49,645 nucleotides of DNA from Acidobacteriota bacterium (GTDB lineage: Bacteria; Acidobacteriota; Thermoanaerobaculia; Gp7-AA8). Below, piece after piece: positions 1 through 49,645 of the stretch. The position numbers and the translations under genes were made by a program. The notes below the pieces were generated by a model. That model was not told the DNA's origin. It did no database searches and saw nothing but the letters and a program-made list of their open reading frames with translations. The stretch's first letter is position 1; every line of letters starts with the position of its first letter. The stretch spans positions 1 to 49,645 of the forward strand of contig JAJXWV010000038.1 in NCBI GenBank assembly GCA_021781455.1, in the 5' to 3' direction.

Positions 1-635
1 GGCGCGAGATCGCAGCGGTGGTCGCTCCGGCCGCGCCGCGCGCCCCGGCATCGACGCGCCCGCGCCCGGCGGCAGGCGCTGCGCCGCACGCGTCCTTCGA
101 TCGCGAGGTGCACAAGGACGCGGAAGCCGGCACGGTCCGGCTGCGCATGGACGTCGGGAAGCGCGACGGCATCCGGCCGGCCGACGTGGTCGGCTCGATC
201 GCCAACGAAGCGGGAATCGCCGGGCGCGACATCGGGCCGATCGAGATCCGCGACGACGTCACGTACGTCAGCGTCCCGGCCGAGTCGGCCGAGCTCGTGG
301 TCCGCAAGGTCGGCCACACGCGATTCCGCGGCCGGGCCGTGAACCTGCGCGTGGCCGGTCCGGACAGCGAGACCCCGCGGCCAAGGCCTTACGATCGTCC
401 ATCGCGTCCTCCACGCCGTGATTTCGGACCACCCGACCGTGGCGCGCGACCGGCGCGCCGTGATTTCGGACCACCCGACCGTGGCGCGCGACCGGCGCGC
501 CGGTTTGCAGGCCGGCGCGAAGAGGGTGACCGCGGCGCGAAACGCCCGGGCGGCGCGTTCGACCGCTTCTCGCGGAAGCCCGGCGGACCACGCCCGGGCC
601 GCCCGGCTCCCGGCGGGCGCGGCAAGAAGCGTTAG
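1..635 (+). CDS. DEAD-box RNA helicase, C-terminal part (DbpA-type RNA-binding domain)
   Basis: This is the 3' end of a gene that enters from the left edge; the reading frame is open from base 3. The visible part begins with an Ala/Pro-rich linker and then a domain of about 75 residues (VRLRMDVGKRDGIRPADVV to RGRAVNLRVA) that matches the DbpA C-terminal RNA-binding fold, found after the two RecA domains of DbpA-like helicases that act on 23S rRNA. The last ~85 residues are a basic, disordered Arg/Gly/Pro tail. Within it a 42-bp unit (bases 414-497) is repeated twice in tandem and encodes two identical 14-residue blocks starting RRDFGPPDRGARPA. Such tails bind RNA non-specifically. The helicase motifs lie outside the window, so the family call rests on the RNA-binding domain and the tail. 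Confidence 0.8.
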   Translation, partial: REIAAVVAPAAPRAPASTRPRPAAGAAPHASFDREVHKDAEAGTVRLRMDVGKRDGIRPADVVGSIANEAGIAGRDIGPIEIRDDVTYVSVPAESAELVVRKVGHTRFRGRAVNLRVAGPDSETPRPRPYDRPSRPPRRDFGPPDRGARPARRDFGPPDRGARPARRFAGRREEGDRGAKRPGGAFDRFSRKPGGPRPGRPAPGGRGKKR

Positions 636-691
636 GCCAGGCCGAACACCGTGTACATCGGTGCTACCCGCCTGGGTGATGCGCTGGCGTG

Positions 692-784
692 GGAGTGCGG
701 ACGTCTCGTCCGGCGGTATCGGGTTGTCCTGAACAAACGGCCGGACGGGACGTCCGGCCGCGGCGGACGGGACGTCCGCACTCC
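692..784. repeat. Nested intergenic palindrome (GGAGTGCGGACGTC arms)
   Basis: The left arm at 692-711 (GGAGTGCGGACGTCTCGTCC) is inverted at 765-784 with one mismatch. Between them lies a second hairpin, GGCCGGAC at 739-746 paired with GTCCGGCC at 752-759. It sits between the helicase and the next gene and could end helicase transcription, but it has no T-run, so it is better described as a REP-like palindromic repeat. Confidence 0.6.
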
Positions 785-851
785 AGGACGGCGGTCAGCC
801 GGTGTGATGCAGCCGCCAGCTGCGCCGGTAGACAGCGGCTACGATGCAGCG

Positions 852-2309
852 ATGTTGTCTCGAACGATCGCCGTCAAGCCGCGCCTCAGCAATCACCTCC
901 TCTACGCTCTGTCGATGCTTTTCGCGTTGCCGTTCCTCGGCGGCGGAGCTCTCGCGCTGCTTCAGGGCATCCGTCAGTACGGGACCGGCAAGAACGCGAT
1001 CGTCCTGATCGTCGTCGGTGTCATCTGCGTCGCAACCGGTCTGCTGGTCGTGGGGGGACTGCGCTCTACCGCAGCGGCCAACAGCAGGAGTGAAGCACTG
1101 CAGGCGAGGTATCCGGGGAAGCCGTGGATGTGGCGCGAAGAGTGGATGAACCGCAGCATCAGGGACTCGAACCGCGTGGGCGCGATCGGCATGTGGATCT
1201 TCGCGTTGTTCTGGAACGCGATCTCGATCCCCCTGGCCGTGCTCATCGCGCCTTCGGAGCTCGCGAAAGGGCATCACGCCGCGCTGCTCATCCTTCTCTT
1301 TCCCCTCATCGGCATCTTCGTGTTCATTGCAGCGATCTATCAGACCCTGCGGAGCATCCGGTTCGGCACCTCGACGTGCCATCTGGAGAATGTTCCCGTC
1401 GTTCCGGGACGGAAGTTTCGTGGCGACGTCGAGATCGGCAACGACACGGTCCCGGAGGATGGCTACCACTTTCGAATTGCCTCCCTGCAGGCGATGACCA
1501 CGGGCTCCGGAAAGAACCGCTCGACGACCGAGCACACCCTGTGGGATGACGAGATCGAGGTCAACGCAGCGGCAGCCATGCGCAGCCCGACGGGCGTCCG
1601 CGTTCCGTTCGAGCTCGCCACTCCGCCGGACGGGCACACCACCGACGAGAGCGATTCATCGAACCGTTACTTCTGGCGGCTTTACGCGACCGCGCAGTTC
1701 GCCGGCGTCGACTACGCCGCCCAGTTCCAGATCCCGGTGTTCCAGACCGGCGAGGCGGTGGACGGCAGCGAGTTCGCGGCGTTCGAGCAGCGCCACCGCA
1801 GCGAAGCCGCGCGTCGTCAGCTCCCTCTGTCGGCCGGCGTTCAGATCACGGCACGGCCCGAAGGCGGGGAGGAGTTCCAGATTCGCGCGAAGAAGACGAT
1901 CGGGGGGATGCTTCGTTCGCTTCTCTTCCTGGTCATCCTGAACGCCGCGCTCGCGGCGCTCATCCATTACAACGCACCATTCGGCTTCCGCGCCGTGCTG
2001 TTCCTCATCGATCTGCTCGTGATCCTCGCGAGCATCGATTACCTGTTCGGGAAGACGACGGCCACCGTCGACGCCACCGGCGTCAAAGTCCGGTGGGAAT
2101 GTTTCGGCGCCGCGTGGACGACGTCGTACGATGCCGCGGCGATCGCTTCGATCGACGGCGCGACGCCCGGCGGGAACAACGCCTCGTCGTTCGCCGTCAA
2201 GCTGAAACTCAGCAACGGCCGGACACGAATCCTCGGCGGGTATCTGCCCGATCGCGAGAGCGCGGACATCGTCGCAGCCAGGATGATGGCGGACCTGCGC
2301 CGCGCCTGA
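852..2309 (+). CDS. Uncharacterised multi-pass membrane protein
   Basis: A 485-residue protein of unknown function. The ATG at 852 is chosen because the in-frame sequence upstream of it is the intergenic palindrome. Two hydrophobic segments lie near the N-terminus (roughly residues 15-35 and 42-62), two more around 110-160 (GAIGMWIFALFWNAISI and a segment ending LIGIFVFIAAIYQTL), and a final pair around 355-400 (RSLLFLVILNAALAAL and AVLFLIDLLVILASI). Between the second and third pairs is a soluble beta-rich stretch of about 190 residues. The pattern resembles DUF3592-type membrane proteins, but no catalytic motif is visible and no family is claimed. It stands alone, flanked by repeats on both sides. 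Confidence 0.7.
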   Translation: MLSRTIAVKPRLSNHLLYALSMLFALPFLGGGALALLQGIRQYGTGKNAIVLIVVGVICVATGLLVVGGLRSTAAANSRSEALQARYPGKPWMWREEWMNRSIRDSNRVGAIGMWIFALFWNAISIPLAVLIAPSELAKGHHAALLILLFPLIGIFVFIAAIYQTLRSIRFGTSTCHLENVPVVPGRKFRGDVEIGNDTVPEDGYHFRIASLQAMTTGSGKNRSTTEHTLWDDEIEVNAAAAMRSPTGVRVPFELATPPDGHTTDESDSSNRYFWRLYATAQFAGVDYAAQFQIPVFQTGEAVDGSEFAAFEQRHRSEAARRQLPLSAGVQITARPEGGEEFQIRAKKTIGGMLRSLLFLVILNAALAALIHYNAPFGFRAVLFLIDLLVILASIDYLFGKTTATVDATGVKVRWECFGAAWTTSYDAAAIASIDGATPGGNNASSFAVKLKLSNGRTRILGGYLPDRESADIVAARMMADLRRA

Positions 2310-2368
2310 GGAGGTATTGCAGGCGCTCACTGCGGCCGTACGTTGTTTTAGCTGAGCGTCGCGCGGCT

Positions 2369-2450
2369 GGTCCCCTCGCCCCGCGGCGCTATTGGGCGAG
2401 CCGGCTGATCGAACGTCCGCGGGGCGAGGGGATGCAAGGGGAGTGGGGTA
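2369..2450. repeat. Repeat family B, copy 1
   Basis: An 82-bp element with CCCCTCGCCCCGCGG on the left and CCGCGGGGCGAGGGG on the right, followed by the tail ATGCAAGGGGAGTGGGG. The same arms and tail recur at 2502-2585 (opposite orientation) and three times near 39 kb. The arms form a hairpin. Confidence 0.8.
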
Positions 2451-2501
2451 CCGCGGATCGTGAGATTCCTGGGAATTGCGAGGTTTTCGCGAGCAATCGC
2501 G

Positions 2502-2585
2502 ACCCCACTCTTCTTTCATCCCCTCGCCCCGTGCGGCTCAGCTCTGTGCACCCGCTCGTTAGGGAGCACGGGGCGAGGGGACCGG
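2502..2585. repeat. Repeat family B, copy 2 (inverted relative to copy 1)
   Basis: Begins ACCCCACTC, continues with CATCCCCTCGCCCCGTGC and ends GCACGGGGCGAGGGGACC. Copies 1 and 2 face each other, forming a paired arrangement as in bacterial interspersed mosaic elements. Nothing else is recognisable in the 2310-2639 gap. Confidence 0.75.
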
Positions 2586-2639
2586 CTCATCGCGCGTTTT
2601 AGGAGACCTGTCCGGGACACGTGGATATTGGGCCCGGTC

Positions 2640-2945
2640 TCATGGCCAGATTGTCTCCACGGTCTTTGACACGATGCCGGTAACGCCTGCCCCGACGACT
2701 GCTGCCAGAACAAAGCGGCCCGTTCTCAAGGTCACGCCTGCGCGGGTCTTTTGGATCTTCAGTGGCAGGTACATCAGCAGCCAGAACGGCAGCGAGCCCA
2801 CTGCCAAGGACAATGAGTAATCGAAATAGCGACGAAGCGCCACCGTCACGATTGCGAACGCCAGTACGGCAGCGACGCCGCAGGTGAGCCTGAGAACGCG
2901 CAGCTCACCGGCTGACAGCCACATCCCATCGTTGTCCAAACGCAT
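2640..2945 (-). CDS. Small hypothetical membrane protein
   Basis: A 101-residue protein with an N-terminal amphipathic part followed by three predicted membrane segments: LTCGVAAVLAFAIVTVAL, LAVGSLPFWLLMYLPLKI and RFVLAAVVGAGVTGIV. No family is recognised. The coding call rests on the regular hydrophobic pattern and on the lack of a better frame on either strand. It is flanked by repeats and a short intergenic gap and shows no operon partner. Confidence 0.5.
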   Translation of the reverse strand: MRLDNDGMWLSAGELRVLRLTCGVAAVLAFAIVTVALRRYFDYSLSLAVGSLPFWLLMYLPLKIQKTRAGVTLRTGRFVLAAVVGAGVTGIVSKTVETIWP

Positions 2946-3083
2946 ATCGCCTCACTTGTTATTGGCGAGCCTTCGTACCGCGGAGCCGTGCCGGAGGCTC
3001 GCAGAAATCCTGATGTGCCGCAGGCTTCCCAGCATGCGCAACGGAGGGCGGGCTGGAAAGCCCGCCCCACACGAGGAGTTCGG

Positions 3084-3260
3084 CTACGCCGTGTGGCCGC
3101 CGCCCTTCTTTGGCGCTCCTCCGTGCACGAGGTGCTTGCCCTTCTCGGCCTCCACATATCGACCCTGACGGCACGCGCACTTCCTGCACGGTCCCGTGAC
3201 GCCGCTATGGTCCTTCCGATGGTGGCCGCAGTTCATGTTGAGGCAGTAGTCGCTCTCCAT
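3084..3260 (-). CDS. Small Cys/His-rich protein, possible zinc-binding
   Basis: A 58-residue protein with Cys and His spaced like a metal site: YCLNMNCGHHRKDH followed by GPCRKCACRQGRY, giving five Cys and several His within about 30 residues. The rest is basic and Gly/His-rich. The start at 3260 is preferred over two in-frame ATGs slightly upstream because a GGGGG run sits six bases before it. The function is unknown; the spacing resembles a small zinc ribbon. No neighbour points to a pathway. Confidence 0.5.
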   Translation of the reverse strand: MESDYCLNMNCGHHRKDHSGVTGPCRKCACRQGRYVEAEKGKHLVHGGAPKKGGGHTA

Positions 3261-3420
3261 GTTCATCCCCCGGGCCATTGTAGGTCGGCGCGATTCTCAG
3301 TTCGAGTGCTCGCATCACTATCGCGAGGAATTGCTGCCCATGATGGAGACGTCGCGGACGCTGTCCGGCGAGTCACCGCAGGCGTTCGCCGGGAAGAGGT
3401 GAGGGTTGAACGTTCGACGC

Positions 3421-3475
3421 CCCTCATCCGCCTTCGGCACCTTCTCCCCGCTGCGGCGGGGAGAAGGGCAACGAA
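3421..3475. repeat. Repeat family C, copy 1 (CTTCTCCCCGCTGCGGCGGGG hairpin)
   Basis: A 55-bp element centred on a short GC hairpin (CTCCCCGC-TGC-GGCGGGGAG region). The same 55 bases, starting CCCTCATCCGCCTTCGG and ending GGGCAACGAAC, recur at about 25476-25532, and a related block lies at 25408-25452. It is intergenic. Confidence 0.8.
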
Positions 3476-3529
3476 CAGGCGAGCTGCAAGTACCAATGGA
3501 TGTTTCCTGAACGCTGCCGGAGCCAACCT

Positions 3530-3665
3530 TGTCATTCCGAGCGTGAGCGAAGGATCTGGGAGGGTGGGGCGCGCGAAGAGCCGGTTCTGGCCGCCGCACA
3601 CCCGCAGTACCGGTGAGATCGTGCGCGGCCCGCCGCCCAGATCCCTCGCTCACGCTCGGGATGAC
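3530..3665. repeat. Repeat family D, copy 1 (TGTCATTCCGAGCG inverted repeat)
   Basis: Imperfect inverted repeat with arms of about 30 bp. The left arm (3530-3560) starts TGTCATTCCGAGCGTGAGCG; the right arm (3636-3665) ends TCACGCTCGGGATGACA. The element ends 85 bp before the asparaginase start. Partial arms with the same outer sequence flank 25343-25686. Confidence 0.75.
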
Positions 3666-3750
3666 AAGCTGGATGACAAGTCGTCAGGACCGTGGACCGC
3701 GCCCACCGAACCGGATCAGAATGCCGCGGCTGTTTCAGGAGAGGCACGCG

Positions 3751-4764
3751 ATGAATGAGCGAAACGGGGCGAACCGCGGGCGAGCCGTCCAGATCATCAC
3801 GACCGGCGGGACGATCGCCAGTCGCATCGATCCGGCCACCGGGGGTGCCGTGCCGGCCGTCAATGCGGCCGAGCTCGTGGTGCTGGCACCGTCGCTCCGC
3901 GATCATACGGAGGAAGTCCGCGTCACGGAGTTCGGCATGCTCCAGAGCTGGAACATCGGCCCGGACGTGATGATGCGGATCGCCGGGGTGGCCCGCGAGG
4001 CGCTGCGGGACGACGCGGTGGCCGGAGTGGTGGTCACTCACGGCACCGATACGATGGAGGAGACGGCATTCGCGCTCGACCTGCTCCTCGACGGAGCAAA
4101 GCCGGTCGTCGTGACGGGCGCCATGCGCAACGCCAGCGACCCGGGATTTGACGGACCTCGCAATCTGGCGGCGGCGGCGCGCGTGGCGGTCGACGCAGAG
4201 GCGCGAGGCCGCGGCGCGCTCGTCGTGATGAACGACGAGATTCACGCGGCGCGGTTCGTCACGAAGACGCACACCACCGCGCTCGGCACGTTTGCCTCGC
4301 CGGAGACCGGTGCGGTCGGCCTGATCGACGACCGCGGCGTCTGGTTCCGCTGGAGACCCGATCCCTTGCCGCGGCTTTCTCCAGCGCGCGCCGAGACGAA
4401 CGTTCACCTGGTGAAGATGGCTGCCGGCGCGGACGCGCTGCTTCTCGAGGCCCTTCTCGAGGCCCGCGTCGGCGGAGTGGTCATCGAAGCGAGCGGTGCC
4501 GGCAACGTCTCGGACGTCTGGCACGAGCCGATCGAAGCCCTCATTGCCGCCGCGATTCCCGTCGTTCTGGTGTCGCGCTGCCCGACCGGTCGCATCGTGC
4601 CGGTCTATGGCGGCCCTGGCGGCGGCAGGACTCTGCACGCCCTCGGCGTGATCGACGGCGGCTGGCTCCCCGGCCCGAAAGCGCGGATCGCGCTCTCGTT
4701 CGTCCTCGGGAGCGGGATGGACAGCGAGGAAACCCGCCGGTTCTTCGCCCAGCTCACGCGATGA
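3751..4764 (+). CDS. ansA: L-asparaginase, type I-like
   Basis: A 337-residue enzyme that hydrolyses asparagine to aspartate and ammonia. The N-terminal motif IITTGGTIAS carries the first catalytic Thr, and VVVTHGTDTMEETAFALDL carries the second Thr-Asp pair; both are hallmarks of the bacterial asparaginase family. VTGAMRNASDPGFDGPRNL follows as expected. There is no signal peptide, which fits a cytoplasmic form. The ATG at 3751 is preceded by AGGAG at a proper distance, and the further-upstream in-frame sequence is repeat DNA, so the longer reading is rejected. It stands alone between repeats. A glutaminase side activity cannot be excluded from sequence. Confidence 0.9.
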   Translation: MNERNGANRGRAVQIITTGGTIASRIDPATGGAVPAVNAAELVVLAPSLRDHTEEVRVTEFGMLQSWNIGPDVMMRIAGVAREALRDDAVAGVVVTHGTDTMEETAFALDLLLDGAKPVVVTGAMRNASDPGFDGPRNLAAAARVAVDAEARGRGALVVMNDEIHAARFVTKTHTTALGTFASPETGAVGLIDDRGVWFRWRPDPLPRLSPARAETNVHLVKMAAGADALLLEALLEARVGGVVIEASGAGNVSDVWHEPIEALIAAAIPVVLVSRCPTGRIVPVYGGPGGGRTLHALGVIDGGWLPGPKARIALSFVLGSGMDSEETRRFFAQLTR

Positions 4765-4785
4765 GAGTGTCAGGGCGAAGCCGCG

Positions 4786-4968
4786 TTTACCACAGAGGCA
4801 CAGAGAACACAGAGGTCCGAACGGAGAAGGTGCAGAAATCGATGCCGATCGCCTGCCGCCACATTGTTCCGCTTGAGAGCCGCGGAGCGGCGGAAGAATG
4901 TAACCCACCGCGGTGGGTTGGCAAAACGAAATCAGCTCTGTGTTCTCAGTGCTCTCTGTGGTGCATGG
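4786..4968. repeat. Repeat family E, CACAGAG motif pair
   Basis: ACCACAGAGGCACAGAGAA at about 4789 and, about 140 bp away, the opposite-strand form TCTGTGTTCTCAGTGCTCTC at 4938. Related copies lie at 24607-24655 and 43326-43362. The two face each other across an otherwise featureless stretch downstream of the asparaginase gene. Confidence 0.7.
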
Positions 4969-5009
4969 CTAACCAGTAATCGCGGCTTCAGCGTTTTCTT
5001 CACAGGCTC

Positions 5010-5215
5010 TCAGTTGCCGCAGCCCTGCCCGGCGAAGGCCGCCCCGGCCGGCAGTTTCATGTCGAAGTCGGCATTCCACGAGTACTTCTTGCCATCGCTC
5101 ATCCGGCCGCCTGAGATCCGGCCGGCCATCCCGCCCGCCTAACTTCAAGTCGCCCGAGAGTTTCTCGATGTTGACGACAGGCTTGTCCTTCGGCAGCTCG
5201 AACGTGTTCTGACGC
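5010..5215 (-). pseudogene. Decayed unknown gene, C-terminal fragments
   Basis: On the minus strand two reading frames carry protein-like text without a start. One reads NTFELPKDKPVVNIEKLSG and then runs into a poor sequence; the second, shifted, reads MAGRISGGRMSDGKKYSWN and ends KLPAGAAFAGQGCGN before a stop at 5010-5012. The two appear to be parts of one protein broken by a frameshift near 5145. No family is recognised; the Gly-Arg-Ile-Ser-Gly-Gly pattern suggests a beta-rich secreted protein. Confidence 0.4.
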
Positions 5216-5226
5216 GACCTTCGCCC

Positions 5227-5545
5227 TCATTGAGCGACGCGGACGACGACCTTGCCGATGTTCCGCTTCTCCTCGAGGGCGCGATGCGCGGCGGCGATTT
5301 CTTCGAACGCGAATTCCTGCCTACGTCCACACCGCGTCCGGCCGTGGCCGCCGCAAGCTGCTCTTCCCATCGTTCGTCGTCGTAATCGAGCGCGATGGCA
5401 GCCCCGAGCGAGCGCACCGCGTCCTGCTTTCCCCGTCCGGCGGCGCCGATGACGCGCGCGCCGATCTTCGAGCCGATCTGCACCGCCGCGGTTCCCACGC
5501 CTCCCGCGGCCGACGTGACCAGACTTCTCGGTGTCTGGAGGCCGT
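5227..5545 (-). pseudogene. Quinone oxidoreductase / zinc-type alcohol dehydrogenase family, internally deleted
   Basis: The minus strand reads LVTSAAGGVGTAAVQIG, the Rossmann-fold NADPH-binding loop of MDR-family quinone oxidoreductases, followed by KIGARVIGAAGRGKQDAVR and a helix ending AATAGRGVDV. In another frame it then jumps straight to the family's C-terminus, FEEIAAAHRALEEKRNIGK, ending VVVRVAQ before a stop at 5227-5229. Well over 100 central residues and the whole N-terminal catalytic half are missing. The upstream side abuts the 3' end of the HEAT-repeat gene. This is a remnant and cannot encode a working enzyme. Confidence 0.75.
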
Positions 5546-5554
5546 CACGCCGCC

Positions 5555-6322
5555 CTACTCGCCGCCGAGGTCTTCGTCATCGAGCGCTTCGTTGAGCGTG
5601 AGGTCTTCCATCGCGTCCTCGGCCGCTTCGGCGATCTCTCGATCCTTCGACTGCGACAGCTCCTCGAGAACGCCGAACGAATCCTCGTCGACGTTTGGGA
5701 GAGCGCGGATTGCTTCGAGGCGAAGGTCACGCTCGGTCTTGTTCGATGTGGCGAGCTGGCGGATCGTCTTCGATGCCTTGTCCAGCCCCAGCTTCCCAGC
5801 GGAACGGACTGCCTCGGCGAGCTGAACGCCTTCCCCATGGGTAACGACCTCGAGCAGTTCCTTCTCGAATCCCGTCATCGCCCCCATCCCGAAAATCGCG
5901 GTGAGGCGCCACTCCTCGTCGGCCGAAGCGAAGAGCTTCCGGATCTCGTCGTGCTGCCACGGCTGCGGGTCGCGCACGAGCACCTCGAACGCCCGGCGCC
6001 GGACGACCTTCGGCTGCGATGCGTCGTCGTACATGGCGCGGAGGCGCTGGACCAGGGAATCGAAAGTCTCCTGCGACACCGGCGGCCCGAGCTCGGGACC
6101 CCATTCCAGGCCGTCGATGTAGTCGTCCGCGCATTCTTCGATCAGCGGCCCGAGGGCGACGATCGCATCGGCGCGGATCTCATCACTCTGCTTGCCGGCC
6201 GCGATGTCGACGATCGCACGCGCGAGCTCCTCGTCCATTTCCATGGCGACGTCTTCGTAGGCCGTCTCGCGGACCTCGGGATCAGGGTCGGTCAGGGTAG
6301 CGATGATTTCTTCGTGACTCAT
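5555..6322 (-). CDS. HEAT-repeat protein
   Basis: A 255-residue acidic protein made of helical repeats typical of HEAT/PBS-lyase-like scaffolds: EEIIATLTDPDPEVRETAYE, then KVVRRRAFEVLVRDPQ, EWRLTAIFGMGAMTGFEKE and a C-terminal repeat around RDLRLEAIRALPNVDEDSFG. It ends in a very acidic tail (NEALDDEDLGGE). The ATG at 6322 is preferred to an upstream one at 6421 because the extension looks like intergenic sequence. Such proteins usually mediate protein-protein contacts and no catalytic motif is visible. It is transcribed away from the large sensor kinase, so the two could share the 6.32-6.75 kb control region. Confidence 0.75.
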   Translation of the reverse strand: MSHEEIIATLTDPDPEVRETAYEDVAMEMDEELARAIVDIAAGKQSDEIRADAIVALGPLIEECADDYIDGLEWGPELGPPVSQETFDSLVQRLRAMYDDASQPKVVRRRAFEVLVRDPQPWQHDEIRKLFASADEEWRLTAIFGMGAMTGFEKELLEVVTHGEGVQLAEAVRSAGKLGLDKASKTIRQLATSNKTERDLRLEAIRALPNVDEDSFGVLEELSQSKDREIAEAAEDAMEDLTLNEALDDEDLGGE

Positions 6323-6748
6323 GCCTCCATTATCGCGTTCTGTCCCGAAGAAGTGTGCAATCAACCCGGCCGCGGAGACGATCGTGGCGTACTTGACGCC
6401 GAGGTTCGATTTCGGCATCACGTCACTTTTCCGCGTCTCCGCACGCGATCGCGGATACGCTGCCGAAGCACGCCGAGGCGGTCACCACGGGGCAGGTGGC
6501 CATCGATGTTCTACCGGGCCATCGACGGCTCTCCCGAAATCGCGATTGCTGCGCCAATTAGATCTCCCGGCGAGGGAGCGGACAGTGCTCTTCGCCCGCG
6601 AAGATTCGAGACGAGCCGTAAGTGCGTCTGTAAATCCGCTTTGGTGTCAGGCCGAGCCAATGGTTTCGTCATTCGTGTTTGAATTCGACTATCGGCGTTG
6701 ATTCACGGGTACGGTCGCGGTGGGCTAACGCGCCGAGAGTACGCACGC

Positions 6749-9700
6749 ATGTCCGCAATCGGTCGATTCAAACATTCAGATTCCAGCACGAGGCGAACGG
6801 CATTTCTCGTCGGCGCGACAGCGCTGATCGTTTTGGCGCTGATGTACGTCGTCTACGCTTTTCACAGGGAGCGCGAAGCCGACGCTCTGCGCTATGCGCA
6901 CTCCGAGCAGCTCGCCGTGGCGCGCGTCGTTTCGGAACAACTCGAATTGTGCTTCGCCGAGTGGCAGCTGACGGTTCATGAGATTGCGTCCGCCGCCGAC
7001 ACCGCGACGAGTTCTCGAGAAGTCGTTCGCAATGTGGTAGCCCAACCGTCGAGCGGGTTCAAGGGCGTTGCCGTTTATGACACGGCCGGCCGAGTCGCAG
7101 CGTCTGCGGGCGCACTGCCGGCGCTTCCTGGCAAGATTGGATCTTCTCACGAGCTGACGGCAGAACTTCTGAATGGGCATCCCATCGCTGCGGCTCCAGG
7201 AGAAAGCATCGTGCGGATCGCCCTTCCGTTCGCACACGGGACTGTCGTTGCCGATGCGTCGCCCGTCAGGCGAATCGCAGCCGCAGTGGGGCACGCAATC
7301 GGGCACAGACAGTGGCACGCCAGGGTGCTGGCCGGAGACGGAACGGTTCTCTACGACTCTGCTCGATCGGCAGCAGTCCTGAGCGAAATTCGCGCCGGCG
7401 ATGCGTCCTGCGGCTCCTGCCACCCGCCTACGACCCGGGCGGACGATCGAGCGACGCGGCCGGACCGGACGGCCGTCGTCGGCCGGAGCATTGGCGAGAT
7501 CTCAGCGTCAGCAACTGCGAGCTTCGGTGGCATCGTTCTGACGACAGTCATTGATTCACCCCGGTCCGCAGCCGTGCGCGATGTCGCCAAGGACATCGGA
7601 CTGACGCTGCTGCTGTTCGCAGCTCTTTGCCTCGCCTTGTCCGTCACATGGGTCACTACATACCAGGCGTATCGGCGGCGTATACGTGCCGAGGAGGCAG
7701 CGCGATCGTGGAAAGAGCGGCATGAAATGCAGCAGGCGCTGCTCGATGCAAGGGAGCACTATCGCGCGGTCTTCGAGAGCTCGCACGACGCGATCATCAT
7801 CACGGATGCCGGCGGGCAAGTGAAGTTCGCGAATCCGAAGGCGACCGAAGTCCTCAGGCAGACGGAAAACCTGTTCGCGAACTTCCCGCGCTCCGCACAC
7901 GAGGTGATCGAGACGGCAATTCGCATCGGTGCTGCGGGTGCAGTGGCGACGTTCGATGCAGTGCTTCAGACTCCCGCTGGTGAGCGCCTGCTCTCGTTCA
8001 ATGTCGTGCCCTACATGGAAGATGGGGCTGTTGCGGGAGTGATCAGCTCCGGCCGCGATCTGACGGAACTGAAGCGTGACGAGGGGCTCATCCGCGAGTC
8101 GGAGCGCCGGCTCACGACGATGCTGAACAATACCGACACGCTTGCGGCGCTCGGCGATATCGAAGGCACGATCACCTTTTGCAGCACCGCTCTGCTGCAG
8201 CTCCTGGGCGTGACGACGGAGCAGGCGCTTGGGAGAGCGTGGCTCGATTTCGTCGCGCCCGAAGATCGCGACGCCGTGCGCGGGTCGCTCATCGAAGAGT
8301 TGCCGAGCGGCAACTATGCGACCTATGCGGAATATTCGATCGTGACGCAAAGCGGTGAGCGGCGGCTCACACGCTGGGTACGCACCCAACTTCTCGACGA
8401 CGAGGGGCGCATCGTCGGCCTTGGGGCGGTTGGCGAGGATTTGACTGCTCGCCGTTTGTCCGAGGACCGCATCAGGAAGTTGAACGACTTCTACCAGCGC
8501 ATCCTCGAGAAAACGGTTGCCGGTGTACTGGTGACAGATCGTGCGGACAATGTCTCCTACGTGAACGCGAGCTTTACCCTGGGCACTGGGGTGATCCTCG
8601 ATCGCGTTGCGCCGGCTGCGGCAGCAGCGGGGCGTATCCACGACCTCGTTCCGCCTTTCGCGGTGTGGTACGACACGGCAAAGAGCGAGCTGCGGCCGGT
8701 CTTTTTCGAGGCGGCCGCGATCACGCGTCCCGACGGTTCGAGCCGTTACCACAGCGGCTGGATGGTCCCGCTCACCGCGGATGGCGCGTTCGACGGCATG
8801 ATCTGCACGACAGAAGACTTGACCGATCGAGTCGCCGCCGAGAAGGCGCTCGGATCGCTTCAGCGACGGCACGAAGACCTCGTCGACACCGTGCCGGGGA
8901 TGGTCTGGCGGGCGGATGCGCAGACCCTCGCTGCGGAATACATCAGCGCGTATGCCGTCCAGTTTTTCGGGTATCCCCTCGCCGCATGGCGTGAGCCGGA
9001 TTTCTGGACCGATCATATCCATCCCGACGATCGCGACCGAGTCGTCAACGACGTCCTTGCGGCGGTGACGGAGGGACGCGGCCGAGCCCTCGATTACCGG
9101 TTCCTGGCCGCGGACGGCCGTGCGGTGTGGGTACGCGATGCGTTTCGCGTCGTGATGGAAGACGGGCGCCCGACCGAGCTGCAGGGCGTGATCGTCGACA
9201 TCACCGAGCGGAAGGAGATCGAGAGCGCGCTCGCCGAAAGTGAGTCGCGGTTCCGGGCTCTTTTCGAGCAGTCGGCGATCGGGATCGCCGTGCAGTGGGC
9301 CGATCGCGAGAAGCTCGAAACGAATCTCGCCTTCCGCGAAATGTTCGGCTACTCGGGAGAGGATCTCAGCACGACTAACGCCGCGCGCACCGCCGGTTCA
9401 TCGGTTCGGAGGATCGTGAACGAGATCTTCGACACCCTCTGGATCGGACTCGAGACGTCGGTGCAGAAAGAAGCTGTCTTCCGTCGCCGGGGCGGGAAGC
9501 AGATCTGGTGTCGCATCACGGCCTCGGTGATTCGTGACGAGCTCGAAGAGCCACGCATGACTGTGGCGCTGTTCGAAGACTTCACGGAGAGAAAGGTCGC
9601 CGAAGAAGCGCTCGAACAGAGCCGCGAAAAGTTTCGCGATCTCGTCGAAATCACGACGGATTGGGTGTGGGAAGTCGATCCAAACGGCGTCTATACCTAT

Positions 9701-11080
9701 GCCGGACCGCGCGTTCGCGCCATCCTCGGGTACGAGCCGGAGGAGATCATTGGACGTACGCCTTTCGATTTCATGGCGCCTGACGAGGTCGAGCGTGTTC
9801 GCGCAATCTTCGCGGCGGCGATGGCGGAGCGGAAGGCGTTCGCACTGATGGAGAACGTGAACATCCATCGCAACGGAACGCGCGTCGTGCTGGAGACGAG
9901 CGGCATGCCCGTGTTCGACGCCAATGGTTCGTTTACTGGCTATCACGGCATCGACCGCGACGTGTCGGATCGCGAGGAGCACAAGCGCGCTCACCGCCGG
10001 CTGGCGGCGGCCATCGAACAGTCGACCGAGGTCGTCATCCTCACAAATCGCGACGGAAACATCGAGTATGTGAATCCGGCGTTCGAGAAGATCTCAGGCT
10101 ATTCGCGTGACGAGGTGGTCGGGTTGACGCCGCGGATTCTGAAGAGTGGCGTGCAGAGCGATGACTTCTACGCGTCGCTGTGGGCGCGGTTGCTCAGCGG
10201 AGGTTCCTGGAGCGGTCGATTTGTCAACCGGCGCAAGGATGGAACGACTTTCGAGGTCGAGGCGAGCATCTCACCGATTCTTTCGGATGATGGCCAGATC
10301 AGCGGGTTCATTGGTCTGCAGCGCGATATGACCGAGCACATCACGTTGCTCGAACGGCTCCATCGAGCCGAGGAGATGGATCGCGTGGGACGGCTGATCA
10401 GTGGCGTCGCTCACGAAGTGCGTAACCCGCTGAACGGGATCCAGGCAGCCTTGGCAGCTCTCGAGCTGGACGTCGCCTCAACCGATGAAAACCAGTCGCT
10501 GTTCCGGGCGATGCGATCACAGGTGACGCGGCTGTCCCAGCTGATGCGCGAGCTGCTCGAGTTCAGTAAGCCGATCGAGCCTTCGCGTATGGAGAGGTGC
10601 TCCGTGGATGCGCTCTGCAGCGAAGCGATTGCACTGTGGCGGTCCGGCCATCCCGATCAGCCGCAGGAGCGCGTGATCTTTGAGCCGCTTGGAACGACGC
10701 TGATGGTGGAAGTCGATCGCATGCGCCTGCACCAGGTCGTGATTAATCTCCTTGACAACGCTCACCAGCATTCACCGATCATCGAAGATGTCGTTCTACG
10801 CATCTCTCGCGACAACGGCTATTGCCGGATCGAGGTCGTCGATCGTGGCGCCGGCGTGAAGCCGGAGCACGTCTCACACGTATTCGATCCATTTTTTACG
10901 ACCCGCCGCGGAGGAACCGGTCTCGGATTGACGCTCGTCAAGAACATCGTCGAACAGCACGGCGGCCGTGTCATGCTCATAAACAACGATCCTGGTCCGG
11001 GTTGTAACGCCCAAATCATTCTGAAGGCCTCCGTGGCTGTTGAACAGCTTGAAGATGCAATCGAAACTGCTTCTCGTTGA
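6749..11080 (+). CDS. Multi-PAS membrane sensor histidine kinase with periplasmic CxxCH motif
   Basis: A 1443-residue sensor kinase. Membrane segment 1 is at about 17-38 and segment 2 at about 283-306, enclosing a periplasmic domain of about 240 residues. That domain contains CGSCH (Cys221, Cys224, His225), the covalent haem c attachment motif. The cytoplasmic part holds seven consecutive PAS-like domains of about 120 residues each (roughly 331-1200; for example ALFEQSAIGIAVQWADREK and AAIEQSTEVVILTNRDGN). A HisKA domain follows with phospho-accepting His1222 in GVAHEVRNPLNGI, then an ATPase domain with VVINLLDNAHQHS and GTGLGLTLVKNIVEQHGG. It overlaps the next gene, an NtrC-type regulator, by 26 bp, so the pair is almost certainly co-translated partners. 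Haem attachment is inferred from the motif alone. The ATG at 6749 is chosen because it directly precedes membrane segment 1. Confidence 0.92.
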   Translation: MSAIGRFKHSDSSTRRTAFLVGATALIVLALMYVVYAFHREREADALRYAHSEQLAVARVVSEQLELCFAEWQLTVHEIASAADTATSSREVVRNVVAQPSSGFKGVAVYDTAGRVAASAGALPALPGKIGSSHELTAELLNGHPIAAAPGESIVRIALPFAHGTVVADASPVRRIAAAVGHAIGHRQWHARVLAGDGTVLYDSARSAAVLSEIRAGDASCGSCHPPTTRADDRATRPDRTAVVGRSIGEISASATASFGGIVLTTVIDSPRSAAVRDVAKDIGLTLLLFAALCLALSVTWVTTYQAYRRRIRAEEAARSWKERHEMQQALLDAREHYRAVFESSHDAIIITDAGGQVKFANPKATEVLRQTENLFANFPRSAHEVIETAIRIGAAGAVATFDAVLQTPAGERLLSFNVVPYMEDGAVAGVISSGRDLTELKRDEGLIRESERRLTTMLNNTDTLAALGDIEGTITFCSTALLQLLGVTTEQALGRAWLDFVAPEDRDAVRGSLIEELPSGNYATYAEYSIVTQSGERRLTRWVRTQLLDDEGRIVGLGAVGEDLTARRLSEDRIRKLNDFYQRILEKTVAGVLVTDRADNVSYVNASFTLGTGVILDRVAPAAAAAGRIHDLVPPFAVWYDTAKSELRPVFFEAAAITRPDGSSRYHSGWMVPLTADGAFDGMICTTEDLTDRVAAEKALGSLQRRHEDLVDTVPGMVWRADAQTLAAEYISAYAVQFFGYPLAAWREPDFWTDHIHPDDRDRVVNDVLAAVTEGRGRALDYRFLAADGRAVWVRDAFRVVMEDGRPTELQGVIVDITERKEIESALAESESRFRALFEQSAIGIAVQWADREKLETNLAFREMFGYSGEDLSTTNAARTAGSSVRRIVNEIFDTLWIGLETSVQKEAVFRRRGGKQIWCRITASVIRDELEEPRMTVALFEDFTERKVAEEALEQSREKFRDLVEITTDWVWEVDPNGVYTYAGPRVRAILGYEPEEIIGRTPFDFMAPDEVERVRAIFAAAMAERKAFALMENVNIHRNGTRVVLETSGMPVFDANGSFTGYHGIDRDVSDREEHKRAHRRLAAAIEQSTEVVILTNRDGNIEYVNPAFEKISGYSRDEVVGLTPRILKSGVQSDDFYASLWARLLSGGSWSGRFVNRRKDGTTFEVEASISPILSDDGQISGFIGLQRDMTEHITLLERLHRAEEMDRVGRLISGVAHEVRNPLNGIQAALAALELDVASTDENQSLFRAMRSQVTRLSQLMRELLEFSKPIEPSRMERCSVDALCSEAIALWRSGHPDQPQERVIFEPLGTTLMVEVDRMRLHQVVINLLDNAHQHSPIIEDVVLRISRDNGYCRIEVVDRGAGVKPEHVSHVFDPFFTTRRGGTGLGLTLVKNIVEQHGGRVMLINNDPGPGCNAQIILKASVAVEQLEDAIETASR

Positions 11081-12365
11081 CGATGAATGGGTTTTCTCGT
11101 CCTCGACGGCGCGCTACCTGTCGCGGAAGGGATTTTTCGTTCGTGAGGCGGGCACCCTGGCCGCAGCACGGACGGCCGTGGCTGGGGATTCGTTCAATGC
11201 CGTTCTGCTCGATCTCGGTCTTCCGGATGGCAACGGCATCGAGTTTCTGGACGAGCTGCGCGCGGCCTACCCCGCGCTCGCCATCATTGTGATCACGGGT
11301 TCGGGCGATATCCCTGTTGCCGTCGAGGCAATGAAGCGGGGAGCCGACCATTTCCTCAGCAAGCCGATCGACCTGACGGAGCTGGAGCTCTTCCTCAATA
11401 AATCCCTCGAAGTTGGACAGCTGCGCCGTAAGCATGCGGCCCATCAGCGGCTGTCGAAGAGGAATGAGCCGTTCTTCGGAACGAGTGAAGCGGCACGACA
11501 CGCTCAGGAGCTGGCACTGCTCGCCGCCGAGAGCGACGCCGTGGTGCTGATCACCGGTGAGACCGGGACCGGCAAAGGAGTGATCGCCAACTGGATCCAT
11601 CACCGCAGCTACAGGCGCACGATGTCGTTTGTCGAAGTCAACTGCTCGATGTTGCGCGGCGAACTGCTGGCGAGCGAACTGTTCGGCCATGCGCGGGGCG
11701 CCTTCACGTCGGCGAGCGAGAATCGGAGCGGCCTGATCGACACGGCCGATGGCGGAACACTCTTTCTGGACGAAATCGGCGACATGGATGCGTCGATCCA
11801 GGTGCAATTCCTCAAAGTCATCGAGGAGAAACGGTTCCGCCGGCTTGGCGAGACGAGCGTCAGGCACAGCGACTTCCGACTGATCTGTGCGACCAACCAC
11901 GATCTCGCATCCGATGTCGCCCGGGGCGCTTTCCGCGCGGATCTGTTCTATCGGCTGAACGTCCTTCCGATTCACCTCCCGCCGCTGCGCGAGATACCCG
12001 ACGATTTCCGTTCGCTGGTTGCCTATCTGCTCGCAGGGTTCGGCACCACAGTCGAGCAGTTCGAGCGCGGGGCGATGGAAATACTGCAGGCTTACGAGTG
12101 GCCGGGAAATACGCGCGAGTTGAAGAACGTGCTCGAACGCGCACTGCTTCTCGCCAGGGGTCAGCCGATCGGCAGGAGCCATCTGCGAGGCATCGAGCAC
12201 GGCTCGCCGAGGCAGGACTCGGCGAACGGGCGATCAATCGCCGCGGATGTACTGGCTGTGCTTCAGCGCTGCGGAGGGGACAAGCGACTCGCGGCGCGAG
12301 AGCTTGGTATCTCGCGGGCGACGCTGTACCGGCGGTTGCAGTCGATCGAGGGCACGGAGCAGTAA
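11055..12365 (+). CDS. NtrC-family sigma-54-dependent response regulator
   Basis: A 436-residue regulator with three domains: a receiver (acid pocket Asp9/Asp10, phospho-acceptor Asp53 in LLDLGLPDGNG, Lys in FLSKPID), a sigma-54-activating AAA+ domain (Walker A GETGTGKG, Walker B GGTLFLDEIGDM, sensor region LFYRLNVLPIHLPPLR), and a C-terminal Fis-type helix-turn-helix (LAARELGISRATLYRRLQ). The sigma-54 contact loop reads GAFTSA instead of the usual GAFTGA; the essential Phe-Thr is kept. The ATG at 11055 lies inside the 3' end of the kinase gene. The likely targets are the palindromes and sigma-54 promoter just downstream, which would make this the activator of the chemosensory operon. Confidence 0.93.
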   Translation: MQSKLLLVDDEWVFSSSTARYLSRKGFFVREAGTLAAARTAVAGDSFNAVLLDLGLPDGNGIEFLDELRAAYPALAIIVITGSGDIPVAVEAMKRGADHFLSKPIDLTELELFLNKSLEVGQLRRKHAAHQRLSKRNEPFFGTSEAARHAQELALLAAESDAVVLITGETGTGKGVIANWIHHRSYRRTMSFVEVNCSMLRGELLASELFGHARGAFTSASENRSGLIDTADGGTLFLDEIGDMDASIQVQFLKVIEEKRFRRLGETSVRHSDFRLICATNHDLASDVARGAFRADLFYRLNVLPIHLPPLREIPDDFRSLVAYLLAGFGTTVEQFERGAMEILQAYEWPGNTRELKNVLERALLLARGQPIGRSHLRGIEHGSPRQDSANGRSIAADVLAVLQRCGGDKRLAARELGISRATLYRRLQSIEGTEQ

Positions 12366-12434
12366 ACAAACTGCAAACTGCTTTTCCCCGACGGCGACCA
12401 CGCGTCCACGAGAGGGGTTTTCGTGTTGCGCAAT

Positions 12435-12502
12435 TCTCACGTGAGACGGCGTGAGACGCGAAATTGTGGACTTTCTCACGATGCGTGAGACGCCGCATGA
12501 GA
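12435..12502. promoter_or_regulatory. Candidate activator-binding palindromes (upstream activating sequence)
   Basis: Two palindromes share the half-site TCTCACG. TCTCACGTGAGA at 12435-12446 is perfect. TCTCACG-ATG-CGTGAGA at 12474-12490 has 7-bp perfect arms. Extra half-sites GCGTGAGACG (12449) and CATGAGA (12496) lie between and after them. They sit about 85-140 bp before the sigma-54-like promoter and directly after the NtrC-type gene, the usual position for enhancer sites of this regulator class. Binding is inferred. Confidence 0.6.
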
Positions 12503-12574
12503 ATCGCAGTTCGCGATCCGGCCAGCAATCACATAAGTCACATAAAGCCAGAGACTTAGCTGCTGGCTCTTCCG

Positions 12575-12590
12575 TGGCAGCAAGGTTGCT
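12575..12590 (+). promoter_or_regulatory. Candidate sigma-54 promoter (-24/-12)
   Basis: TGGCAGCAAGGTTGCT matches the sigma-54 consensus TGGCAC-N5-TTGCW with one deviation in the -24 box. GG and GC are separated by exactly 10 bases. The start of transcription would fall near 12600, only a few bases before the ATG at 12607, so the leader would be very short and has no clear ribosome-binding site. It drives toward the receiver-EAL-Che genes. Confidence 0.6.
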
Positions 12591-12606
12591 CTACGGCGGC
12601 CACGAC

Positions 12607-13026
12607 ATGACGTCCGCGTCTCCACCCAATCACCTGCCGATCTCTCCTTCCGAGCCTTCGCGCGAGCGAATTCTTCTCGTCGATGACGACGAAGAAACCC
12701 TCACGATATTCACTGCTTTGATCCGCCGCCTGCAATGTCATGTCGACGCAGTGACCAGCATCGAGGCAGCCGAGAGGCTCCTCGATGCCGGTCGCTATGA
12801 CGTGGTGATCACCGATCTGCGCCTTACCGGCGTGCTGGGCGAGGAAGGGCTGGAAATCATGCAATACGTCAAGGAAAAGAACCCGACGACGCAGGTCATC
12901 CTCATCACCGGATTCGGCAATCCGCAGTTGATGACGCGCGCGTACCGGCTGGGCGCGGCCTGCTATTTCGAGAAGCCGGTCGATCCCGCTCGTCTGGTCG
13001 GAGCAATCCAGCAACTCAAGCCATGA
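12607..13026 (+). CDS. Single-domain response regulator (receiver)
   Basis: A 139-residue protein with an N-terminal extension of about 20 residues rich in Ser/Pro and then one complete receiver domain: acidic pocket Asp26-Asp28 in ILLVDDDEE, phospho-acceptor Asp70 in VVITDLRLTG, Thr/Ser switch in VILITGFG and Lys in CYFEKPVD. There is no output domain, so it probably works by protein contact, either with the EAL protein encoded next or as a second CheY-like target or phosphate sink of CheA. Its stop overlaps the next start (ATGA at 13023-13026), which implies translational coupling. It is the first gene after the sigma-54-like promoter. Confidence 0.85.
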   Translation: MTSASPPNHLPISPSEPSRERILLVDDDEETLTIFTALIRRLQCHVDAVTSIEAAERLLDAGRYDVVITDLRLTGVLGEEGLEIMQYVKEKNPTTQVILITGFGNPQLMTRAYRLGAACYFEKPVDPARLVGAIQQLKP

Positions 13027-13811
13027 AGAGCCAAACCGAGCAGAACGAGCTTGCCGATCTGGTCCGCCGTGGATTTCACTCCGTGGTGTTCCAGCCGATC
13101 CGTCGCCTCGGTGACGGGTCGGTCTACGGATTCGAAGCGCTGATGCGCGGACCGGAAGGGACCGTGCTGGAGAACCCGGCGCCGATCTTTCGCAGCGATG
13201 CCATCGACCGTACGCTCCTGCACGAAATCGATTCCGCATGCATTCTTTCGGCAGTCCGTCTGGGCCGGGTGCTCGAAGGCGTGCTGTTCATCAACGTGCA
13301 TGGCGAGACGCTTCTGCACCACGCCAGCCGGGGCGACGACATCATGCGCATGCTCCCGGTCGTCGATGTCGATCCGCAGCGTGTGGTACTCGAGATTTCG
13401 GAGACGACGGACAAGTCTCACGTTCACGCGATCAAGCGCGCTCTTCAGCCGTTGCGCGACCTCGGCATGCGGCTGGCGCTCGACGATGTCGGTGTCTTCA
13501 ACTCCTGGCTCCAGCACATGGTCACCCTGGAAGCCGAGTACATGAAAGTGGACCGGCAGTTCATCACACACATCGATAGCTCGCCTTCGAAAAAGCGCCT
13601 GTTGCGCGGCTTCGTCGCCTTCGCGCGGGAGACAGGCGCGGAAATCATCGTGGAAGGCGTGGAGTCCGAGGCCGAAAGCGCCGCCGTGGCGAAGTGTGGA
13701 GTCGATCTGGCGCAGGGGTACCTGCTCGGCCGACCCGCGCCTGCGCAAACGTGGGTGGACTGCTCGGCCGATGCCCCGGACCAGACGCGCGTCAGCGCGG
13801 TATTCGAGTGA
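13023..13811 (+). CDS. EAL-domain protein, probable cyclic-di-GMP phosphodiesterase
   Basis: A 262-residue stand-alone EAL domain with no sensor or membrane part. The signature Glu38-Ala-Leu lies in VYGFEALMRGP. Further metal- and ligand-binding positions are present: Asn in LFINVHGETL, Glu in VVLEISET, the Asp pair in LALDDVGVF (usually DDFG), Lys and Asp in YMKVDRQFI, Glu in IIVEGVES and the terminal QGYLLGRP. With these kept the protein is likely active in breaking down cyclic-di-GMP, although the DDFGTG loop is altered to DDVGVF and loop 6 should be checked. It is coupled to the receiver gene before it by a 4-bp overlap, so its activity may be set by that receiver. Confidence 0.87.
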   Translation: MKSQTEQNELADLVRRGFHSVVFQPIRRLGDGSVYGFEALMRGPEGTVLENPAPIFRSDAIDRTLLHEIDSACILSAVRLGRVLEGVLFINVHGETLLHHASRGDDIMRMLPVVDVDPQRVVLEISETTDKSHVHAIKRALQPLRDLGMRLALDDVGVFNSWLQHMVTLEAEYMKVDRQFITHIDSSPSKKRLLRGFVAFARETGAEIIVEGVESEAESAAVAKCGVDLAQGYLLGRPAPAQTWVDCSADAPDQTRVSAVFE

Positions 13812-13818
13812 GAACGAA

Positions 13819-14253
13819 ATGACAAGAGAGCCGCGAAAAATCCTGATCGTCGAGGACTCCGAGTTGCTTCACCGCATGTACGAAGTGGTCTTCCGCCTGC
13901 AACGAAAGAACGGGTGTCTGCTCCTGCACGCCCTCAACGGGCGCGAAGCCCTGCAGCAACTTTCCCAGCACCCCGACACCGACCTGATCCTGCTCGACAT
14001 CAACATGCCGGTGATGAGCGGTCTGGAGTTTCTGGCGCACTGCAAACGCGAGCAGGTCTTCCATGAGATTCCGGTCATCATCGTGAGCACGGAAGGAAAG
14101 CACGAAGACACGGTTCGCGCACTGCGTGGTGGCGCTCGCGGATACGTCACGAAACCTTTCAAGCCGCAGGATCTGCACACTCTGATCGAGCGCATCTTCG
14201 CCGCGTCAAAAGCGCAGCCGGGTGAACTGGTCAAGAGCGCGAGCACTGTCTGA
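13819..14253 (+). CDS. cheY: CheY-like response regulator
   Basis: A 144-residue single receiver domain. It has Glu12-Asp13 in ILIVEDSE, phospho-acceptor Asp60 in LILLDINMPVMSG, Ser in VIIVSTEG and Lys in YVTKPFKP. It starts 8 bp after the EAL gene and its stop overlaps the cheA start (TGATG at 14251-14255). Position directly before cheA makes it the prime phosphotransfer target. With no flagellar switch gene nearby, its output partner is unknown and may be the EAL protein or another regulator. Confidence 0.88.
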   Translation: MTREPRKILIVEDSELLHRMYEVVFRLQRKNGCLLLHALNGREALQQLSQHPDTDLILLDINMPVMSGLEFLAHCKREQVFHEIPVIIVSTEGKHEDTVRALRGGARGYVTKPFKPQDLHTLIERIFAASKAQPGELVKSASTV

Positions 14254-15827
14254 TGGTCAACGCACCGTACCTCGGTCTGATGGCCGACTTCTTCCTGGAG
14301 GCCAACGAGCGCTGTGACCGCCTCGAAGAATGCCTGCTCGCTGCTCTCGAACAGACCGGCGATGCGTGCAACGAGCTGCTGAATGCCGCCAAACGCGAGC
14401 TCCACACGCTCAAGGGCAATGCCGGCATGATGGGCTTTCGCGAGTTGCAGGAGGCTGCTCATCGACTCGAGGACCGCGTTGCTGCGGTTGATCGTGACGA
14501 CCCGTGCATCGAGAAACTTCTTCTGGACCTGGACGGCTTTCGGGCCATGGTGCGCGATGCCAATACTGACGAGTCCAAAGATGAATCTCTCTCCTCCGGT
14601 GTCTCCACCACCCCGGCACCACATGATGATGCGCTGCATCTCCGCAGCGTTCGGGTGCCATTCGTTGCTCTCGACGAGCTCGTCGATCTTCTTGCGGAGA
14701 TGGTCATCTTTCGCAATCGCGTCGACGATGCCCTGACCCGCAGCCACTCCGGAGCCGGGGCCTGGGACGACGTCCAGTCGGCTCATGAGGCGCTGGGCAA
14801 GACCCTGACATTCATTCAGGACCGCATCATGTCCATCCGGATGGTCCCGCTTCAGACGCTGTTCGGTCATCTGCGGAGGATCGTCCATGACGAAAGTCTG
14901 GCCTCGGGGAAGCGTGTCGTGTTCGAGGTCGTCGGCGGGGAAACGCCGATGGACAAGGCTCTTCTCGAATGCGCAAGCGAGGCTCTCGGTCACATCGTCC
15001 GGAACGCTGTGGTTCACGGCATCGAAACGCCGGATGGACGGGCGGCTGGCGGCAAACAAAGTGTAGGAACCGTAAGGCTGACCGCAGTTGCGCACGCCGA
15101 TGAAGTGGTCGTCGAGGTGGCCGATGACGGCGCGGGCATCGATCGCGCGTCGATCATTCGTGCGGCCGAAGCGCGCGGCATCGATCCCGACAGCGTCGAT
15201 GATCCTTACGAGCTGCTCTTCCGGGCCGGGTTTTCGACCCGGGTCGAGACGGACGTGAGTGCCGGCCGCGGGGTGGGTCTGTCTGCCGCGGTCGACGCCG
15301 TGCGCAGCCTGGGCGGGCACGTCTCGGTCGCTTCCAACGCGGGCATCGGAACTACGTTTCGGATGCGGCTGCCCTTGACGGTCTCCATCACGCGCGCGCT
15401 CCTGGTGCGTGTGGACGGCGAGGATTACGCCGTTCCTCTGGCTGCCATCAGCGAGAGCGTCATCTTCAGGAGCGGCGACCGGCACGTCATCAACCAATCG
15501 TCGGTTTTCGAATGGCGCGGTGCCGTGCTGCCGCTGCTCGATCTCGGCTGTGCGATGGCGACTGCCACCACTCCGCGCGACCACGGCTACATCGTGGTGA
15601 TCGAAGCGGAAAACAAACATCGCGGCCTGATGGTCGACGATCTTACCGGGATGCGCGAGATCGTGGTCAAGGGTCTCGGCGAAATCGGCGGCCTGCCGCG
15701 CGGCATCTCCGGGGCGACCATCCTTGGCGACGGCCGTGTCCTTCTCATTCTCGATGCCAGGTCGCTCGTTGCCATGACGCCGGCCAATGAAGCTCGCCTC
15801 GAACGGCGAGCGCCAGGAGGTAATTGA
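14253..15827 (+). CDS. cheA: Chemotaxis histidine kinase CheA
   Basis: A 524-residue CheA, shorter than the enterobacterial form because the CheY-binding P2 domain is missing. The P1 domain carries the phosphorylated His51 in ELHTLKGNAGMMGF. After a short linker comes the dimerisation domain with IMSIRMVPLQTLFGHL. The ATPase domain has the N-box LGHIVRNAVVHGIE, the G1 box VADDGAGID and the G2 region GRGVGLSAAVDAV. The CheW-like P5 domain begins about at residue 375. Loss of P2 is common in non-flagellar chemosensory systems. It overlaps cheY and cheW by one base each side, so all three should be made in step. Confidence 0.95.
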   Translation: MVNAPYLGLMADFFLEANERCDRLEECLLAALEQTGDACNELLNAAKRELHTLKGNAGMMGFRELQEAAHRLEDRVAAVDRDDPCIEKLLLDLDGFRAMVRDANTDESKDESLSSGVSTTPAPHDDALHLRSVRVPFVALDELVDLLAEMVIFRNRVDDALTRSHSGAGAWDDVQSAHEALGKTLTFIQDRIMSIRMVPLQTLFGHLRRIVHDESLASGKRVVFEVVGGETPMDKALLECASEALGHIVRNAVVHGIETPDGRAAGGKQSVGTVRLTAVAHADEVVVEVADDGAGIDRASIIRAAEARGIDPDSVDDPYELLFRAGFSTRVETDVSAGRGVGLSAAVDAVRSLGGHVSVASNAGIGTTFRMRLPLTVSITRALLVRVDGEDYAVPLAAISESVIFRSGDRHVINQSSVFEWRGAVLPLLDLGCAMATATTPRDHGYIVVIEAENKHRGLMVDDLTGMREIVVKGLGEIGGLPRGISGATILGDGRVLLILDARSLVAMTPANEARLERRAPGGN

Positions 15828-16453
15828 TGTCCGATGAACCTGCGGATCCGGGCACGGCGCTGTTGCCGCCGTCCGGTCTCGCCGAAGACATTCTCGGTTT
15901 CCGCGCCGATTCCACAGCGCCCGACCAGCTTTACACGTTTGCCGACTCCGTCAACGTCCATCAACAGGGGCTTGTCGAACGACCGAAGGCGATCGAGACG
16001 TGGGTGACGTTTTCGCTCATGGGTGAGACCTTCGCTTTACCGGTAACGCACGTCTACGAGATCCTCCGCGTGTCCGGCATCACCCGCGTTCCGCACGCGC
16101 CCGCGATGGTGCGGGGCGTGACGAACATGCGCGGGCGCGTGCTGCCGGTGATCGATCTGCGCGTGCGCCTGGGACTGAATGCGGCAGAGCCCTCTCAGCA
16201 GAGTCGCATTCTCGTGGTGACCTCCCGTGGCCGTTCGCTCGGACTACTCGTCGACGCCGTTCAGCAGGTCGAGCGGATCCAGCGCGATACGGTCCAACCT
16301 CCACCCGTCGACATCATGACGGCGCAATCGGACTACATCGTCGGCGTCTGCGATCTCGGAGCGCGGCTGGTCATTCTCCTCGACGTCGATCGCATCCTCA
16401 TTCTTCGTGAAATCGAGCGCGACGCTCTCCAGCGCGCGCCGCAAGGAGCGTAG
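15827..16453 (+). CDS. cheW: CheW coupling protein
   Basis: A 208-residue protein linking CheA to the chemoreceptor. The first ~55 residues are a low-conservation extension; the CheW fold follows, with [20 protein letters not shown], the receptor/kinase-binding turn [18 protein letters not shown] and the end [16 protein letters not shown]. The ATG at 15827 is supported by a perfect AGGAGG six bases upstream; an in-frame TTG one codon earlier is not preferred. It overlaps the cheA stop by one base and ends three bases before the receptor gene. Confidence 0.93.
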
Positions 16454-16455
16454 CC

Positions 16456-18342
16456 ATGAAGTGGTTTCTCAATCTCAAAGTCGGCGCAAAGCTCACCCTG
16501 GCGTTCCTGCTGATGGCGGCCGTCGTGTCCGGCATCGGAGTTCGCGGCATCCAGAACATGCAGAAGCTCAATCAACAACTCGACAGCGTGTTCCGGAACG
16601 AGCTCACACCGCTGGAGTCCCTCAGCAGTGCCGTGATCGCGTACGAGCATCATCGCCTCACCCGCATGGAAATGACTGCCGCAGTTGGCACGCCGAGATA
16701 CGAAGAATTCCTGGCGAAATCGGATGACGATGTGAGGATCATCGACGCGGCATTCGCGAATTACCGCAAAGCGACCCTCGCCGCAGAAGAAGAGAAGCTC
16801 GCCAGCGCTGTCGAAGCGGATCTCCTGGTTGAGAAAGCAAACCGCGTGCGCCTTCGGCAGATTCTGGAGAACAGCAGCATCACTCCAGATGAGCGACAGA
16901 AAGCAGGCTTCGCCTTTCTTTTCGACCCTGCCGTGATTGCCACCGGTCACCGGGTACGCGACAACTCCGACGAACTCCTTAGGGTTCACAAAAAAGACGC
17001 GGAGGCTGCGCAAAAGGATGGCGAGAGGCTGTACGCAGCTCAGCGCTCGATGTTCATGGGCGCGATCATCGCTGCGGTGATCCTTGCGCTTGGCATTGGT
17101 TTCTTCCTGGCTCGCATCATCACCGTGCCACTGCGCGCGTTTGGGGTGGCCATCGACAATGTGGCCCGCGGAAATCTCGTCACGCCGGAACTCGACACAG
17201 AACGCAAGGACGAGCTCGGCGACCTCGCACGCACGCTGCTGGCCAGCGTCGAGACGCAGCGCCACGTGATCGGCGAGATCAAGGAGTCGTCCTCGCTGGT
17301 CGCTTCTTCGGCCGATGAGATCTCCGCCTCTGCCGTGCAGATCACAAAGGGCGCAGAAAATCAGTCCTCTGCCAGCGATGAAACTTCTTCGACGATGGTG
17401 GAGATGGCCAGTCAGATCGACCAGGTCTCGCGCTCTGCTCAGAATCTGGCCACCAACGTGGACGAGACATCCTCATCCATCCAGGAGATGGGCGCTTCGA
17501 TCGAACAAGTGGCGAAGAATGCCGAAAACCTGTTGACGTCTGTCGAAGAGACCAGCACCACCATCGAGCAGATGGCGGCCTCGATCCGTTCGGTGGCGAA
17601 CAAAGTCAAGGTGGTCGATGAGGCTTCGAAGGAAGCGTCGACGATCGCCGAATCGGGTGCCGGCGAGCTCTCCACCGTCATCAACGGCATCGGCGCGAGC
17701 AGCAAAGACATCGGCAAGATCGTCAAGATCATCGAAGAGATCGCCGATCAGACGAACCTTCTCGCGCTCAATGCGGCCATCGAAGCGGCGCGCGCCGGCG
17801 ATGCCGGGAAAGGTTTCGCCGTCGTCGCCGAGGAAGTCAAGCGGCTGGCCGAGCGGTCGATGAACTCCACTCGCGAGATCTCCACATTCGTCGAGCGCGT
17901 GCAGAAGGACGTCGGCCAGGCGGTGGACCTCTCCGGCAACGTGCTCCGTTCCATTCGCGACTCGGTGGGAAAGAGCTCTTCGCTCGTCGGTGAGGTTTAC
18001 ACCGCCGCGCAGGAGCAGAGCAACGGAGCCGGTCAGATCCTCAAGACCGCCACCAACATGCAGAACGTCACGCGCCAGCTGGCCACTGCGGCGAAACAGC
18101 AGGCCATCGCCGCCCGCGAAATCATGTCGTCGGTGGAGACCATGAACCGCATGACCCAGCAGGTCGCCAACGCCACTTCGGAACAGAAGAATGGCGGCGA
18201 CATGGTCGTCAAAGCGGTCGAGCAGATCGCTCAGGTGGCCCAGCAGAACGTCGCCTCGACCGAGCAGCTCTCCAAGGCCACAGCCGGACTGGCCCGTGAG
18301 GCCGAGCGGATGCGCGGGCTCTCACAGCAGTTCGTCTTTTGA
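16456..18342 (+). CDS. Methyl-accepting chemoreceptor
   Basis: A 628-residue transmembrane receptor. Membrane segment 1 is at about residues 12-30 ([17 protein letters not shown]), followed by a helical periplasmic domain of about 165 residues that looks like a four-helix bundle. Segment 2 is at about 196-216 ([18 protein letters not shown]). A HAMP domain follows, then a long coiled-coil signalling domain with the conserved hairpin tip [20 protein letters not shown] continuing into [20 protein letters not shown]. There are many Glu-Glu/Gln pairs suitable for CheR/CheB modification. The C-terminus (RGLSQQFVF) lacks the NWETF-type tether for CheR. AAGGAG lies before the ATG. The ligand cannot be read from the sequence. 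Confidence 0.93.
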
Positions 18343-18356
18343 TCAGGTGATCAGCC

Positions 18357-20255
18357 ATGCTTGCGACAGTCCAATCGATGGAGGCCCGCGGTCGCGACGG
18401 AGATCTCAAGAAATTCGTCGATGCGCGGGATCTTCCCCCCGATCTCCAGCGGGAGACGCTGGAACAACTCTTTCGTAGCGCCAGCGGTGATCTTCGCCAG
18501 CGTGCCCTGCGCGCGGGCGCCATCGTACTGCCCGACGATGTTCTGATCTCGTATCTCCGCAACGGAACGGATGACATCGTCCGCAATTCCGGTTTGGAGA
18601 TGCTCAAGCTCCGCGGTCGGCGTGCGTTCTCGACGGCTGTGGCGCTGCTCGATGACAGCGACGGCGATGTCGTTCTGCAGGCCGTGCTGGTGCTCGACAG
18701 CTTGCGCGATCCGCGGGCGTGGCCTCACCTCAGACCCCTTCTCGAGCACGGTGATCCAAACGTGGTTCAGGCGACGATCATGGCCGCCGGTCACCTGGCC
18801 GGCGTCGCGGCGTTGCGCGACCTCGTGCCGTTCCTGTCCGCCGACCCATGGTTGCAGACGGCCGCCGCGCAGGCGCTCGGCGACCTCCGCTCGACCACTG
18901 CCGTACCGCATCTGGTTCCTTTGCTCTCCGATCCATTCATGGAGCAGTTCGCGGCCGAAGCGCTGGCACGGATCGGCGATGTGACTGCATTCCGGGCATT
19001 GGCCAAGCACTGGCTCGTAGCGGAACACGAAACGGAGCCGCGGTTGTATCTGGGGTTGCTCGCCGGAATGCTGGCGCAGTTCGAACGGCCGCCTCGTGAC
19101 GCGAAGCTTCTCACCGCCGTCGAGCGGTATCTCAGCTCGACCGATCAAGCCGCCGCGGCCGCCGCCGCCTGGTGTGTGCTGGCACTGGGACCATCAGCGG
19201 GCGACCCGATCGTGCTCGACCTCATCGCCGCGACAGTCGAAGAGCATCAATTCCCAGCCTCGATCACAGGCCGCAGCGACCTGGTCGCCAACCTCATCCG
19301 CCGCGATCCTCCCCTCCGCGACTGGGGTTGGGAGCTCCTGAACCGGTTTCCAGCCGCCCTGCCTCCGGAAGCGGTGGTACGCGCGCTCGGGGAATTTCCG
19401 CCGACTGGCGCGGGCACTGTAGGGGCGTACCTGGCGCATTCGAGCAGTGCGCTTCTCGTCGAGCCGTTACTGGCCGAATGGACAGGCCGGAGCGAAGAGC
19501 GCGAACAACTCACCGTTGCGGTGCGCCGCCATGCCCGCGCGATCGAGGAACGCGTGTCCACCTTGCCAATGACTGCCGCCGACCGCCTGGCGCTGCTCGA
19601 AGCGATCGGCGCTCCTCCTGCGGCGGTCAGCGCAGAGATCGTGCGGCTGGGGGAAGCGCAGCGATGGGAAGCCGTTGCGGCGATTCGGAGCCGGGCCGTG
19701 GTGCAGAGGCTGCCGTGGAGCGAGTGGATGGCGTCTGGGGATCGAGAAGCTGCCGGTCGCGCACTCGCCGACGCGCTGACACGGACGAATTGCCGCAAGT
19801 TGCTGCCACTCCTGCGTGCCGAGCTCGCCGCGCGTCCGCAACGCGAGCTCGTCGAGGTCGTGGGCGATCTTCGCGACGCCGACAGTGTGCCGATCCTGAC
19901 GGCACTTCTCCAGCACAGCGCTTCTCTGCTTCGCGCAGCGATCTTCGACAGTCTCGGCCGTATCGGCAGCACCAATGCGCGAACAGTCCTGCGTTCGTAC
20001 TGCGTTTCCGACGGTCCGGATGGCGGGCAGGCGTGTCGCGCTCTCGCCATGTGCGCGACGGAAAGCGACTGTGCCATCCTCCGCGCCGGTGCCGACTCTC
20101 CGGACCTCTCCGTGCGGCTTGCCGTGGTAGCACCGTTGATTTCCTTTGCGAACGAAGAAAATCTACGCGTCCTTCGCCGCTTGCTGTTCGATCCATCAAC
20201 CGCTGTCGCGCAGAAGGCGCAGTACTCACTCGATCTGGCGTGGAGCGCCGTTTGA
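18357..20255 (+). CDS. HEAT-repeat protein of the chemosensory operon
   Basis: A 632-residue protein composed almost entirely of HEAT/PBS-lyase-like helical repeats, for example DDIVRNSGLEMLKLRGRRA, GDVVLQAVLVLDSLRDPRA, PNVVQATIMAAGHLAG and WLQTAAAQALGDLRSTTAV in the first half and SLLRAAIFDSLGRIGSTNA near the end. It lacks a signal peptide and a catalytic motif, so it is probably a cytoplasmic scaffold. It sits between the receptor and cheR genes, 14 bp after the former and touching the latter, so it belongs to the operon. I recall HEAT-like proteins in some non-flagellar myxobacterial Che clusters, which makes a role in receptor or methyltransferase assembly plausible. Confidence 0.88.
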   Translation: MLATVQSMEARGRDGDLKKFVDARDLPPDLQRETLEQLFRSASGDLRQRALRAGAIVLPDDVLISYLRNGTDDIVRNSGLEMLKLRGRRAFSTAVALLDDSDGDVVLQAVLVLDSLRDPRAWPHLRPLLEHGDPNVVQATIMAAGHLAGVAALRDLVPFLSADPWLQTAAAQALGDLRSTTAVPHLVPLLSDPFMEQFAAEALARIGDVTAFRALAKHWLVAEHETEPRLYLGLLAGMLAQFERPPRDAKLLTAVERYLSSTDQAAAAAAAWCVLALGPSAGDPIVLDLIAATVEEHQFPASITGRSDLVANLIRRDPPLRDWGWELLNRFPAALPPEAVVRALGEFPPTGAGTVGAYLAHSSSALLVEPLLAEWTGRSEEREQLTVAVRRHARAIEERVSTLPMTAADRLALLEAIGAPPAAVSAEIVRLGEAQRWEAVAAIRSRAVVQRLPWSEWMASGDREAAGRALADALTRTNCRKLLPLLRAELAARPQRELVEVVGDLRDADSVPILTALLQHSASLLRAAIFDSLGRIGSTNARTVLRSYCVSDGPDGGQACRALAMCATESDCAILRAGADSPDLSVRLAVVAPLISFANEENLRVLRRLLFDPSTAVAQKAQYSLDLAWSAV

Positions 20256-20272
20256 CCTCTACTCAACTCTGT

Positions 20273-21094
20273 ATGTCCGATGAGGAGCTGGCGCTGCTCA
20301 ATGATCTCCTCTCGTCGGAGCTTGGAATCATCTTTGCGGAATCGAAGCGCGAGATTCTCGAGTCACGGCTGAGGCCGCGACTGGCCGCGCTCCGGCTGCG
20401 CAGTTTTCGCGACTATTACCTGCAGCTCCAGTATGCGAATGGCGACGGGGCGTCCGAGCGGCGGGAGCTGGCCCGCGCCGTCACAAACAACGAAACCTAT
20501 TTCTTTCGCGAGTCGTACCAGTTCGAGGCGTTGTTCGAGCAGGCCATCGGAGGCATCAAGGACCACTCCGCACAGCCGGGCGTCATTCGGATGATCAGCG
20601 CCGGCTGTTCCTCCGGCGAGGAGCCATACTCGCTGAACATTTTCGCGCGCGAGAATGCCTTCAGAGCCTTCGGCTGGAGCGTGGAGATCGACGCCTTTGA
20701 CGTCAGTGACGCACGCGTGCGTGCGGCATGCGCAGGGTCGTATACCGAGACTTCGCTCCGAGGAGTTTCCCCCGAACAGGTGCAGCGCTACTTCCACAGC
20801 GGAGACGGCCGATATCACCTGAAGCCGATGTATCGTGCCGGCGTTCGCATCCGCCTGGGGAACATTCTCGACAGAGCCTCTTATGGCCTGCCGGCCATGG
20901 CCGACGTCATCTTCTGCCGGAACGTGCTGATCTACTTTTCCGAGACCTCGCTGCGCCGTGCCATCGCCAATTTTGCGGAAGCCCTTCGACCCGGAGGTCT
21001 GTTGTTTCTCGGCCACTCCGAATCCATCATCGGACTCTGTCCTGACCTCGAGCCGGTGCGCTTAGGCAGCTGCATCGCCTATCGGCGCGTGTGA
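20273..21094 (+). CDS. cheR: Chemoreceptor methyltransferase CheR
   Basis: A 273-residue S-adenosylmethionine-dependent methyltransferase that methylates receptor Glu residues. The N-terminal helical domain (LLSSELGIIFAESKREILE to LARAVTNNETYFFRESYQF) carries the conserved Asn-Asn-Glu-Thr-Phe-Phe-Arg signature. The SAM-binding loop is MISAGCSSGEEPYSLNI, and DVIFCRNVLIYFSET and LLFLGHSESI follow as in CheR. The ATG at 20273 is used; a TTG at 20252 overlapping the previous stop is an alternative and would add seven residues. The 3' end overlaps the cheB GTG start by four bases. There is no tetratricopeptide extension. Confidence 0.93.
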   Translation: MSDEELALLNDLLSSELGIIFAESKREILESRLRPRLAALRLRSFRDYYLQLQYANGDGASERRELARAVTNNETYFFRESYQFEALFEQAIGGIKDHSAQPGVIRMISAGCSSGEEPYSLNIFARENAFRAFGWSVEIDAFDVSDARVRAACAGSYTETSLRGVSPEQVQRYFHSGDGRYHLKPMYRAGVRIRLGNILDRASYGLPAMADVIFCRNVLIYFSETSLRRAIANFAEALRPGGLLFLGHSESIIGLCPDLEPVRLGSCIAYRRV

Positions 21095-22134
21095 GGGATG
21101 TGAAGACTCGCTCCTCCATCCGCCTCGCAGTGGTCGACGACTCGGTCTTCGTTCGGAAGGCGATCTGCCGTCTTTTTCAGGGCGACGAGCGCTTCACAGT
21201 GGTCGGAGCGGCGTCCTGTGGCGAGGAGTTGCTGGAGCATCTCGAAGCGTGGAATCCGACAGCCGTCACGCTCGATCTTTCCATGCCGGGCATGGGCGGC
21301 CTGGCCACCCTCGACGAGCTCCTGCGACGGCGACGGCTACCCGTCATCATCCTTTCGGCGCACACGAGCCAGGAAGCGCCGCTCACCATCGAGGCGTTGA
21401 GCCGCGGTGCCGTGGACTTCGTCGATAAGCAGCAGTTTTCGCTCGTTGATTTCGACGCTCTCCGCTCCGTTCTAACAGAGAAGTTGCTCACGATTGCAGG
21501 AACCCGGCGCTCGGCTGAACCGCCGCTGCTCGTGCCTGTTGTGCCGTCTCCCATGCCGGCAACCGGCAGTCACGACATCCTTCTCATTGGAGCCTCGACG
21601 GGCGGCCCGCCGGCGATCGAACAGGTTCTGCGGGACCTCGGGACTCCGTCTTTTCCGATCGCAATCGTGCAGCACATGCCGCCGGGATTCACGGCCGCAT
21701 TCGCGGATCGTCTCAACGCTCATTTGCCGATGGACGTGTGCGAGGCCTCGCACGGAGCGCGGTTCGTCCCCGGTGTCGCATACATCGCCCCCGCCGGAAT
21801 GCACCTCAAGCTGAAGAAAGACGGTGAGGAAATGTTCACGACGTTGAGCCGCTATCCCGATTCCACCACCCATTGCCCCTCGGTCAACGTGTTGTTCGAA
21901 TCAGCAGAGGCCTTCGGCGAGCGCTGCGTGGCGGTGCTCCTGACGGGTATGGGCGACGACGGCGCCAACGGTCTGCTGAAACTTGCAAGCGCCGGCGCGC
22001 TGACGGTCGTCCAGGACGAGGCGACGTCAGTGGTCTACGGCATGCCCCGAGCCGCCGTCGCCCTCAACGCCGCCCGCGAGCAGTTGCCGCTGCCCAGCAT
22101 CGGAAAACGCGTCATCGAGCTGCTACGGTTCTGA
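21091..22134 (+). CDS. cheB: Chemoreceptor methylesterase CheB
   Basis: A 347-residue protein with a receiver domain followed by the methylesterase. The receiver has Asp16-Asp17 in LAVVDDSVF and phospho-acceptor Asp62 in VTLDLSMPGMGG. The esterase triad is visible as Ser169 in LIGASTGGP, His195 in AIVQHMPPGF and Asp290 in LTGMGDDGANG. The start is GTG at 21091, overlapping the cheR stop. It removes methyl groups added by CheR, so the operon can adapt its signal. CheD, CheC and CheZ are absent from the window. Confidence 0.94.
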   Translation: MRDVKTRSSIRLAVVDDSVFVRKAICRLFQGDERFTVVGAASCGEELLEHLEAWNPTAVTLDLSMPGMGGLATLDELLRRRRLPVIILSAHTSQEAPLTIEALSRGAVDFVDKQQFSLVDFDALRSVLTEKLLTIAGTRRSAEPPLLVPVVPSPMPATGSHDILLIGASTGGPPAIEQVLRDLGTPSFPIAIVQHMPPGFTAAFADRLNAHLPMDVCEASHGARFVPGVAYIAPAGMHLKLKKDGEEMFTTLSRYPDSTTHCPSVNVLFESAEAFGERCVAVLLTGMGDDGANGLLKLASAGALTVVQDEATSVVYGMPRAAVALNAAREQLPLPSIGKRVIELLRF

Positions 22135-22176
22135 ACCCGCCAATCACTTTCAGCTGAGCAACAAGGAGGCAGATTC

Positions 22177-23286
22177 ATGCAGAGTTTCGCTCGTATCACC
22201 GCCGCTGCAGCAGTGGCGGCGGCACTTCTCTCCGCCGCTGCGTTTGCCCAAGTCATTCCCGCGGCTGGAAGCACGCGACCGGACGACACGCCGTCAGTGA
22301 AGCTCGGTTCGACGATTTTCGCCGACTACACGTTCAACCAGTCACCCTCGACGACGGACGCCGACGGCAACGCGATTCGCAATTCCTCGTTCAATGTCAC
22401 CCGCGCCTACATCAACGTCCTCGGAAACCTGAACCACTACATCGCCTTCCGCATCACGCCCGACATCGTGCGCGAAACAGGCGGATCGACGGGAACAGGC
22501 AGCTCGCTTGCCGGCTCGTACACGTTCCGCCTGAAGTACGCGTTCGGCCAGTTCAACCTCGACGACTGGACGACCAAAGGATCGTGGGTCCGCCTCGGTC
22601 TGCAGCAGACGCCGCTGGTCGATTACGAAGAGGGCGTCTATCGCTACAGGTTTCAGGGCCCTGTGTTCGCCGACCGCGAAGGCTTCCTCACCGCTTCCGA
22701 CAGCGGTCTTGCGGGGCACTGGAACTTTCCCGGCAACTACGGAGAAGTCCACACCGGTTTCTACAACGGCGAGGGCTACAGCAAAGCCGAGACGAACAAC
22801 GAGAAGGCGTTCCAGATCCGCGGTACCGTGCGGCCGCTGCCGCTCGGCGGGATCTGGAAAGGCCTGCGTGTGACCGGCTTTCTCGACAGGGACCACTACC
22901 TCCGGAGCGCGAAACGAACGCGGGCGGTTGCGCAGGTAACATTCGAGCATCCACTGGTCAATGCCGGCTTCGATTACCTGACGGGGAAGGACCAGACCGG
23001 CGCCACGAAGCCCGAGGTTGATGCGATTGGGTATTCGCTGTGGGTGACGCCGCGGTTCGGGAAGAGCGGCTGGGAGATGTTGCTCCGGCATGATCAGCTG
23101 AAGCCGAACAAGGCCGTGAGCCAGAAGCGGACGCGGAACATCGCGGGAGTCGCGTACTGGTTCCCGAACCTCAACAAGGTTCAGTCCGCGCTCATGGTCG
23201 ACTACGACGCCCTGAAGCAGACGAACTTCACGCCGTCGCGCGCGAAAGACACACGATACGGATTGAAGCTGCTGGTGAATTTCTAG
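22177..23286 (+). CDS. Outer-membrane porin-like beta-barrel protein
   Basis: A 369-residue exported protein. A signal peptide of about 25 residues ends at AAAFA before Gln. The mature part alternates aromatic and polar residues in short strands (KLGSTIFADYTFNQ, SFNVTRAYINVLGNLNHYI, SWVRLGLQQTPLVDYEEGV) and ends in Phe (YGLKLLVNF), the outer-membrane insertion signal. Length and layout resemble phosphate-selective or general porins of the OprO/OprP type, but no substrate can be named. AAGGAGG lies just before the ATG. The gene starts 43 bp after cheB, so it may be the last gene of the chemosensory transcript; a link between the receptor and substrate uptake is speculative. Confidence 0.8.
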   Translation: MQSFARITAAAAVAAALLSAAAFAQVIPAAGSTRPDDTPSVKLGSTIFADYTFNQSPSTTDADGNAIRNSSFNVTRAYINVLGNLNHYIAFRITPDIVRETGGSTGTGSSLAGSYTFRLKYAFGQFNLDDWTTKGSWVRLGLQQTPLVDYEEGVYRYRFQGPVFADREGFLTASDSGLAGHWNFPGNYGEVHTGFYNGEGYSKAETNNEKAFQIRGTVRPLPLGGIWKGLRVTGFLDRDHYLRSAKRTRAVAQVTFEHPLVNAGFDYLTGKDQTGATKPEVDAIGYSLWVTPRFGKSGWEMLLRHDQLKPNKAVSQKRTRNIAGVAYWFPNLNKVQSALMVDYDALKQTNFTPSRAKDTRYGLKLLVNF

Positions 23287-23318
23287 CGGTGCGTGCTCGT
23301 CAGAGGACGAAGCTCACA

Positions 23319-23394
23319 GCAACCGAAACGGTTGCAGGATAACCGAGGGACGGGAAGCCGAGCGACGCCGCCTTTCGCGGCGGCGACGGGGCTT
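23319..23394 (+). other. Structured intergenic region, possible terminator or leader RNA
   Basis: Two hairpins lie between the porin and the next gene. The first is GCAACCG-AAA-CGGTTGC (23319-23335). The second is an AAGCC/GGCTT outer stem (23355-23359 with 23390-23394) enclosing CGCCGC-CTTTC-GCGGCG. They could end the porin transcript or form a leader for the gene starting at 23448. A superficial likeness to the GEMM cyclic-di-GMP aptamer (CACAG, then GGGACG and AAGCC) is not good enough to call a riboswitch. Confidence 0.3.
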
Positions 23395-23447
23395 GCTACT
23401 TAATCGCCATATGGTTATACTCGGATTGAAGTTGCCCGAGAACCCAC

Positions 23448-24563
23448 ATGGATGCCGACCGACTGCATTCCTCCTCTCTGACTCCTGGCCGGTGGCTGTT
23501 GGCCGTCTTCGTCGCCTCGGTCTTGTTGTCCGCTCCTCTCGCTCTCGCCGCGGATGATCCGGCGTTCATCGGGCCCGTGCGCGTGCGCGACCTCAGTCCG
23601 ATCTCGATGCTCCGGCTCGACTTCGTCCCGGCGCATGCCTGCAGCGATGACGGGTCGTTGTCCGTCCTCCGCGTCAACTACTCGGAAGCCAATGTCTTCA
23701 TGGTCAGCGACGCCGCCGAGAATTTCCTGGAAGCGCGGCGACAGCAAGGCGGCCTCAGCGCCTCGGACGTCCACGCCCTCATGCAGGGGAAGAGCGACTT
23801 CTTCATCTTCGACGCGGAGCTGGCCATCACCGATTTCGAGTACATCCGCGCGCTGTCGAAGCGGACGCAGGTTCGCATCGAATGGCCGGTCATGTCCCGA
23901 GGCGGCGGATTTCTCGACCACACGATCGAGGAGTTCCACTCCGCGACGGGCCTCAACTCCGCCGACCGCAACATGATCGACCGCAACGACGTCAACATCG
24001 CCGCCCGGATCAACGGAAGCACCTTCGCCCTCACCGGCGGCGGGACTCACACCACCTCGGGCGATCCGACCATTGCCGTCCAGCACAGTTTTCCCGTCGG
24101 CCCGGACGCCGATCTGGTGCTCGAGACGGCCGCCAAGATCGCCCTCGGCGGTGAGCGCGGCTTCTTCTCCAGCGGCGCGTCCGACCTCGGGGTGCAGCTC
24201 TCGGCGGAACGGCGCTTCAGCCGCGACGCCTTTTACGGCGGCATCAACTTCGTGCGCGTCGGCAACGGCCGCGTGTTTCGCGTTTTCCGGCTGAGCAACA
24301 GCCCGGGTGTCATCGCCGCATGGGAACGAAGGCTCGGCACACGCACCTGGGGGATCGTGCAGACCACGTGGAGCCGCGAGACGCTGAAGCCGGCCAGCCA
24401 CTCGCCCCTCGACGATGACCGCATTCAGGTCACCGCCGGAGTTCGGAGGAAGCTCGGGAGCCGTCTCATCGGAACGGTGGCGCTCACCGAGAACATCGTC
24501 CACTTCAAGAACACGCCCGACATCGGCGTGCACGTTTCAATCGCCTGGTTCCTGAACCGTTGA
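23448..24563 (+). CDS. DUF3187-like outer-membrane protein
   Basis: A 371-residue exported protein. Residues 1-36 contain a signal peptide (hydrophobic core RWLLAVFVASVLLSAPLAL, cleavage near ALAADD). The mature part begins VRVRDLSPISMLRLDFVP, the typical opening of DUF3187 proteins, and continues in beta strands with Gly-rich turns to a C-terminal strand (IGVHVSIAWFLNR). The fold is expected to be an outer-membrane barrel; the function of the family is not known. It stands between the porin and the thioredoxin-like gene but is separated from both by structured or repeat DNA, so it is probably transcribed alone. Confidence 0.72.
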   Translation: MDADRLHSSSLTPGRWLLAVFVASVLLSAPLALAADDPAFIGPVRVRDLSPISMLRLDFVPAHACSDDGSLSVLRVNYSEANVFMVSDAAENFLEARRQQGGLSASDVHALMQGKSDFFIFDAELAITDFEYIRALSKRTQVRIEWPVMSRGGGFLDHTIEEFHSATGLNSADRNMIDRNDVNIAARINGSTFALTGGGTHTTSGDPTIAVQHSFPVGPDADLVLETAAKIALGGERGFFSSGASDLGVQLSAERRFSRDAFYGGINFVRVGNGRVFRVFRLSNSPGVIAAWERRLGTRTWGIVQTTWSRETLKPASHSPLDDDRIQVTAGVRRKLGSRLIGTVALTENIVHFKNTPDIGVHVSIAWFLNR

Positions 24564-24565
24564 GG

Positions 24566-24655
24566 GCTGAGTCCTGAGTCCTGAGAGGAGATCGCCGAAC
24601 GTAACAGAGAGGGCTCTGTGTACCTCGGTGTCCTCTGTGGTGAAAATTCAATGGC
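24566..24655. repeat. GAGTCCT tandem and repeat family E copy
   Basis: After the DUF3187 stop come GAGTCCTGAGTCCTGAG (repeated in longer form on the other strand near 42.66-42.70 kb) and then the CACAGAG-type element on the minus strand (CTCTGTGTACCTC at 24613, CCTCTGTGGTGAAAATTC at 24632). The 43.33 kb copy is the same element in the other orientation, including the neighbouring GAATTTTCACC. Confidence 0.7.
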
Positions 24656-24764
24656 CGGAGTCGCCAACCCCCGGGATTGCTGCACAGCCTGATGGTGGGC
24701 AATGCTGATCGGCGTCCGGGCGTTCTCTGCCTCTGTGTGTCGTGGTATTGAAAGGAGCGTTTCA

Positions 24765-25322
24765 ATGAAACGAGGGTTCATTCTCGGCGCCGCGGTCGCG
24801 CTGCTTGCGGTCGCAGCGGTGTTGTTCGTTTCGAACCGTCGTGGCACACCGGCGGAGTCGGCGGCTCCCGCGCCGGTCGTTGCCAATGCGCCGGCAGAGG
24901 TCGCGCCCGACTTTTCGGTGATCGACCTCGAGGGCAAGGTCGTGCGTCTCTCCGATCTCCGCGGCCAGCCGGTCATCGTCAACTTCTGGGCGACGTGGTG
25001 TCCGCCGTGCCGCGCAGAAATTCCGGCGTTCATCGATCTGCAGCGAAAGTACGGTCCGCAGGGCCTGCGCATCGTGGGCATCGCCATGGACGACGGCGGA
25101 CACGATGTGGTGGCCCGATATGCACAGGCACATGGCATCAACTACGTCGTCGCTCTGCCGAATCCGGACGTGGTGCAGCGGTACGGCGGCGTGGACAATC
25201 TGCCGACCACCTTCTACATCGGCCGCGATGGCAGGATCGTGCAGAGCGTGACGGGTCTGATCAGTGCCGACAGCATGGAAGACAACGTCCGCGCCGCTCT
25301 TGCGACCTCCGCGAAGTCGTAA
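24765..25322 (+). CDS. TlpA-like membrane-anchored thioredoxin
   Basis: A 185-residue protein. Residues 5-24 form an N-terminal membrane anchor or uncleaved signal (ILGAAVALLAVAAVLFV). The thioredoxin fold starts at about residue 48 (APDFSVIDLEGKVVRLSDL) with the active site in NFWATWCPPCRAEIP and the cis-Pro loop in VDNLPTTFYIGRDG. These features mark the TlpA/ResA class, which reduces disulphides on the periplasmic side, often for cytochrome c haem attachment or thiol repair. CxxCH proteins elsewhere in the window are potential clients, though nothing links them directly. AAAGGAG lies eight bases before the ATG, which decides this start over an upstream one. Confidence 0.9.
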   Translation: MKRGFILGAAVALLAVAAVLFVSNRRGTPAESAAPAPVVANAPAEVAPDFSVIDLEGKVVRLSDLRGQPVIVNFWATWCPPCRAEIPAFIDLQRKYGPQGLRIVGIAMDDGGHDVVARYAQAHGINYVVALPNPDVVQRYGGVDNLPTTFYIGRDGRIVQSVTGLISADSMEDNVRAALATSAKS

Positions 25323-25342
25323 GAGCGAGTTGCCGAACGGCA

Positions 25343-25686
25343 AGCTTGTCATCCCGAGCGCTCGAATCGCGCAGGCGCGACACCGGAGGGAAGAAACGTT
25401 CGATCGTTCCCCCTCTCCCCGCCGCAGCGGGGAGAGGGCCGGGGTGAGGGGTCTCGTTCCGGTTCAAAAGGAGACCCCTCATCCGCCTTCGGCACCTTCT
25501 CCCCGCTGCGGCGGGGAGAAGGGCAACGAACGCCAGAGCCCGCATGAACACTGGGAGTTTCCTGCAAGCGTCAGCGAGGGATCTGGGAGGAGGGGTGGCT
25601 CATAAAATTGACCCGTCGACCCACCGCACTACGGGCGCATTTTGAGCGCCGCCCCTCCTCCCAGCTGACGCTCGGGATGACAAGCT
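25343..25686. repeat. Composite of repeat families C and D
   Basis: The outer arms are AAGCTTGTCATCCCGAGCG (25343-25361) and, inverted, CGCTCGGGATGACAAGCT-like sequence at about 25668-25686. Inside are a GAGAGGG/CCCTCTC hairpin block (25408-25452), a copy of the 55-bp family C element (about 25476-25532) and a CAGCGAGGGATCTGGG/CCCAG pair. No gene is seen here. Confidence 0.75.
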
Positions 25687-25695
25687 GGCGGTCCC

Positions 25696-26493
25696 TCACC
25701 CGATCTCGCCGAACTTCCCGCTCTGGTAGTCCAGCATCGCCTGCCGGATTTCGCCGGGCGTGTTCATCACGAACGGGCCGTAGCGCGCGACCGGCTCGTT
25801 GAGCGGAGCTCCGCCGATGAGCAGCAGTTCGGCTCCGGGCGCCGATGTCATCGCGACCGTGTCGCCGTTGCGCTCGAAAATGACGGCGTCGTTCTCACGC
25901 GCCGGCCGATCGCCAAACGACACCTCTCCGCTCACGAGGTAGGCGAACGCGTTGTACGTCTCCGGTATCGGTTGTTCGAAGTGCGTACCGGCGGCAAGGC
26001 GTATGTGGAGAACCATGATGGGCGTGCGGGTGTCGATCGTGGCGTGCGTGCCGAGGGATTCACCGGCGATCACGGTGACGGTCACCGTTCCGTCTCCGCT
26101 GGTCGCGCGCGGAATCTCGGCAGCGCGCAATTCCTGATAGCGCGGCTTCATCATCTTGTCGCGGCGCGGCAGATTGACCCACAGCTGGAATCCGTGCAGC
26201 CGTCCGCCGCTGCGGCGGATCTCTTCTGCCGGCATCTCGGAGTGAATGACGCCCGAACCCGCCGTCATCCACTGCACGTCTCCGGCACCGATGCGGCCGT
26301 GATTGCCCTGCGAGTCCGCGTGCTCGATGGCGCCATCGAGCACGTACGTGACCGTCTCGAAGCCGCGGTGCGGATGATCGGGAGCGCCCTTCGCCTCGCC
26401 CGGACCGTGCGCCACCGGACCCATCCGGTCGAGGAGGAGAAACGGATCGACCTGGTCGAGGCGAGGCGTGGGAAACGGTCGCGTCACGACCAT
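25696..26493 (-). CDS. Pirin family protein
   Basis: A 265-residue bicupin. The N-terminal metal-site region reads GAPDHPHRGFETVTYVLDG, followed by HADSQGNHGRIGAGDVQWMT and SGVIHSEMP, which supply the His/His/His/Glu iron ligands of pirin. The C-terminal cupin (TYNAFAYLVSGEVSFGDR to LLLIGGAPLNEPVARYGPF) matches pirin, as does the end EIRQAMLDYQSGKFGEIG. Bacterial pirins are iron proteins, some with quercetinase activity; the role here is unknown. Recognisable pirin text (VVHATPQLEGEG) continues upstream of the ATG but hits a stop within about 16 codons without another start, so the first few residues may be lost. Confidence 0.9.
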   Translation of the reverse strand: MVVTRPFPTPRLDQVDPFLLLDRMGPVAHGPGEAKGAPDHPHRGFETVTYVLDGAIEHADSQGNHGRIGAGDVQWMTAGSGVIHSEMPAEEIRRSGGRLHGFQLWVNLPRRDKMMKPRYQELRAAEIPRATSGDGTVTVTVIAGESLGTHATIDTRTPIMVLHIRLAAGTHFEQPIPETYNAFAYLVSGEVSFGDRPARENDAVIFERNGDTVAMTSAPGAELLLIGGAPLNEPVARYGPFVMNTPGEIRQAMLDYQSGKFGEIG

Positions 26494-26534
26494 TCCTTCG
26501 CCTTCGAGCTGCGGCGTGGCGTGAACGACTTGGG

Positions 26535-26912
26535 ATGATCCTCACTCATCACGAAACCGGTGCCGTGGCTGCGCTCGCGGCGCTGGAGCCGTGGAGCTTC
26601 AGCGGCGACTGGACCACGAGCTGCGTGCTGCGGGAGGGAGGCATCCGCGACTTCAACGTCATCACGCGCCGTGCGGCGCTCACAGCAGAGGTGTCAGTCC
26701 TTTTGCTCGATGGGCCGCGCGCGATCGACCTCACCGCCGCCACGACGCTCCTCTACTGCGCTTCGGGCGACGCTGTCACGGGATCGGACCTGACGATTCC
26801 CATGGCTCCCGACGACACGGTCATCGTGGAGCGCGCTCCCTCATCGACCGAATGTTTCCCGATCCGGCCCTCAGGCGAGCATGCGACGATCATTCGGGTC
26901 GATCTCCGGTGA
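26535..26912 (+). pseudogene. hutD: HutD family protein, N-terminally truncated
   Basis: A 125-residue frame that corresponds to the C-terminal two-thirds of HutD, a cupin-like protein linked to histidine use. The family signature is clear: PWSFSGDWTTSCVLREGG and IRDFNVITRRA, followed by VSVLLLDGPRAIDL and the final HATIIRVDLR. The family is usually about 190 residues and begins with a conserved block containing WKNGGG; that block is missing. An ATG at 26535 could still start translation, so it may be expressed as a short form. It is divergent from, and nearly overlaps, the pirin gene, which also lacks a normal N-terminus. Confidence 0.7.
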
Positions 26913-26941
26913 GCAGTGGAGTCGGAGCTCAGCTTGCCGTT

Positions 26942-27409
26942 CTACGCAGGCTTGGTTGACGGGGCATACCTGGCGGCCGCGGCGCGGGCGAGCTCGTCGC
27001 ATCGGTTGTTCCATTCGTCGTCGGCATGACCCTTCACCTTGACGAACTGGACTTCATGACGCCTGGTGAGGGCGATCAGCCGCTCCCACAGGTCGCGGTT
27101 CTCGACCAGCTTTTTGTTCGAATTCCTCCAGCCGTTCCGCTCCCAGCGCTCGAACCAGCGCTCGTGGAAACAGTTGACCAGGTACGCGCTGTCGGTGTGC
27201 AGGCGCACCCTCACAGGCTCTTTGAGCATCTCCAGAGCCTGGATCGCCGCCATCAGCTCCATGCGGTTGTTCGTCGTCCTCGGCTCACCGCCGCTGATCT
27301 CCTTCACCGTCCGGCCGTACATGAGCACAGCCCCCCATCCGCCCGGCCCCGGGTTGCCGCTGCATGCGCCGTCGGTGTAAACGACTACTTCTTTCTTCGA
27401 TTGCGTCAC
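26942..27409 (-). CDS. rnhA: Ribonuclease HI
   Basis: A 155-residue RNase HI that cuts RNA in RNA-DNA hybrids. All four acidic metal-binding residues are visible: Asp13 in [17 protein letters not shown], Glu51 in [13 protein letters not shown], Asp73 in [12 protein letters not shown] and the late Asp in [14 protein letters not shown]. The catalytic His is in [10 protein letters not shown]. The basic handle region [20 protein letters not shown] is present, as in the E. coli enzyme. Length and layout are those of the standard bacterial type. It stands alone, downstream of the HutD fragment on the opposite strand. Confidence 0.95.
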
Positions 27410-27436
27410 GGTCGCAGTCTAACAACGCTTCCCCCG

Positions 27437-27500
27437 TGTAGGGCAGGCTTTCCAGCCTGCCCCCTGATCTCCCGTGTGGGGCAGGCTGGAAAGCCTGGGC
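27437..27500. repeat. GGGCAGGCTTTCCAGCCTGCCCC hairpin
   Basis: GGGCAGGCTTTCCAGCCTGCCC and, after a short gap, GGGGCAGGCTGGAAAGCCTG form overlapping hairpins upstream of rnhA. A relative (GGGCGGGCTGGAAAGCCCG) lies at about 3048-3068. Confidence 0.6.
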
Positions 27501-27542
27501 TTGGCCGCACCGGCTGTCCCGCTCCGCTCCAGAAGTGTGAGC

Positions 27543-27645
27543 GGGGTGCCGGCATCGTGCCGGCCGGCTGCCGGCCTTCCAGGCCCGCAGCTGATTCTCG
27601 CCGGACAGGATGCCCGGCGACCGGCCGGCTGGAAGCCGGCACCCC
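27543..27645. repeat. Repeat family A, copy 1
   Basis: A 103-bp element with inverted ends GGGGTGCCGGC and GCCGGCACCCC and an internal GCCGGCCGGCTGCCGGCC. It is the most diverged of the four copies in its middle part. The other copies are at 28559, 30706 and 33248. Confidence 0.85.
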
Positions 27646-27735
27646 TAGTCCTGCGCGGCCCGGCGCGCGAGCGGCGGAGGCGCGCCATGAATGAAGTCGA
27701 GGCTCCCGCAATCACGATGTCCAAGCATGGCGCGA

Positions 27736-28434
27736 TTACGACACCGTCGTGCCGAACAGCTTCCCGACGCCGGCGGTCAGGGCCATCGCGGCGGCACCCC
27801 AGAACGCAACCCGCAGCGTGCCGGTCCACGCCGGCGCTCCGCCGGCGCGGGCGGCGAGCGCACCGAGAGCGGCCAGACAGACGAGCGACAGCCCGGCCAC
27901 GATGATCGCGGTGTGGGCGAGCGGCGCCAGCGTCACGGTGACGAGCGGCACCGCAGCACCAACGGCGAACGTTGCTGCCGATGCCAATGCCGCCTGGAGC
28001 GGTCGTGCCGCCAGCTCTTCGCTCAATCCGAGCTCGTCGCGCGCATGAGCGCCGAGCGCATCGTGTTCCATCAGCTGCTCGGCCACCCTTTTGGCCAGCT
28101 CGGGCTCCAGTCCGCGGTGGACGTAGATCCCCGCGAGCTCCTTCTTCTCCGCTTCCGGATCGTTGGCCAGCTCGTGTCGTTCTTTCGCGAGGTCGGCCTG
28201 CTCGGTGTCTTCCTGCGAGCTCACCGAAACGTACTCGCCCGCGGCCATGGAAAGGGCGCCGGAGACGAGACCGGCCACGCCGGCCACGAGGACCCCGCTT
28301 CGCGCGGTGCCTGCCGCCGCCACGCCGACCACGAGGCTCGCGGTCGACACGATGCCGTCGTTCGCGCCGAGGACCGCCGCGCGGAGCCATCCGATCCGGC
28401 TCGTTCGATGAGTTTCACGATGGATTCTGCGCAT
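27736..28434 (-). CDS. VIT1/CCC1 family metal transporter
   Basis: A 232-residue inner-membrane protein of the VIT (vacuolar iron transporter-like) family, which moves Fe2+ or Mn2+. The first membrane segment has the family signature LGANDGIVSTASLVVGVAAA, the second is GLVSGALSMAAGEYVSVSSQ with the conserved Met and Glu. A cytoplasmic acidic helical segment follows (EDTEQADLAKERHELANDP and onward), the likely metal-binding domain. Three more membrane segments complete the protein (LASAATFAVGAAVPLV, AIIVAGLSLVCLAALGAL and VAFWGAAAMALTAGVGKLFG). It stands alone between repeat copies A1 and A2. Confidence 0.92.
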   Translation of the reverse strand: MRRIHRETHRTSRIGWLRAAVLGANDGIVSTASLVVGVAAAGTARSGVLVAGVAGLVSGALSMAAGEYVSVSSQEDTEQADLAKERHELANDPEAEKKELAGIYVHRGLEPELAKRVAEQLMEHDALGAHARDELGLSEELAARPLQAALASAATFAVGAAVPLVTVTLAPLAHTAIIVAGLSLVCLAALGALAARAGGAPAWTGTLRVAFWGAAAMALTAGVGKLFGTTVS

Positions 28435-28558
28435 GACTCCTCCAGTGCACGATCAATTTGCTGAGCTCCGGGGCACATGCGAAGCGTATTCGGTTTGTGG
28501 CCCGCGTGCATGAGCACCGGAAGTCAGGTCAGCGCTGGAGCTGTTTTCGGTCGATTGA

Positions 28559-28680
28559 GGGGTGCCGGCATCCTGCCGGCCGGCTGCCGGCCTTCCAGGC
28601 CGGCAGCTTCCACGCCCGCCGAATCGGTCATCCTCGCCGGGCAGGATGCCCGGCGACCGGCCGGCTGGAAGCCGGCACCC
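28559..28680. repeat. Repeat family A, copy 2
   Basis: A 122-bp element with ends GGGGTGCCGGC and GCCGGCACCCC. The left half holds CTGCCGGCCTTCCAGGCCGG, the right half GGCAGGATGCCCGGCGACCG. It is preceded by CGATTGAG, as are copies 3 and 4, so the unit probably begins a few bases earlier. Confidence 0.9.
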
Positions 28681-28759
28681 CTCTGCGCTCTTCTGCCTGG
28701 CTCGCCCCGCCGCAGCTGCCAGACCGTGCATAATGTCCGGCCCATCAGGAGTCGCGATC

Positions 28760-28924
28760 ATGGCGAAACTCACTCCGACTACGTGGATCTGGCGCGACGG
28801 CGACTTCATCCCGTGGGCCGACGCTCATGTACACGTCCTCAGTCACTCGATGCAGTTCGGTTCCTCGGCCTTCGAAGGCATCCGCTGCTACGGCACCCCG
28901 CCCGTGGAAGGTCATGGGTCGTGA
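28760..28924 (+). pseudogene. ilvE: Branched-chain aminotransferase IlvE, N-terminal fragment
   Basis: Fifty-four codons beginning at ATG 28760 match the start of IlvE-type class IV aminotransferases: [20 protein letters not shown] and [19 protein letters not shown]. The frame then stops at TGA 28922-28924. The remaining roughly 250 residues with the PLP-binding Lys are absent, so it cannot be active. The same frame continues after the stop into an unrelated gene end, which indicates a deletion that fused two genes. Confidence 0.8.
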
Positions 28925-29158
28925 ACAGAGCATCAGCTTCTCGTCCGACGCGCCGAACTCAACCTGCATGAAATCGAATCGACGCTCGCGCAGAAGAAGA
29001 AGTTGTTCGAGCAGGGGCTGACGTCACGAGCGGATCTGGAGCAGACCGACGCGGAGTACGAGCGCGCCAAAATCGATTTTCAGATGGCGCAGCTGGCCTT
29101 GACGAATGAACTACCGTCGTTCCGAATTCTCTCTGCAATAAAGGCCGTCGCCCCGTAG
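28925..29158 (+). pseudogene. Periplasmic efflux adaptor (HlyD/RND type) fragment
   Basis: In the same frame as the IlvE fragment, just after its stop, about 75 codons read VRRAELNLHEIESTLAQKKK, KLFEQGLTSRADLEQTDAE and YERAKIDFQMAQLAL, and end SAIKAVAP at TAG 29156-29158. The pattern (Leu-Phe-x-x-Gly-x-x-Ser, then Asp-x-x-x-Ala...Tyr) is the descending arm of the helical hairpin of membrane-fusion adaptors. No start codon or lipoyl domain is present, so it is a remnant. Confidence 0.65.
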
Positions 29159-29208
29159 CGCTCCGCGCGGCGCGCTGTTCGGCGCTACGATGGGCGCGGC
29201 GGTCGAGC

Positions 29209-30705
29209 ATGCAGACACGGGCCACGCGGCCTCTTCGAATCCTCCTGGTCAAACCGAAGCCCGAGCTGCGGCCGATCATCGCGCTGCAGCGGTTTCAGCT
29301 CCTCGAGCCGATTGAGCTCGGCTACCTTGCCGCGTCGGTGGCGGCGGTCCACGAGGTGCGCGTTCTCGACCTCCGCCTCGCTCACTTCCCGCGGGTCGCC
29401 TTTCGTGCCGCGCTCTCTCGGTTCCGACCCGACCTCGTAGGCATCACCGGCTACACGCACGAAGCCAAATTCGTAAAACGCCTGGCGCGCGAGGCACACC
29501 GCGTCTGCCCGGGCGCGAGCGTTGTCGTGGGCGGCCATCACGCGACGGTGGCGCCGGCGGACTACGACATCCCGGAGATCGACGCGATCGTGCGCGGCGA
29601 AGGATGCGGGCCGTTCCGCCGCATCGTCGACGCGCTCTCGCTTGGCGAAGGATTTCGCGGGCTGCAGGACGTTCTCATCCCGGGGTCGATCGACGAATCC
29701 GATCTCGCCGCGTTCCCGCCGTTTCCCGACCCGTCCACGATGCCGTCGCCGCGGCGCGACCTCTGGAATCCCAGGAACTACTTCAGCGTGTGGGCCTCCG
29801 AGGATGCGTCGGTGTTCCAGCGGCTGTTCGTGCAGGCTTCGATGGTGCGCACTTCGTTCGGCTGCCGGTCGAGGTGCACCTTCTGTATCGTCCCGAAGAT
29901 CTTCAGCGGCCGCCACATGGCCCGACCCGCGGAGGCGGTTGCCGCGGAGATCGCGTCACTTCCCAGCGACCACGTCTACTTCTGCGACGACGAGAACTTC
30001 ATCGACGAGGTGTTCGCGCACCAGCTGGCGGGAGAGATCGAGAAGCTCGGTGTGAAGAAGCGCTACTTCGCGTGGACTCGCGCCACGACGGTGAACCGCC
30101 ATCCCGACCTCTTTCAGCGCTGGCGCGCCCTCGGCCTGGACGCGGCATTCCTCGGCTTCGAATTCCCGACCGACGAGCAGCTCCGCAGCGCGCGTAAGGG
30201 ATCGACCATCGCCCAGAACTCGAAAGCGCACGCGGCGCTTCGCTCGATGGGCATCGCCGTGCACGCGGCGTTCATGATCCTGCCGGAGTTCGGCGAGGAC
30301 GACTTTGAACGGCTGCGCAGCTACGTGCGTGCGATGCCGCCGGCGCAGTTCAGTTTCACTGTCTGCACGCCTTCACCGGGAACGGATGATTACGAGGCGA
30401 TTCAGTCGCGCATCTGGACCGATCGCGCCTACGATCTTCACGACTGCATGCACCCGCTCACGCCGACCCGGCTGTCGCTGCGGACGTTCTCAAAGCGCTA
30501 CGCGCAGCAGGTGAGAGAGGCGGGGACGAAGAACCCGCGCCGCGCCGGCCGGCGCCCGATCCATCCCACCGAGATCCCGCGTCTCGTCCGCGCGCAGCTC
30601 TCGTATGAAAGCGCGTTCGAGAATGTGTACCGCGATTTTCCGCGCGAGCTGTGGGACGTGACGGGGCAGTGCAACGGATCTGCCGCTCATCGTCCACGAC
30701 ATTGA
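29209..30705 (+). CDS. B12-binding radical SAM protein
   Basis: A 498-residue protein. The N-terminal ~150 residues form a cobalamin-binding Rossmann-like domain (RILLVKPKPELRPI, ELGYLAASVAAVHEVRVLDL, DLVGITGYTHEAKFVKRL and SVVVGGHHATVAP). The radical SAM domain has the cluster motif CRSRCTFC in MVRTSFGCRSRCTFCIVPK, followed by VYFCDDENFIDEVF and LGFEFPTDEQL. This layout is typical of B12-dependent radical SAM methyltransferases and cyclases; the substrate cannot be deduced. The start at 29209 is the first ATG of the frame. The stop codon lies at the edge of repeat A copy 3, so the last residues may have been altered by that insertion. No pathway neighbour is seen. Confidence 0.87.
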   Translation: MQTRATRPLRILLVKPKPELRPIIALQRFQLLEPIELGYLAASVAAVHEVRVLDLRLAHFPRVAFRAALSRFRPDLVGITGYTHEAKFVKRLAREAHRVCPGASVVVGGHHATVAPADYDIPEIDAIVRGEGCGPFRRIVDALSLGEGFRGLQDVLIPGSIDESDLAAFPPFPDPSTMPSPRRDLWNPRNYFSVWASEDASVFQRLFVQASMVRTSFGCRSRCTFCIVPKIFSGRHMARPAEAVAAEIASLPSDHVYFCDDENFIDEVFAHQLAGEIEKLGVKKRYFAWTRATTVNRHPDLFQRWRALGLDAAFLGFEFPTDEQLRSARKGSTIAQNSKAHAALRSMGIAVHAAFMILPEFGEDDFERLRSYVRAMPPAQFSFTVCTPSPGTDDYEAIQSRIWTDRAYDLHDCMHPLTPTRLSLRTFSKRYAQQVREAGTKNPRRAGRRPIHPTEIPRLVRAQLSYESAFENVYRDFPRELWDVTGQCNGSAAHRPRH

Positions 30706-30826
30706 GGGGTGCCGGCATCCTGCCGGCCGGCTGCCGGCCTTCCAGGCCGGCAGCTTCCACGCGTGTTGTACGCGAGTTGTCGCCGGGCAGGATGCCCGGC
30801 GACCGGCCGCCTGCAAGCCGCCGGGC
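30706..30826. repeat. Repeat family A, copy 3
   Basis: About 121 bp starting GGGGTGCCGGCATCCTGCC. The right end has decayed (CCGGCCGCCTGCAAGCCG) compared with other copies. The preceding ATTGAG, which belongs to the repeat, provides the stop codon of the radical SAM gene. Confidence 0.85.
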
Positions 30827-30954
30827 GGTGAGGTGAACGTGGCGCTCGAGCCTGCGGCGGGTCAGCCTGCGACCGGCTCAACCAAGTAGGTCCCGGCCCG
30901 CCATGGTGCCGTCACGCATCACGGCGCATCCCCTCATCACGTGTGCCCGCCCGC

Positions 30955-32448
30955 TCACGGATGGCGCGTGGTGCGCCGCCGGGTGGGCGCCGGCGGGAAC
31001 GACGCGAAGACGTCGGTGGTGTTGTTCTTGTCGCCGGAAACCAGGTTCGTCGCGGCGCTCTCGAAAACGACGGTCGAGCCGTCATCGCTGATGCGCGGCC
31101 GGGAAGAGGAGCGGTCGCCGCTGCTTCCGCCGGGCGTGGCGGAGACGAGCCGCAGCTCGCCGGTGACGAGATCCTTGACGAAGACGTCTGCTCCGCTGTT
31201 GCTGTCCTGAAAACCGAGGTTCGTGGCGGTGCTGACGAAGGCAGCGAAGCGGGCGCTCGCGCTGATCACCGCGTCGAGGGAGCCGCCGTTTCCCGCCACG
31301 CCGGCAGCGGTCGAATTGAGCAGGATCGAGTGCCCTGCGTCGATGTCGCGCGCGTACGCGTCGGAGATGCCGTTCTGGTCGATGGCCAGGAGCCTGGCCG
31401 GCGTGGTGAAGACGACGAAACGGCCGTCGGCGCTCAGCGAAGCCTTGAACGTGTCGCCTTTGACGGTCGCGCCGCTTTCGTCGACAGAAGCGGTGCGCGT
31501 TGGGCCAGCGGGGAGATCGCGGACGAAGATGTCGGAGTCGTTGCCGTTGGCGTCGGCCGTGGTCAGGTCGGAGGCGATCGAATCGAACGAGATCCTCCGG
31601 CCGTCGCGGCTGACTGACGGACGGAAAGCGCCCCGGTTCGCCGGCTGCGCCGCTGTGTTGGCGCTCACGAGCGTCGTCTGCCGGCCAACGAGGTCGCGCA
31701 GGAAGATGTCGGTGTTCGTATTGCCATCGTTCGGGATGACGTTGTTGGCGATCGAACAGAAGGCGGCGAAACGGCCGTCGGCGCTCATCGTGGCATCGAA
31801 GGAGACGTCGTTGGGCGTCCCGTCGCCATAGCGGTTCATGCTGACGAGCTGCGTTTCGCCCGTCCGCATGTTGCGGGCGAAGATGTCTTCCTCGTTGTTG
31901 TCGTCCGAGAGCGTCACCAGATCCGTGGCGAGGCTGCGGAACAGGACCGTCGCTCCATCCGCACTGATGGCGATGGCGTTCGATCCTGCGTTACCGCCGC
32001 CGTCTCCGCTCCGGTTCACCGACACGAGGGTCGTGGTGTTCGTGGCCAGATCGCGGACGAAGACGTCTCCGTTGCGGCTCACCGGCGTCGAGACGAGATC
32101 GCTCGCGCTGCTGGTGAAGAGGACATAGCGGCCGTCGGCGCTGACGATCGGATCGTGCGAGTCGCGGTTGCCGCTCGTGCCGGACGTATTCACGCTGACG
32201 AGCGCCGTCGATTGCCCGCGCGCGTCGTAGACGAAAACGTCGGTCCAGCTGTTGCCGTCGTTGTCGACGAGGTCGCTGGCGTCGCTCTGGAACGCGATGA
32301 GGGTGCCGTCGCCACTCGCGGACGCGTTCTTCGAGGCGCCGTTGCCGCTTCCGCTGCGGGAGCGATTGGCGCTGACGAGGGTCAGGTCGGCGGTGGCAGT
32401 CGAGACACTGAGCAGCACGGCAACGACGGCTGCGAGGATTCGCATCAT
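30955..32448 (-). CDS. Secreted TolB-like beta-propeller protein
   Basis: A 497-residue exported protein. A signal peptide (MMRILAAVVAVLLSVSTATA) is followed by about seven repeats of 55-60 residues. Each carries a variation of the WD40-like/TolB pattern, such as ISADGATVLFRSLATDLV, MSADGRFAAFCSIANNVI, VSRDGRRISFDSIASDLT and ISDDGSTVVFESAATNLV, with DIFVRDL between. Such propellers bind proteins or glycans outside the membrane. The protein ends in a short Pro/Arg-rich tail (PPAPTRRRTTRHP). No catalytic site is seen. The gene is alone on its strand. Confidence 0.82.
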   Translation of the reverse strand: MMRILAAVVAVLLSVSTATADLTLVSANRSRSGSGNGASKNASASGDGTLIAFQSDASDLVDNDGNSWTDVFVYDARGQSTALVSVNTSGTSGNRDSHDPIVSADGRYVLFTSSASDLVSTPVSRNGDVFVRDLATNTTTLVSVNRSGDGGGNAGSNAIAISADGATVLFRSLATDLVTLSDDNNEEDIFARNMRTGETQLVSMNRYGDGTPNDVSFDATMSADGRFAAFCSIANNVIPNDGNTNTDIFLRDLVGRQTTLVSANTAAQPANRGAFRPSVSRDGRRISFDSIASDLTTADANGNDSDIFVRDLPAGPTRTASVDESGATVKGDTFKASLSADGRFVVFTTPARLLAIDQNGISDAYARDIDAGHSILLNSTAAGVAGNGGSLDAVISASARFAAFVSTATNLGFQDSNSGADVFVKDLVTGELRLVSATPGGSSGDRSSSRPRISDDGSTVVFESAATNLVSGDKNNTTDVFASFPPAPTRRRTTRHP

Positions 32449-32515
32449 TCCTCCTGGGAGATCGAACGGAACACGGTGCCGGGTTGCTCGTCATCCTACT
32501 CCCGCTCCGGTGTGA

Positions 32516-33167
32516 GGCCTGGCCGGCGACGACGACGGCTTCGGGTTCGGCGCCGGCTGGACGCCGCCGCTCGAGTGCGCCACCTTCGACAACCGTGGTC
32601 CCGAGGACCTCGGCGTGTTCGATCAACGGCAGCCGGGGAGCGCGTACAACAGCATCTGCTCGTTCGTCGGCTCGTGGTCGCAGAGCTTCACGCCGCCTGC
32701 TGGGGGGGATCGCGCAGTTCACGGTCCGGCTCAGGATTCTCGGCGGGTCGAGCTCGATCGCGTTCTGTTTCACGAATCCATGCTCGTGCGCGACGCCCAA
32801 TCCTCAGCTTTCGATCAACGGTGTGGTGCAATCCGGTTTCTTCTACGACCCGGGCTGCGCGAGCATCACGGAGTGGACCAAGACCTTTCAGGGCGCAGAC
32901 GCTCAGGCGGTCGCGAACGGAGGCAACCTTCAGTTCGTCGTGCAATGGAACAACCAGCCATTCGCGATCGATTGGTCGAAGGTCACCGACGTCCTGCCGT
33001 ATGTCGATGCGACGATACTCGACGGAGACGGGCAGAAGGGCGTGGTGAAGAACGCCGTCGAGCATCCGCTGCGCGTCAAACTGGTGAGCCATGACCCGAG
33101 CTTGAGAATCCCGACCGACGCCGGCCTGACCGCGTTTTCCGTGAAGACGGCCGGCCCCGTCGACTGA
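32516..33167 (+). pseudogene. Decayed secreted protein gene with poly-G frameshift
   Basis: Protein-like text begins without a start codon (GDDDGFGFGAGWTPPLECATF) and runs to SFVGSWSQSFTPPA. At a run of seven G (32702-32708) the frame shifts by one, and the text continues in the other frame as GGIAQFTVRLRILGGSSSI, then QLSINGVVQSGFFYDPGCA and NNQPFAIDWSKVTDVLPYV, to a stop at 33165-33167. The N-terminus with signal peptide is missing. The family is not recognised. The frameshift could be a sequencing error, but the missing start shows real decay. Confidence 0.5.
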
Positions 33168-33247
33168 TGGTTTGCGTCGGAATGTTCAGCGAGAAGCGAA
33201 GACCGACCCATTCTCCTGGTGCTAACTGAAGCCCGGATCTCGATTGA

Positions 33248-33368
33248 GGAGTGCCGGCATCCTGCCGGCCGGCTGCCGGCCTTCCAGGCTGGCAGCTTCC
33301 ACGCGTGTAGTGCGCGAGTTGTCGCCGGGCAGGATGCCCGGCGACCGGCCGGCTGGAAGCCGGCACCC
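33248..33368. repeat. Repeat family A, copy 4
   Basis: A 121-bp element from GGAGTGCCGGC to GCCGGCACCCC, close to copies 2 and 3 (CTGCCGGCCTTCCAGGC, GCAGGATGCCCGGCGACCGG). It directly follows the decayed secreted gene. Confidence 0.9.
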
Positions 33369-34160
33369 CTTTTCGCGCCGCGTTCGAGAATGTTCACAGA
33401 GCGCAGAGCGCAGAGGGCGAAGCGCAGATGAACTCTTCGATGCTCATTGCGGAAGGAACGTCAGAGGACGGGGTAATGGGGTCAGGCCCGCATTCCGCAC
33501 TCATTTATTTGTGGCACCGCCTCAGCGACCTGTCGGAGCGGCATTGAAGCCATCGCGGCGATCGCGAAGACGATGTGAGTTTGTCCCGAGGATTCTCTAC
33601 GCGTCGTAGATCGTTTGCATATCCGTCGGAGCCGAGGGAACCTTGCCTCGCGGCATATATGGAATCGCTGCAGGATGACGGGCTCGTGACACCGATCGTC
33701 GGCGCGTGGGCCGAAGAGAAGTACCGGCTTGTCGAGTGCTTTCCGATCCCAACGCGGACGCGTTGGGCTACATAGATGACGCGCCTCCGGCGCTGAAATC
33801 GCACCGTGTTCGCCATCCGCGTAACACCCGGAAGAGCCATTTCTGGGAAGCATGCCGGGAGTCAACGAATCCACAGACGTCGTTGCGCTGAGGACGATGG
33901 CGAGGACTCTCGGGGCGCTGTCGACCCGAGGATCCCTCGGTCGATGGCGGCTTGCAGGTTCTCTACGATGCGTGGAGTGGTCTCGACAGTCGGTGTCGAT
34001 GAGGAACCGTTGGTGAGCGTCCGCGCGCGGCGACCGATGAAGAGCCCTTGCCGATCGAAGTAGGGCATCGGCCCGCGGTGAACCGTCACCTCACGGCCGG
34101 GACTGGGCCTGTATTCCCGTCAATCAGTCGTTTGGGTTGATTGGGCATCCATACGATAGA
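33369..34160. other. Non-coding or decayed stretch
   Basis: No intact gene is found. It starts with a CACAGAG-like stretch (ACAGAGCGCAGAGCGCAGAG, 33395-33414) and a GGGGTCAGGCCCGC motif at 33478. The plus strand at about 33654-33743 reads MESLQDDGLVTPIVGAWAEE in one frame, which looks protein-like and slightly recalls three-Cys-motif partner proteins, but the text is too short to name. The rest gives only low-quality frames. It is probably a graveyard of one or two broken genes. Confidence 0.4.
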
Positions 34161-34234
34161 ATCCGTTCACCGGCCGTGTGCCACGGATCTGCATTGGCCG
34201 TACCTCGCACCCGAAGGACCTCCTCGAGAAAATC

Positions 34235-35062
34235 ATGGTTTCGAATTACCTGCTGTTTCCAGTCAGTCTCCTCGCGGGACTCGTCGGAGCGATGAGCGGA
34301 ATGGGAGGAGGGATCATCCTCATCCCGGCGCTCACGTTTCTCGGCGTCGACATCAAACACGCCATCGCCATCAGCATCCTGTCGGTCATCGCCACCTCCA
34401 GCGGCTCGGCGTCGGCGTACGTCCGCGACCACATCACGAATCTCAAGGTCGGGATGTTCCTGGAGATGTTCACGATCCTTGGTGCGCTGGCGGGGGCGGC
34501 GATCACGCTGGCCATTTCCTCGCGGCCGCTCTACATCGTCTTCGGACTGGTGCTGCTCGGATCATGGATCACCCTGTTCGTCGCTGGTCACGAGTCGTGG
34601 CACGCAGGCGCGCAGGACCGCTTCACCCGTTGGCTCGAGCTCGAGGGGAGCTACCACGACCAGGCCCTCGGCGAGACGATCCGCTATCGCGCCCGCCGCG
34701 CCTACCTCGGCGCGCCGATGATGTTCGGCGCGGGGGTCATTGCCGGCCTTCTCGGCATCGGCGCCGGGGCGGTCAAGGTCCTCATCCACGACCTCGTCAT
34801 GGGACTGCCGCCGAAGGTCTCCACGACCACGAGCAACCTGATCATCGGCGTCACGGCTCTCGCGGGAACCAGCGTCTACCTGGCCGCCGGGAAGATCAAT
34901 CCGGGGCTGGCCGCTCCGGTGATCATCGGCGTCGTGATCGGGGCGTTCCTCGGCACGCGCCTGCTCGTACGCCTGACGAACGAGGCGGTGCGGAGATCGT
35001 TTCTGGTGGTGCTTCTGGTCCTGGCCGTGGAAATGATCGTGCGCGGGATTCGGGGGGTTTGA
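34235..35062 (+). CDS. TauE/SafE-type sulfite exporter family protein (TSUP)
   Basis: A 275-residue inner-membrane protein. The first membrane segment has the family signature SLLAGLVGAMSGMGGGIILI followed by PALTFLGVDIKHAIAISIL. The second family repeat in the C-terminal half reads GAGVIAGLLGIGAGAVKVL and then MGLPPKVSTTTSNLIIGVTA. About eight membrane segments are predicted. Members export sulfite, sulfoacetate or other small sulfur compounds. The start at 34235 places the signature at the N-terminus; an upstream in-frame ATG adds a polar extension. The stop overlaps the start of the next gene (TGATG), so the two are translationally coupled. Confidence 0.9.
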   Translation: MVSNYLLFPVSLLAGLVGAMSGMGGGIILIPALTFLGVDIKHAIAISILSVIATSSGSASAYVRDHITNLKVGMFLEMFTILGALAGAAITLAISSRPLYIVFGLVLLGSWITLFVAGHESWHAGAQDRFTRWLELEGSYHDQALGETIRYRARRAYLGAPMMFGAGVIAGLLGIGAGAVKVLIHDLVMGLPPKVSTTTSNLIIGVTALAGTSVYLAAGKINPGLAAPVIIGVVIGAFLGTRLLVRLTNEAVRRSFLVVLLVLAVEMIVRGIRGV

Positions 35063-35463
35063 TGTCCGAGCAGGATCTTTCGGTACCGCTGGAATCGCCC
35101 GGCCAGGCGCGGATGGACGTGCTGGTGGGATACCTGCTGTTAGGCGGCGTGATGCTCAGCCTCCTGCTGCTCGTGGCCGGCCTGACCTGGAAATGGACGA
35201 TCACGAGGCAGTTCGGGTTCGACTATCCGATCGTGGGCATGAACTTCTTCGAGTTCGTCACGAACGAGATCCGGATCGTGATGCACGGAGAGTTCCGGCC
35301 GCGCGTTCTGGTCAACGGCGGGATCGCAGTGCTGATGCTCACGCCGTATCTTCGTGTGCTCGCCTCGGTGCTCTATTTCGCCATCGGGCTGAAGAACTGG
35401 AAGTACACAGTCTTCACGTCCATCGTCCTGGCCATCCTGACGTACAGCCTGTTTCTGCGTTAG
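35062..35463 (+). CDS. DUF1634 membrane protein
   Basis: A 133-residue inner-membrane protein with three or four predicted membrane segments (VGYLLLGGVMLSLLLLVAGL, VNGGIAVLMLTPYLRVLASV and FTSIVLAILTYSLFL). The segment order and the middle motif LMLTPYLRVLASVLYF match DUF1634, a family often encoded beside TSUP exporters. It overlaps the exporter gene by one base, so the products likely form one complex or act together. The function of the family is unknown. Confidence 0.87.
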   Translation: MSEQDLSVPLESPGQARMDVLVGYLLLGGVMLSLLLLVAGLTWKWTITRQFGFDYPIVGMNFFEFVTNEIRIVMHGEFRPRVLVNGGIAVLMLTPYLRVLASVLYFAIGLKNWKYTVFTSIVLAILTYSLFLR

Positions 35464-35594
35464 GCGCGACGGCCGGGGTGCGTCTCCTTCACCACGGAGA
35501 ACGCGGTCGCGTCGTTCGACGATTTTTCGCGCACAGCCACACGCCGGAGGAGCCAAGAGCCAACAGCCAGGAGCTATTTACCGCGCGGTTCGAT

Positions 35595-37550
35595 TCAGTG
35601 AGATCGAAGCGTTCTGGCGACCGACCTGGCGAGCGGGCCGACCGCGTCCTTCGCTTGGCTGTCCGCGTTGATCGAGGTGTACTCGATGGTGGCGCTTCTG
35701 GAGGAGCCGAGCGGTCTGCCGGTCGCCAGATCGTAGGCCGTCAGCGTGACGCGCGACGTGTACAAGGTGTCCTGGCGTCCGTAGTAGCTCAGCTCGCGCT
35801 GTCCCGTCGGATCGATGCGTGCCAGCAGAAGGACCGCGTACCCTTCGCGGCCGAGCCGATCGATCAGCCGCGCCGCAGACGCGTCGCCTCGGCGCAGAAG
35901 ATCCTCGGTCGAGGGAAGGGCCTGCGCGTCGACGACCTCGATCCCGGCCGCTTCGAGCTCGGATTGGAGCACGCTCGACACGGCGCCTGACAGCGCCGCA
36001 TCGCCGCTCGCTGCGACTGCCACACCACCGCGCGATCGGCGGCTGCTCTCAGCTGCGGGCTGACTGTTCCCGGCTGCCGCGTTGCGGCCGGAAGCCGGCG
36101 ACGCCGGATCGGTACGCACACGAGCCGGGGTCGCGGCTCGTCCGCCCTGGGCCGATGCCGTGCCGATTGCAGTTCCGCCGGCCGGAGGTGCTTCCGCCTG
36201 GCTCGACGGCGAATCGTGGCCGGCACCCGCTGGCGGCTGAAGGTATTTCGGATCTTTGGTGTCCGTGACCGCGGACAGATTGATCGGTTCTGAAAGCAGC
36301 ACTCCGTCGGCCGGTTTCGTCGCGGGCGACGCCGTCGCGCTGCTCTGAACCGGTTTCTGGGAATCCGCGTTCGGGCTGTTCTGCTGCCATCGTGCCTGGA
36401 AGTTGCGGACGACTTTCGTTCCGAGCAACACGGCCGCGATTCCGCCGCCAACGAGCAGCACGACTGCAAGCACGGCCACAACGAGCGCCGTGCGCGACGT
36501 CGAACGCCGAGGCGCCGGCGCAGCATTCGGCAGCGTAGCCGGCGAGACGAGGGGAGTCTCGCCGACGGTCGGCGAATCGGTTTTCGACTGGATCACCGTC
36601 GGCACGAGCTGCGCCTCCGGTTTCGGAGTCGGGCGCGAGTCGATGACCTGTGTCGCCGCCGCCGCGATGGCGGCCCGCTCGGCCGTAGACAATGGCGTCT
36701 GCGTCGCCAGGCCGGCCGTGGTGCTTCGAACGCCCTGCGTCGCCAGGCTCTCTTCGAGATCCGCGATGAGCTCGTGGCAGTTCTGATAGCGCTGGCCGCG
36801 ATCCTTGGCCATCATCCGGCCCAGAATGCGTCGCGTCACGGGATCGACTTTGGGATTCAGCGTTGAGACGTCGGCTGGCTCGGTGTCCATGATCTGCTTC
36901 ACGAGCGCGAGAGGACTGTCGCCGCGGAATGGCGGAGTGCCGGTGAGCAGAAGATAGAAACTCACCCCCAGCGCGTAGATGTCGGTCCTGTTGTCCACCT
37001 TCTCGCCCGCGCACTGCTCCGGCGCGAGATACCCGGGGGTTCCGACGAACATGCCGGTTGCAGTGAGCTGAGTCTGGGCATCGACCGGGAGGGCGAGGCC
37101 GAAGTCGGCGATCTTCAGGAGGCCCCGATCGTCGAGAATCAGATTTGCCGGCTTGATGTCGCGGTGAATGATCCCCTTGTCGTGCGCTGCCGCAAGGCCG
37201 TGAGCCGCCTGAAGGATGATCTGGGTCGCGCGCGGGTTGTCGATCTGTCCCTCGGTTCGTAGGAGCTGATCGAGCGAGCGGCCGGAAACGTATTCCATGA
37301 CGAAGAACGGATTGCCCTTGTCTTCGCCGATGAAGTAGATCTGAACGATGTTCGGGTGCGAGAGTCCGGCCGCGGCCTGAGCCTCGCGAACGAACCGCTG
37401 CCGAACTGTCGCGTCTTCGAGCAGTTGTTCGGTGAGGACCTTGATCGCGACGAAGCGATTGAGCGACTCGTCACGAGCCTTGTAGACGATCCCCATCCCC
37501 CCTCGACCGATTTGCGAGACGACCGTGTACTGCCCAATCTTTTCCGGCAT
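35595..37550 (-). CDS. Membrane-anchored Ser/Thr protein kinase (PknB-like)
   Basis: A 651-residue kinase. The cytoplasmic kinase domain (about 8-265) has the glycine loop IGRGGMGIVYKA, Lys37 in FVAIKVL, the catalytic loop IIHRDIKPANLIL, the DFGLALPVD metal loop and VGTPGYLAPEQ. A linker with Pro/Thr-rich text leads to one membrane segment at about 352-378 (TALVVAVLAVVLLVGGGIAA). The outer part is low complexity, then a compact domain of about 130 residues (LQSELEAAGIEVVDAQALPS to RSVARTLRSH) whose pattern resembles outer-membrane lipoproteins of the CsgG/GNA1162 type, suggesting a sensor for envelope signals. It faces away from the next gene and shares a 116-bp intergenic region with it. Confidence 0.9.
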   Translation of the reverse strand: MPEKIGQYTVVSQIGRGGMGIVYKARDESLNRFVAIKVLTEQLLEDATVRQRFVREAQAAAGLSHPNIVQIYFIGEDKGNPFFVMEYVSGRSLDQLLRTEGQIDNPRATQIILQAAHGLAAAHDKGIIHRDIKPANLILDDRGLLKIADFGLALPVDAQTQLTATGMFVGTPGYLAPEQCAGEKVDNRTDIYALGVSFYLLLTGTPPFRGDSPLALVKQIMDTEPADVSTLNPKVDPVTRRILGRMMAKDRGQRYQNCHELIADLEESLATQGVRSTTAGLATQTPLSTAERAAIAAAATQVIDSRPTPKPEAQLVPTVIQSKTDSPTVGETPLVSPATLPNAAPAPRRSTSRTALVVAVLAVVLLVGGGIAAVLLGTKVVRNFQARWQQNSPNADSQKPVQSSATASPATKPADGVLLSEPINLSAVTDTKDPKYLQPPAGAGHDSPSSQAEAPPAGGTAIGTASAQGGRAATPARVRTDPASPASGRNAAAGNSQPAAESSRRSRGGVAVAASGDAALSGAVSSVLQSELEAAGIEVVDAQALPSTEDLLRRGDASAARLIDRLGREGYAVLLLARIDPTGQRELSYYGRQDTLYTSRVTLTAYDLATGRPLGSSRSATIEYTSINADSQAKDAVGPLARSVARTLRSH

Positions 37551-37666
37551 GTGATTTCCTGTTCGCTGCGAGCCAATTCACTTGTTGTGTGCGGTCTATT
37601 GTAGATGGGAGCAGGAACGGGGTCTGACTTTCCGCCCGCGGTCAAAGGCCAGATCCACGCAACTGC

Positions 37667-39016
37667 TTGAAGAATCAAGCTGTACCGGTCGAGCTGCAGG
37701 TCGATCATGGCGTGCAATCCGTTCGCCTCGAGTTAGGCGGACGGGCGTTGGCGACGATCGAGCACGCCCCCTGGTCTGCGCGAGTCGATTTCGGTCCAGA
37801 CCTGATCCCGCAGGACCTCGTCGCAATCGGATACGACGGTCGGGGAGTCGAGGTCGCGCGCACGTCGCAAACGCTCAATCTCCCTCGTCCCGTGGCCGAA
37901 GTGGAGATCGCCATCAGCGAGAACGCCCGACCGGTCGTCGTCGAATTGATCGGGCGCCACCGGACGCATGAGGTCCCGAGAGAGGCGACGCTGTCGCTCG
38001 ACGGAGCGCTCGTTCGCGTCAGCAAGGACTTCCGCGCGAACCTGCCGGAGCTCGACTGGTCACGTCCGCACGTGCTGTCGGCCGAAATGCGTTTCGCGGA
38101 TGGACAGGTCGCGCGGCGCGAAACGGTCCTCAACGGGGGCTTCTCGGATTCGATCGGATCCGAGGTCACGCCGGTGCTGGTCACAATGACAGGAAAACAG
38201 CAGCCGAAGAGTCTGGAAGGTTGCTTTGCGGTCGATGGTGCGGCGCTTCGCACGAGTGCGCTCGAGAGGACCAGCGCTCTCGTGATTCTGGTCAAAGACC
38301 CGGATGCCACCGTAGTGAGGTCCAAACTTCATCCGGTCGTGGCAGGGAGGGCGCGATGGAACCGCAAGGCCGCCGGATGGGAGGCGAGACAGCAGGAGCC
38401 GATCACCGAGGGGCTGAGAGAATGGTGGAACAGCAGAGCCCTCCTCCGCGAGCTTCGGCTCGGCGGCGACACGACGAAGAAGATCCTCTGGCCGGTCTCC
38501 AAACAGTTCGGTGCCCCCGGCGAGCCCAGCTATCAGCTGTTCGAGCCCTCCAACGAGGTCCAGGCGTCGAAAGGAGGCATGTCGTGGCTGCTCACGCGTC
38601 AGGTCACGCCGCCTCCCCCTTCAACCCAACCGCGCCAGTTCGCAGATGCGGTGGCCGTCGCGGGCGTCGCGGCACTCGCCCGCGGAACGCGGCGGGCCGT
38701 AGTTCTGCTCCTCGGCAGTACACCCGACGCGAGCAGCAACACGCCCGCGTCGGTCCGGCGCTATCTCGAAACGATCGGAGTGCCGCTGTTCGTCTGGTCG
38801 GTCGAGGGCCCGCGTCCCGATCTCGCCGGGTCGTGGGGTGCCGTCGACGACATCTCGACGACCGCGGGGCTCGAGCATGCGGTGGCAAGGCTCGATCGCG
38901 CCCTCGCGGAGCAGCGCATCGCCTGGGTCGCGACCTACCCGCTCGCCGCGCTCAGGATCGAGGGTAACGACTCCTGCGGCCTGAAGCCCGTGGCGCGGAC
39001 GATCGCACAGCGTTGA
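37667..39016 (+). pseudogene. VWFA-related acidobacterial-type protein, N-terminus missing
   Basis: A 449-residue frame beginning at TTG 37667; upstream the frame runs 13 codons to a stop with no ATG or GTG. The opening text (VPVELQVDHGVQSVRLELGG) and the following LATIEHAPWSARVDFGPDLI and LIPQDLVAIGYDGRGVEVAR match the Ig-like region of secreted VWFA-related proteins common in Acidobacteria. The C-terminal half (AVAGVAALARGTRRAVVLLL and VRRYLETIGVPLFVWSVEG) looks like a von Willebrand factor A-type fold. Homologues I know carry a signal peptide, which is absent here. The frame starts beside a GGGGTCTGAC motif also seen at other element ends, so truncation by rearrangement is likely. It may still be translated from TTG. 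Confidence 0.5.
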
Positions 39017-39034
39017 GCCCGACGAACGAGGCGT

Positions 39035-39117
39035 TCCCCACTCCCCTTGCATCCCCTCGCCCCGCTGATTGCGATCATGTCGATTCGTCAGATTCGGGCG
39101 GCGGGGCGAGGGGACCA
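39035..39117. repeat. Repeat family B, copy 3
   Basis: About 83 bp: ACTCCCCTTGCATCCCCTCG on the left and GGCGGGGCGAGGGGACC on the right. It is nearly identical to copy 5 in the same orientation 540 bp away. Confidence 0.9.
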
Positions 39118-39217
39118 GCACGCGTGGCTGTTTTGGTCGAGCGTGGGATGGAGCACTCTACTCACCGAAGAGATCTGCCCACCTATGTGACCGCCTCGCT
39201 TTCGAACTGCTTGAACC

Positions 39218-39299
39218 GTCCCCTCGCCCCGCCGCCCAAAGCCAACGAGTTTCGATGAACGAATTCAGCGGGGCGAGGGGATGCAAGGGGAGTGGGGAA
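39218..39299. repeat. Repeat family B, copy 4 (inverted)
   Basis: About 82 bp: TCCCCTCGCCCCGCCG on the left, GCGGGGCGAGGGGATGCAAG and GGGAGTGGGG on the right. It lies in the opposite orientation to copies 3 and 5, directly before the DUF559 remnant. Confidence 0.9.
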
Positions 39300-39360
39300 C
39301 GCCAGGCCTCGATTCTTACCGAGGTATCCTCGGGATGCATGCGGTACCAGGCACGGCCTC

Positions 39361-39560
39361 AGTCGCGCGGACGTGAGAAATGGCTCCGGGCGAACTCTAC
39401 GAAGGCGGAGAAGAAGCTCTGATCCGCATTGGGAGCGCTGTCATTCAAATTTCGAAGGCAGCATCGAATCGGCGCGGTCATCGTCGATTTCTACTGCCGA
39501 AGTCTTCGGCAACATCGCCGACGTTGTGCGACGGATCGAAGACGTTTGTTTGTTTCTCTG
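39361..39560 (+). pseudogene. DUF559 (Vsr-like) endonuclease remnant
   Basis: In one frame the plus strand reads REKWLRANSTKAEKKL, then TGA at 39420-39422, then SALGALSFKFRRQHRIGAV and VIVDFYCRSLR. This is the opening of DUF559 proteins, in which KAEKKLW-x-x-L and FRRQHPIGPYIVDFYC are conserved; the stop replaces the conserved Trp (TGG to TGA). The C-terminal catalytic half (ELDGGQH and onward) is missing. The remnant lies between two copies of repeat B, with copy 5 beginning about where the protein breaks off. Confidence 0.75.
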
Positions 39561-39574
39561 AGTGAGAAGTCGCG

Positions 39575-39658
39575 TTCACCACTCCCCTTGCATCCCCTCG
39601 CCCCGCTGATCGCGATCATGTTGATTCGTCAGATTCGGGCGGCGGGGCGAGGGGACCA
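39575..39658. repeat. Repeat family B, copy 5
   Basis: About 84 bp in the same orientation as copy 3 and sharing its middle part (CAGATTCGGGCGGCGGGGCG). Both are followed by AGCACGCG, so the duplicated unit is a little longer than the hairpin itself. Confidence 0.9.
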
Positions 39659-39765
39659 GCACGCGCCGCTTCTTCGCGCACACGGTCGCGTGAAACCCGA
39701 CACCATGCATCCTCTCAATGCTGGCGTATCTCTCGGGTGTTTCACGGACAACGAGGGAGGAACGC

Positions 39766-41490
39766 TTGAACTACCCGATCTGGCAGATCCCCGCCTCCGG
39801 ACTGCTCATCGCATTCATCGCGGTCGTCCACGTCTTCGTTGCGCATTTCGCGGTTGGCGGCGGGCTCTTTCTCGCGCTGACCGAAGGCAAGGCGCGCCGC
39901 GAGAACGATCCGGCGCTTCTCGATTACGTCCGCCGGCACAGCCGCTTCTTCGTTCTGCTCAGCCTCGTATTCGGCGCGGTCACCGGGGTCGGCATCTGGT
40001 TCACGATTGGCCTGGTGAACCCGGCCGCGACGGCGACGCTGATCAACGCGTTCGTGTGGGGATGGGCCATCGAGTGGACGTTCTTCGGGACCGAGATCGT
40101 GGCCGCGATCGTCTACCTGTACGGCTGGGACCGGCTGAATCCGAAGCAGCACATGACGGTGGCCTGGATCTACTTCACGTCGGCCTATCTCAGCCTCGTC
40201 GTCATCAACGGAATTCTCAGCTTCATGCTCACGCCGGGCCGGTGGCTGGCCACGCGGGAGTTCTGGGACGGCTTCTTCAACCCGACCTACTGGCCTTCGC
40301 TGGCCGTGCGGACACTCGGCTCGATCGGCCTTGCCGGCGTCTACGCGCTCTTCACCACGTCATGGATCACGTCCGATGAGCTGCAGAAGAAAGTGAAGCG
40401 CTATGCCGCGATCGGATGGGTTCTGCCGGTGGCGATTGGACTTCCGTTCGCACTGGCCTGGTTCTTTCACGCCGCGCAGCACGCCGGCGTCCCGGCCGCG
40501 CAGACGTTAGGCGCCGCATCCATTTCCCTTCGCGATCTGATCGCCAGCCTGGGCGGCGCGAAAACGGCCGGACAGCCGATGGCCCAGCGCGCGCTGACCG
40601 TTGCCTTCAGCGCCGCGGCCGCGTCGATCGTGCTTGCGCTGCTCACGCTCGGCATCCGGCAGAAGGCTCTGCTGCGCACGCTGACGGCGGTCATCCTCAT
40701 GGCCGGACTCTTCGCAGTCGGTGGCGCGGAATGGGTTCGCGAGGATCTTCGCAAGCCGTTCGTGATCGGCTCGCACATGTTCGTGAACGGCGTGCGGCTG
40801 CCACCGCCTCAGGGGTCGATCGCCGCGCAGCGGCTCTCCGCGGATGCCTTTCAGATCGATGAGATCGATCGCGCCGGCGTTCTCGCTTCGACGCACTGGG
40901 CTCCGCGTCTGACCGAAGACACAAATGCTCCACCCTCGGTCAAGCACGAGATCGAGGTGGGACGGCAGGTCTTCGTTCTCACCTGTTCGCAGTGCCACAC
41001 CGTCAACGGTTATCTCGCGATCCGCCCGCTGGTCGCGGGAAAAACGTCCGTTGCGCTCGAGCGGACACTCGACGGCCTCGCCGTTCCGCGCGACGCTGCC
41101 GGCCGACCGGCGACATGGTCGACGCCGGGACTCACGGTTGCGACGTGGCGCGAGCGCCGTATGCCTCCGTTCGTCGGGACGGCCGAGGAGAAGCACGGCC
41201 TGGCGGTGTACCTCGCCTCGATCGGCGGCGGAGCGATCATCGAAAACGCTCAGACCGGGGTCACCGGTCGAGCCGCGTTCGAGACGCATTGCTCCGTGTG
41301 CCACGGCGAGGGCTCCGGCCTGCCGCTCGACGTCCGCGTCGCCGGAAAGAGCGAGCAGGAGATCTACAACATGATCGGCCGGCTGCCGCAGCTGAATCCG
41401 GCGATGCCGGACTTCGCCGGCACGGAGCCGGAGCGCCACGCGCTCGCCGCGTATCTCGCCAAACTCGGCGCAGCGAAAGGACGGGGGTGA
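39766..41490 (+). CDS. Cytochrome bd-like subunit I fused to a dihaem cytochrome c
   Basis: A 574-residue membrane protein. About nine membrane segments form a cytochrome bd subunit I-like part. The first segment carries His22 and His27 in VVHVFVAHFAVGGGLFLAL, and WAIEWTFFGTEIVAAIVYL and NGILSFMLTPGRWLA follow. The last ~190 residues are an exported cytochrome c region with two haem motifs: TCSQCHT (Cys407, Cys410, His411) and HCSVCHG (Cys509, Cys512, His513), with later Met residues as possible axial ligands. The start is TTG at 39766 behind GGGAGG; the upstream ATG is not supported. It ends three bases before the next gene, so the two form one unit. It could be an oxidase or a quinol-cytochrome c reductase; the sequence alone does not decide. 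Confidence 0.82.
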   Translation: MNYPIWQIPASGLLIAFIAVVHVFVAHFAVGGGLFLALTEGKARRENDPALLDYVRRHSRFFVLLSLVFGAVTGVGIWFTIGLVNPAATATLINAFVWGWAIEWTFFGTEIVAAIVYLYGWDRLNPKQHMTVAWIYFTSAYLSLVVINGILSFMLTPGRWLATREFWDGFFNPTYWPSLAVRTLGSIGLAGVYALFTTSWITSDELQKKVKRYAAIGWVLPVAIGLPFALAWFFHAAQHAGVPAAQTLGAASISLRDLIASLGGAKTAGQPMAQRALTVAFSAAAASIVLALLTLGIRQKALLRTLTAVILMAGLFAVGGAEWVREDLRKPFVIGSHMFVNGVRLPPPQGSIAAQRLSADAFQIDEIDRAGVLASTHWAPRLTEDTNAPPSVKHEIEVGRQVFVLTCSQCHTVNGYLAIRPLVAGKTSVALERTLDGLAVPRDAAGRPATWSTPGLTVATWRERRMPPFVGTAEEKHGLAVYLASIGGGAIIENAQTGVTGRAAFETHCSVCHGEGSGLPLDVRVAGKSEQEIYNMIGRLPQLNPAMPDFAGTEPERHALAAYLAKLGAAKGRG

Positions 41491-41493
41491 GCC

Positions 41494-42603
41494 ATGTTGA
41501 TCGCACTTCCCAATCTCGATCCGCTTCCTCTTCCGGCGCCGCCCTGGTTCATCTGGGCGCTCCTGATGCTGACGTTCGTCCTGCACCTGCTGGCGATGAA
41601 CTTCGTCCTCGGCGGCTCGATCATCGCAGTCGTTGCGCGATTCGGGCGTGGCGAACACTCGCGACGGCTCGCCGCCTGGCTCGGCAAGCTGATGCCGTCG
41701 GCCGTGGCCACGACGATCACGCTCGGCGTCGCGCCGCTGCTTTTCGTACAGGCGCTGTACGGGCGGTTGTTCTTCACGTCCTCCGTTCTGATGGCGTGGT
41801 TCTGGTTAGGCGTGATTCCGATCCTCATCCTCGCGTACTACGGGACATACTTCATTGCCTTCCGCGGCGAGAAAACAGCGCGTGCGGCGGCGGCCGTGTC
41901 CATCGTCGTGGCCCTCCTCTTCGTGGGAATCGCGTTCGTCTACTGCAACAACATGACGATGATGCTGCGCCCGGAGACGTTCCTCGGACGCTATCTCGCC
42001 GACGGGCGCGGCGTGCAGCTGAACCTTGCCGACTCGACTGTCGTTCCGCGGTTCCTGCACATGCTTTTCGGGGCAGTCGCGGTGGCGGGCGCGTATGTGG
42101 CGGTACACGGTGCAGTGAGAAGGCGATCCGACGAGACCTATGGCGTCTGGGCGATGCAGTACGGCGCCGTCTGGTTCGCGGCATCGACCGCGTTCGCGGT
42201 TCTCGCAGGAGCGTGGTGGACCGCGGCGCTGCCGCGCGATGTGCTGCTGCAACTCGTCGGGCGCAATGCGCTCGCCGCCGTGATCTTCACGCTCGCGATC
42301 GTGGCCGGCCTGGCCGCCTGGGTGCTGATGATTCTCGCGGCGAACGCGGTGGATCCTTCGAAGTTCGTCGCCCGCGGCGGCGAAGCGCTGCTCATTTCAT
42401 TCATCGGCATGGTGCTCACACGCGATCAGGTCAGGCGCGCGATGCTCGATCTCGCGCAGTTTCAGGTCGCCGACCGCGTCGACCCTCAGTGGGGTGTCAT
42501 CGCGATCTTTGCCGTGCTGCTCGTTGTGGCGCTCGCTGTCAGCGCCTGGATGATCGCCATCCTTTTACGGGCGAAGGAGGCTTCCGCAGCGCAGTCCGGA
42601 TGA
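41494..42603 (+). CDS. Multi-pass membrane partner of the cytochrome bd-like protein
   Basis: A 369-residue inner-membrane protein with eight or nine predicted segments, among them WALLMLTFVLHLLAMNFVLG, LGVIPILILAYYGTYFIAF and AVVSIVVALLFVGIAFVYC-like text. His in FVLHLLAMNF and RFLHMLFGAVAVAGAYVAV are placed as in haem-ligating helices, as in subunit I-like proteins. It begins three bases after the preceding gene and continues the same block, so it is very likely the second subunit. Sequence identity to classic CydB is not apparent; a CydA-like fold with a few haem ligands is the better guess. Confidence 0.72.
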   Translation: MLIALPNLDPLPLPAPPWFIWALLMLTFVLHLLAMNFVLGGSIIAVVARFGRGEHSRRLAAWLGKLMPSAVATTITLGVAPLLFVQALYGRLFFTSSVLMAWFWLGVIPILILAYYGTYFIAFRGEKTARAAAAVSIVVALLFVGIAFVYCNNMTMMLRPETFLGRYLADGRGVQLNLADSTVVPRFLHMLFGAVAVAGAYVAVHGAVRRRSDETYGVWAMQYGAVWFAASTAFAVLAGAWWTAALPRDVLLQLVGRNALAAVIFTLAIVAGLAAWVLMILAANAVDPSKFVARGGEALLISFIGMVLTRDQVRRAMLDLAQFQVADRVDPQWGVIAIFAVLLVVALAVSAWMIAILLRAKEASAAQSG

Positions 42604-42649
42604 GGAGCTTCAGGCCTTGACGACGGCGGGGAGCCAGTCCCGAGTCCTG

Positions 42650-42757
42650 AGTCATTCGCGGTGTCTTCTCAGGACTCAGGACTCAGGACTCAGGACTCAC
42701 GACCGGAGCGCCGGCTGCCGGTCTGCCGGTGCGGCGGCAGCCTGCCGCCGCACCGAC
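42650..42757. repeat. AGGACTC tandem repeats and a GC hairpin
   Basis: At 42670-42699 the unit CAGGACT is repeated four times in tandem (related to GAGTCCT at 24.57 kb). At 42729-42753 GTGCGGCGGCAG and CTGCCGCCGCAC form a 12-bp perfect stem around one base. The latter could end transcription of the cytochrome genes, but no T-run follows. Confidence 0.7.
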
Positions 42758-42851
42758 GCGGCCACGATCGACGGAAGAGCACGTGGTCGCGCATCGCGGC
42801 CGCATTCGCCGTGATCCAGGAATGCAGCGGCGCGTGAAGAGCGGTGATCAT
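42690..42851 (-). pseudogene. Remnant of a gene once coupled to blaI
   Basis: An ATG at 42851 overlaps the blaI stop (ATGA), the usual coupling of blaI to a blaR1-type membrane peptidase gene. The frame reads MITALHAPLHSWITANAAAM and then RDHVLFRRSWPRR before running into the GC hairpin and the tandem repeats, stopping after 53 codons. The first ~25 residues are hydrophobic enough for the start of a membrane protein. The assignment to BlaR1 is only by position. Confidence 0.4.
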
Positions 42852-43240
42852 TGCTTCTCTCCCTTGCCACGCCTCGCGCCGGCCGCCTTCGCCTCGAGGT
42901 CCCTCAGATCCTCGAGAGAGAGCTTCCCGGAGTCGATGAGGTGGCTGACGAGCGGGTGCGCGGAGCCGCCGAACAGCGCGAGCAGCTCGTCGATCATCCT
43001 GCGGTAGACGGAGCGCTGGCTGATGAGAGGCCGGAACAGAAGGGCGTTGCCCACCTTTCCTGCCCGCGCCAGCGCCCCCTTCTGCTCGAGGCGCTGCGTG
43101 ATCGTCTGCACGGTCGTGAACGCCGGCCGCTCCGACTCGGGAATCGACTCGAAGGCGTCGCGGACGGACGCGGTTTCGAGACGCCAGTAGTGCTCCATGA
43201 CTTCGAGCTCGAGACGGGAGAGGCGAATGTCGTTGGCCAC
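42848..43240 (-). CDS. blaI: BlaI/MecI-family transcriptional repressor
   Basis: A 130-residue repressor. The winged-helix DNA-binding domain begins LSRLELEVMEHYWRLETASV, with TTVQTITQRLEQKGALARAG as the recognition helix and wing. The C-terminal part (SVYRRMIDELLALFGGSAHP and SLEDLRDLEAKAAG) is the dimerisation helix set typical of BlaI. The GTG start at 43240 follows from the frame. Two perfect operator palindromes lie 13-50 bp upstream, so it very probably represses itself. BlaI proteins are normally relieved by BlaR1, but only a remnant of a coupled gene is found, so the inducer may be lost. Confidence 0.9.
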   Translation of the reverse strand: MANDIRLSRLELEVMEHYWRLETASVRDAFESIPESERPAFTTVQTITQRLEQKGALARAGKVGNALLFRPLISQRSVYRRMIDELLALFGGSAHPLVSHLIDSGKLSLEDLRDLEAKAAGARRGKGEKQ

Positions 43241-43252
43241 GGATGAAATCTA

Positions 43253-43290
43253 AACTACAGCTGTAGTTGGCGTCAACTACAGCTGTAGTT
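43253..43290. promoter_or_regulatory. Double BlaI-type operator
   Basis: AACTACAGCTGTAGTT occurs twice as a perfect 16-bp palindrome (43253-43268 and 43275-43290), centres 22 bp apart (two helical turns). It contains the TACA/TGTA half-sites of BlaI/MecI operators and lies directly upstream of blaI, fitting cooperative binding of two dimers. The -10 region of the blaI promoter probably overlaps it. Confidence 0.85.
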
Positions 43291-43325
43291 TCGTTGCCGA
43301 TCGTTTACCGGGCGGCGAGTCCGGC

Positions 43326-43362
43326 CGCTGAATTTTCACCACAGAGACACAGAGGTACACAG
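43326..43362. repeat. Repeat family E copy
   Basis: GAATTTTCACCACAGAGACA followed by CAGAGGTACACAG. It is the same element as 24607-24655 in the opposite orientation. Confidence 0.75.
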
Positions 43363-43396
43363 CGCAGGCTCGCTCCGCTCGTCCGCAACCGAAATG

Positions 43397-43619
43397 CTGT
43401 CGGACGCTACGCGCCCTCAATCACTTACTGCGTGTCCCGGTTCGGCGGCCTGACGGCCGCCGCTAAATGATGTCGCCGGCTTCGCCGGTTTTGACCGTGG
43501 CCGACTCTTCGGTCATGCCAAGAACAGGCGGCGTAGCCGCCGAAACAATTTAGCGGCGGCCGTCAGGCCGCCGAACTCGCGTCGGTTCGTCAGTGTTGAG
43601 GGCGCGAAGCGCCCGACAG
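43397..43619. repeat. Nested long inverted repeat
   Basis: The inner arms are 28 bp and perfectly inverted: 43441-43468 (TTCGGCGGCCTGACGGCCGC and CGCTAAAT) and 43548-43575 (ATTTAGCGGCGGCCGTCAGG and onward). The outer arms, CTGTCGGACGCTACGCGCCC (43397) and GGGCGCGAAGCGCCCGACAG (43600-43619), are imperfectly inverted. The centre has a GCCGGC-TTC-GCCGG hairpin. No protein text is seen in it. Confidence 0.85.
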
Positions 43620-43684
43620 AATCTCTTCGCGGCGCGAAGAATCTGGAGGTTAGTAGTAGTACAGAGTCGAGTCTTAGCGCGGGG

Positions 43685-44614
43685 TCACCAGTTCTCTTCC
43701 GCGACTTTCCAGCGACCACCTTCTTTGACGATCTTTGCCGTCCCGAACCGCACCCTTCTTTCTGTCGTCCTGCGCAGCTCGAGGATCGTGCCGCCGGCGT
43801 CGCGCACGCCGCCGACGATCTCGACTTTGCCGGGAGGGACGCCGTGCATCATCGCCCACGAGGCGAGATCCGATGGCGTCAGCGCCGGCACCTGCATCTG
43901 TGAGGCGACGGCACTCTTCATCGTCGCGGTCATCTGATCGAGGAGCGCTTTCGTATTTCCTGCTTCCATCAGCTTGTAGAAGGCGAGGTACATCGCCCCT
44001 TCTTCGCCGCCGCCGGGCTGGACGATGCGAGCCTTCTCGCGCGTCTCGACCTGCGTGCGCTGCGCGGCGATCGCCGCCGCTGCCGGGACTTCGAAGCCCT
44101 TCTGTCCGATGGGCGCGAAGTACGACACCTCGTACTCCCACTTCGTGTCGAAGAACTCCTGCCGCTCTCTGGTGCGCGCGCGGCCGCCGGTCCAGCCGGC
44201 CGGCATCGTATACGGCTCGTACCAGTAGACCTCGTCGCCGCCGGACGGAGTGGGCGTCTGGAAACTGCGCTCGAAGAGCACGACCGTGTCGAGGACTCCG
44301 TCGGGTCTGATGAAGAGCTCGATGGCGGAGGACTCGCCCTTCTGCACGCGATCGCGGAACGGTGATGGCTTCTGACCGGCGATGCCGAGGGCAGCCTCGC
44401 TGGCGAGCGTGTCCTGCGGCAGCGGCTGTCCGCTGATCATGACGCGCGTGACACCTTTGCTGTCCCGGAATGCGTAGGCATATTGCAGCGTCGTCGTACG
44501 GCCGTTGACTTTAAGCGTCCCCGACGCGTTAGGCGCGGGGTTCGCAGCCCGTGCCGGCAGAGCGAGTGCGAGAGTGCAGATCACCATCCACAGAGTCCGC
44601 GAAGCGATCGACAT
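43685..44614 (-). CDS. Secreted hypothetical protein
   Basis: A 309-residue exported protein with a signal peptide (LWMVICTLALALPARA, cleavage near RAANP). The mature region begins with a beta-rich domain that includes ASGTLKVNGRTTTLQYAYAF, a pattern often seen in secreted acidobacterial proteins of unknown function. A helical part follows (AFYKLMEAGNTKALLDQMTA), then a C-terminal beta unit (KVEIVGGVRDAGGTILELRR and FGTAKIVKEGGRWKVAEENW) resembling a NTF2/SnoaL-like end. No catalytic site is visible. It stands alone between the long inverted repeat and the hydrolase gene. Confidence 0.65.
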   Translation of the reverse strand: MSIASRTLWMVICTLALALPARAANPAPNASGTLKVNGRTTTLQYAYAFRDSKGVTRVMISGQPLPQDTLASEAALGIAGQKPSPFRDRVQKGESSAIELFIRPDGVLDTVVLFERSFQTPTPSGGDEVYWYEPYTMPAGWTGGRARTRERQEFFDTKWEYEVSYFAPIGQKGFEVPAAAAIAAQRTQVETREKARIVQPGGGEEGAMYLAFYKLMEAGNTKALLDQMTATMKSAVASQMQVPALTPSDLASWAMMHGVPPGKVEIVGGVRDAGGTILELRRTTERRVRFGTAKIVKEGGRWKVAEENW

Positions 44615-44717
44615 GAGATCTCCTTCCGATCTGGATCGGGCGCATGGTAGTCGCCCGCGTTCGGCGCTGCGGTGATGTCCGACTGCCTTGCGGCGTGTCG
44701 GGGGTCATTTGGTCCGG

Positions 44718-45632
44718 TCATCGGGTTTCGAGATACCCGTTCAGCACGGCCAGGACCGCGTCGACGACGCGGCGGTGTCGCACCCCGACGTGCCCCGTGT
44801 TCGTCCAGCGAAGCTCCTTCGGCTGCCCGGCGCGATTGAAGAACGCCAGAACCGCCTCGGGAGGGAAGCGCTGATCATCCCGCGCCGCGATCACGAGCAG
44901 TCGACGCGGCGCAATGCGCGCCACGTAGTGTGCGGGGTCGAACGTGTCGATCGGAATGCGGGCCAGGCGCACCAGCGCCGGTCGCAGCCATGCCGGCACG
45001 CTCCGCCCCTCGGCGTCGAGCGTGGCCGACAGATCCGCGCCTCCGTGAACGAGCACGACCTGCGGTACGCGTGTGTCGATCGCTCCGTGGATCGTCGCGA
45101 AGATCGAGCCGAGGCTCGCGCCGAGGAGAACGATGCGCCTGGTGTCGAGGCGCTCGTCGCGCGCGAGATCGTCGACGGCGAGCATTCCGCCGGCCACCGT
45201 GCGGTATGCCGCCTGCCGGATGTCGTAGAGAGCGCGCACTCTGCCGATCAGCGTGTGCGGCGGCGTCCAGGGATACTGCACCGCGACGACGACGAGGTCG
45301 TCTTTCGCAGGGATGAGTTGCAGGATTGCCTCGCCGGTGTCCGCTCCGGCATACGTGATCACGATGCGATAGTCGGGACGCAAGGCGAGCGGGCGCCGGA
45401 TCCACGCCGTCGTGAGCGTCTCGCCACGGTCGTTGCGCAGCGCGACGCAGCGGATTGTCGACTGCCCATCGCGTTGTGCCACGAGCACCCGAGCCCCGCC
45501 GAACTGACCGCGCAACTCGAGAATGTGCTTCGTGCCATCGGACGGAAGGAGCAGTGCGAACAGGACGGCAGCGGTCGCGAGGGTGGCGAAGACGATTGTG
45601 AGAGCGATGAGGATGCGACGGAGCCAGCGCAT
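44718..45632 (-). CDS. Membrane-anchored alpha/beta hydrolase
   Basis: A 304-residue protein with an N-terminal membrane anchor (RILIALTIVFATLATAAVLF), then an alpha/beta hydrolase fold. The nucleophile elbow is GASLGS in RIVLLGASLGSIFATIHGA, the acid probably Asp in IAARDDQRFPPEAV, and the base His in TNTGHVGVRHRR. The oxyanion region lies around VAVQYPWTPPHTLIG. The order Ser-Asp-His fits the family. The substrate is unknown; a lipase/esterase or peptidase-like role is possible. The gene is alone on its strand, and the 3' end is close to the next secreted gene's terminus. Confidence 0.8.
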   Translation of the reverse strand: MRWLRRILIALTIVFATLATAAVLFALLLPSDGTKHILELRGQFGGARVLVAQRDGQSTIRCVALRNDRGETLTTAWIRRPLALRPDYRIVITYAGADTGEAILQLIPAKDDLVVVAVQYPWTPPHTLIGRVRALYDIRQAAYRTVAGGMLAVDDLARDERLDTRRIVLLGASLGSIFATIHGAIDTRVPQVVLVHGGADLSATLDAEGRSVPAWLRPALVRLARIPIDTFDPAHYVARIAPRRLLVIAARDDQRFPPEAVLAFFNRAGQPKELRWTNTGHVGVRHRRVVDAVLAVLNGYLETR

Positions 45633-45953
45633 GCATCGAAGCGAACGAGGTTCGGGCCGCCAAAGTTTCCAGGCTCGCGACTACTTTGCAGATTCTTCGC
45701 GAGACACGACGATTCTCCCCTCGCCGCTCCGCGGCTCTGACGAAGAGGAGCTGCACTCTCCAGAGAAGACCTTGACCCCAAGCGGATCCCCCCAAGGTCA
45801 GAACCACCAAGCGGGCCTGACTCCGATCGGGCCTCTTCCTGTGACCCTGACCTATCACCTCCGCCTGGCCCGAGCGGGCCATTCGCAGTTCCGCTCCTGC
45901 GGCGCGGCGTGGTACACCCGCTGCCCGGCACGCTCTCCGCAACTCGACACTGC
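45633..45953. other. Intergenic region with GACCCC-type motifs
   Basis: No gene is found in these 320 bp. It contains TTGACCCCAAGCGGATCCCC at 45772 and AGGTCAGAACC at 45793, related to GGGGTC motifs near 33478, 37620, 46865 and 47548, and is the shared upstream region of the hydrolase (minus) and the next secreted protein (plus). Confidence 0.4.
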
Positions 45954-46784
45954 ATGAAACGCTCTCTGTTCCTTCTCCTGATTTTGATTGCATCGACGGC
46001 CGGCGCCGACGTCGTGCAGCCAATTGGCGCCGCACCGCAGATCCTGATCGCGGTCGCTGGCAGCGTCGCCGGTGCGAACGGCACGTTCTTCCGTTCCGAC
46101 ATCGCCCTGCTCAACCTGGCCAGCCATGACCAGATGGTGGTCCTGCAGTGGCTGTCCCAGAGCGGGAGCGCAATGGCGGCAGCGATCACGCTGCCGGCTC
46201 AAAGCGGCATGCGCTCGGCGGACTTCGTCACCGACCGCCTCGGTCAGACGGGCCTCGGTGCAATCCTCGTCACCGGCGTGTCGTCGTTCACGGCCGGCGG
46301 TCCGGTTGTCGCCGACCCGAGCGCGCGCCTATACGCGAGCGTGCGCATCTGGACGCCGCAGCAGGGAACGAACGGCACCACGTCCCAGAGCCTCCCGGCC
46401 ATTCCGGCTAATACCATTAACACCCCGACGGCCGCTCTGTTCTCCGTCGGCGGGGCGGACGAGCCGCCGAGCTATCGGACGAACGTCGGGATCGTGAATA
46501 TCGATCCGACACTGACGCAGACGTTCGTTCTGACGATCGTCACTCCGGCGCCACCCGGCCCTCCAGGGCCGCCCCCGCGGCTGATCTCAGTCACCGTTCC
46601 GCCGATGTCGATGGAGCAGATCCCGGTCGGAAGCGGTCTGACGGCCGGAACGCAGATCAACATCAATCCGGTCTCCGTGAACGGCGGCGCGGTCACGACC
46701 CGCTGGGTCGCCTATGGATCGACGATCAACAACGTGACCGGCGACGCCTGGTCCGAGCTTGCGGTGACGGGAACGCAGCCGTAG
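45954..46784 (+). CDS. Secreted hypothetical protein
   Basis: A 276-residue exported protein. The signal peptide is residues 1-18 (RSLFLLLILIASTAGA, cleavage before Asp-Val-Val). The mature part is beta-rich with conserved-looking repeats: FFRSDIALLNLASHDQMVVL, SGMRSADFVTDRLGQTGLG and SYRTNVGIVNIDPTLTQTF, a pattern seen in secreted adhesin-like or S-layer-associated domains in which polar strands alternate with Asn/Asp-rich turns. A Pro/Gly stretch (PGPPGPPP) divides the two halves. No catalytic motif is seen. ATG 45954 fits the signal peptide; upstream text is not protein-like. Confidence 0.7.
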   Translation: MKRSLFLLLILIASTAGADVVQPIGAAPQILIAVAGSVAGANGTFFRSDIALLNLASHDQMVVLQWLSQSGSAMAAAITLPAQSGMRSADFVTDRLGQTGLGAILVTGVSSFTAGGPVVADPSARLYASVRIWTPQQGTNGTTSQSLPAIPANTINTPTAALFSVGGADEPPSYRTNVGIVNIDPTLTQTFVLTIVTPAPPGPPGPPPRLISVTVPPMSMEQIPVGSGLTAGTQININPVSVNGGAVTTRWVAYGSTINNVTGDAWSELAVTGTQP

Positions 46785-46864
46785 CCCTGTGGCTGCGCGA
46801 ACCGCCCCTTCATCCGCCTTCGTCCCCTTCTTTCCCGAGGCCCCGGAATGGCGGCCCCGGAATG

Positions 46865-47088
46865 GGGTCGGGTCTTCGGTCCGGCGTTGGGAAGACAACT
46901 CAGGGTCAGACAACTCAGCGCGAACGTTGCGGAACGCGCGCGAACGTTGCGGAACGCGCGCGAACGTTGCGGGGTCAGGTCTTTGCTCCGCGGTCGCATT
47001 CCGGAGGCGCGGCAAAGGAAACGCATGAACACACAACACTTACCTCCCTGACGCCCGCGCGTAGCACCGCCAATCGAAGACCCGACCC
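46865..47088. mobile_element. Miniature element with 14-bp inverted ends, copy 1
   Basis: A 224-bp element bounded by perfect inverted ends GGGTCGGGTCTTCG and CGAAGACCCGACCC. It equals copy 2 plus 40 extra bases, which are two additional tandem units of CGAACGTTGCGGAACGCGCG (46919-46970). It encodes no protein. Confidence 0.85.
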
Positions 47089-47108
47089 TGTTCCAGAGGC
47101 CCGGAATG

Positions 47109-47292
47109 GGGTCGGGTCTTCGGTCCGGCGTTGGGAAGACAACTCAGGGTCAGACAACTCAGCGCGAACGTTGCGGGGTCAGGTCTTTGCTCCGCGGTCG
47201 CATTCCGGAGGCGCGGCAAAGGAAACGCATGAACACACAACACTTACCTGCCTGACGCCCGCGCGTAGCACCGCCAATCGAAGACCCGACCC
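47109..47292. mobile_element. Miniature element with 14-bp inverted ends, copy 2
   Basis: A 184-bp element with the same inverted ends and the same interior as copy 1, apart from the tandem expansion and at least one base change (ACCTCCCTG to ACCTGCCTG). It lies 20 bp after copy 1 in the same orientation and cuts into a RAYT-type transposase frame at 47300. Confidence 0.85.
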
Positions 47293-47300
47293 TGTTCCAG

Positions 47301-47394
47301 GATCTTCGTCGAGGAAGATCGGCTCATGGTTATTCCCGCGACTGAAGACGTGCCAGGTGGCGCCAGCGAAGTCGAGCCGAAGACGGCGTGCCAT
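47301..47394 (-). pseudogene. REP-associated (Y1) transposase, N-terminal fragment
   Basis: The minus strand from ATG 47394 reads MARRLRLDFAGATWHVFSRG and then NNHEPIFLDEDP, the opening of REP-associated tyrosine transposases, and breaks off at the outer edge of miniature element copy 2. The catalytic His-x-His and Tyr regions are absent. Proteins of this family mobilise palindromic repeats like those seen across the window. Confidence 0.75.
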
Positions 47395-48011
47395 CGAAAC
47401 CGAGGCTACATCGGTGGCTCGCAATTGCCGAGGAACGACATCGAACGTGCGCCTGTCGGTTTCAGAACGTCCTCGGAACGGAAACTACGAAGGGGTTTGC
47501 TCTACGGCCCGTAGAGAAGCAGGGAGCGAGACCGAAGACAGAGGCTTTGACCCCATTTGGTCCCGTCACGCACACATAGCGCCGGTGGTAGCGGAACTAC
47601 TGCGCACTTCTCCTGCGTCTGAGATCCTGAACGCAACGCGATCGGCGAATAGACGAATTTCTCTGGCAATGGCCGTCGCGCGCGTTGCCCTGACTCGGGA
47701 GCGAAGAACACCCTGATGTTCAGCGTGTAGGACGTCCATGGCCGAGCAACACCTCCTCAACAGTGGTGAGAAGGTATGCCGAAAGAGACCAACACCGAAG
47801 TTGCCCAAGTTCGAACCAAGCACTCCAGCACGCAGCCGGCTGGCGCGCCGGACAGCAGTAGGCCGGGACCACATGTCGTTAGGTGATCAAACTTACATCC
47901 ATACCGCCGTCGTGACTGCTGTACTGCTGTCCACCACGTCGCCGCCCCTTCGTGCTCCGACGCACGTCGGTGGAGCGACAGAGAAGTCGGGTCGACTTGA
48001 GGAGGAAACCT
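47395..48011. other. Non-coding stretch
   Basis: No convincing gene. It contains TTTGACCCCATTTGGTCCCG at 47547 (again the GACCCC motif). The region has a lower GC feel than its neighbours towards 48 kb, in keeping with the change of base composition in the subtilase gene that follows. Confidence 0.35.
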
Positions 48012-49385
48012 TTGAGAAGGTCAAATCTAATGCGAATATACGTGGCCCTAACCATCACATGTTTAGCGACAGCCGCGGCCCAAGCCGATCACGGGCGCAT
48101 CTTTAGACATCCAAACCCGGTGCCGAATCGCTACATCGTCGTTTTCAAGGATTCTGCGACGAACCGACCCAACGTTCGGGCCCTTGCGCACGAACTCGCA
48201 GCAAAGCACGGAGCGACCATCCCGAAAAACCCCCAAGGGGAAGAGTTGCTGCAGTGGACAGTACAAGGATTCGTAGCGGTCATGCCCGACACGGCTGCCA
48301 CGGCAATCGCGAATGACCCACGCGTTGACTTCGTTGAACAAGACGCGTACGCGAGTGTGTCGCGATCGCTCTCCATCGACATGAGTGGCGACTATCGACT
48401 ATGGAGCCTCGATCGATTGGATGGCGGCCGCGCAGTCTGGGACGGTTCGACATATTGGGGCGATCGAGCGTACAATTATCAAACCGACGGAACTGGTGTC
48501 TACATTTACATGATAGATACCGGCGTTGACCGAAGTCACTCAGAATTCAGTAATGGGAACGTGTTGGACGGCGTTCAATTCGCTGATGATCAATACTCGG
48601 CCACGGCGCCATGTGGATCGGGTGCGATCCTCGATGAACGGTATTTCGCTGTGCCACACGGGACGGGGACCGCGTCGGTAGCAGGCGGGATGAACGTTGG
48701 TGTCGCAAGTGGTGCATACATCGTTCCAATCAAGGTAGCGGCGTGCGACGGCACGATCTATGTGTCCTGGCTCTGCCTGGGCATGGATTGGATTGTCGGC
48801 CCTTATAACAGTTGGCGGTACGACTACTATGGTAACCCTACCCCGGGGGTCGTAAGCTGCAGCGTGTTTTACGATTCACAAACATGGACTGGTCGCAACA
48901 CGGTCACGGACATTGGCCCAGGCGCATTCGGCCAGGCTATTCAGGACGTGATTCGAGGATGCCCGCTCGCAGAGGCACCGTGCCAGCCGAACCAGCGGGG
49001 GCTCGCGGTGATCGCGTCAGCAAACAATCAAGGCCAAGCCGACAGGGCGTGTTCACAGTGGCCGGCGAAGCTGTCCTACAACGGCCTTACCGATCAAAAC
49101 GGCACGTTCCTGGTCGGGTATCAGGATTTTCGCGTCATCACGGTTGGGGGAACTGATGAGCAGGATCGCATCTGGAACTGCTTGAACTCTAGCGATTGCA
49201 TTGTTACTAACCCATCCCCATTAACGTACGATGCGAACGCTATGGGTTCTAACTACGGGAAATGCGTGGACATCTATGCTCCAGCCCACAACATCAAAGC
49301 GGCAGCAATGCGAGGCCCCGGCTCCTACCGTTACTCAATCCGCGATTCGGAGGCAATAAACGTTACTAATCAGTCGCGAACATAG
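48012..49385 (+). pseudogene. Subtilisin-like (S8) protease, truncated before the catalytic Ser
   Basis: A 457-codon frame starting at TTG 48012 behind GGAGG (ATG 48030 is the alternative). A signal peptide (RIYVALTITCLATAAAQA) is followed by an inhibitor I9 prodomain (PNRYIVVFKDSATNRPN to RVDFVEQDAYAS). The S8 domain shows catalytic Asp169 in YIYMIDTGVDRSHSEF, His216 in VPHGTGTASVAGG and the proteinase K-like SNYGKCVDIYAPAHNIKAA. The next expected block with catalytic Ser (GTSMA) is missing; after GPGSYRYS the frame passes into foreign sequence and stops. Asn-, Tyr- and A/T-rich codons differ from most neighbours, which suggests horizontal transfer. An IS630-type transposase end lies exactly where the protein breaks off. 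Confidence 0.75.
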
Positions 49386-49645
49386 GCTACAGAGGCAGCT
49401 TTGAAGAAAGAGCGAACCAGGGAGGGTCTGCGGCGGATGTTGGCGAGGTCGAGATGAACGCGGCGATGAAGCGACTCGTTTGCTTTGAGCGGCTCTTTGC
49501 TGACGCCTGTCTTACGACAGGTAGTTCCAGACAAACTCGTCAGGGTTCAGCTCGGGTGCGTAGCCGGGAAGAAAGTGCAACTCGAGTCGGCCGGCCTGGC
49601 TCTGCACAAAGGCACCAATGAGTTTCGCGCGGTGGGCTGGATGGC
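49370..49645 (-). mobile_element. IS630-family transposase, C-terminal part (runs off the window edge)
   Basis: On the minus strand the frame entering at the right edge reads HPAHRAKLIGAFVQSQAGRL and then HFLPGYAPELNPDEFVWNYL, the DDE catalytic end of IS630 transposases with the final Glu in ELNPDE. At a stop near 49517 the frame shifts by one base and continues as KTGVSKEPLKANESLHRRVH, then RRRPSLVRSFFKAASVAYV, ending at a stop at 49370-49372. The rest of the element lies beyond the window. The frameshift suggests it is inactive, unless it is a sequencing error. Confidence 0.8.

Follow-up and report, generated by a model that had tools for sequence, protein, structure and literature searches.

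The locus raised the question of whether a single haem c attachment motif in the periplasmic part of a long sensor kinase marks a real haem-based sensor, and whether this sensor controls the chemosensory genes that lie downstream. The window, i.e. the whole stretch of 49,645 nucleotides that was analysed, carries the gene of a histidine kinase on the forward strand (6749..11080). Translation from the ATG at 6749 runs to a stop whose last base is 11080 and yields a protein of 1,443 amino acids; the frame is open further back to a TTG at 6698. The sequence-only reading had described a sensor kinase with seven cytoplasmic PAS domains. The kinase assignment was confirmed, with both HisKA (residues 1214-1275) and HATPase_c (residues 1323-1426) exceeding the Pfam cut-off. 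A whole-protein scan likewise gave seven PAS stretches (7751..10363, forward strand). When these were cut out singly, six matched and the third (about residues 590-725) had no match at an E-value of 0.001, which makes the third a degenerate PAS domain beside six clear ones. Two transmembrane helices were located by eye in the sequence, with no topology program, at about residues 17-38 and 282-305. These helices place the CGSCH motif (residues 221-225; 7409..7423, forward strand) in the periplasm, as had been proposed, and the AlphaFold2 model, with its long helices, agrees with this placement. The motif is the sole CxxCH of the protein, and the composition of the protein itself leads to an expectation of about 0.0003 CxxCH per 250 residues.

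The gene of an NtrC-type response regulator (11055..12365, forward strand) begins before the kinase gene has ended. The ATG at 11055 is an inferred start in an open reading frame that opens at 11040. The product combines REC, sigma-54 AAA+ and Fis-type HTH domains, so that a kinase core stands beside a REC-sigma54 AAA+-HTH regulator, the gene arrangement of NtrC-type two-component systems. From these systems the pair in the window differs by its predicted haem c double Cache input, its long PAS array and a regulator variant that reads GAFTSA (seen by eye in the sequence), where such proteins usually read GAFTGA. The literature search found no paper containing both GAFTSA and GAFTGA. Among the loci of the relatives described below, an NtrC-type regulator likewise adjoins the kinase in L026, L035 and L038. 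In L026 (757-2658) an in-frame TAG splits the haem-motif kinase into two parts, and the regulator comes after them; this kinase gene is a pseudogene or reflects a sequence error.

The gap behind the regulator gene (12366-12606) contains candidate regulator-binding sites, namely the perfect palindrome TCTCACGTGAGA at 12435-12446, an extra half-site CGTGAGA at 12450-12456 and the perfect 17-bp palindrome TCTCACGATGCGTGAGA at 12474-12490, which occurs once in the genome of 4.88 Mb. The half-site is present in five copies in this gap. Some 7-mer reached that number in 6 of 2,000 shuffles. Of 810 stretches taken from the window, however, 38 contain some 7-mer as often, and these are mostly GC-rich. 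Downstream of the palindromes and half-sites lies a sigma-54-like -24/-12 site, TGGCAG-N5-TTGCT, with one mismatch (12575..12590, forward strand). It is the sole site with at most one mismatch in the window, for which 1.17 are expected by chance. A promoter at this site would give a leader of just about 6 nt. The genome also has a gene for RpoN. The putative target operon follows at 12607..22134 on the forward strand, with mostly overlapping or abutting genes for REC, EAL, REC, CheA, CheW, MCP, a HEAT protein, CheR and CheB. Two REC genes thus flank the EAL gene, and the HEAT-repeat gene sits between those for MCP and CheR. For the core of the operon, a counterpart was found in another family of the class (genome G022), not in the own family. 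In G022, relatives of CheA, CheW, the HEAT protein, CheR and CheB are clustered with the MCP gene on the other strand, and no match to the kinase, the regulator or EAL was obtained in the stretch compared. Because of this, the kinase appears to be a module added beside the chemosensory operon.

The kinase might bind haem c and nevertheless act elsewhere together with its regulator, the chemosensory operon being a mere neighbour. The G022 cluster would agree with this, as would the kinase-regulator pairs of L035, which do not adjoin che genes, and the sigma-54-like site, which is within the chance number for the window. However, it is between the regulator gene and the operon that the palindromes and half-sites occur, ahead of the sigma-54-like site, and the genome has no second copy of the 17-bp palindrome. 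We regard this alternative as unlikely. Control of the chemosensory genes, as suggested in the sequence-only reading, is plausible from the gene order: the adjacent NtrC-type regulator, the palindromes and the sigma-54-like site before the che operon are circumstantial evidence for it, and the control itself stays putative.

How well the haem motif is conserved had to be judged from remote relatives. No close homologue of the window domain was found in the genus, the family or the class (148 class genomes, none with a relative), in plasmid records or in the class of the nearest relative, and NCBIfam has no family for it. Remote relatives occur elsewhere in the phylum, and the best three share CxxCH at the same place. 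In a profile search for further relatives over 396 genomes of the phylum, strong matches spanning the motif position retained CxxCH. A contig scan was run with the patterns HPEM[VE][GL]RN and [AV]W[VML]M[DAN][DKN]DG[TN], both of them free of the haem motif. It returned relatives from Acidobacteria, Ignavibacteria, Bacteroidetes and Nitrospirae, all of which kept CxxCH (12/12). As three Nitrospirae sequences are 89-97% identical and some genomes had already appeared in the earlier searches, the number of independent relatives is nearer ten than 12. CxxCH is also kept in four relatives from the whole-genome searches, beyond these 12. Cys221, Cys224 and His225, whose invariance had been proposed as a check, are therefore preserved in 16 of 16 relatives found, all of them remote (14-23% identity, none above 23%), and CxxCH falls in the same alignment column in the window domain and in all relatives. 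In eight other dCache kinases matching the profile, CxxCH was absent from the first 400 residues. Very long sensor kinases recur in the group of haem-motif dCache kinases, with 1,875 aa for L029:75-5699 and about 1,625 aa for L013:1-2643 (open frame).

The periplasmic region between the two transmembrane helices was modelled as a two-module Cache fold, which the sequence-only reading had not named. The double Cache domain extends over about residues 39-281 (6863..7591, forward strand), with borders set by eye from a weak dCache_1 match and structural matches. Compared with the PDB, the AlphaFold2 model of the window domain mostly matched double Cache ligand-binding domains over residues 49-271, with Z up to 12.8. 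The pLDDT was a middling 67, and residues 212-247 around the motif were under 50; the model of the domain of the relative L027 reached 84. The dCache_1 family (PF02743) scored 23.6 bits for the window domain against a cut-off of 45, and 46.5 bits, just past this cut-off, for L027, where the match covers both modules. All 13 members of the group matched dCache_1, and PF11845 was not among the families listed for them. In the model, CxxCH belongs to the second, membrane-proximal Cache module, ahead of its last two long strands, and stands in the column of this module that the relatives share. In a profile alignment to Tlp1 (4wy9), the CxxCH segment lies opposite a four-residue gap. Searched against PDB sequences, a first profile gave no relative and a larger one gave plain dCache domains.

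An assignment to the DUF3365/sCache_heme family was considered and rejected, as the window protein gave no PF11845 match up to an E-value of 1 and has a double rather than a single Cache domain. The PF11845 profile had no match in the own genome, where the controls were silent too, so that this result does not show absence. No sCache_heme entry was named among the structural matches listed, which is no evidence against kinship. According to the sCache_heme preprint, the CxxCH insertion of that family sits between strands 3 and 4, and its place may be comparable to that of CxxCH in the window domain.

For haem attachment, the genome encodes CcmE and four CcmF/CcmC-type proteins, with CcmE and two of the CcmF/CcmC-type proteins near each other on contig C27. 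This set fits haem c maturation by System I. A Met stands 12 residues ahead of the first Cys in all 12 aligned relatives (13 residues in L038). The window domain has Ala209 in this place and its periplasmic part is free of Met, for which reason its distal haem site is probably open or otherwise ligated. If the Met of the relatives is the distal ligand, the site of the window domain would be open or would use a His or Cys68. The His of the HPEM pattern was dropped as a general haem ligand, since the Nitrospirota members carry Gln there. About 4.4 kb upstream of the haem-motif kinase of L027, a fragment with four CxxCH (L027:2-598) apparently encodes a multihaem cytochrome.

Since the site is shared by distant relatives from four phyla, the window domain is probably a real haem-based sensor of redox state or gas. 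By analogy to described sensors, redox or NO is favoured as the signal, with no choice between the two. The haem might also be a permanent structural or electron-transfer group, with a ligand of the distal Cache module as the signal. Ligand binding is usual for double Cache domains, and the haem motif is absent from the first module. Stand-alone sCache_heme proteins, moreover, appear to be redox-related (PMC12889525). On the other hand, sCache_heme domains fused to signalling modules act as NO sensors (PMC12889525), and the loss of Met suggests a changeable distal site in the window domain. Such a role of the haem appears unlikely to us, and we prefer a haem that is itself the sensing group.

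Whether the window domain belongs with the haem-motif relatives was also judged with the motif left out. In a maximum likelihood tree calculated with CxxCH masked, the window domain fell into a set of 11 rows, the other ten of which are haem-motif domains (support 96/97), and one branch (support only 74/78) had all haem-motif rows and the window domain on the same side. The exact placement is insecure because of a long end branch, an odd composition and the lack of any relative above 23% identity. The CxxCH-masked profile did not separate the window domain, which scored no better than plain dCache kinases. Twelve columns are invariant across the 12 aligned relatives, and the window domain retains six of them (Gly114, Pro160, Gly198, Cys221, Cys224 and His225), having lost Trp, Met, Asn, Phe, Lys and Trp. 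That the attachment motif is whole while half of the other invariant residues have drifted argues for selection on the motif. A remnant or coincidental CxxCH in a diverged ordinary dCache domain, with no haem and a small molecule as the signal, would account for the six lost residues, Met included, and for the failure of the masked profile, yet it is improbable given the intact motif in the column shared by all relatives, the grouping in the masked tree and the very low chance expectation.

We give a probability of about 60% to the whole explanation, in which a haem c double-Cache kinase acts through an NtrC-type regulator on a sigma-54 promoter of the EAL/chemosensory operon. The residues lost from the window domain, the score of the masked profile, the weak model around the motif, the chance-level sigma-54-like site with its short leader and the GAFTSA variant weigh against it. 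The periplasmic double Cache domain of the membrane kinase would carry one covalent haem c, bound by Cys221, Cys224 and His225 in its membrane-proximal module. If the redox state of the haem changed, or if it bound a small gas, for example NO, its distal coordination would be altered. This would move the second transmembrane helix, and the signal would travel along the PAS array to set the level of autophosphorylation. From the kinase, the phosphoryl group would be handed to the adjacent regulator as the predicted partner, which would then activate the sigma-54 promoter ahead of the EAL/chemosensory operon as the putative target.

The explicit naming of covalent haem in a Cache domain dates only from 2026 and concerned single Cache domains with NO-sensing properties (PMC12889525). 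A signalling sCache_heme member without an axial Cys showed tight NO binding (PMC12889525), and of the haems of GSU0935 one has Met60 and the other a water (PMC8396549). The literature searched contained DcrA, GSU0303, GSU0582, GSU0935 and the DUF3365 family as periplasmic haem c sensors. No description of haem c in a double Cache domain was found in this literature, which omits most subscription papers. The sCache_heme domains (DUF3365/Tll0287-like, PF11845; GSU0582, GSU0935; PMC12889525, PMC8396549) resemble the window domain as extracytoplasmic Cache-type sensors with one CxxCH in kinases or chemoreceptors. They are single Cache domains with a Pfam profile of their own, whereas the window domain is a double Cache domain without a PF11845 match and lacks their known axial Met at a testable place. 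With dCache_1 domains (PF02743) such as those of PctA/PctC, Mlp24 and Tlp1, it shares the fold, the long N-terminal helix and the two modules between two transmembrane helices. Those domains bind small molecules and are devoid of CxxCH, in contrast to the window domain with its motif in the second module. DcrA of Desulfovibrio vulgaris is a signalling protein with haem c in the periplasm and a PAS in the cytoplasm (PMC8396549), an arrangement also predicted for the window kinase. It is a chemoreceptor and not a kinase, and the two are likened by description.

A bolder reading, to which we give somewhat less than even odds, is that haem c sensors include a second class, so far undescribed, that uses the double Cache fold and occurs in Acidobacteriota, Ignavibacteriota, Bacteroidota and Nitrospirota. 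Within it, the kinase of the window would represent a branch that has lost the Met and gained an open distal site for a gas, and would gate a c-di-GMP/chemosensory operon via a sigma-54 regulator. If true, the chemosensory system would gain an input that can be tested, and with a double-Cache version in four phyla, extracytoplasmic haem sensing would extend beyond the sCache_heme family.

Follow-up and report, generated by a model that had tools for sequence, protein, structure and literature searches.

A sensor kinase and an NtrC-type activator are encoded directly ahead of a complete chemosensory operon in the 49,645-nucleotide stretch of acidobacterial DNA that we analyzed as a whole (the window). 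Judged from its sequence, it is likely that this dedicated two-component pair licenses the production of a non-flagellar chemosensory array via a sigma-54 promoter.

The kinase/activator pair and the chemosensory operon

The genes and DNA elements of the system are as follows:

6698..11080, + strand: multi-PAS membrane histidine kinase (HK), 1460 aa (Pfam PAS families, HisKA, HATPase_c)
11055..12365, + strand: NtrC-type sigma-54 activator with REC, Sigma54_activat (AAA+) and Fis-type HTH_8 domains (Pfam)
12435..12456, no strand: enhancer-like site 1, TCTCACGTGAGACGGCGTGAGA, a 12-bp palindrome plus an extra half-site, with a 22-bp outer inverted repeat
12474..12490, no strand: enhancer-like site 2, TCTCACGATGCGTGAGA, a 17-bp inverted repeat that is unique in the genome
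12575..12590, + strand: predicted -24/-12 (sigma-54) promoter element, TGGCAGCAAGGTTGCT; consensus match with counterparts in 12 other loci
12607..13026, + strand: stand-alone receiver (REC), first gene of the operon (PF00072); ATG 18 nt past the -12 C
13023..13811, + strand: EAL-domain protein, putative c-di-GMP phosphodiesterase (PF00563)
13819..14253, + strand: CheY-like receiver (PF00072)
14253..15827, + strand: CheA, 524 aa, with Hpt, H-kinase_dim, HATPase and CheW-like domains (Pfam)
15824..16453, + strand: CheW (PF01584)
16456..18342, + strand: chemoreceptor with 4HB sensor, HAMP and MCPsignal domains (Pfam)
18357..20255, + strand: HEAT-repeat protein, HEAT_2 (PF13646)
20273..21094, + strand: CheR methyltransferase (PF01739), corrected start ATG 20273
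21091..22134, + strand: CheB methylesterase with receiver (PF01339 and PF00072)

Pfam assignments bear out, gene by gene, the order given in the first-pass annotation, in which an HK/NtrC pair is followed by receiver, EAL, CheY, CheA, CheW, receptor, HEAT, CheR and CheB genes. The activator gene starts at ATG 11055 (a corrected start) and overlaps the HK gene by 26 nt; for HK itself, an alternative ATG is present near position 6749. REC, Sigma54_activat and Fis-type HTH domains, the combination that defines the NtrC-type class, are all found by Pfam in the single activator protein, which scores below the listed NCBIfam equivalog cut-offs used for comparison with NtrBC/AtoSC/ZraSR-type systems. 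In a phylogenetic tree it clusters with the activators of two other loci, L223 and L009 (support values of 99/93 and 100/100). An alignment gives its recognition helix as GISRATLYRR. The canonical activator loop GAFTGA, through which such proteins contact sigma-54, reads GAFTSA in the window and in L223, GSFTSA in L009 and GAFTNA in another clade; we found no literature on the GAFTSA variant. The dCache_1 match of HK is weak (Pfam). The N-terminal periplasmic part of the kinase carries a CGSCH motif, a possible c-type haem site, and no CxxCH motif was seen when the sequence of the L223 kinase region was looked through; the CGSCH sequence is a hint of haem-based sensing that is limited to this genome.

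CheA, CheW, a receptor, CheR, CheB and a CheY-like receiver are all present (Pfam), so that the Che set is complete; a P2 domain of CheA was not matched in Pfam. The hairpin of the chemoreceptor is long, with about 180 residues from its tip to the C-terminus. The previously described tight row of genes is evident from their spacing: neighbors among the nine che-type genes either share up to 4 nt or are separated by no more than 17 nt, and REC-EAL-CheY-CheA-CheW-MCP-HEAT-CheR-CheB are therefore very probably transcribed as one message. A porin-like gene follows CheB at position 22177, with no recognizable terminator between the two.

A predicted sigma-54 promoter and enhancer-like repeats in the intergenic region

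A gap of 241 bp (12366-12606) separates the stop of the activator gene (12365) from the first ATG of the operon (12607). The -24/-12 match reported ahead of the operon was recovered here as TGGCAGCAAGGTTGCT at 12575-12590; it agrees with the consensus at 10 of 12 positions and possesses a GG-N10-GC core with TGGCAC/TTGC flanks. Among matches in the window with at most two mismatches, it is the only one that retains both the TGG and the TTGC block. The chance of such a score in a gap of that size is p = 0.004 (random segments of the same window), and it should be noted that all p-values given here derive from random segments or shuffles. Genome-wide, TGGCAN6TTGCW has 11 matches versus 17 for its reversed control; since it is no commoner than the control, the motif alone is weak evidence.

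Transcription from sigma-54 promoters begins about 12 nt past the -12 base. For the che operon, a transcript start is predicted at about 12600, which would leave a leader of approximately 6 nt before ATG 12607. The first codon is positioned 15-18 nt past the -12 base in the window and in the related loci L139, L141 and L143, for which leaders of 3-6 nt are predicted (in L139, L141 and several others, 3-4 nt separate the predicted start from the start codon); a ribosome-binding site would not fit into leaders of this length. Leaders this short, predicted for the window and a number of its relatives, suggest that sigma-54 drives nearly leaderless messages here. In L223 and L229, the leader is longer and includes a plausible ribosome-binding site. 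No sigma-70-type promoter was scored in the gap at 12366-12606, where one serving the che operon is conceivable, and the gap lacks a strong terminator.

TCTCACG palindromes had been placed 85-140 bp before the promoter, and their positions agree with this placement. Exact TCTCACG half-sites occur five times in the gap, at 12435(+), 12440(-), 12450(-), 12474(+) and 12484(-), with palindrome centers 93 and approximately 130-135 bp upstream of the -24 element (93 bp for site 2, and 129.5 bp for the outer repeat of site 1). Half of the ten TCTCACG copies of the whole window are thus contained in 56 bp of this gap, and the arrangement TCTCACGN0-5CGTGAGA has a single occurrence in the 4.88-Mb genome, in the che-operon gap. 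A palindrome with 7-bp arms, taken singly, turned up in 38 of 200 shuffles and so is not rare; the evidence for these putative sites is their clustering and conservation, not any single palindrome. A generic search for clustered 7-mers was rejected as proof, as a cluster of five also appeared in 23 of 30 simulated sequences; in the G+C-rich DNA of the window, 7-mer clusters are frequent whatever their sequence.

Genomic context

The genome (4.88 Mb in 90 contigs) has a single copy of the sigma-54 gene rpoN (PF04552 at G000:C10, E 6.5e-67). PF00771, the family of the flagellar export apparatus protein FlhA, was unmatched in this genome, which is rated 100% complete, while the control search was positive in E. 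coli, B. subtilis, Caulobacter and Thermotoga. The absence of FlhA from a genome rated complete argues against swimming chemotaxis, and the chemosensory array is, on these sequence grounds, probably non-flagellar. Both the single rpoN gene and the missing FlhA fit the earlier proposal of sigma-54 control over a non-flagellar array.

The genome contains a second che cluster (L224, G000:C52:60000-79900) with CheA, CheW, CheR, a HEAT-repeat protein, receivers and an AAA ATPase; its assignment as a flagellar cluster was rejected, with FlhA absent and ten ORFs scanned without a flagellar gene. A further sigma-54 site, TGGCAGTGGCGTTGCT, is present in L225 (oriented position 4399; G000:C38:57587-57602), about 220 bp past a second NtrC-type gene and ahead of an ORF for a small membrane protein. 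At position 11468 of L014 (Geothrix paludis), TGGCACCTCCGTTGCT is located directly 3' of another NtrC-type gene and before an ATG, a layout like that of the window with another target. The window also carries a tandem array of five copies of the heptamer CTCAGGA (42668-42703), with a similar array near 9294 in L225 and related ones elsewhere in the genome, and perfect tandem repeats at 414-502 (42 bp, 2.1 copies) and 46918-46972 (20 bp, 2.8 copies).

Related loci in the Acidobacteriota

Related loci were collected through activator and CheA searches at the levels of family, order and phylum, and those with a readable upstream region were used. Only one relative with the full gene order was found, L223 (G137), from another family of the phylum; its genes read HK-NtrC-REC-EAL-CheY-CheA-CheW-MCP-MCP-HEAT-CheR-CheB, and its NtrC and CheA proteins are 57% and 54% identical to those of the window. 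Searches in the order and class of this genome gave only L223 and L229 (G119), a short contig with REC-REC-EAL-CheY-CheA-CheW, as window-type operons. A sister type, L139 to L143, is found in the window's own GTDB family; identity to the window is 31-41% for most of its proteins. L212 and L213, which are further away, resemble L140; Geothrix-type loci (L214 to L218) begin with CheY, and L219 is a related che cluster. L144 (G008:C20, oriented 1750-7592) consists of HK-NtrC-REC-EAL with a TGGCACCACCATTGCG promoter and no che genes detected, and possibly represents an ancestral or reduced module. L009 was rejected as an instance of the same operon, as no che genes were detected around it.

The first-pass annotation had named conservation in relatives that share the gene order as a check on its proposal, and both the promoter and the palindromes are kept in L223, the sole full-order relative. 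Beyond the window and L223, eleven further loci retain a -24/-12 match ahead of their first gene, most of them with other palindromes at a similar distance. In the thirteen loci including the window, the first gene is preceded by a GG-N10-GC element that agrees with the consensus at 8-11 of 12 positions; L215 likewise has such an element, and no -24/-12 site was visible upstream of the L219 che cluster. Of the 14 loci scored or read, 13 have the element ahead of their first gene. Nine representative loci combined give a Fisher p of 3e-9 (5e-8 without the window). The sites of L140, L142 and L143 are individually weak (p 0.10-0.20); they are supported by their near-constant position, 15-16 nt before the start codon, nearly as in L139, L141 and L144. 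The arrangement proposed by the first-pass annotation therefore stands, whereas its description as unusual does not, since it is rather recurrent in the Acidobacteriota.

The upstream repeats follow a different pattern. L223 has a recognition helix identical to that of the window (GISRATLYRR), and its gap carries TTCTCACCATGAGAA, two additional TGAGA half-sites, and TGGCACACGTGTTGCT. TCTCA, a motif defined from the window, is present four times in this gap versus 0.15 expected (p 0.006), a count that provides a cleaner test because the motif had been noticed in the window before testing; it was absent (count of zero) from the 12 other gaps. Conversely, TTCGAA and GGTCAAT are present in other lineages and absent from the window. 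L139, L140 and L142 possess TTCGAA repeats instead, combined with the helix GI/VTRNTLYYK where the activator is adjacent, and L143 has degenerate TTCGAA-type repeats. L141 carries ATTTCTAAAATTAGAAAT, and Geothrix-type loci carry CGGTCAATCATTGACCG or a near copy, in both cases some 100 bp upstream of -24. Most further loci have different palindromes at a similar distance, with a different helix where the activator was identified, and across loci most palindrome centers are found 90-135 bp upstream of -24. L009, the third member of the activator clade (100/100), has ATTCTCA...TGAGAAT half-sites, seen by eye, beside a -24/-12 site that precedes another gene.

As read from these sequences, the promoter is kept while activator helix and enhancer appear to diverge together; half-site changes that track the helix are the pattern predicted by true activator-enhancer pairing, and such natural helix/enhancer swaps offer a ready-made test of activator specificity. 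The activator orthologues of G009 (L145, G009:C161) and G007 (L146, G007:C102) are encoded on a contig other than that of the che operon. The che operons of G007 and G009 nevertheless keep the promoter and TTCGAA-type repeats, and they are predicted to be controlled in trans.

Proposed mechanism and alternative explanations

We suggest that the membrane kinase (6698-11080) would phosphorylate its overlapping-gene partner, the activator (11055-12365), which would bind the TCTCACG inverted repeats at 12435-12490 and, through DNA looping and ATP hydrolysis, open the sigma-54 RNA-polymerase complex at 12575-12590. The nine genes from REC to CheB would then be transcribed as one message that starts about 6 nt before the first ATG. 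Kinase-to-activator phosphorylation, repeat binding and transcript structure are what we infer from gene and site layout. The earlier statement that the two-component system decides when the array is built holds up for promoter control, given the conserved sites, while the deciding step is our inference. The EAL protein and the stand-alone receivers suggest that the output of the array is possibly c-di-GMP or surface behavior. An envisioned extension, in which the pair turns on the array, CheA adjusts activator phosphorylation, and the array thus governs its own copy number as part of an old phylum-wide design with activator and enhancer co-diverging under a constant sigma-54 promoter, is in our view unlikely.

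The same gene neighborhood might reflect an activator that is mainly an output of the array, with CheA (together with the kinase) setting the phosphorylation of an NtrC-type protein whose targets are elsewhere, like CrdA with Che3/CrdS. The link of a kinase/NtrC pair to a non-flagellar che system, here as in M. xanthus, speaks for this; yet the genome has a single copy of the exact palindrome, directly ahead of the che operon, and L223, L139, L140 and L141 likewise have a promoter and an enhancer between their activator and operon, which makes such a role quite improbable. The palindromes might also be bound by another regulator, a repressor or an activator, with the adjacent NtrC acting elsewhere. 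The separate contigs of operon and activator orthologue in G007 and G009 favor this idea, since adjacency is therefore not obligatory, but the half-sites track the helix of the neighboring NtrC (TCTCA with GISRATLYRR, TTCGAA with GI/VTRNTLYYK) and most centers lie at the distance from -24 usual for enhancers (90-135 bp); we consider it very unlikely.

Finally, the -24/-12 and palindrome matches could be due to chance, with a housekeeping promoter, or read-through from HK-NtrC, driving transcription of the operon. Although the genome-wide motif count does not exceed that of the reversed control, and no strong terminator would halt read-through in the gap, the placement of the element before the first gene in 13 of 14 loci and the joint conservation of half-sites and helix in L223 render this highly improbable. 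Licensing of array production by the adjacent pair is the reading that we prefer.

Comparison with known systems

All parts of the window system are of known kinds. NtrBC/AtoSC/ZraSR-type systems likewise combine a kinase with a REC-AAA+-Fis activator and inverted repeats upstream of a -24/-12 promoter; the window differs in that the target is a chemosensory operon. In Vibrio and Pseudomonas, the kinase/NtrC-type pairs FlrBC and FleSR, together with sigma-54, control motility and chemotaxis genes. FlrBC and FleSR belong to a flagellar hierarchy, whereas the genome of the window lacks FlhA and its pair appears to be reserved for a self-contained che operon.

The portion of the Desulfovibrio vulgaris sigma-54 regulome study considered here places two chemotaxis operons among the sigma-54-dependent operons, and lists chemotaxis among the functions of those sigma-54 promoters for which no activator site was predicted; unlike in the window, a dedicated adjacent pair is not described in that portion (PMC4641369). 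In a mainly open-access literature, we found no direct precedent for sigma-54 control of non-flagellar che operons, and a recurrent dedicated sigma-54 pair over a non-flagellar array across the Acidobacteriota seems unreported, as far as the open literature shows. How the building of non-flagellar chemosensory arrays is controlled is little known, and the predicted on-switch makes this control testable. The half-sites and promoter positions of this switch are named, related lineages provide controls, and the phylum is widespread and has seen few genetic studies.

The nearest association is that of Che3, CrdS and CrdA in Myxococcus xanthus, which likewise joins a che system to a pair of kinase and NtrC-type sigma-54 activator, and in which CheA3 and CrdS jointly set the level of CrdA~P (PMC3510030). 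CrdA is described there as the target of both Che3 and CrdS; in the window, enhancer and promoter directly precede the che operon, and the activator is therefore placed to control production of the array.
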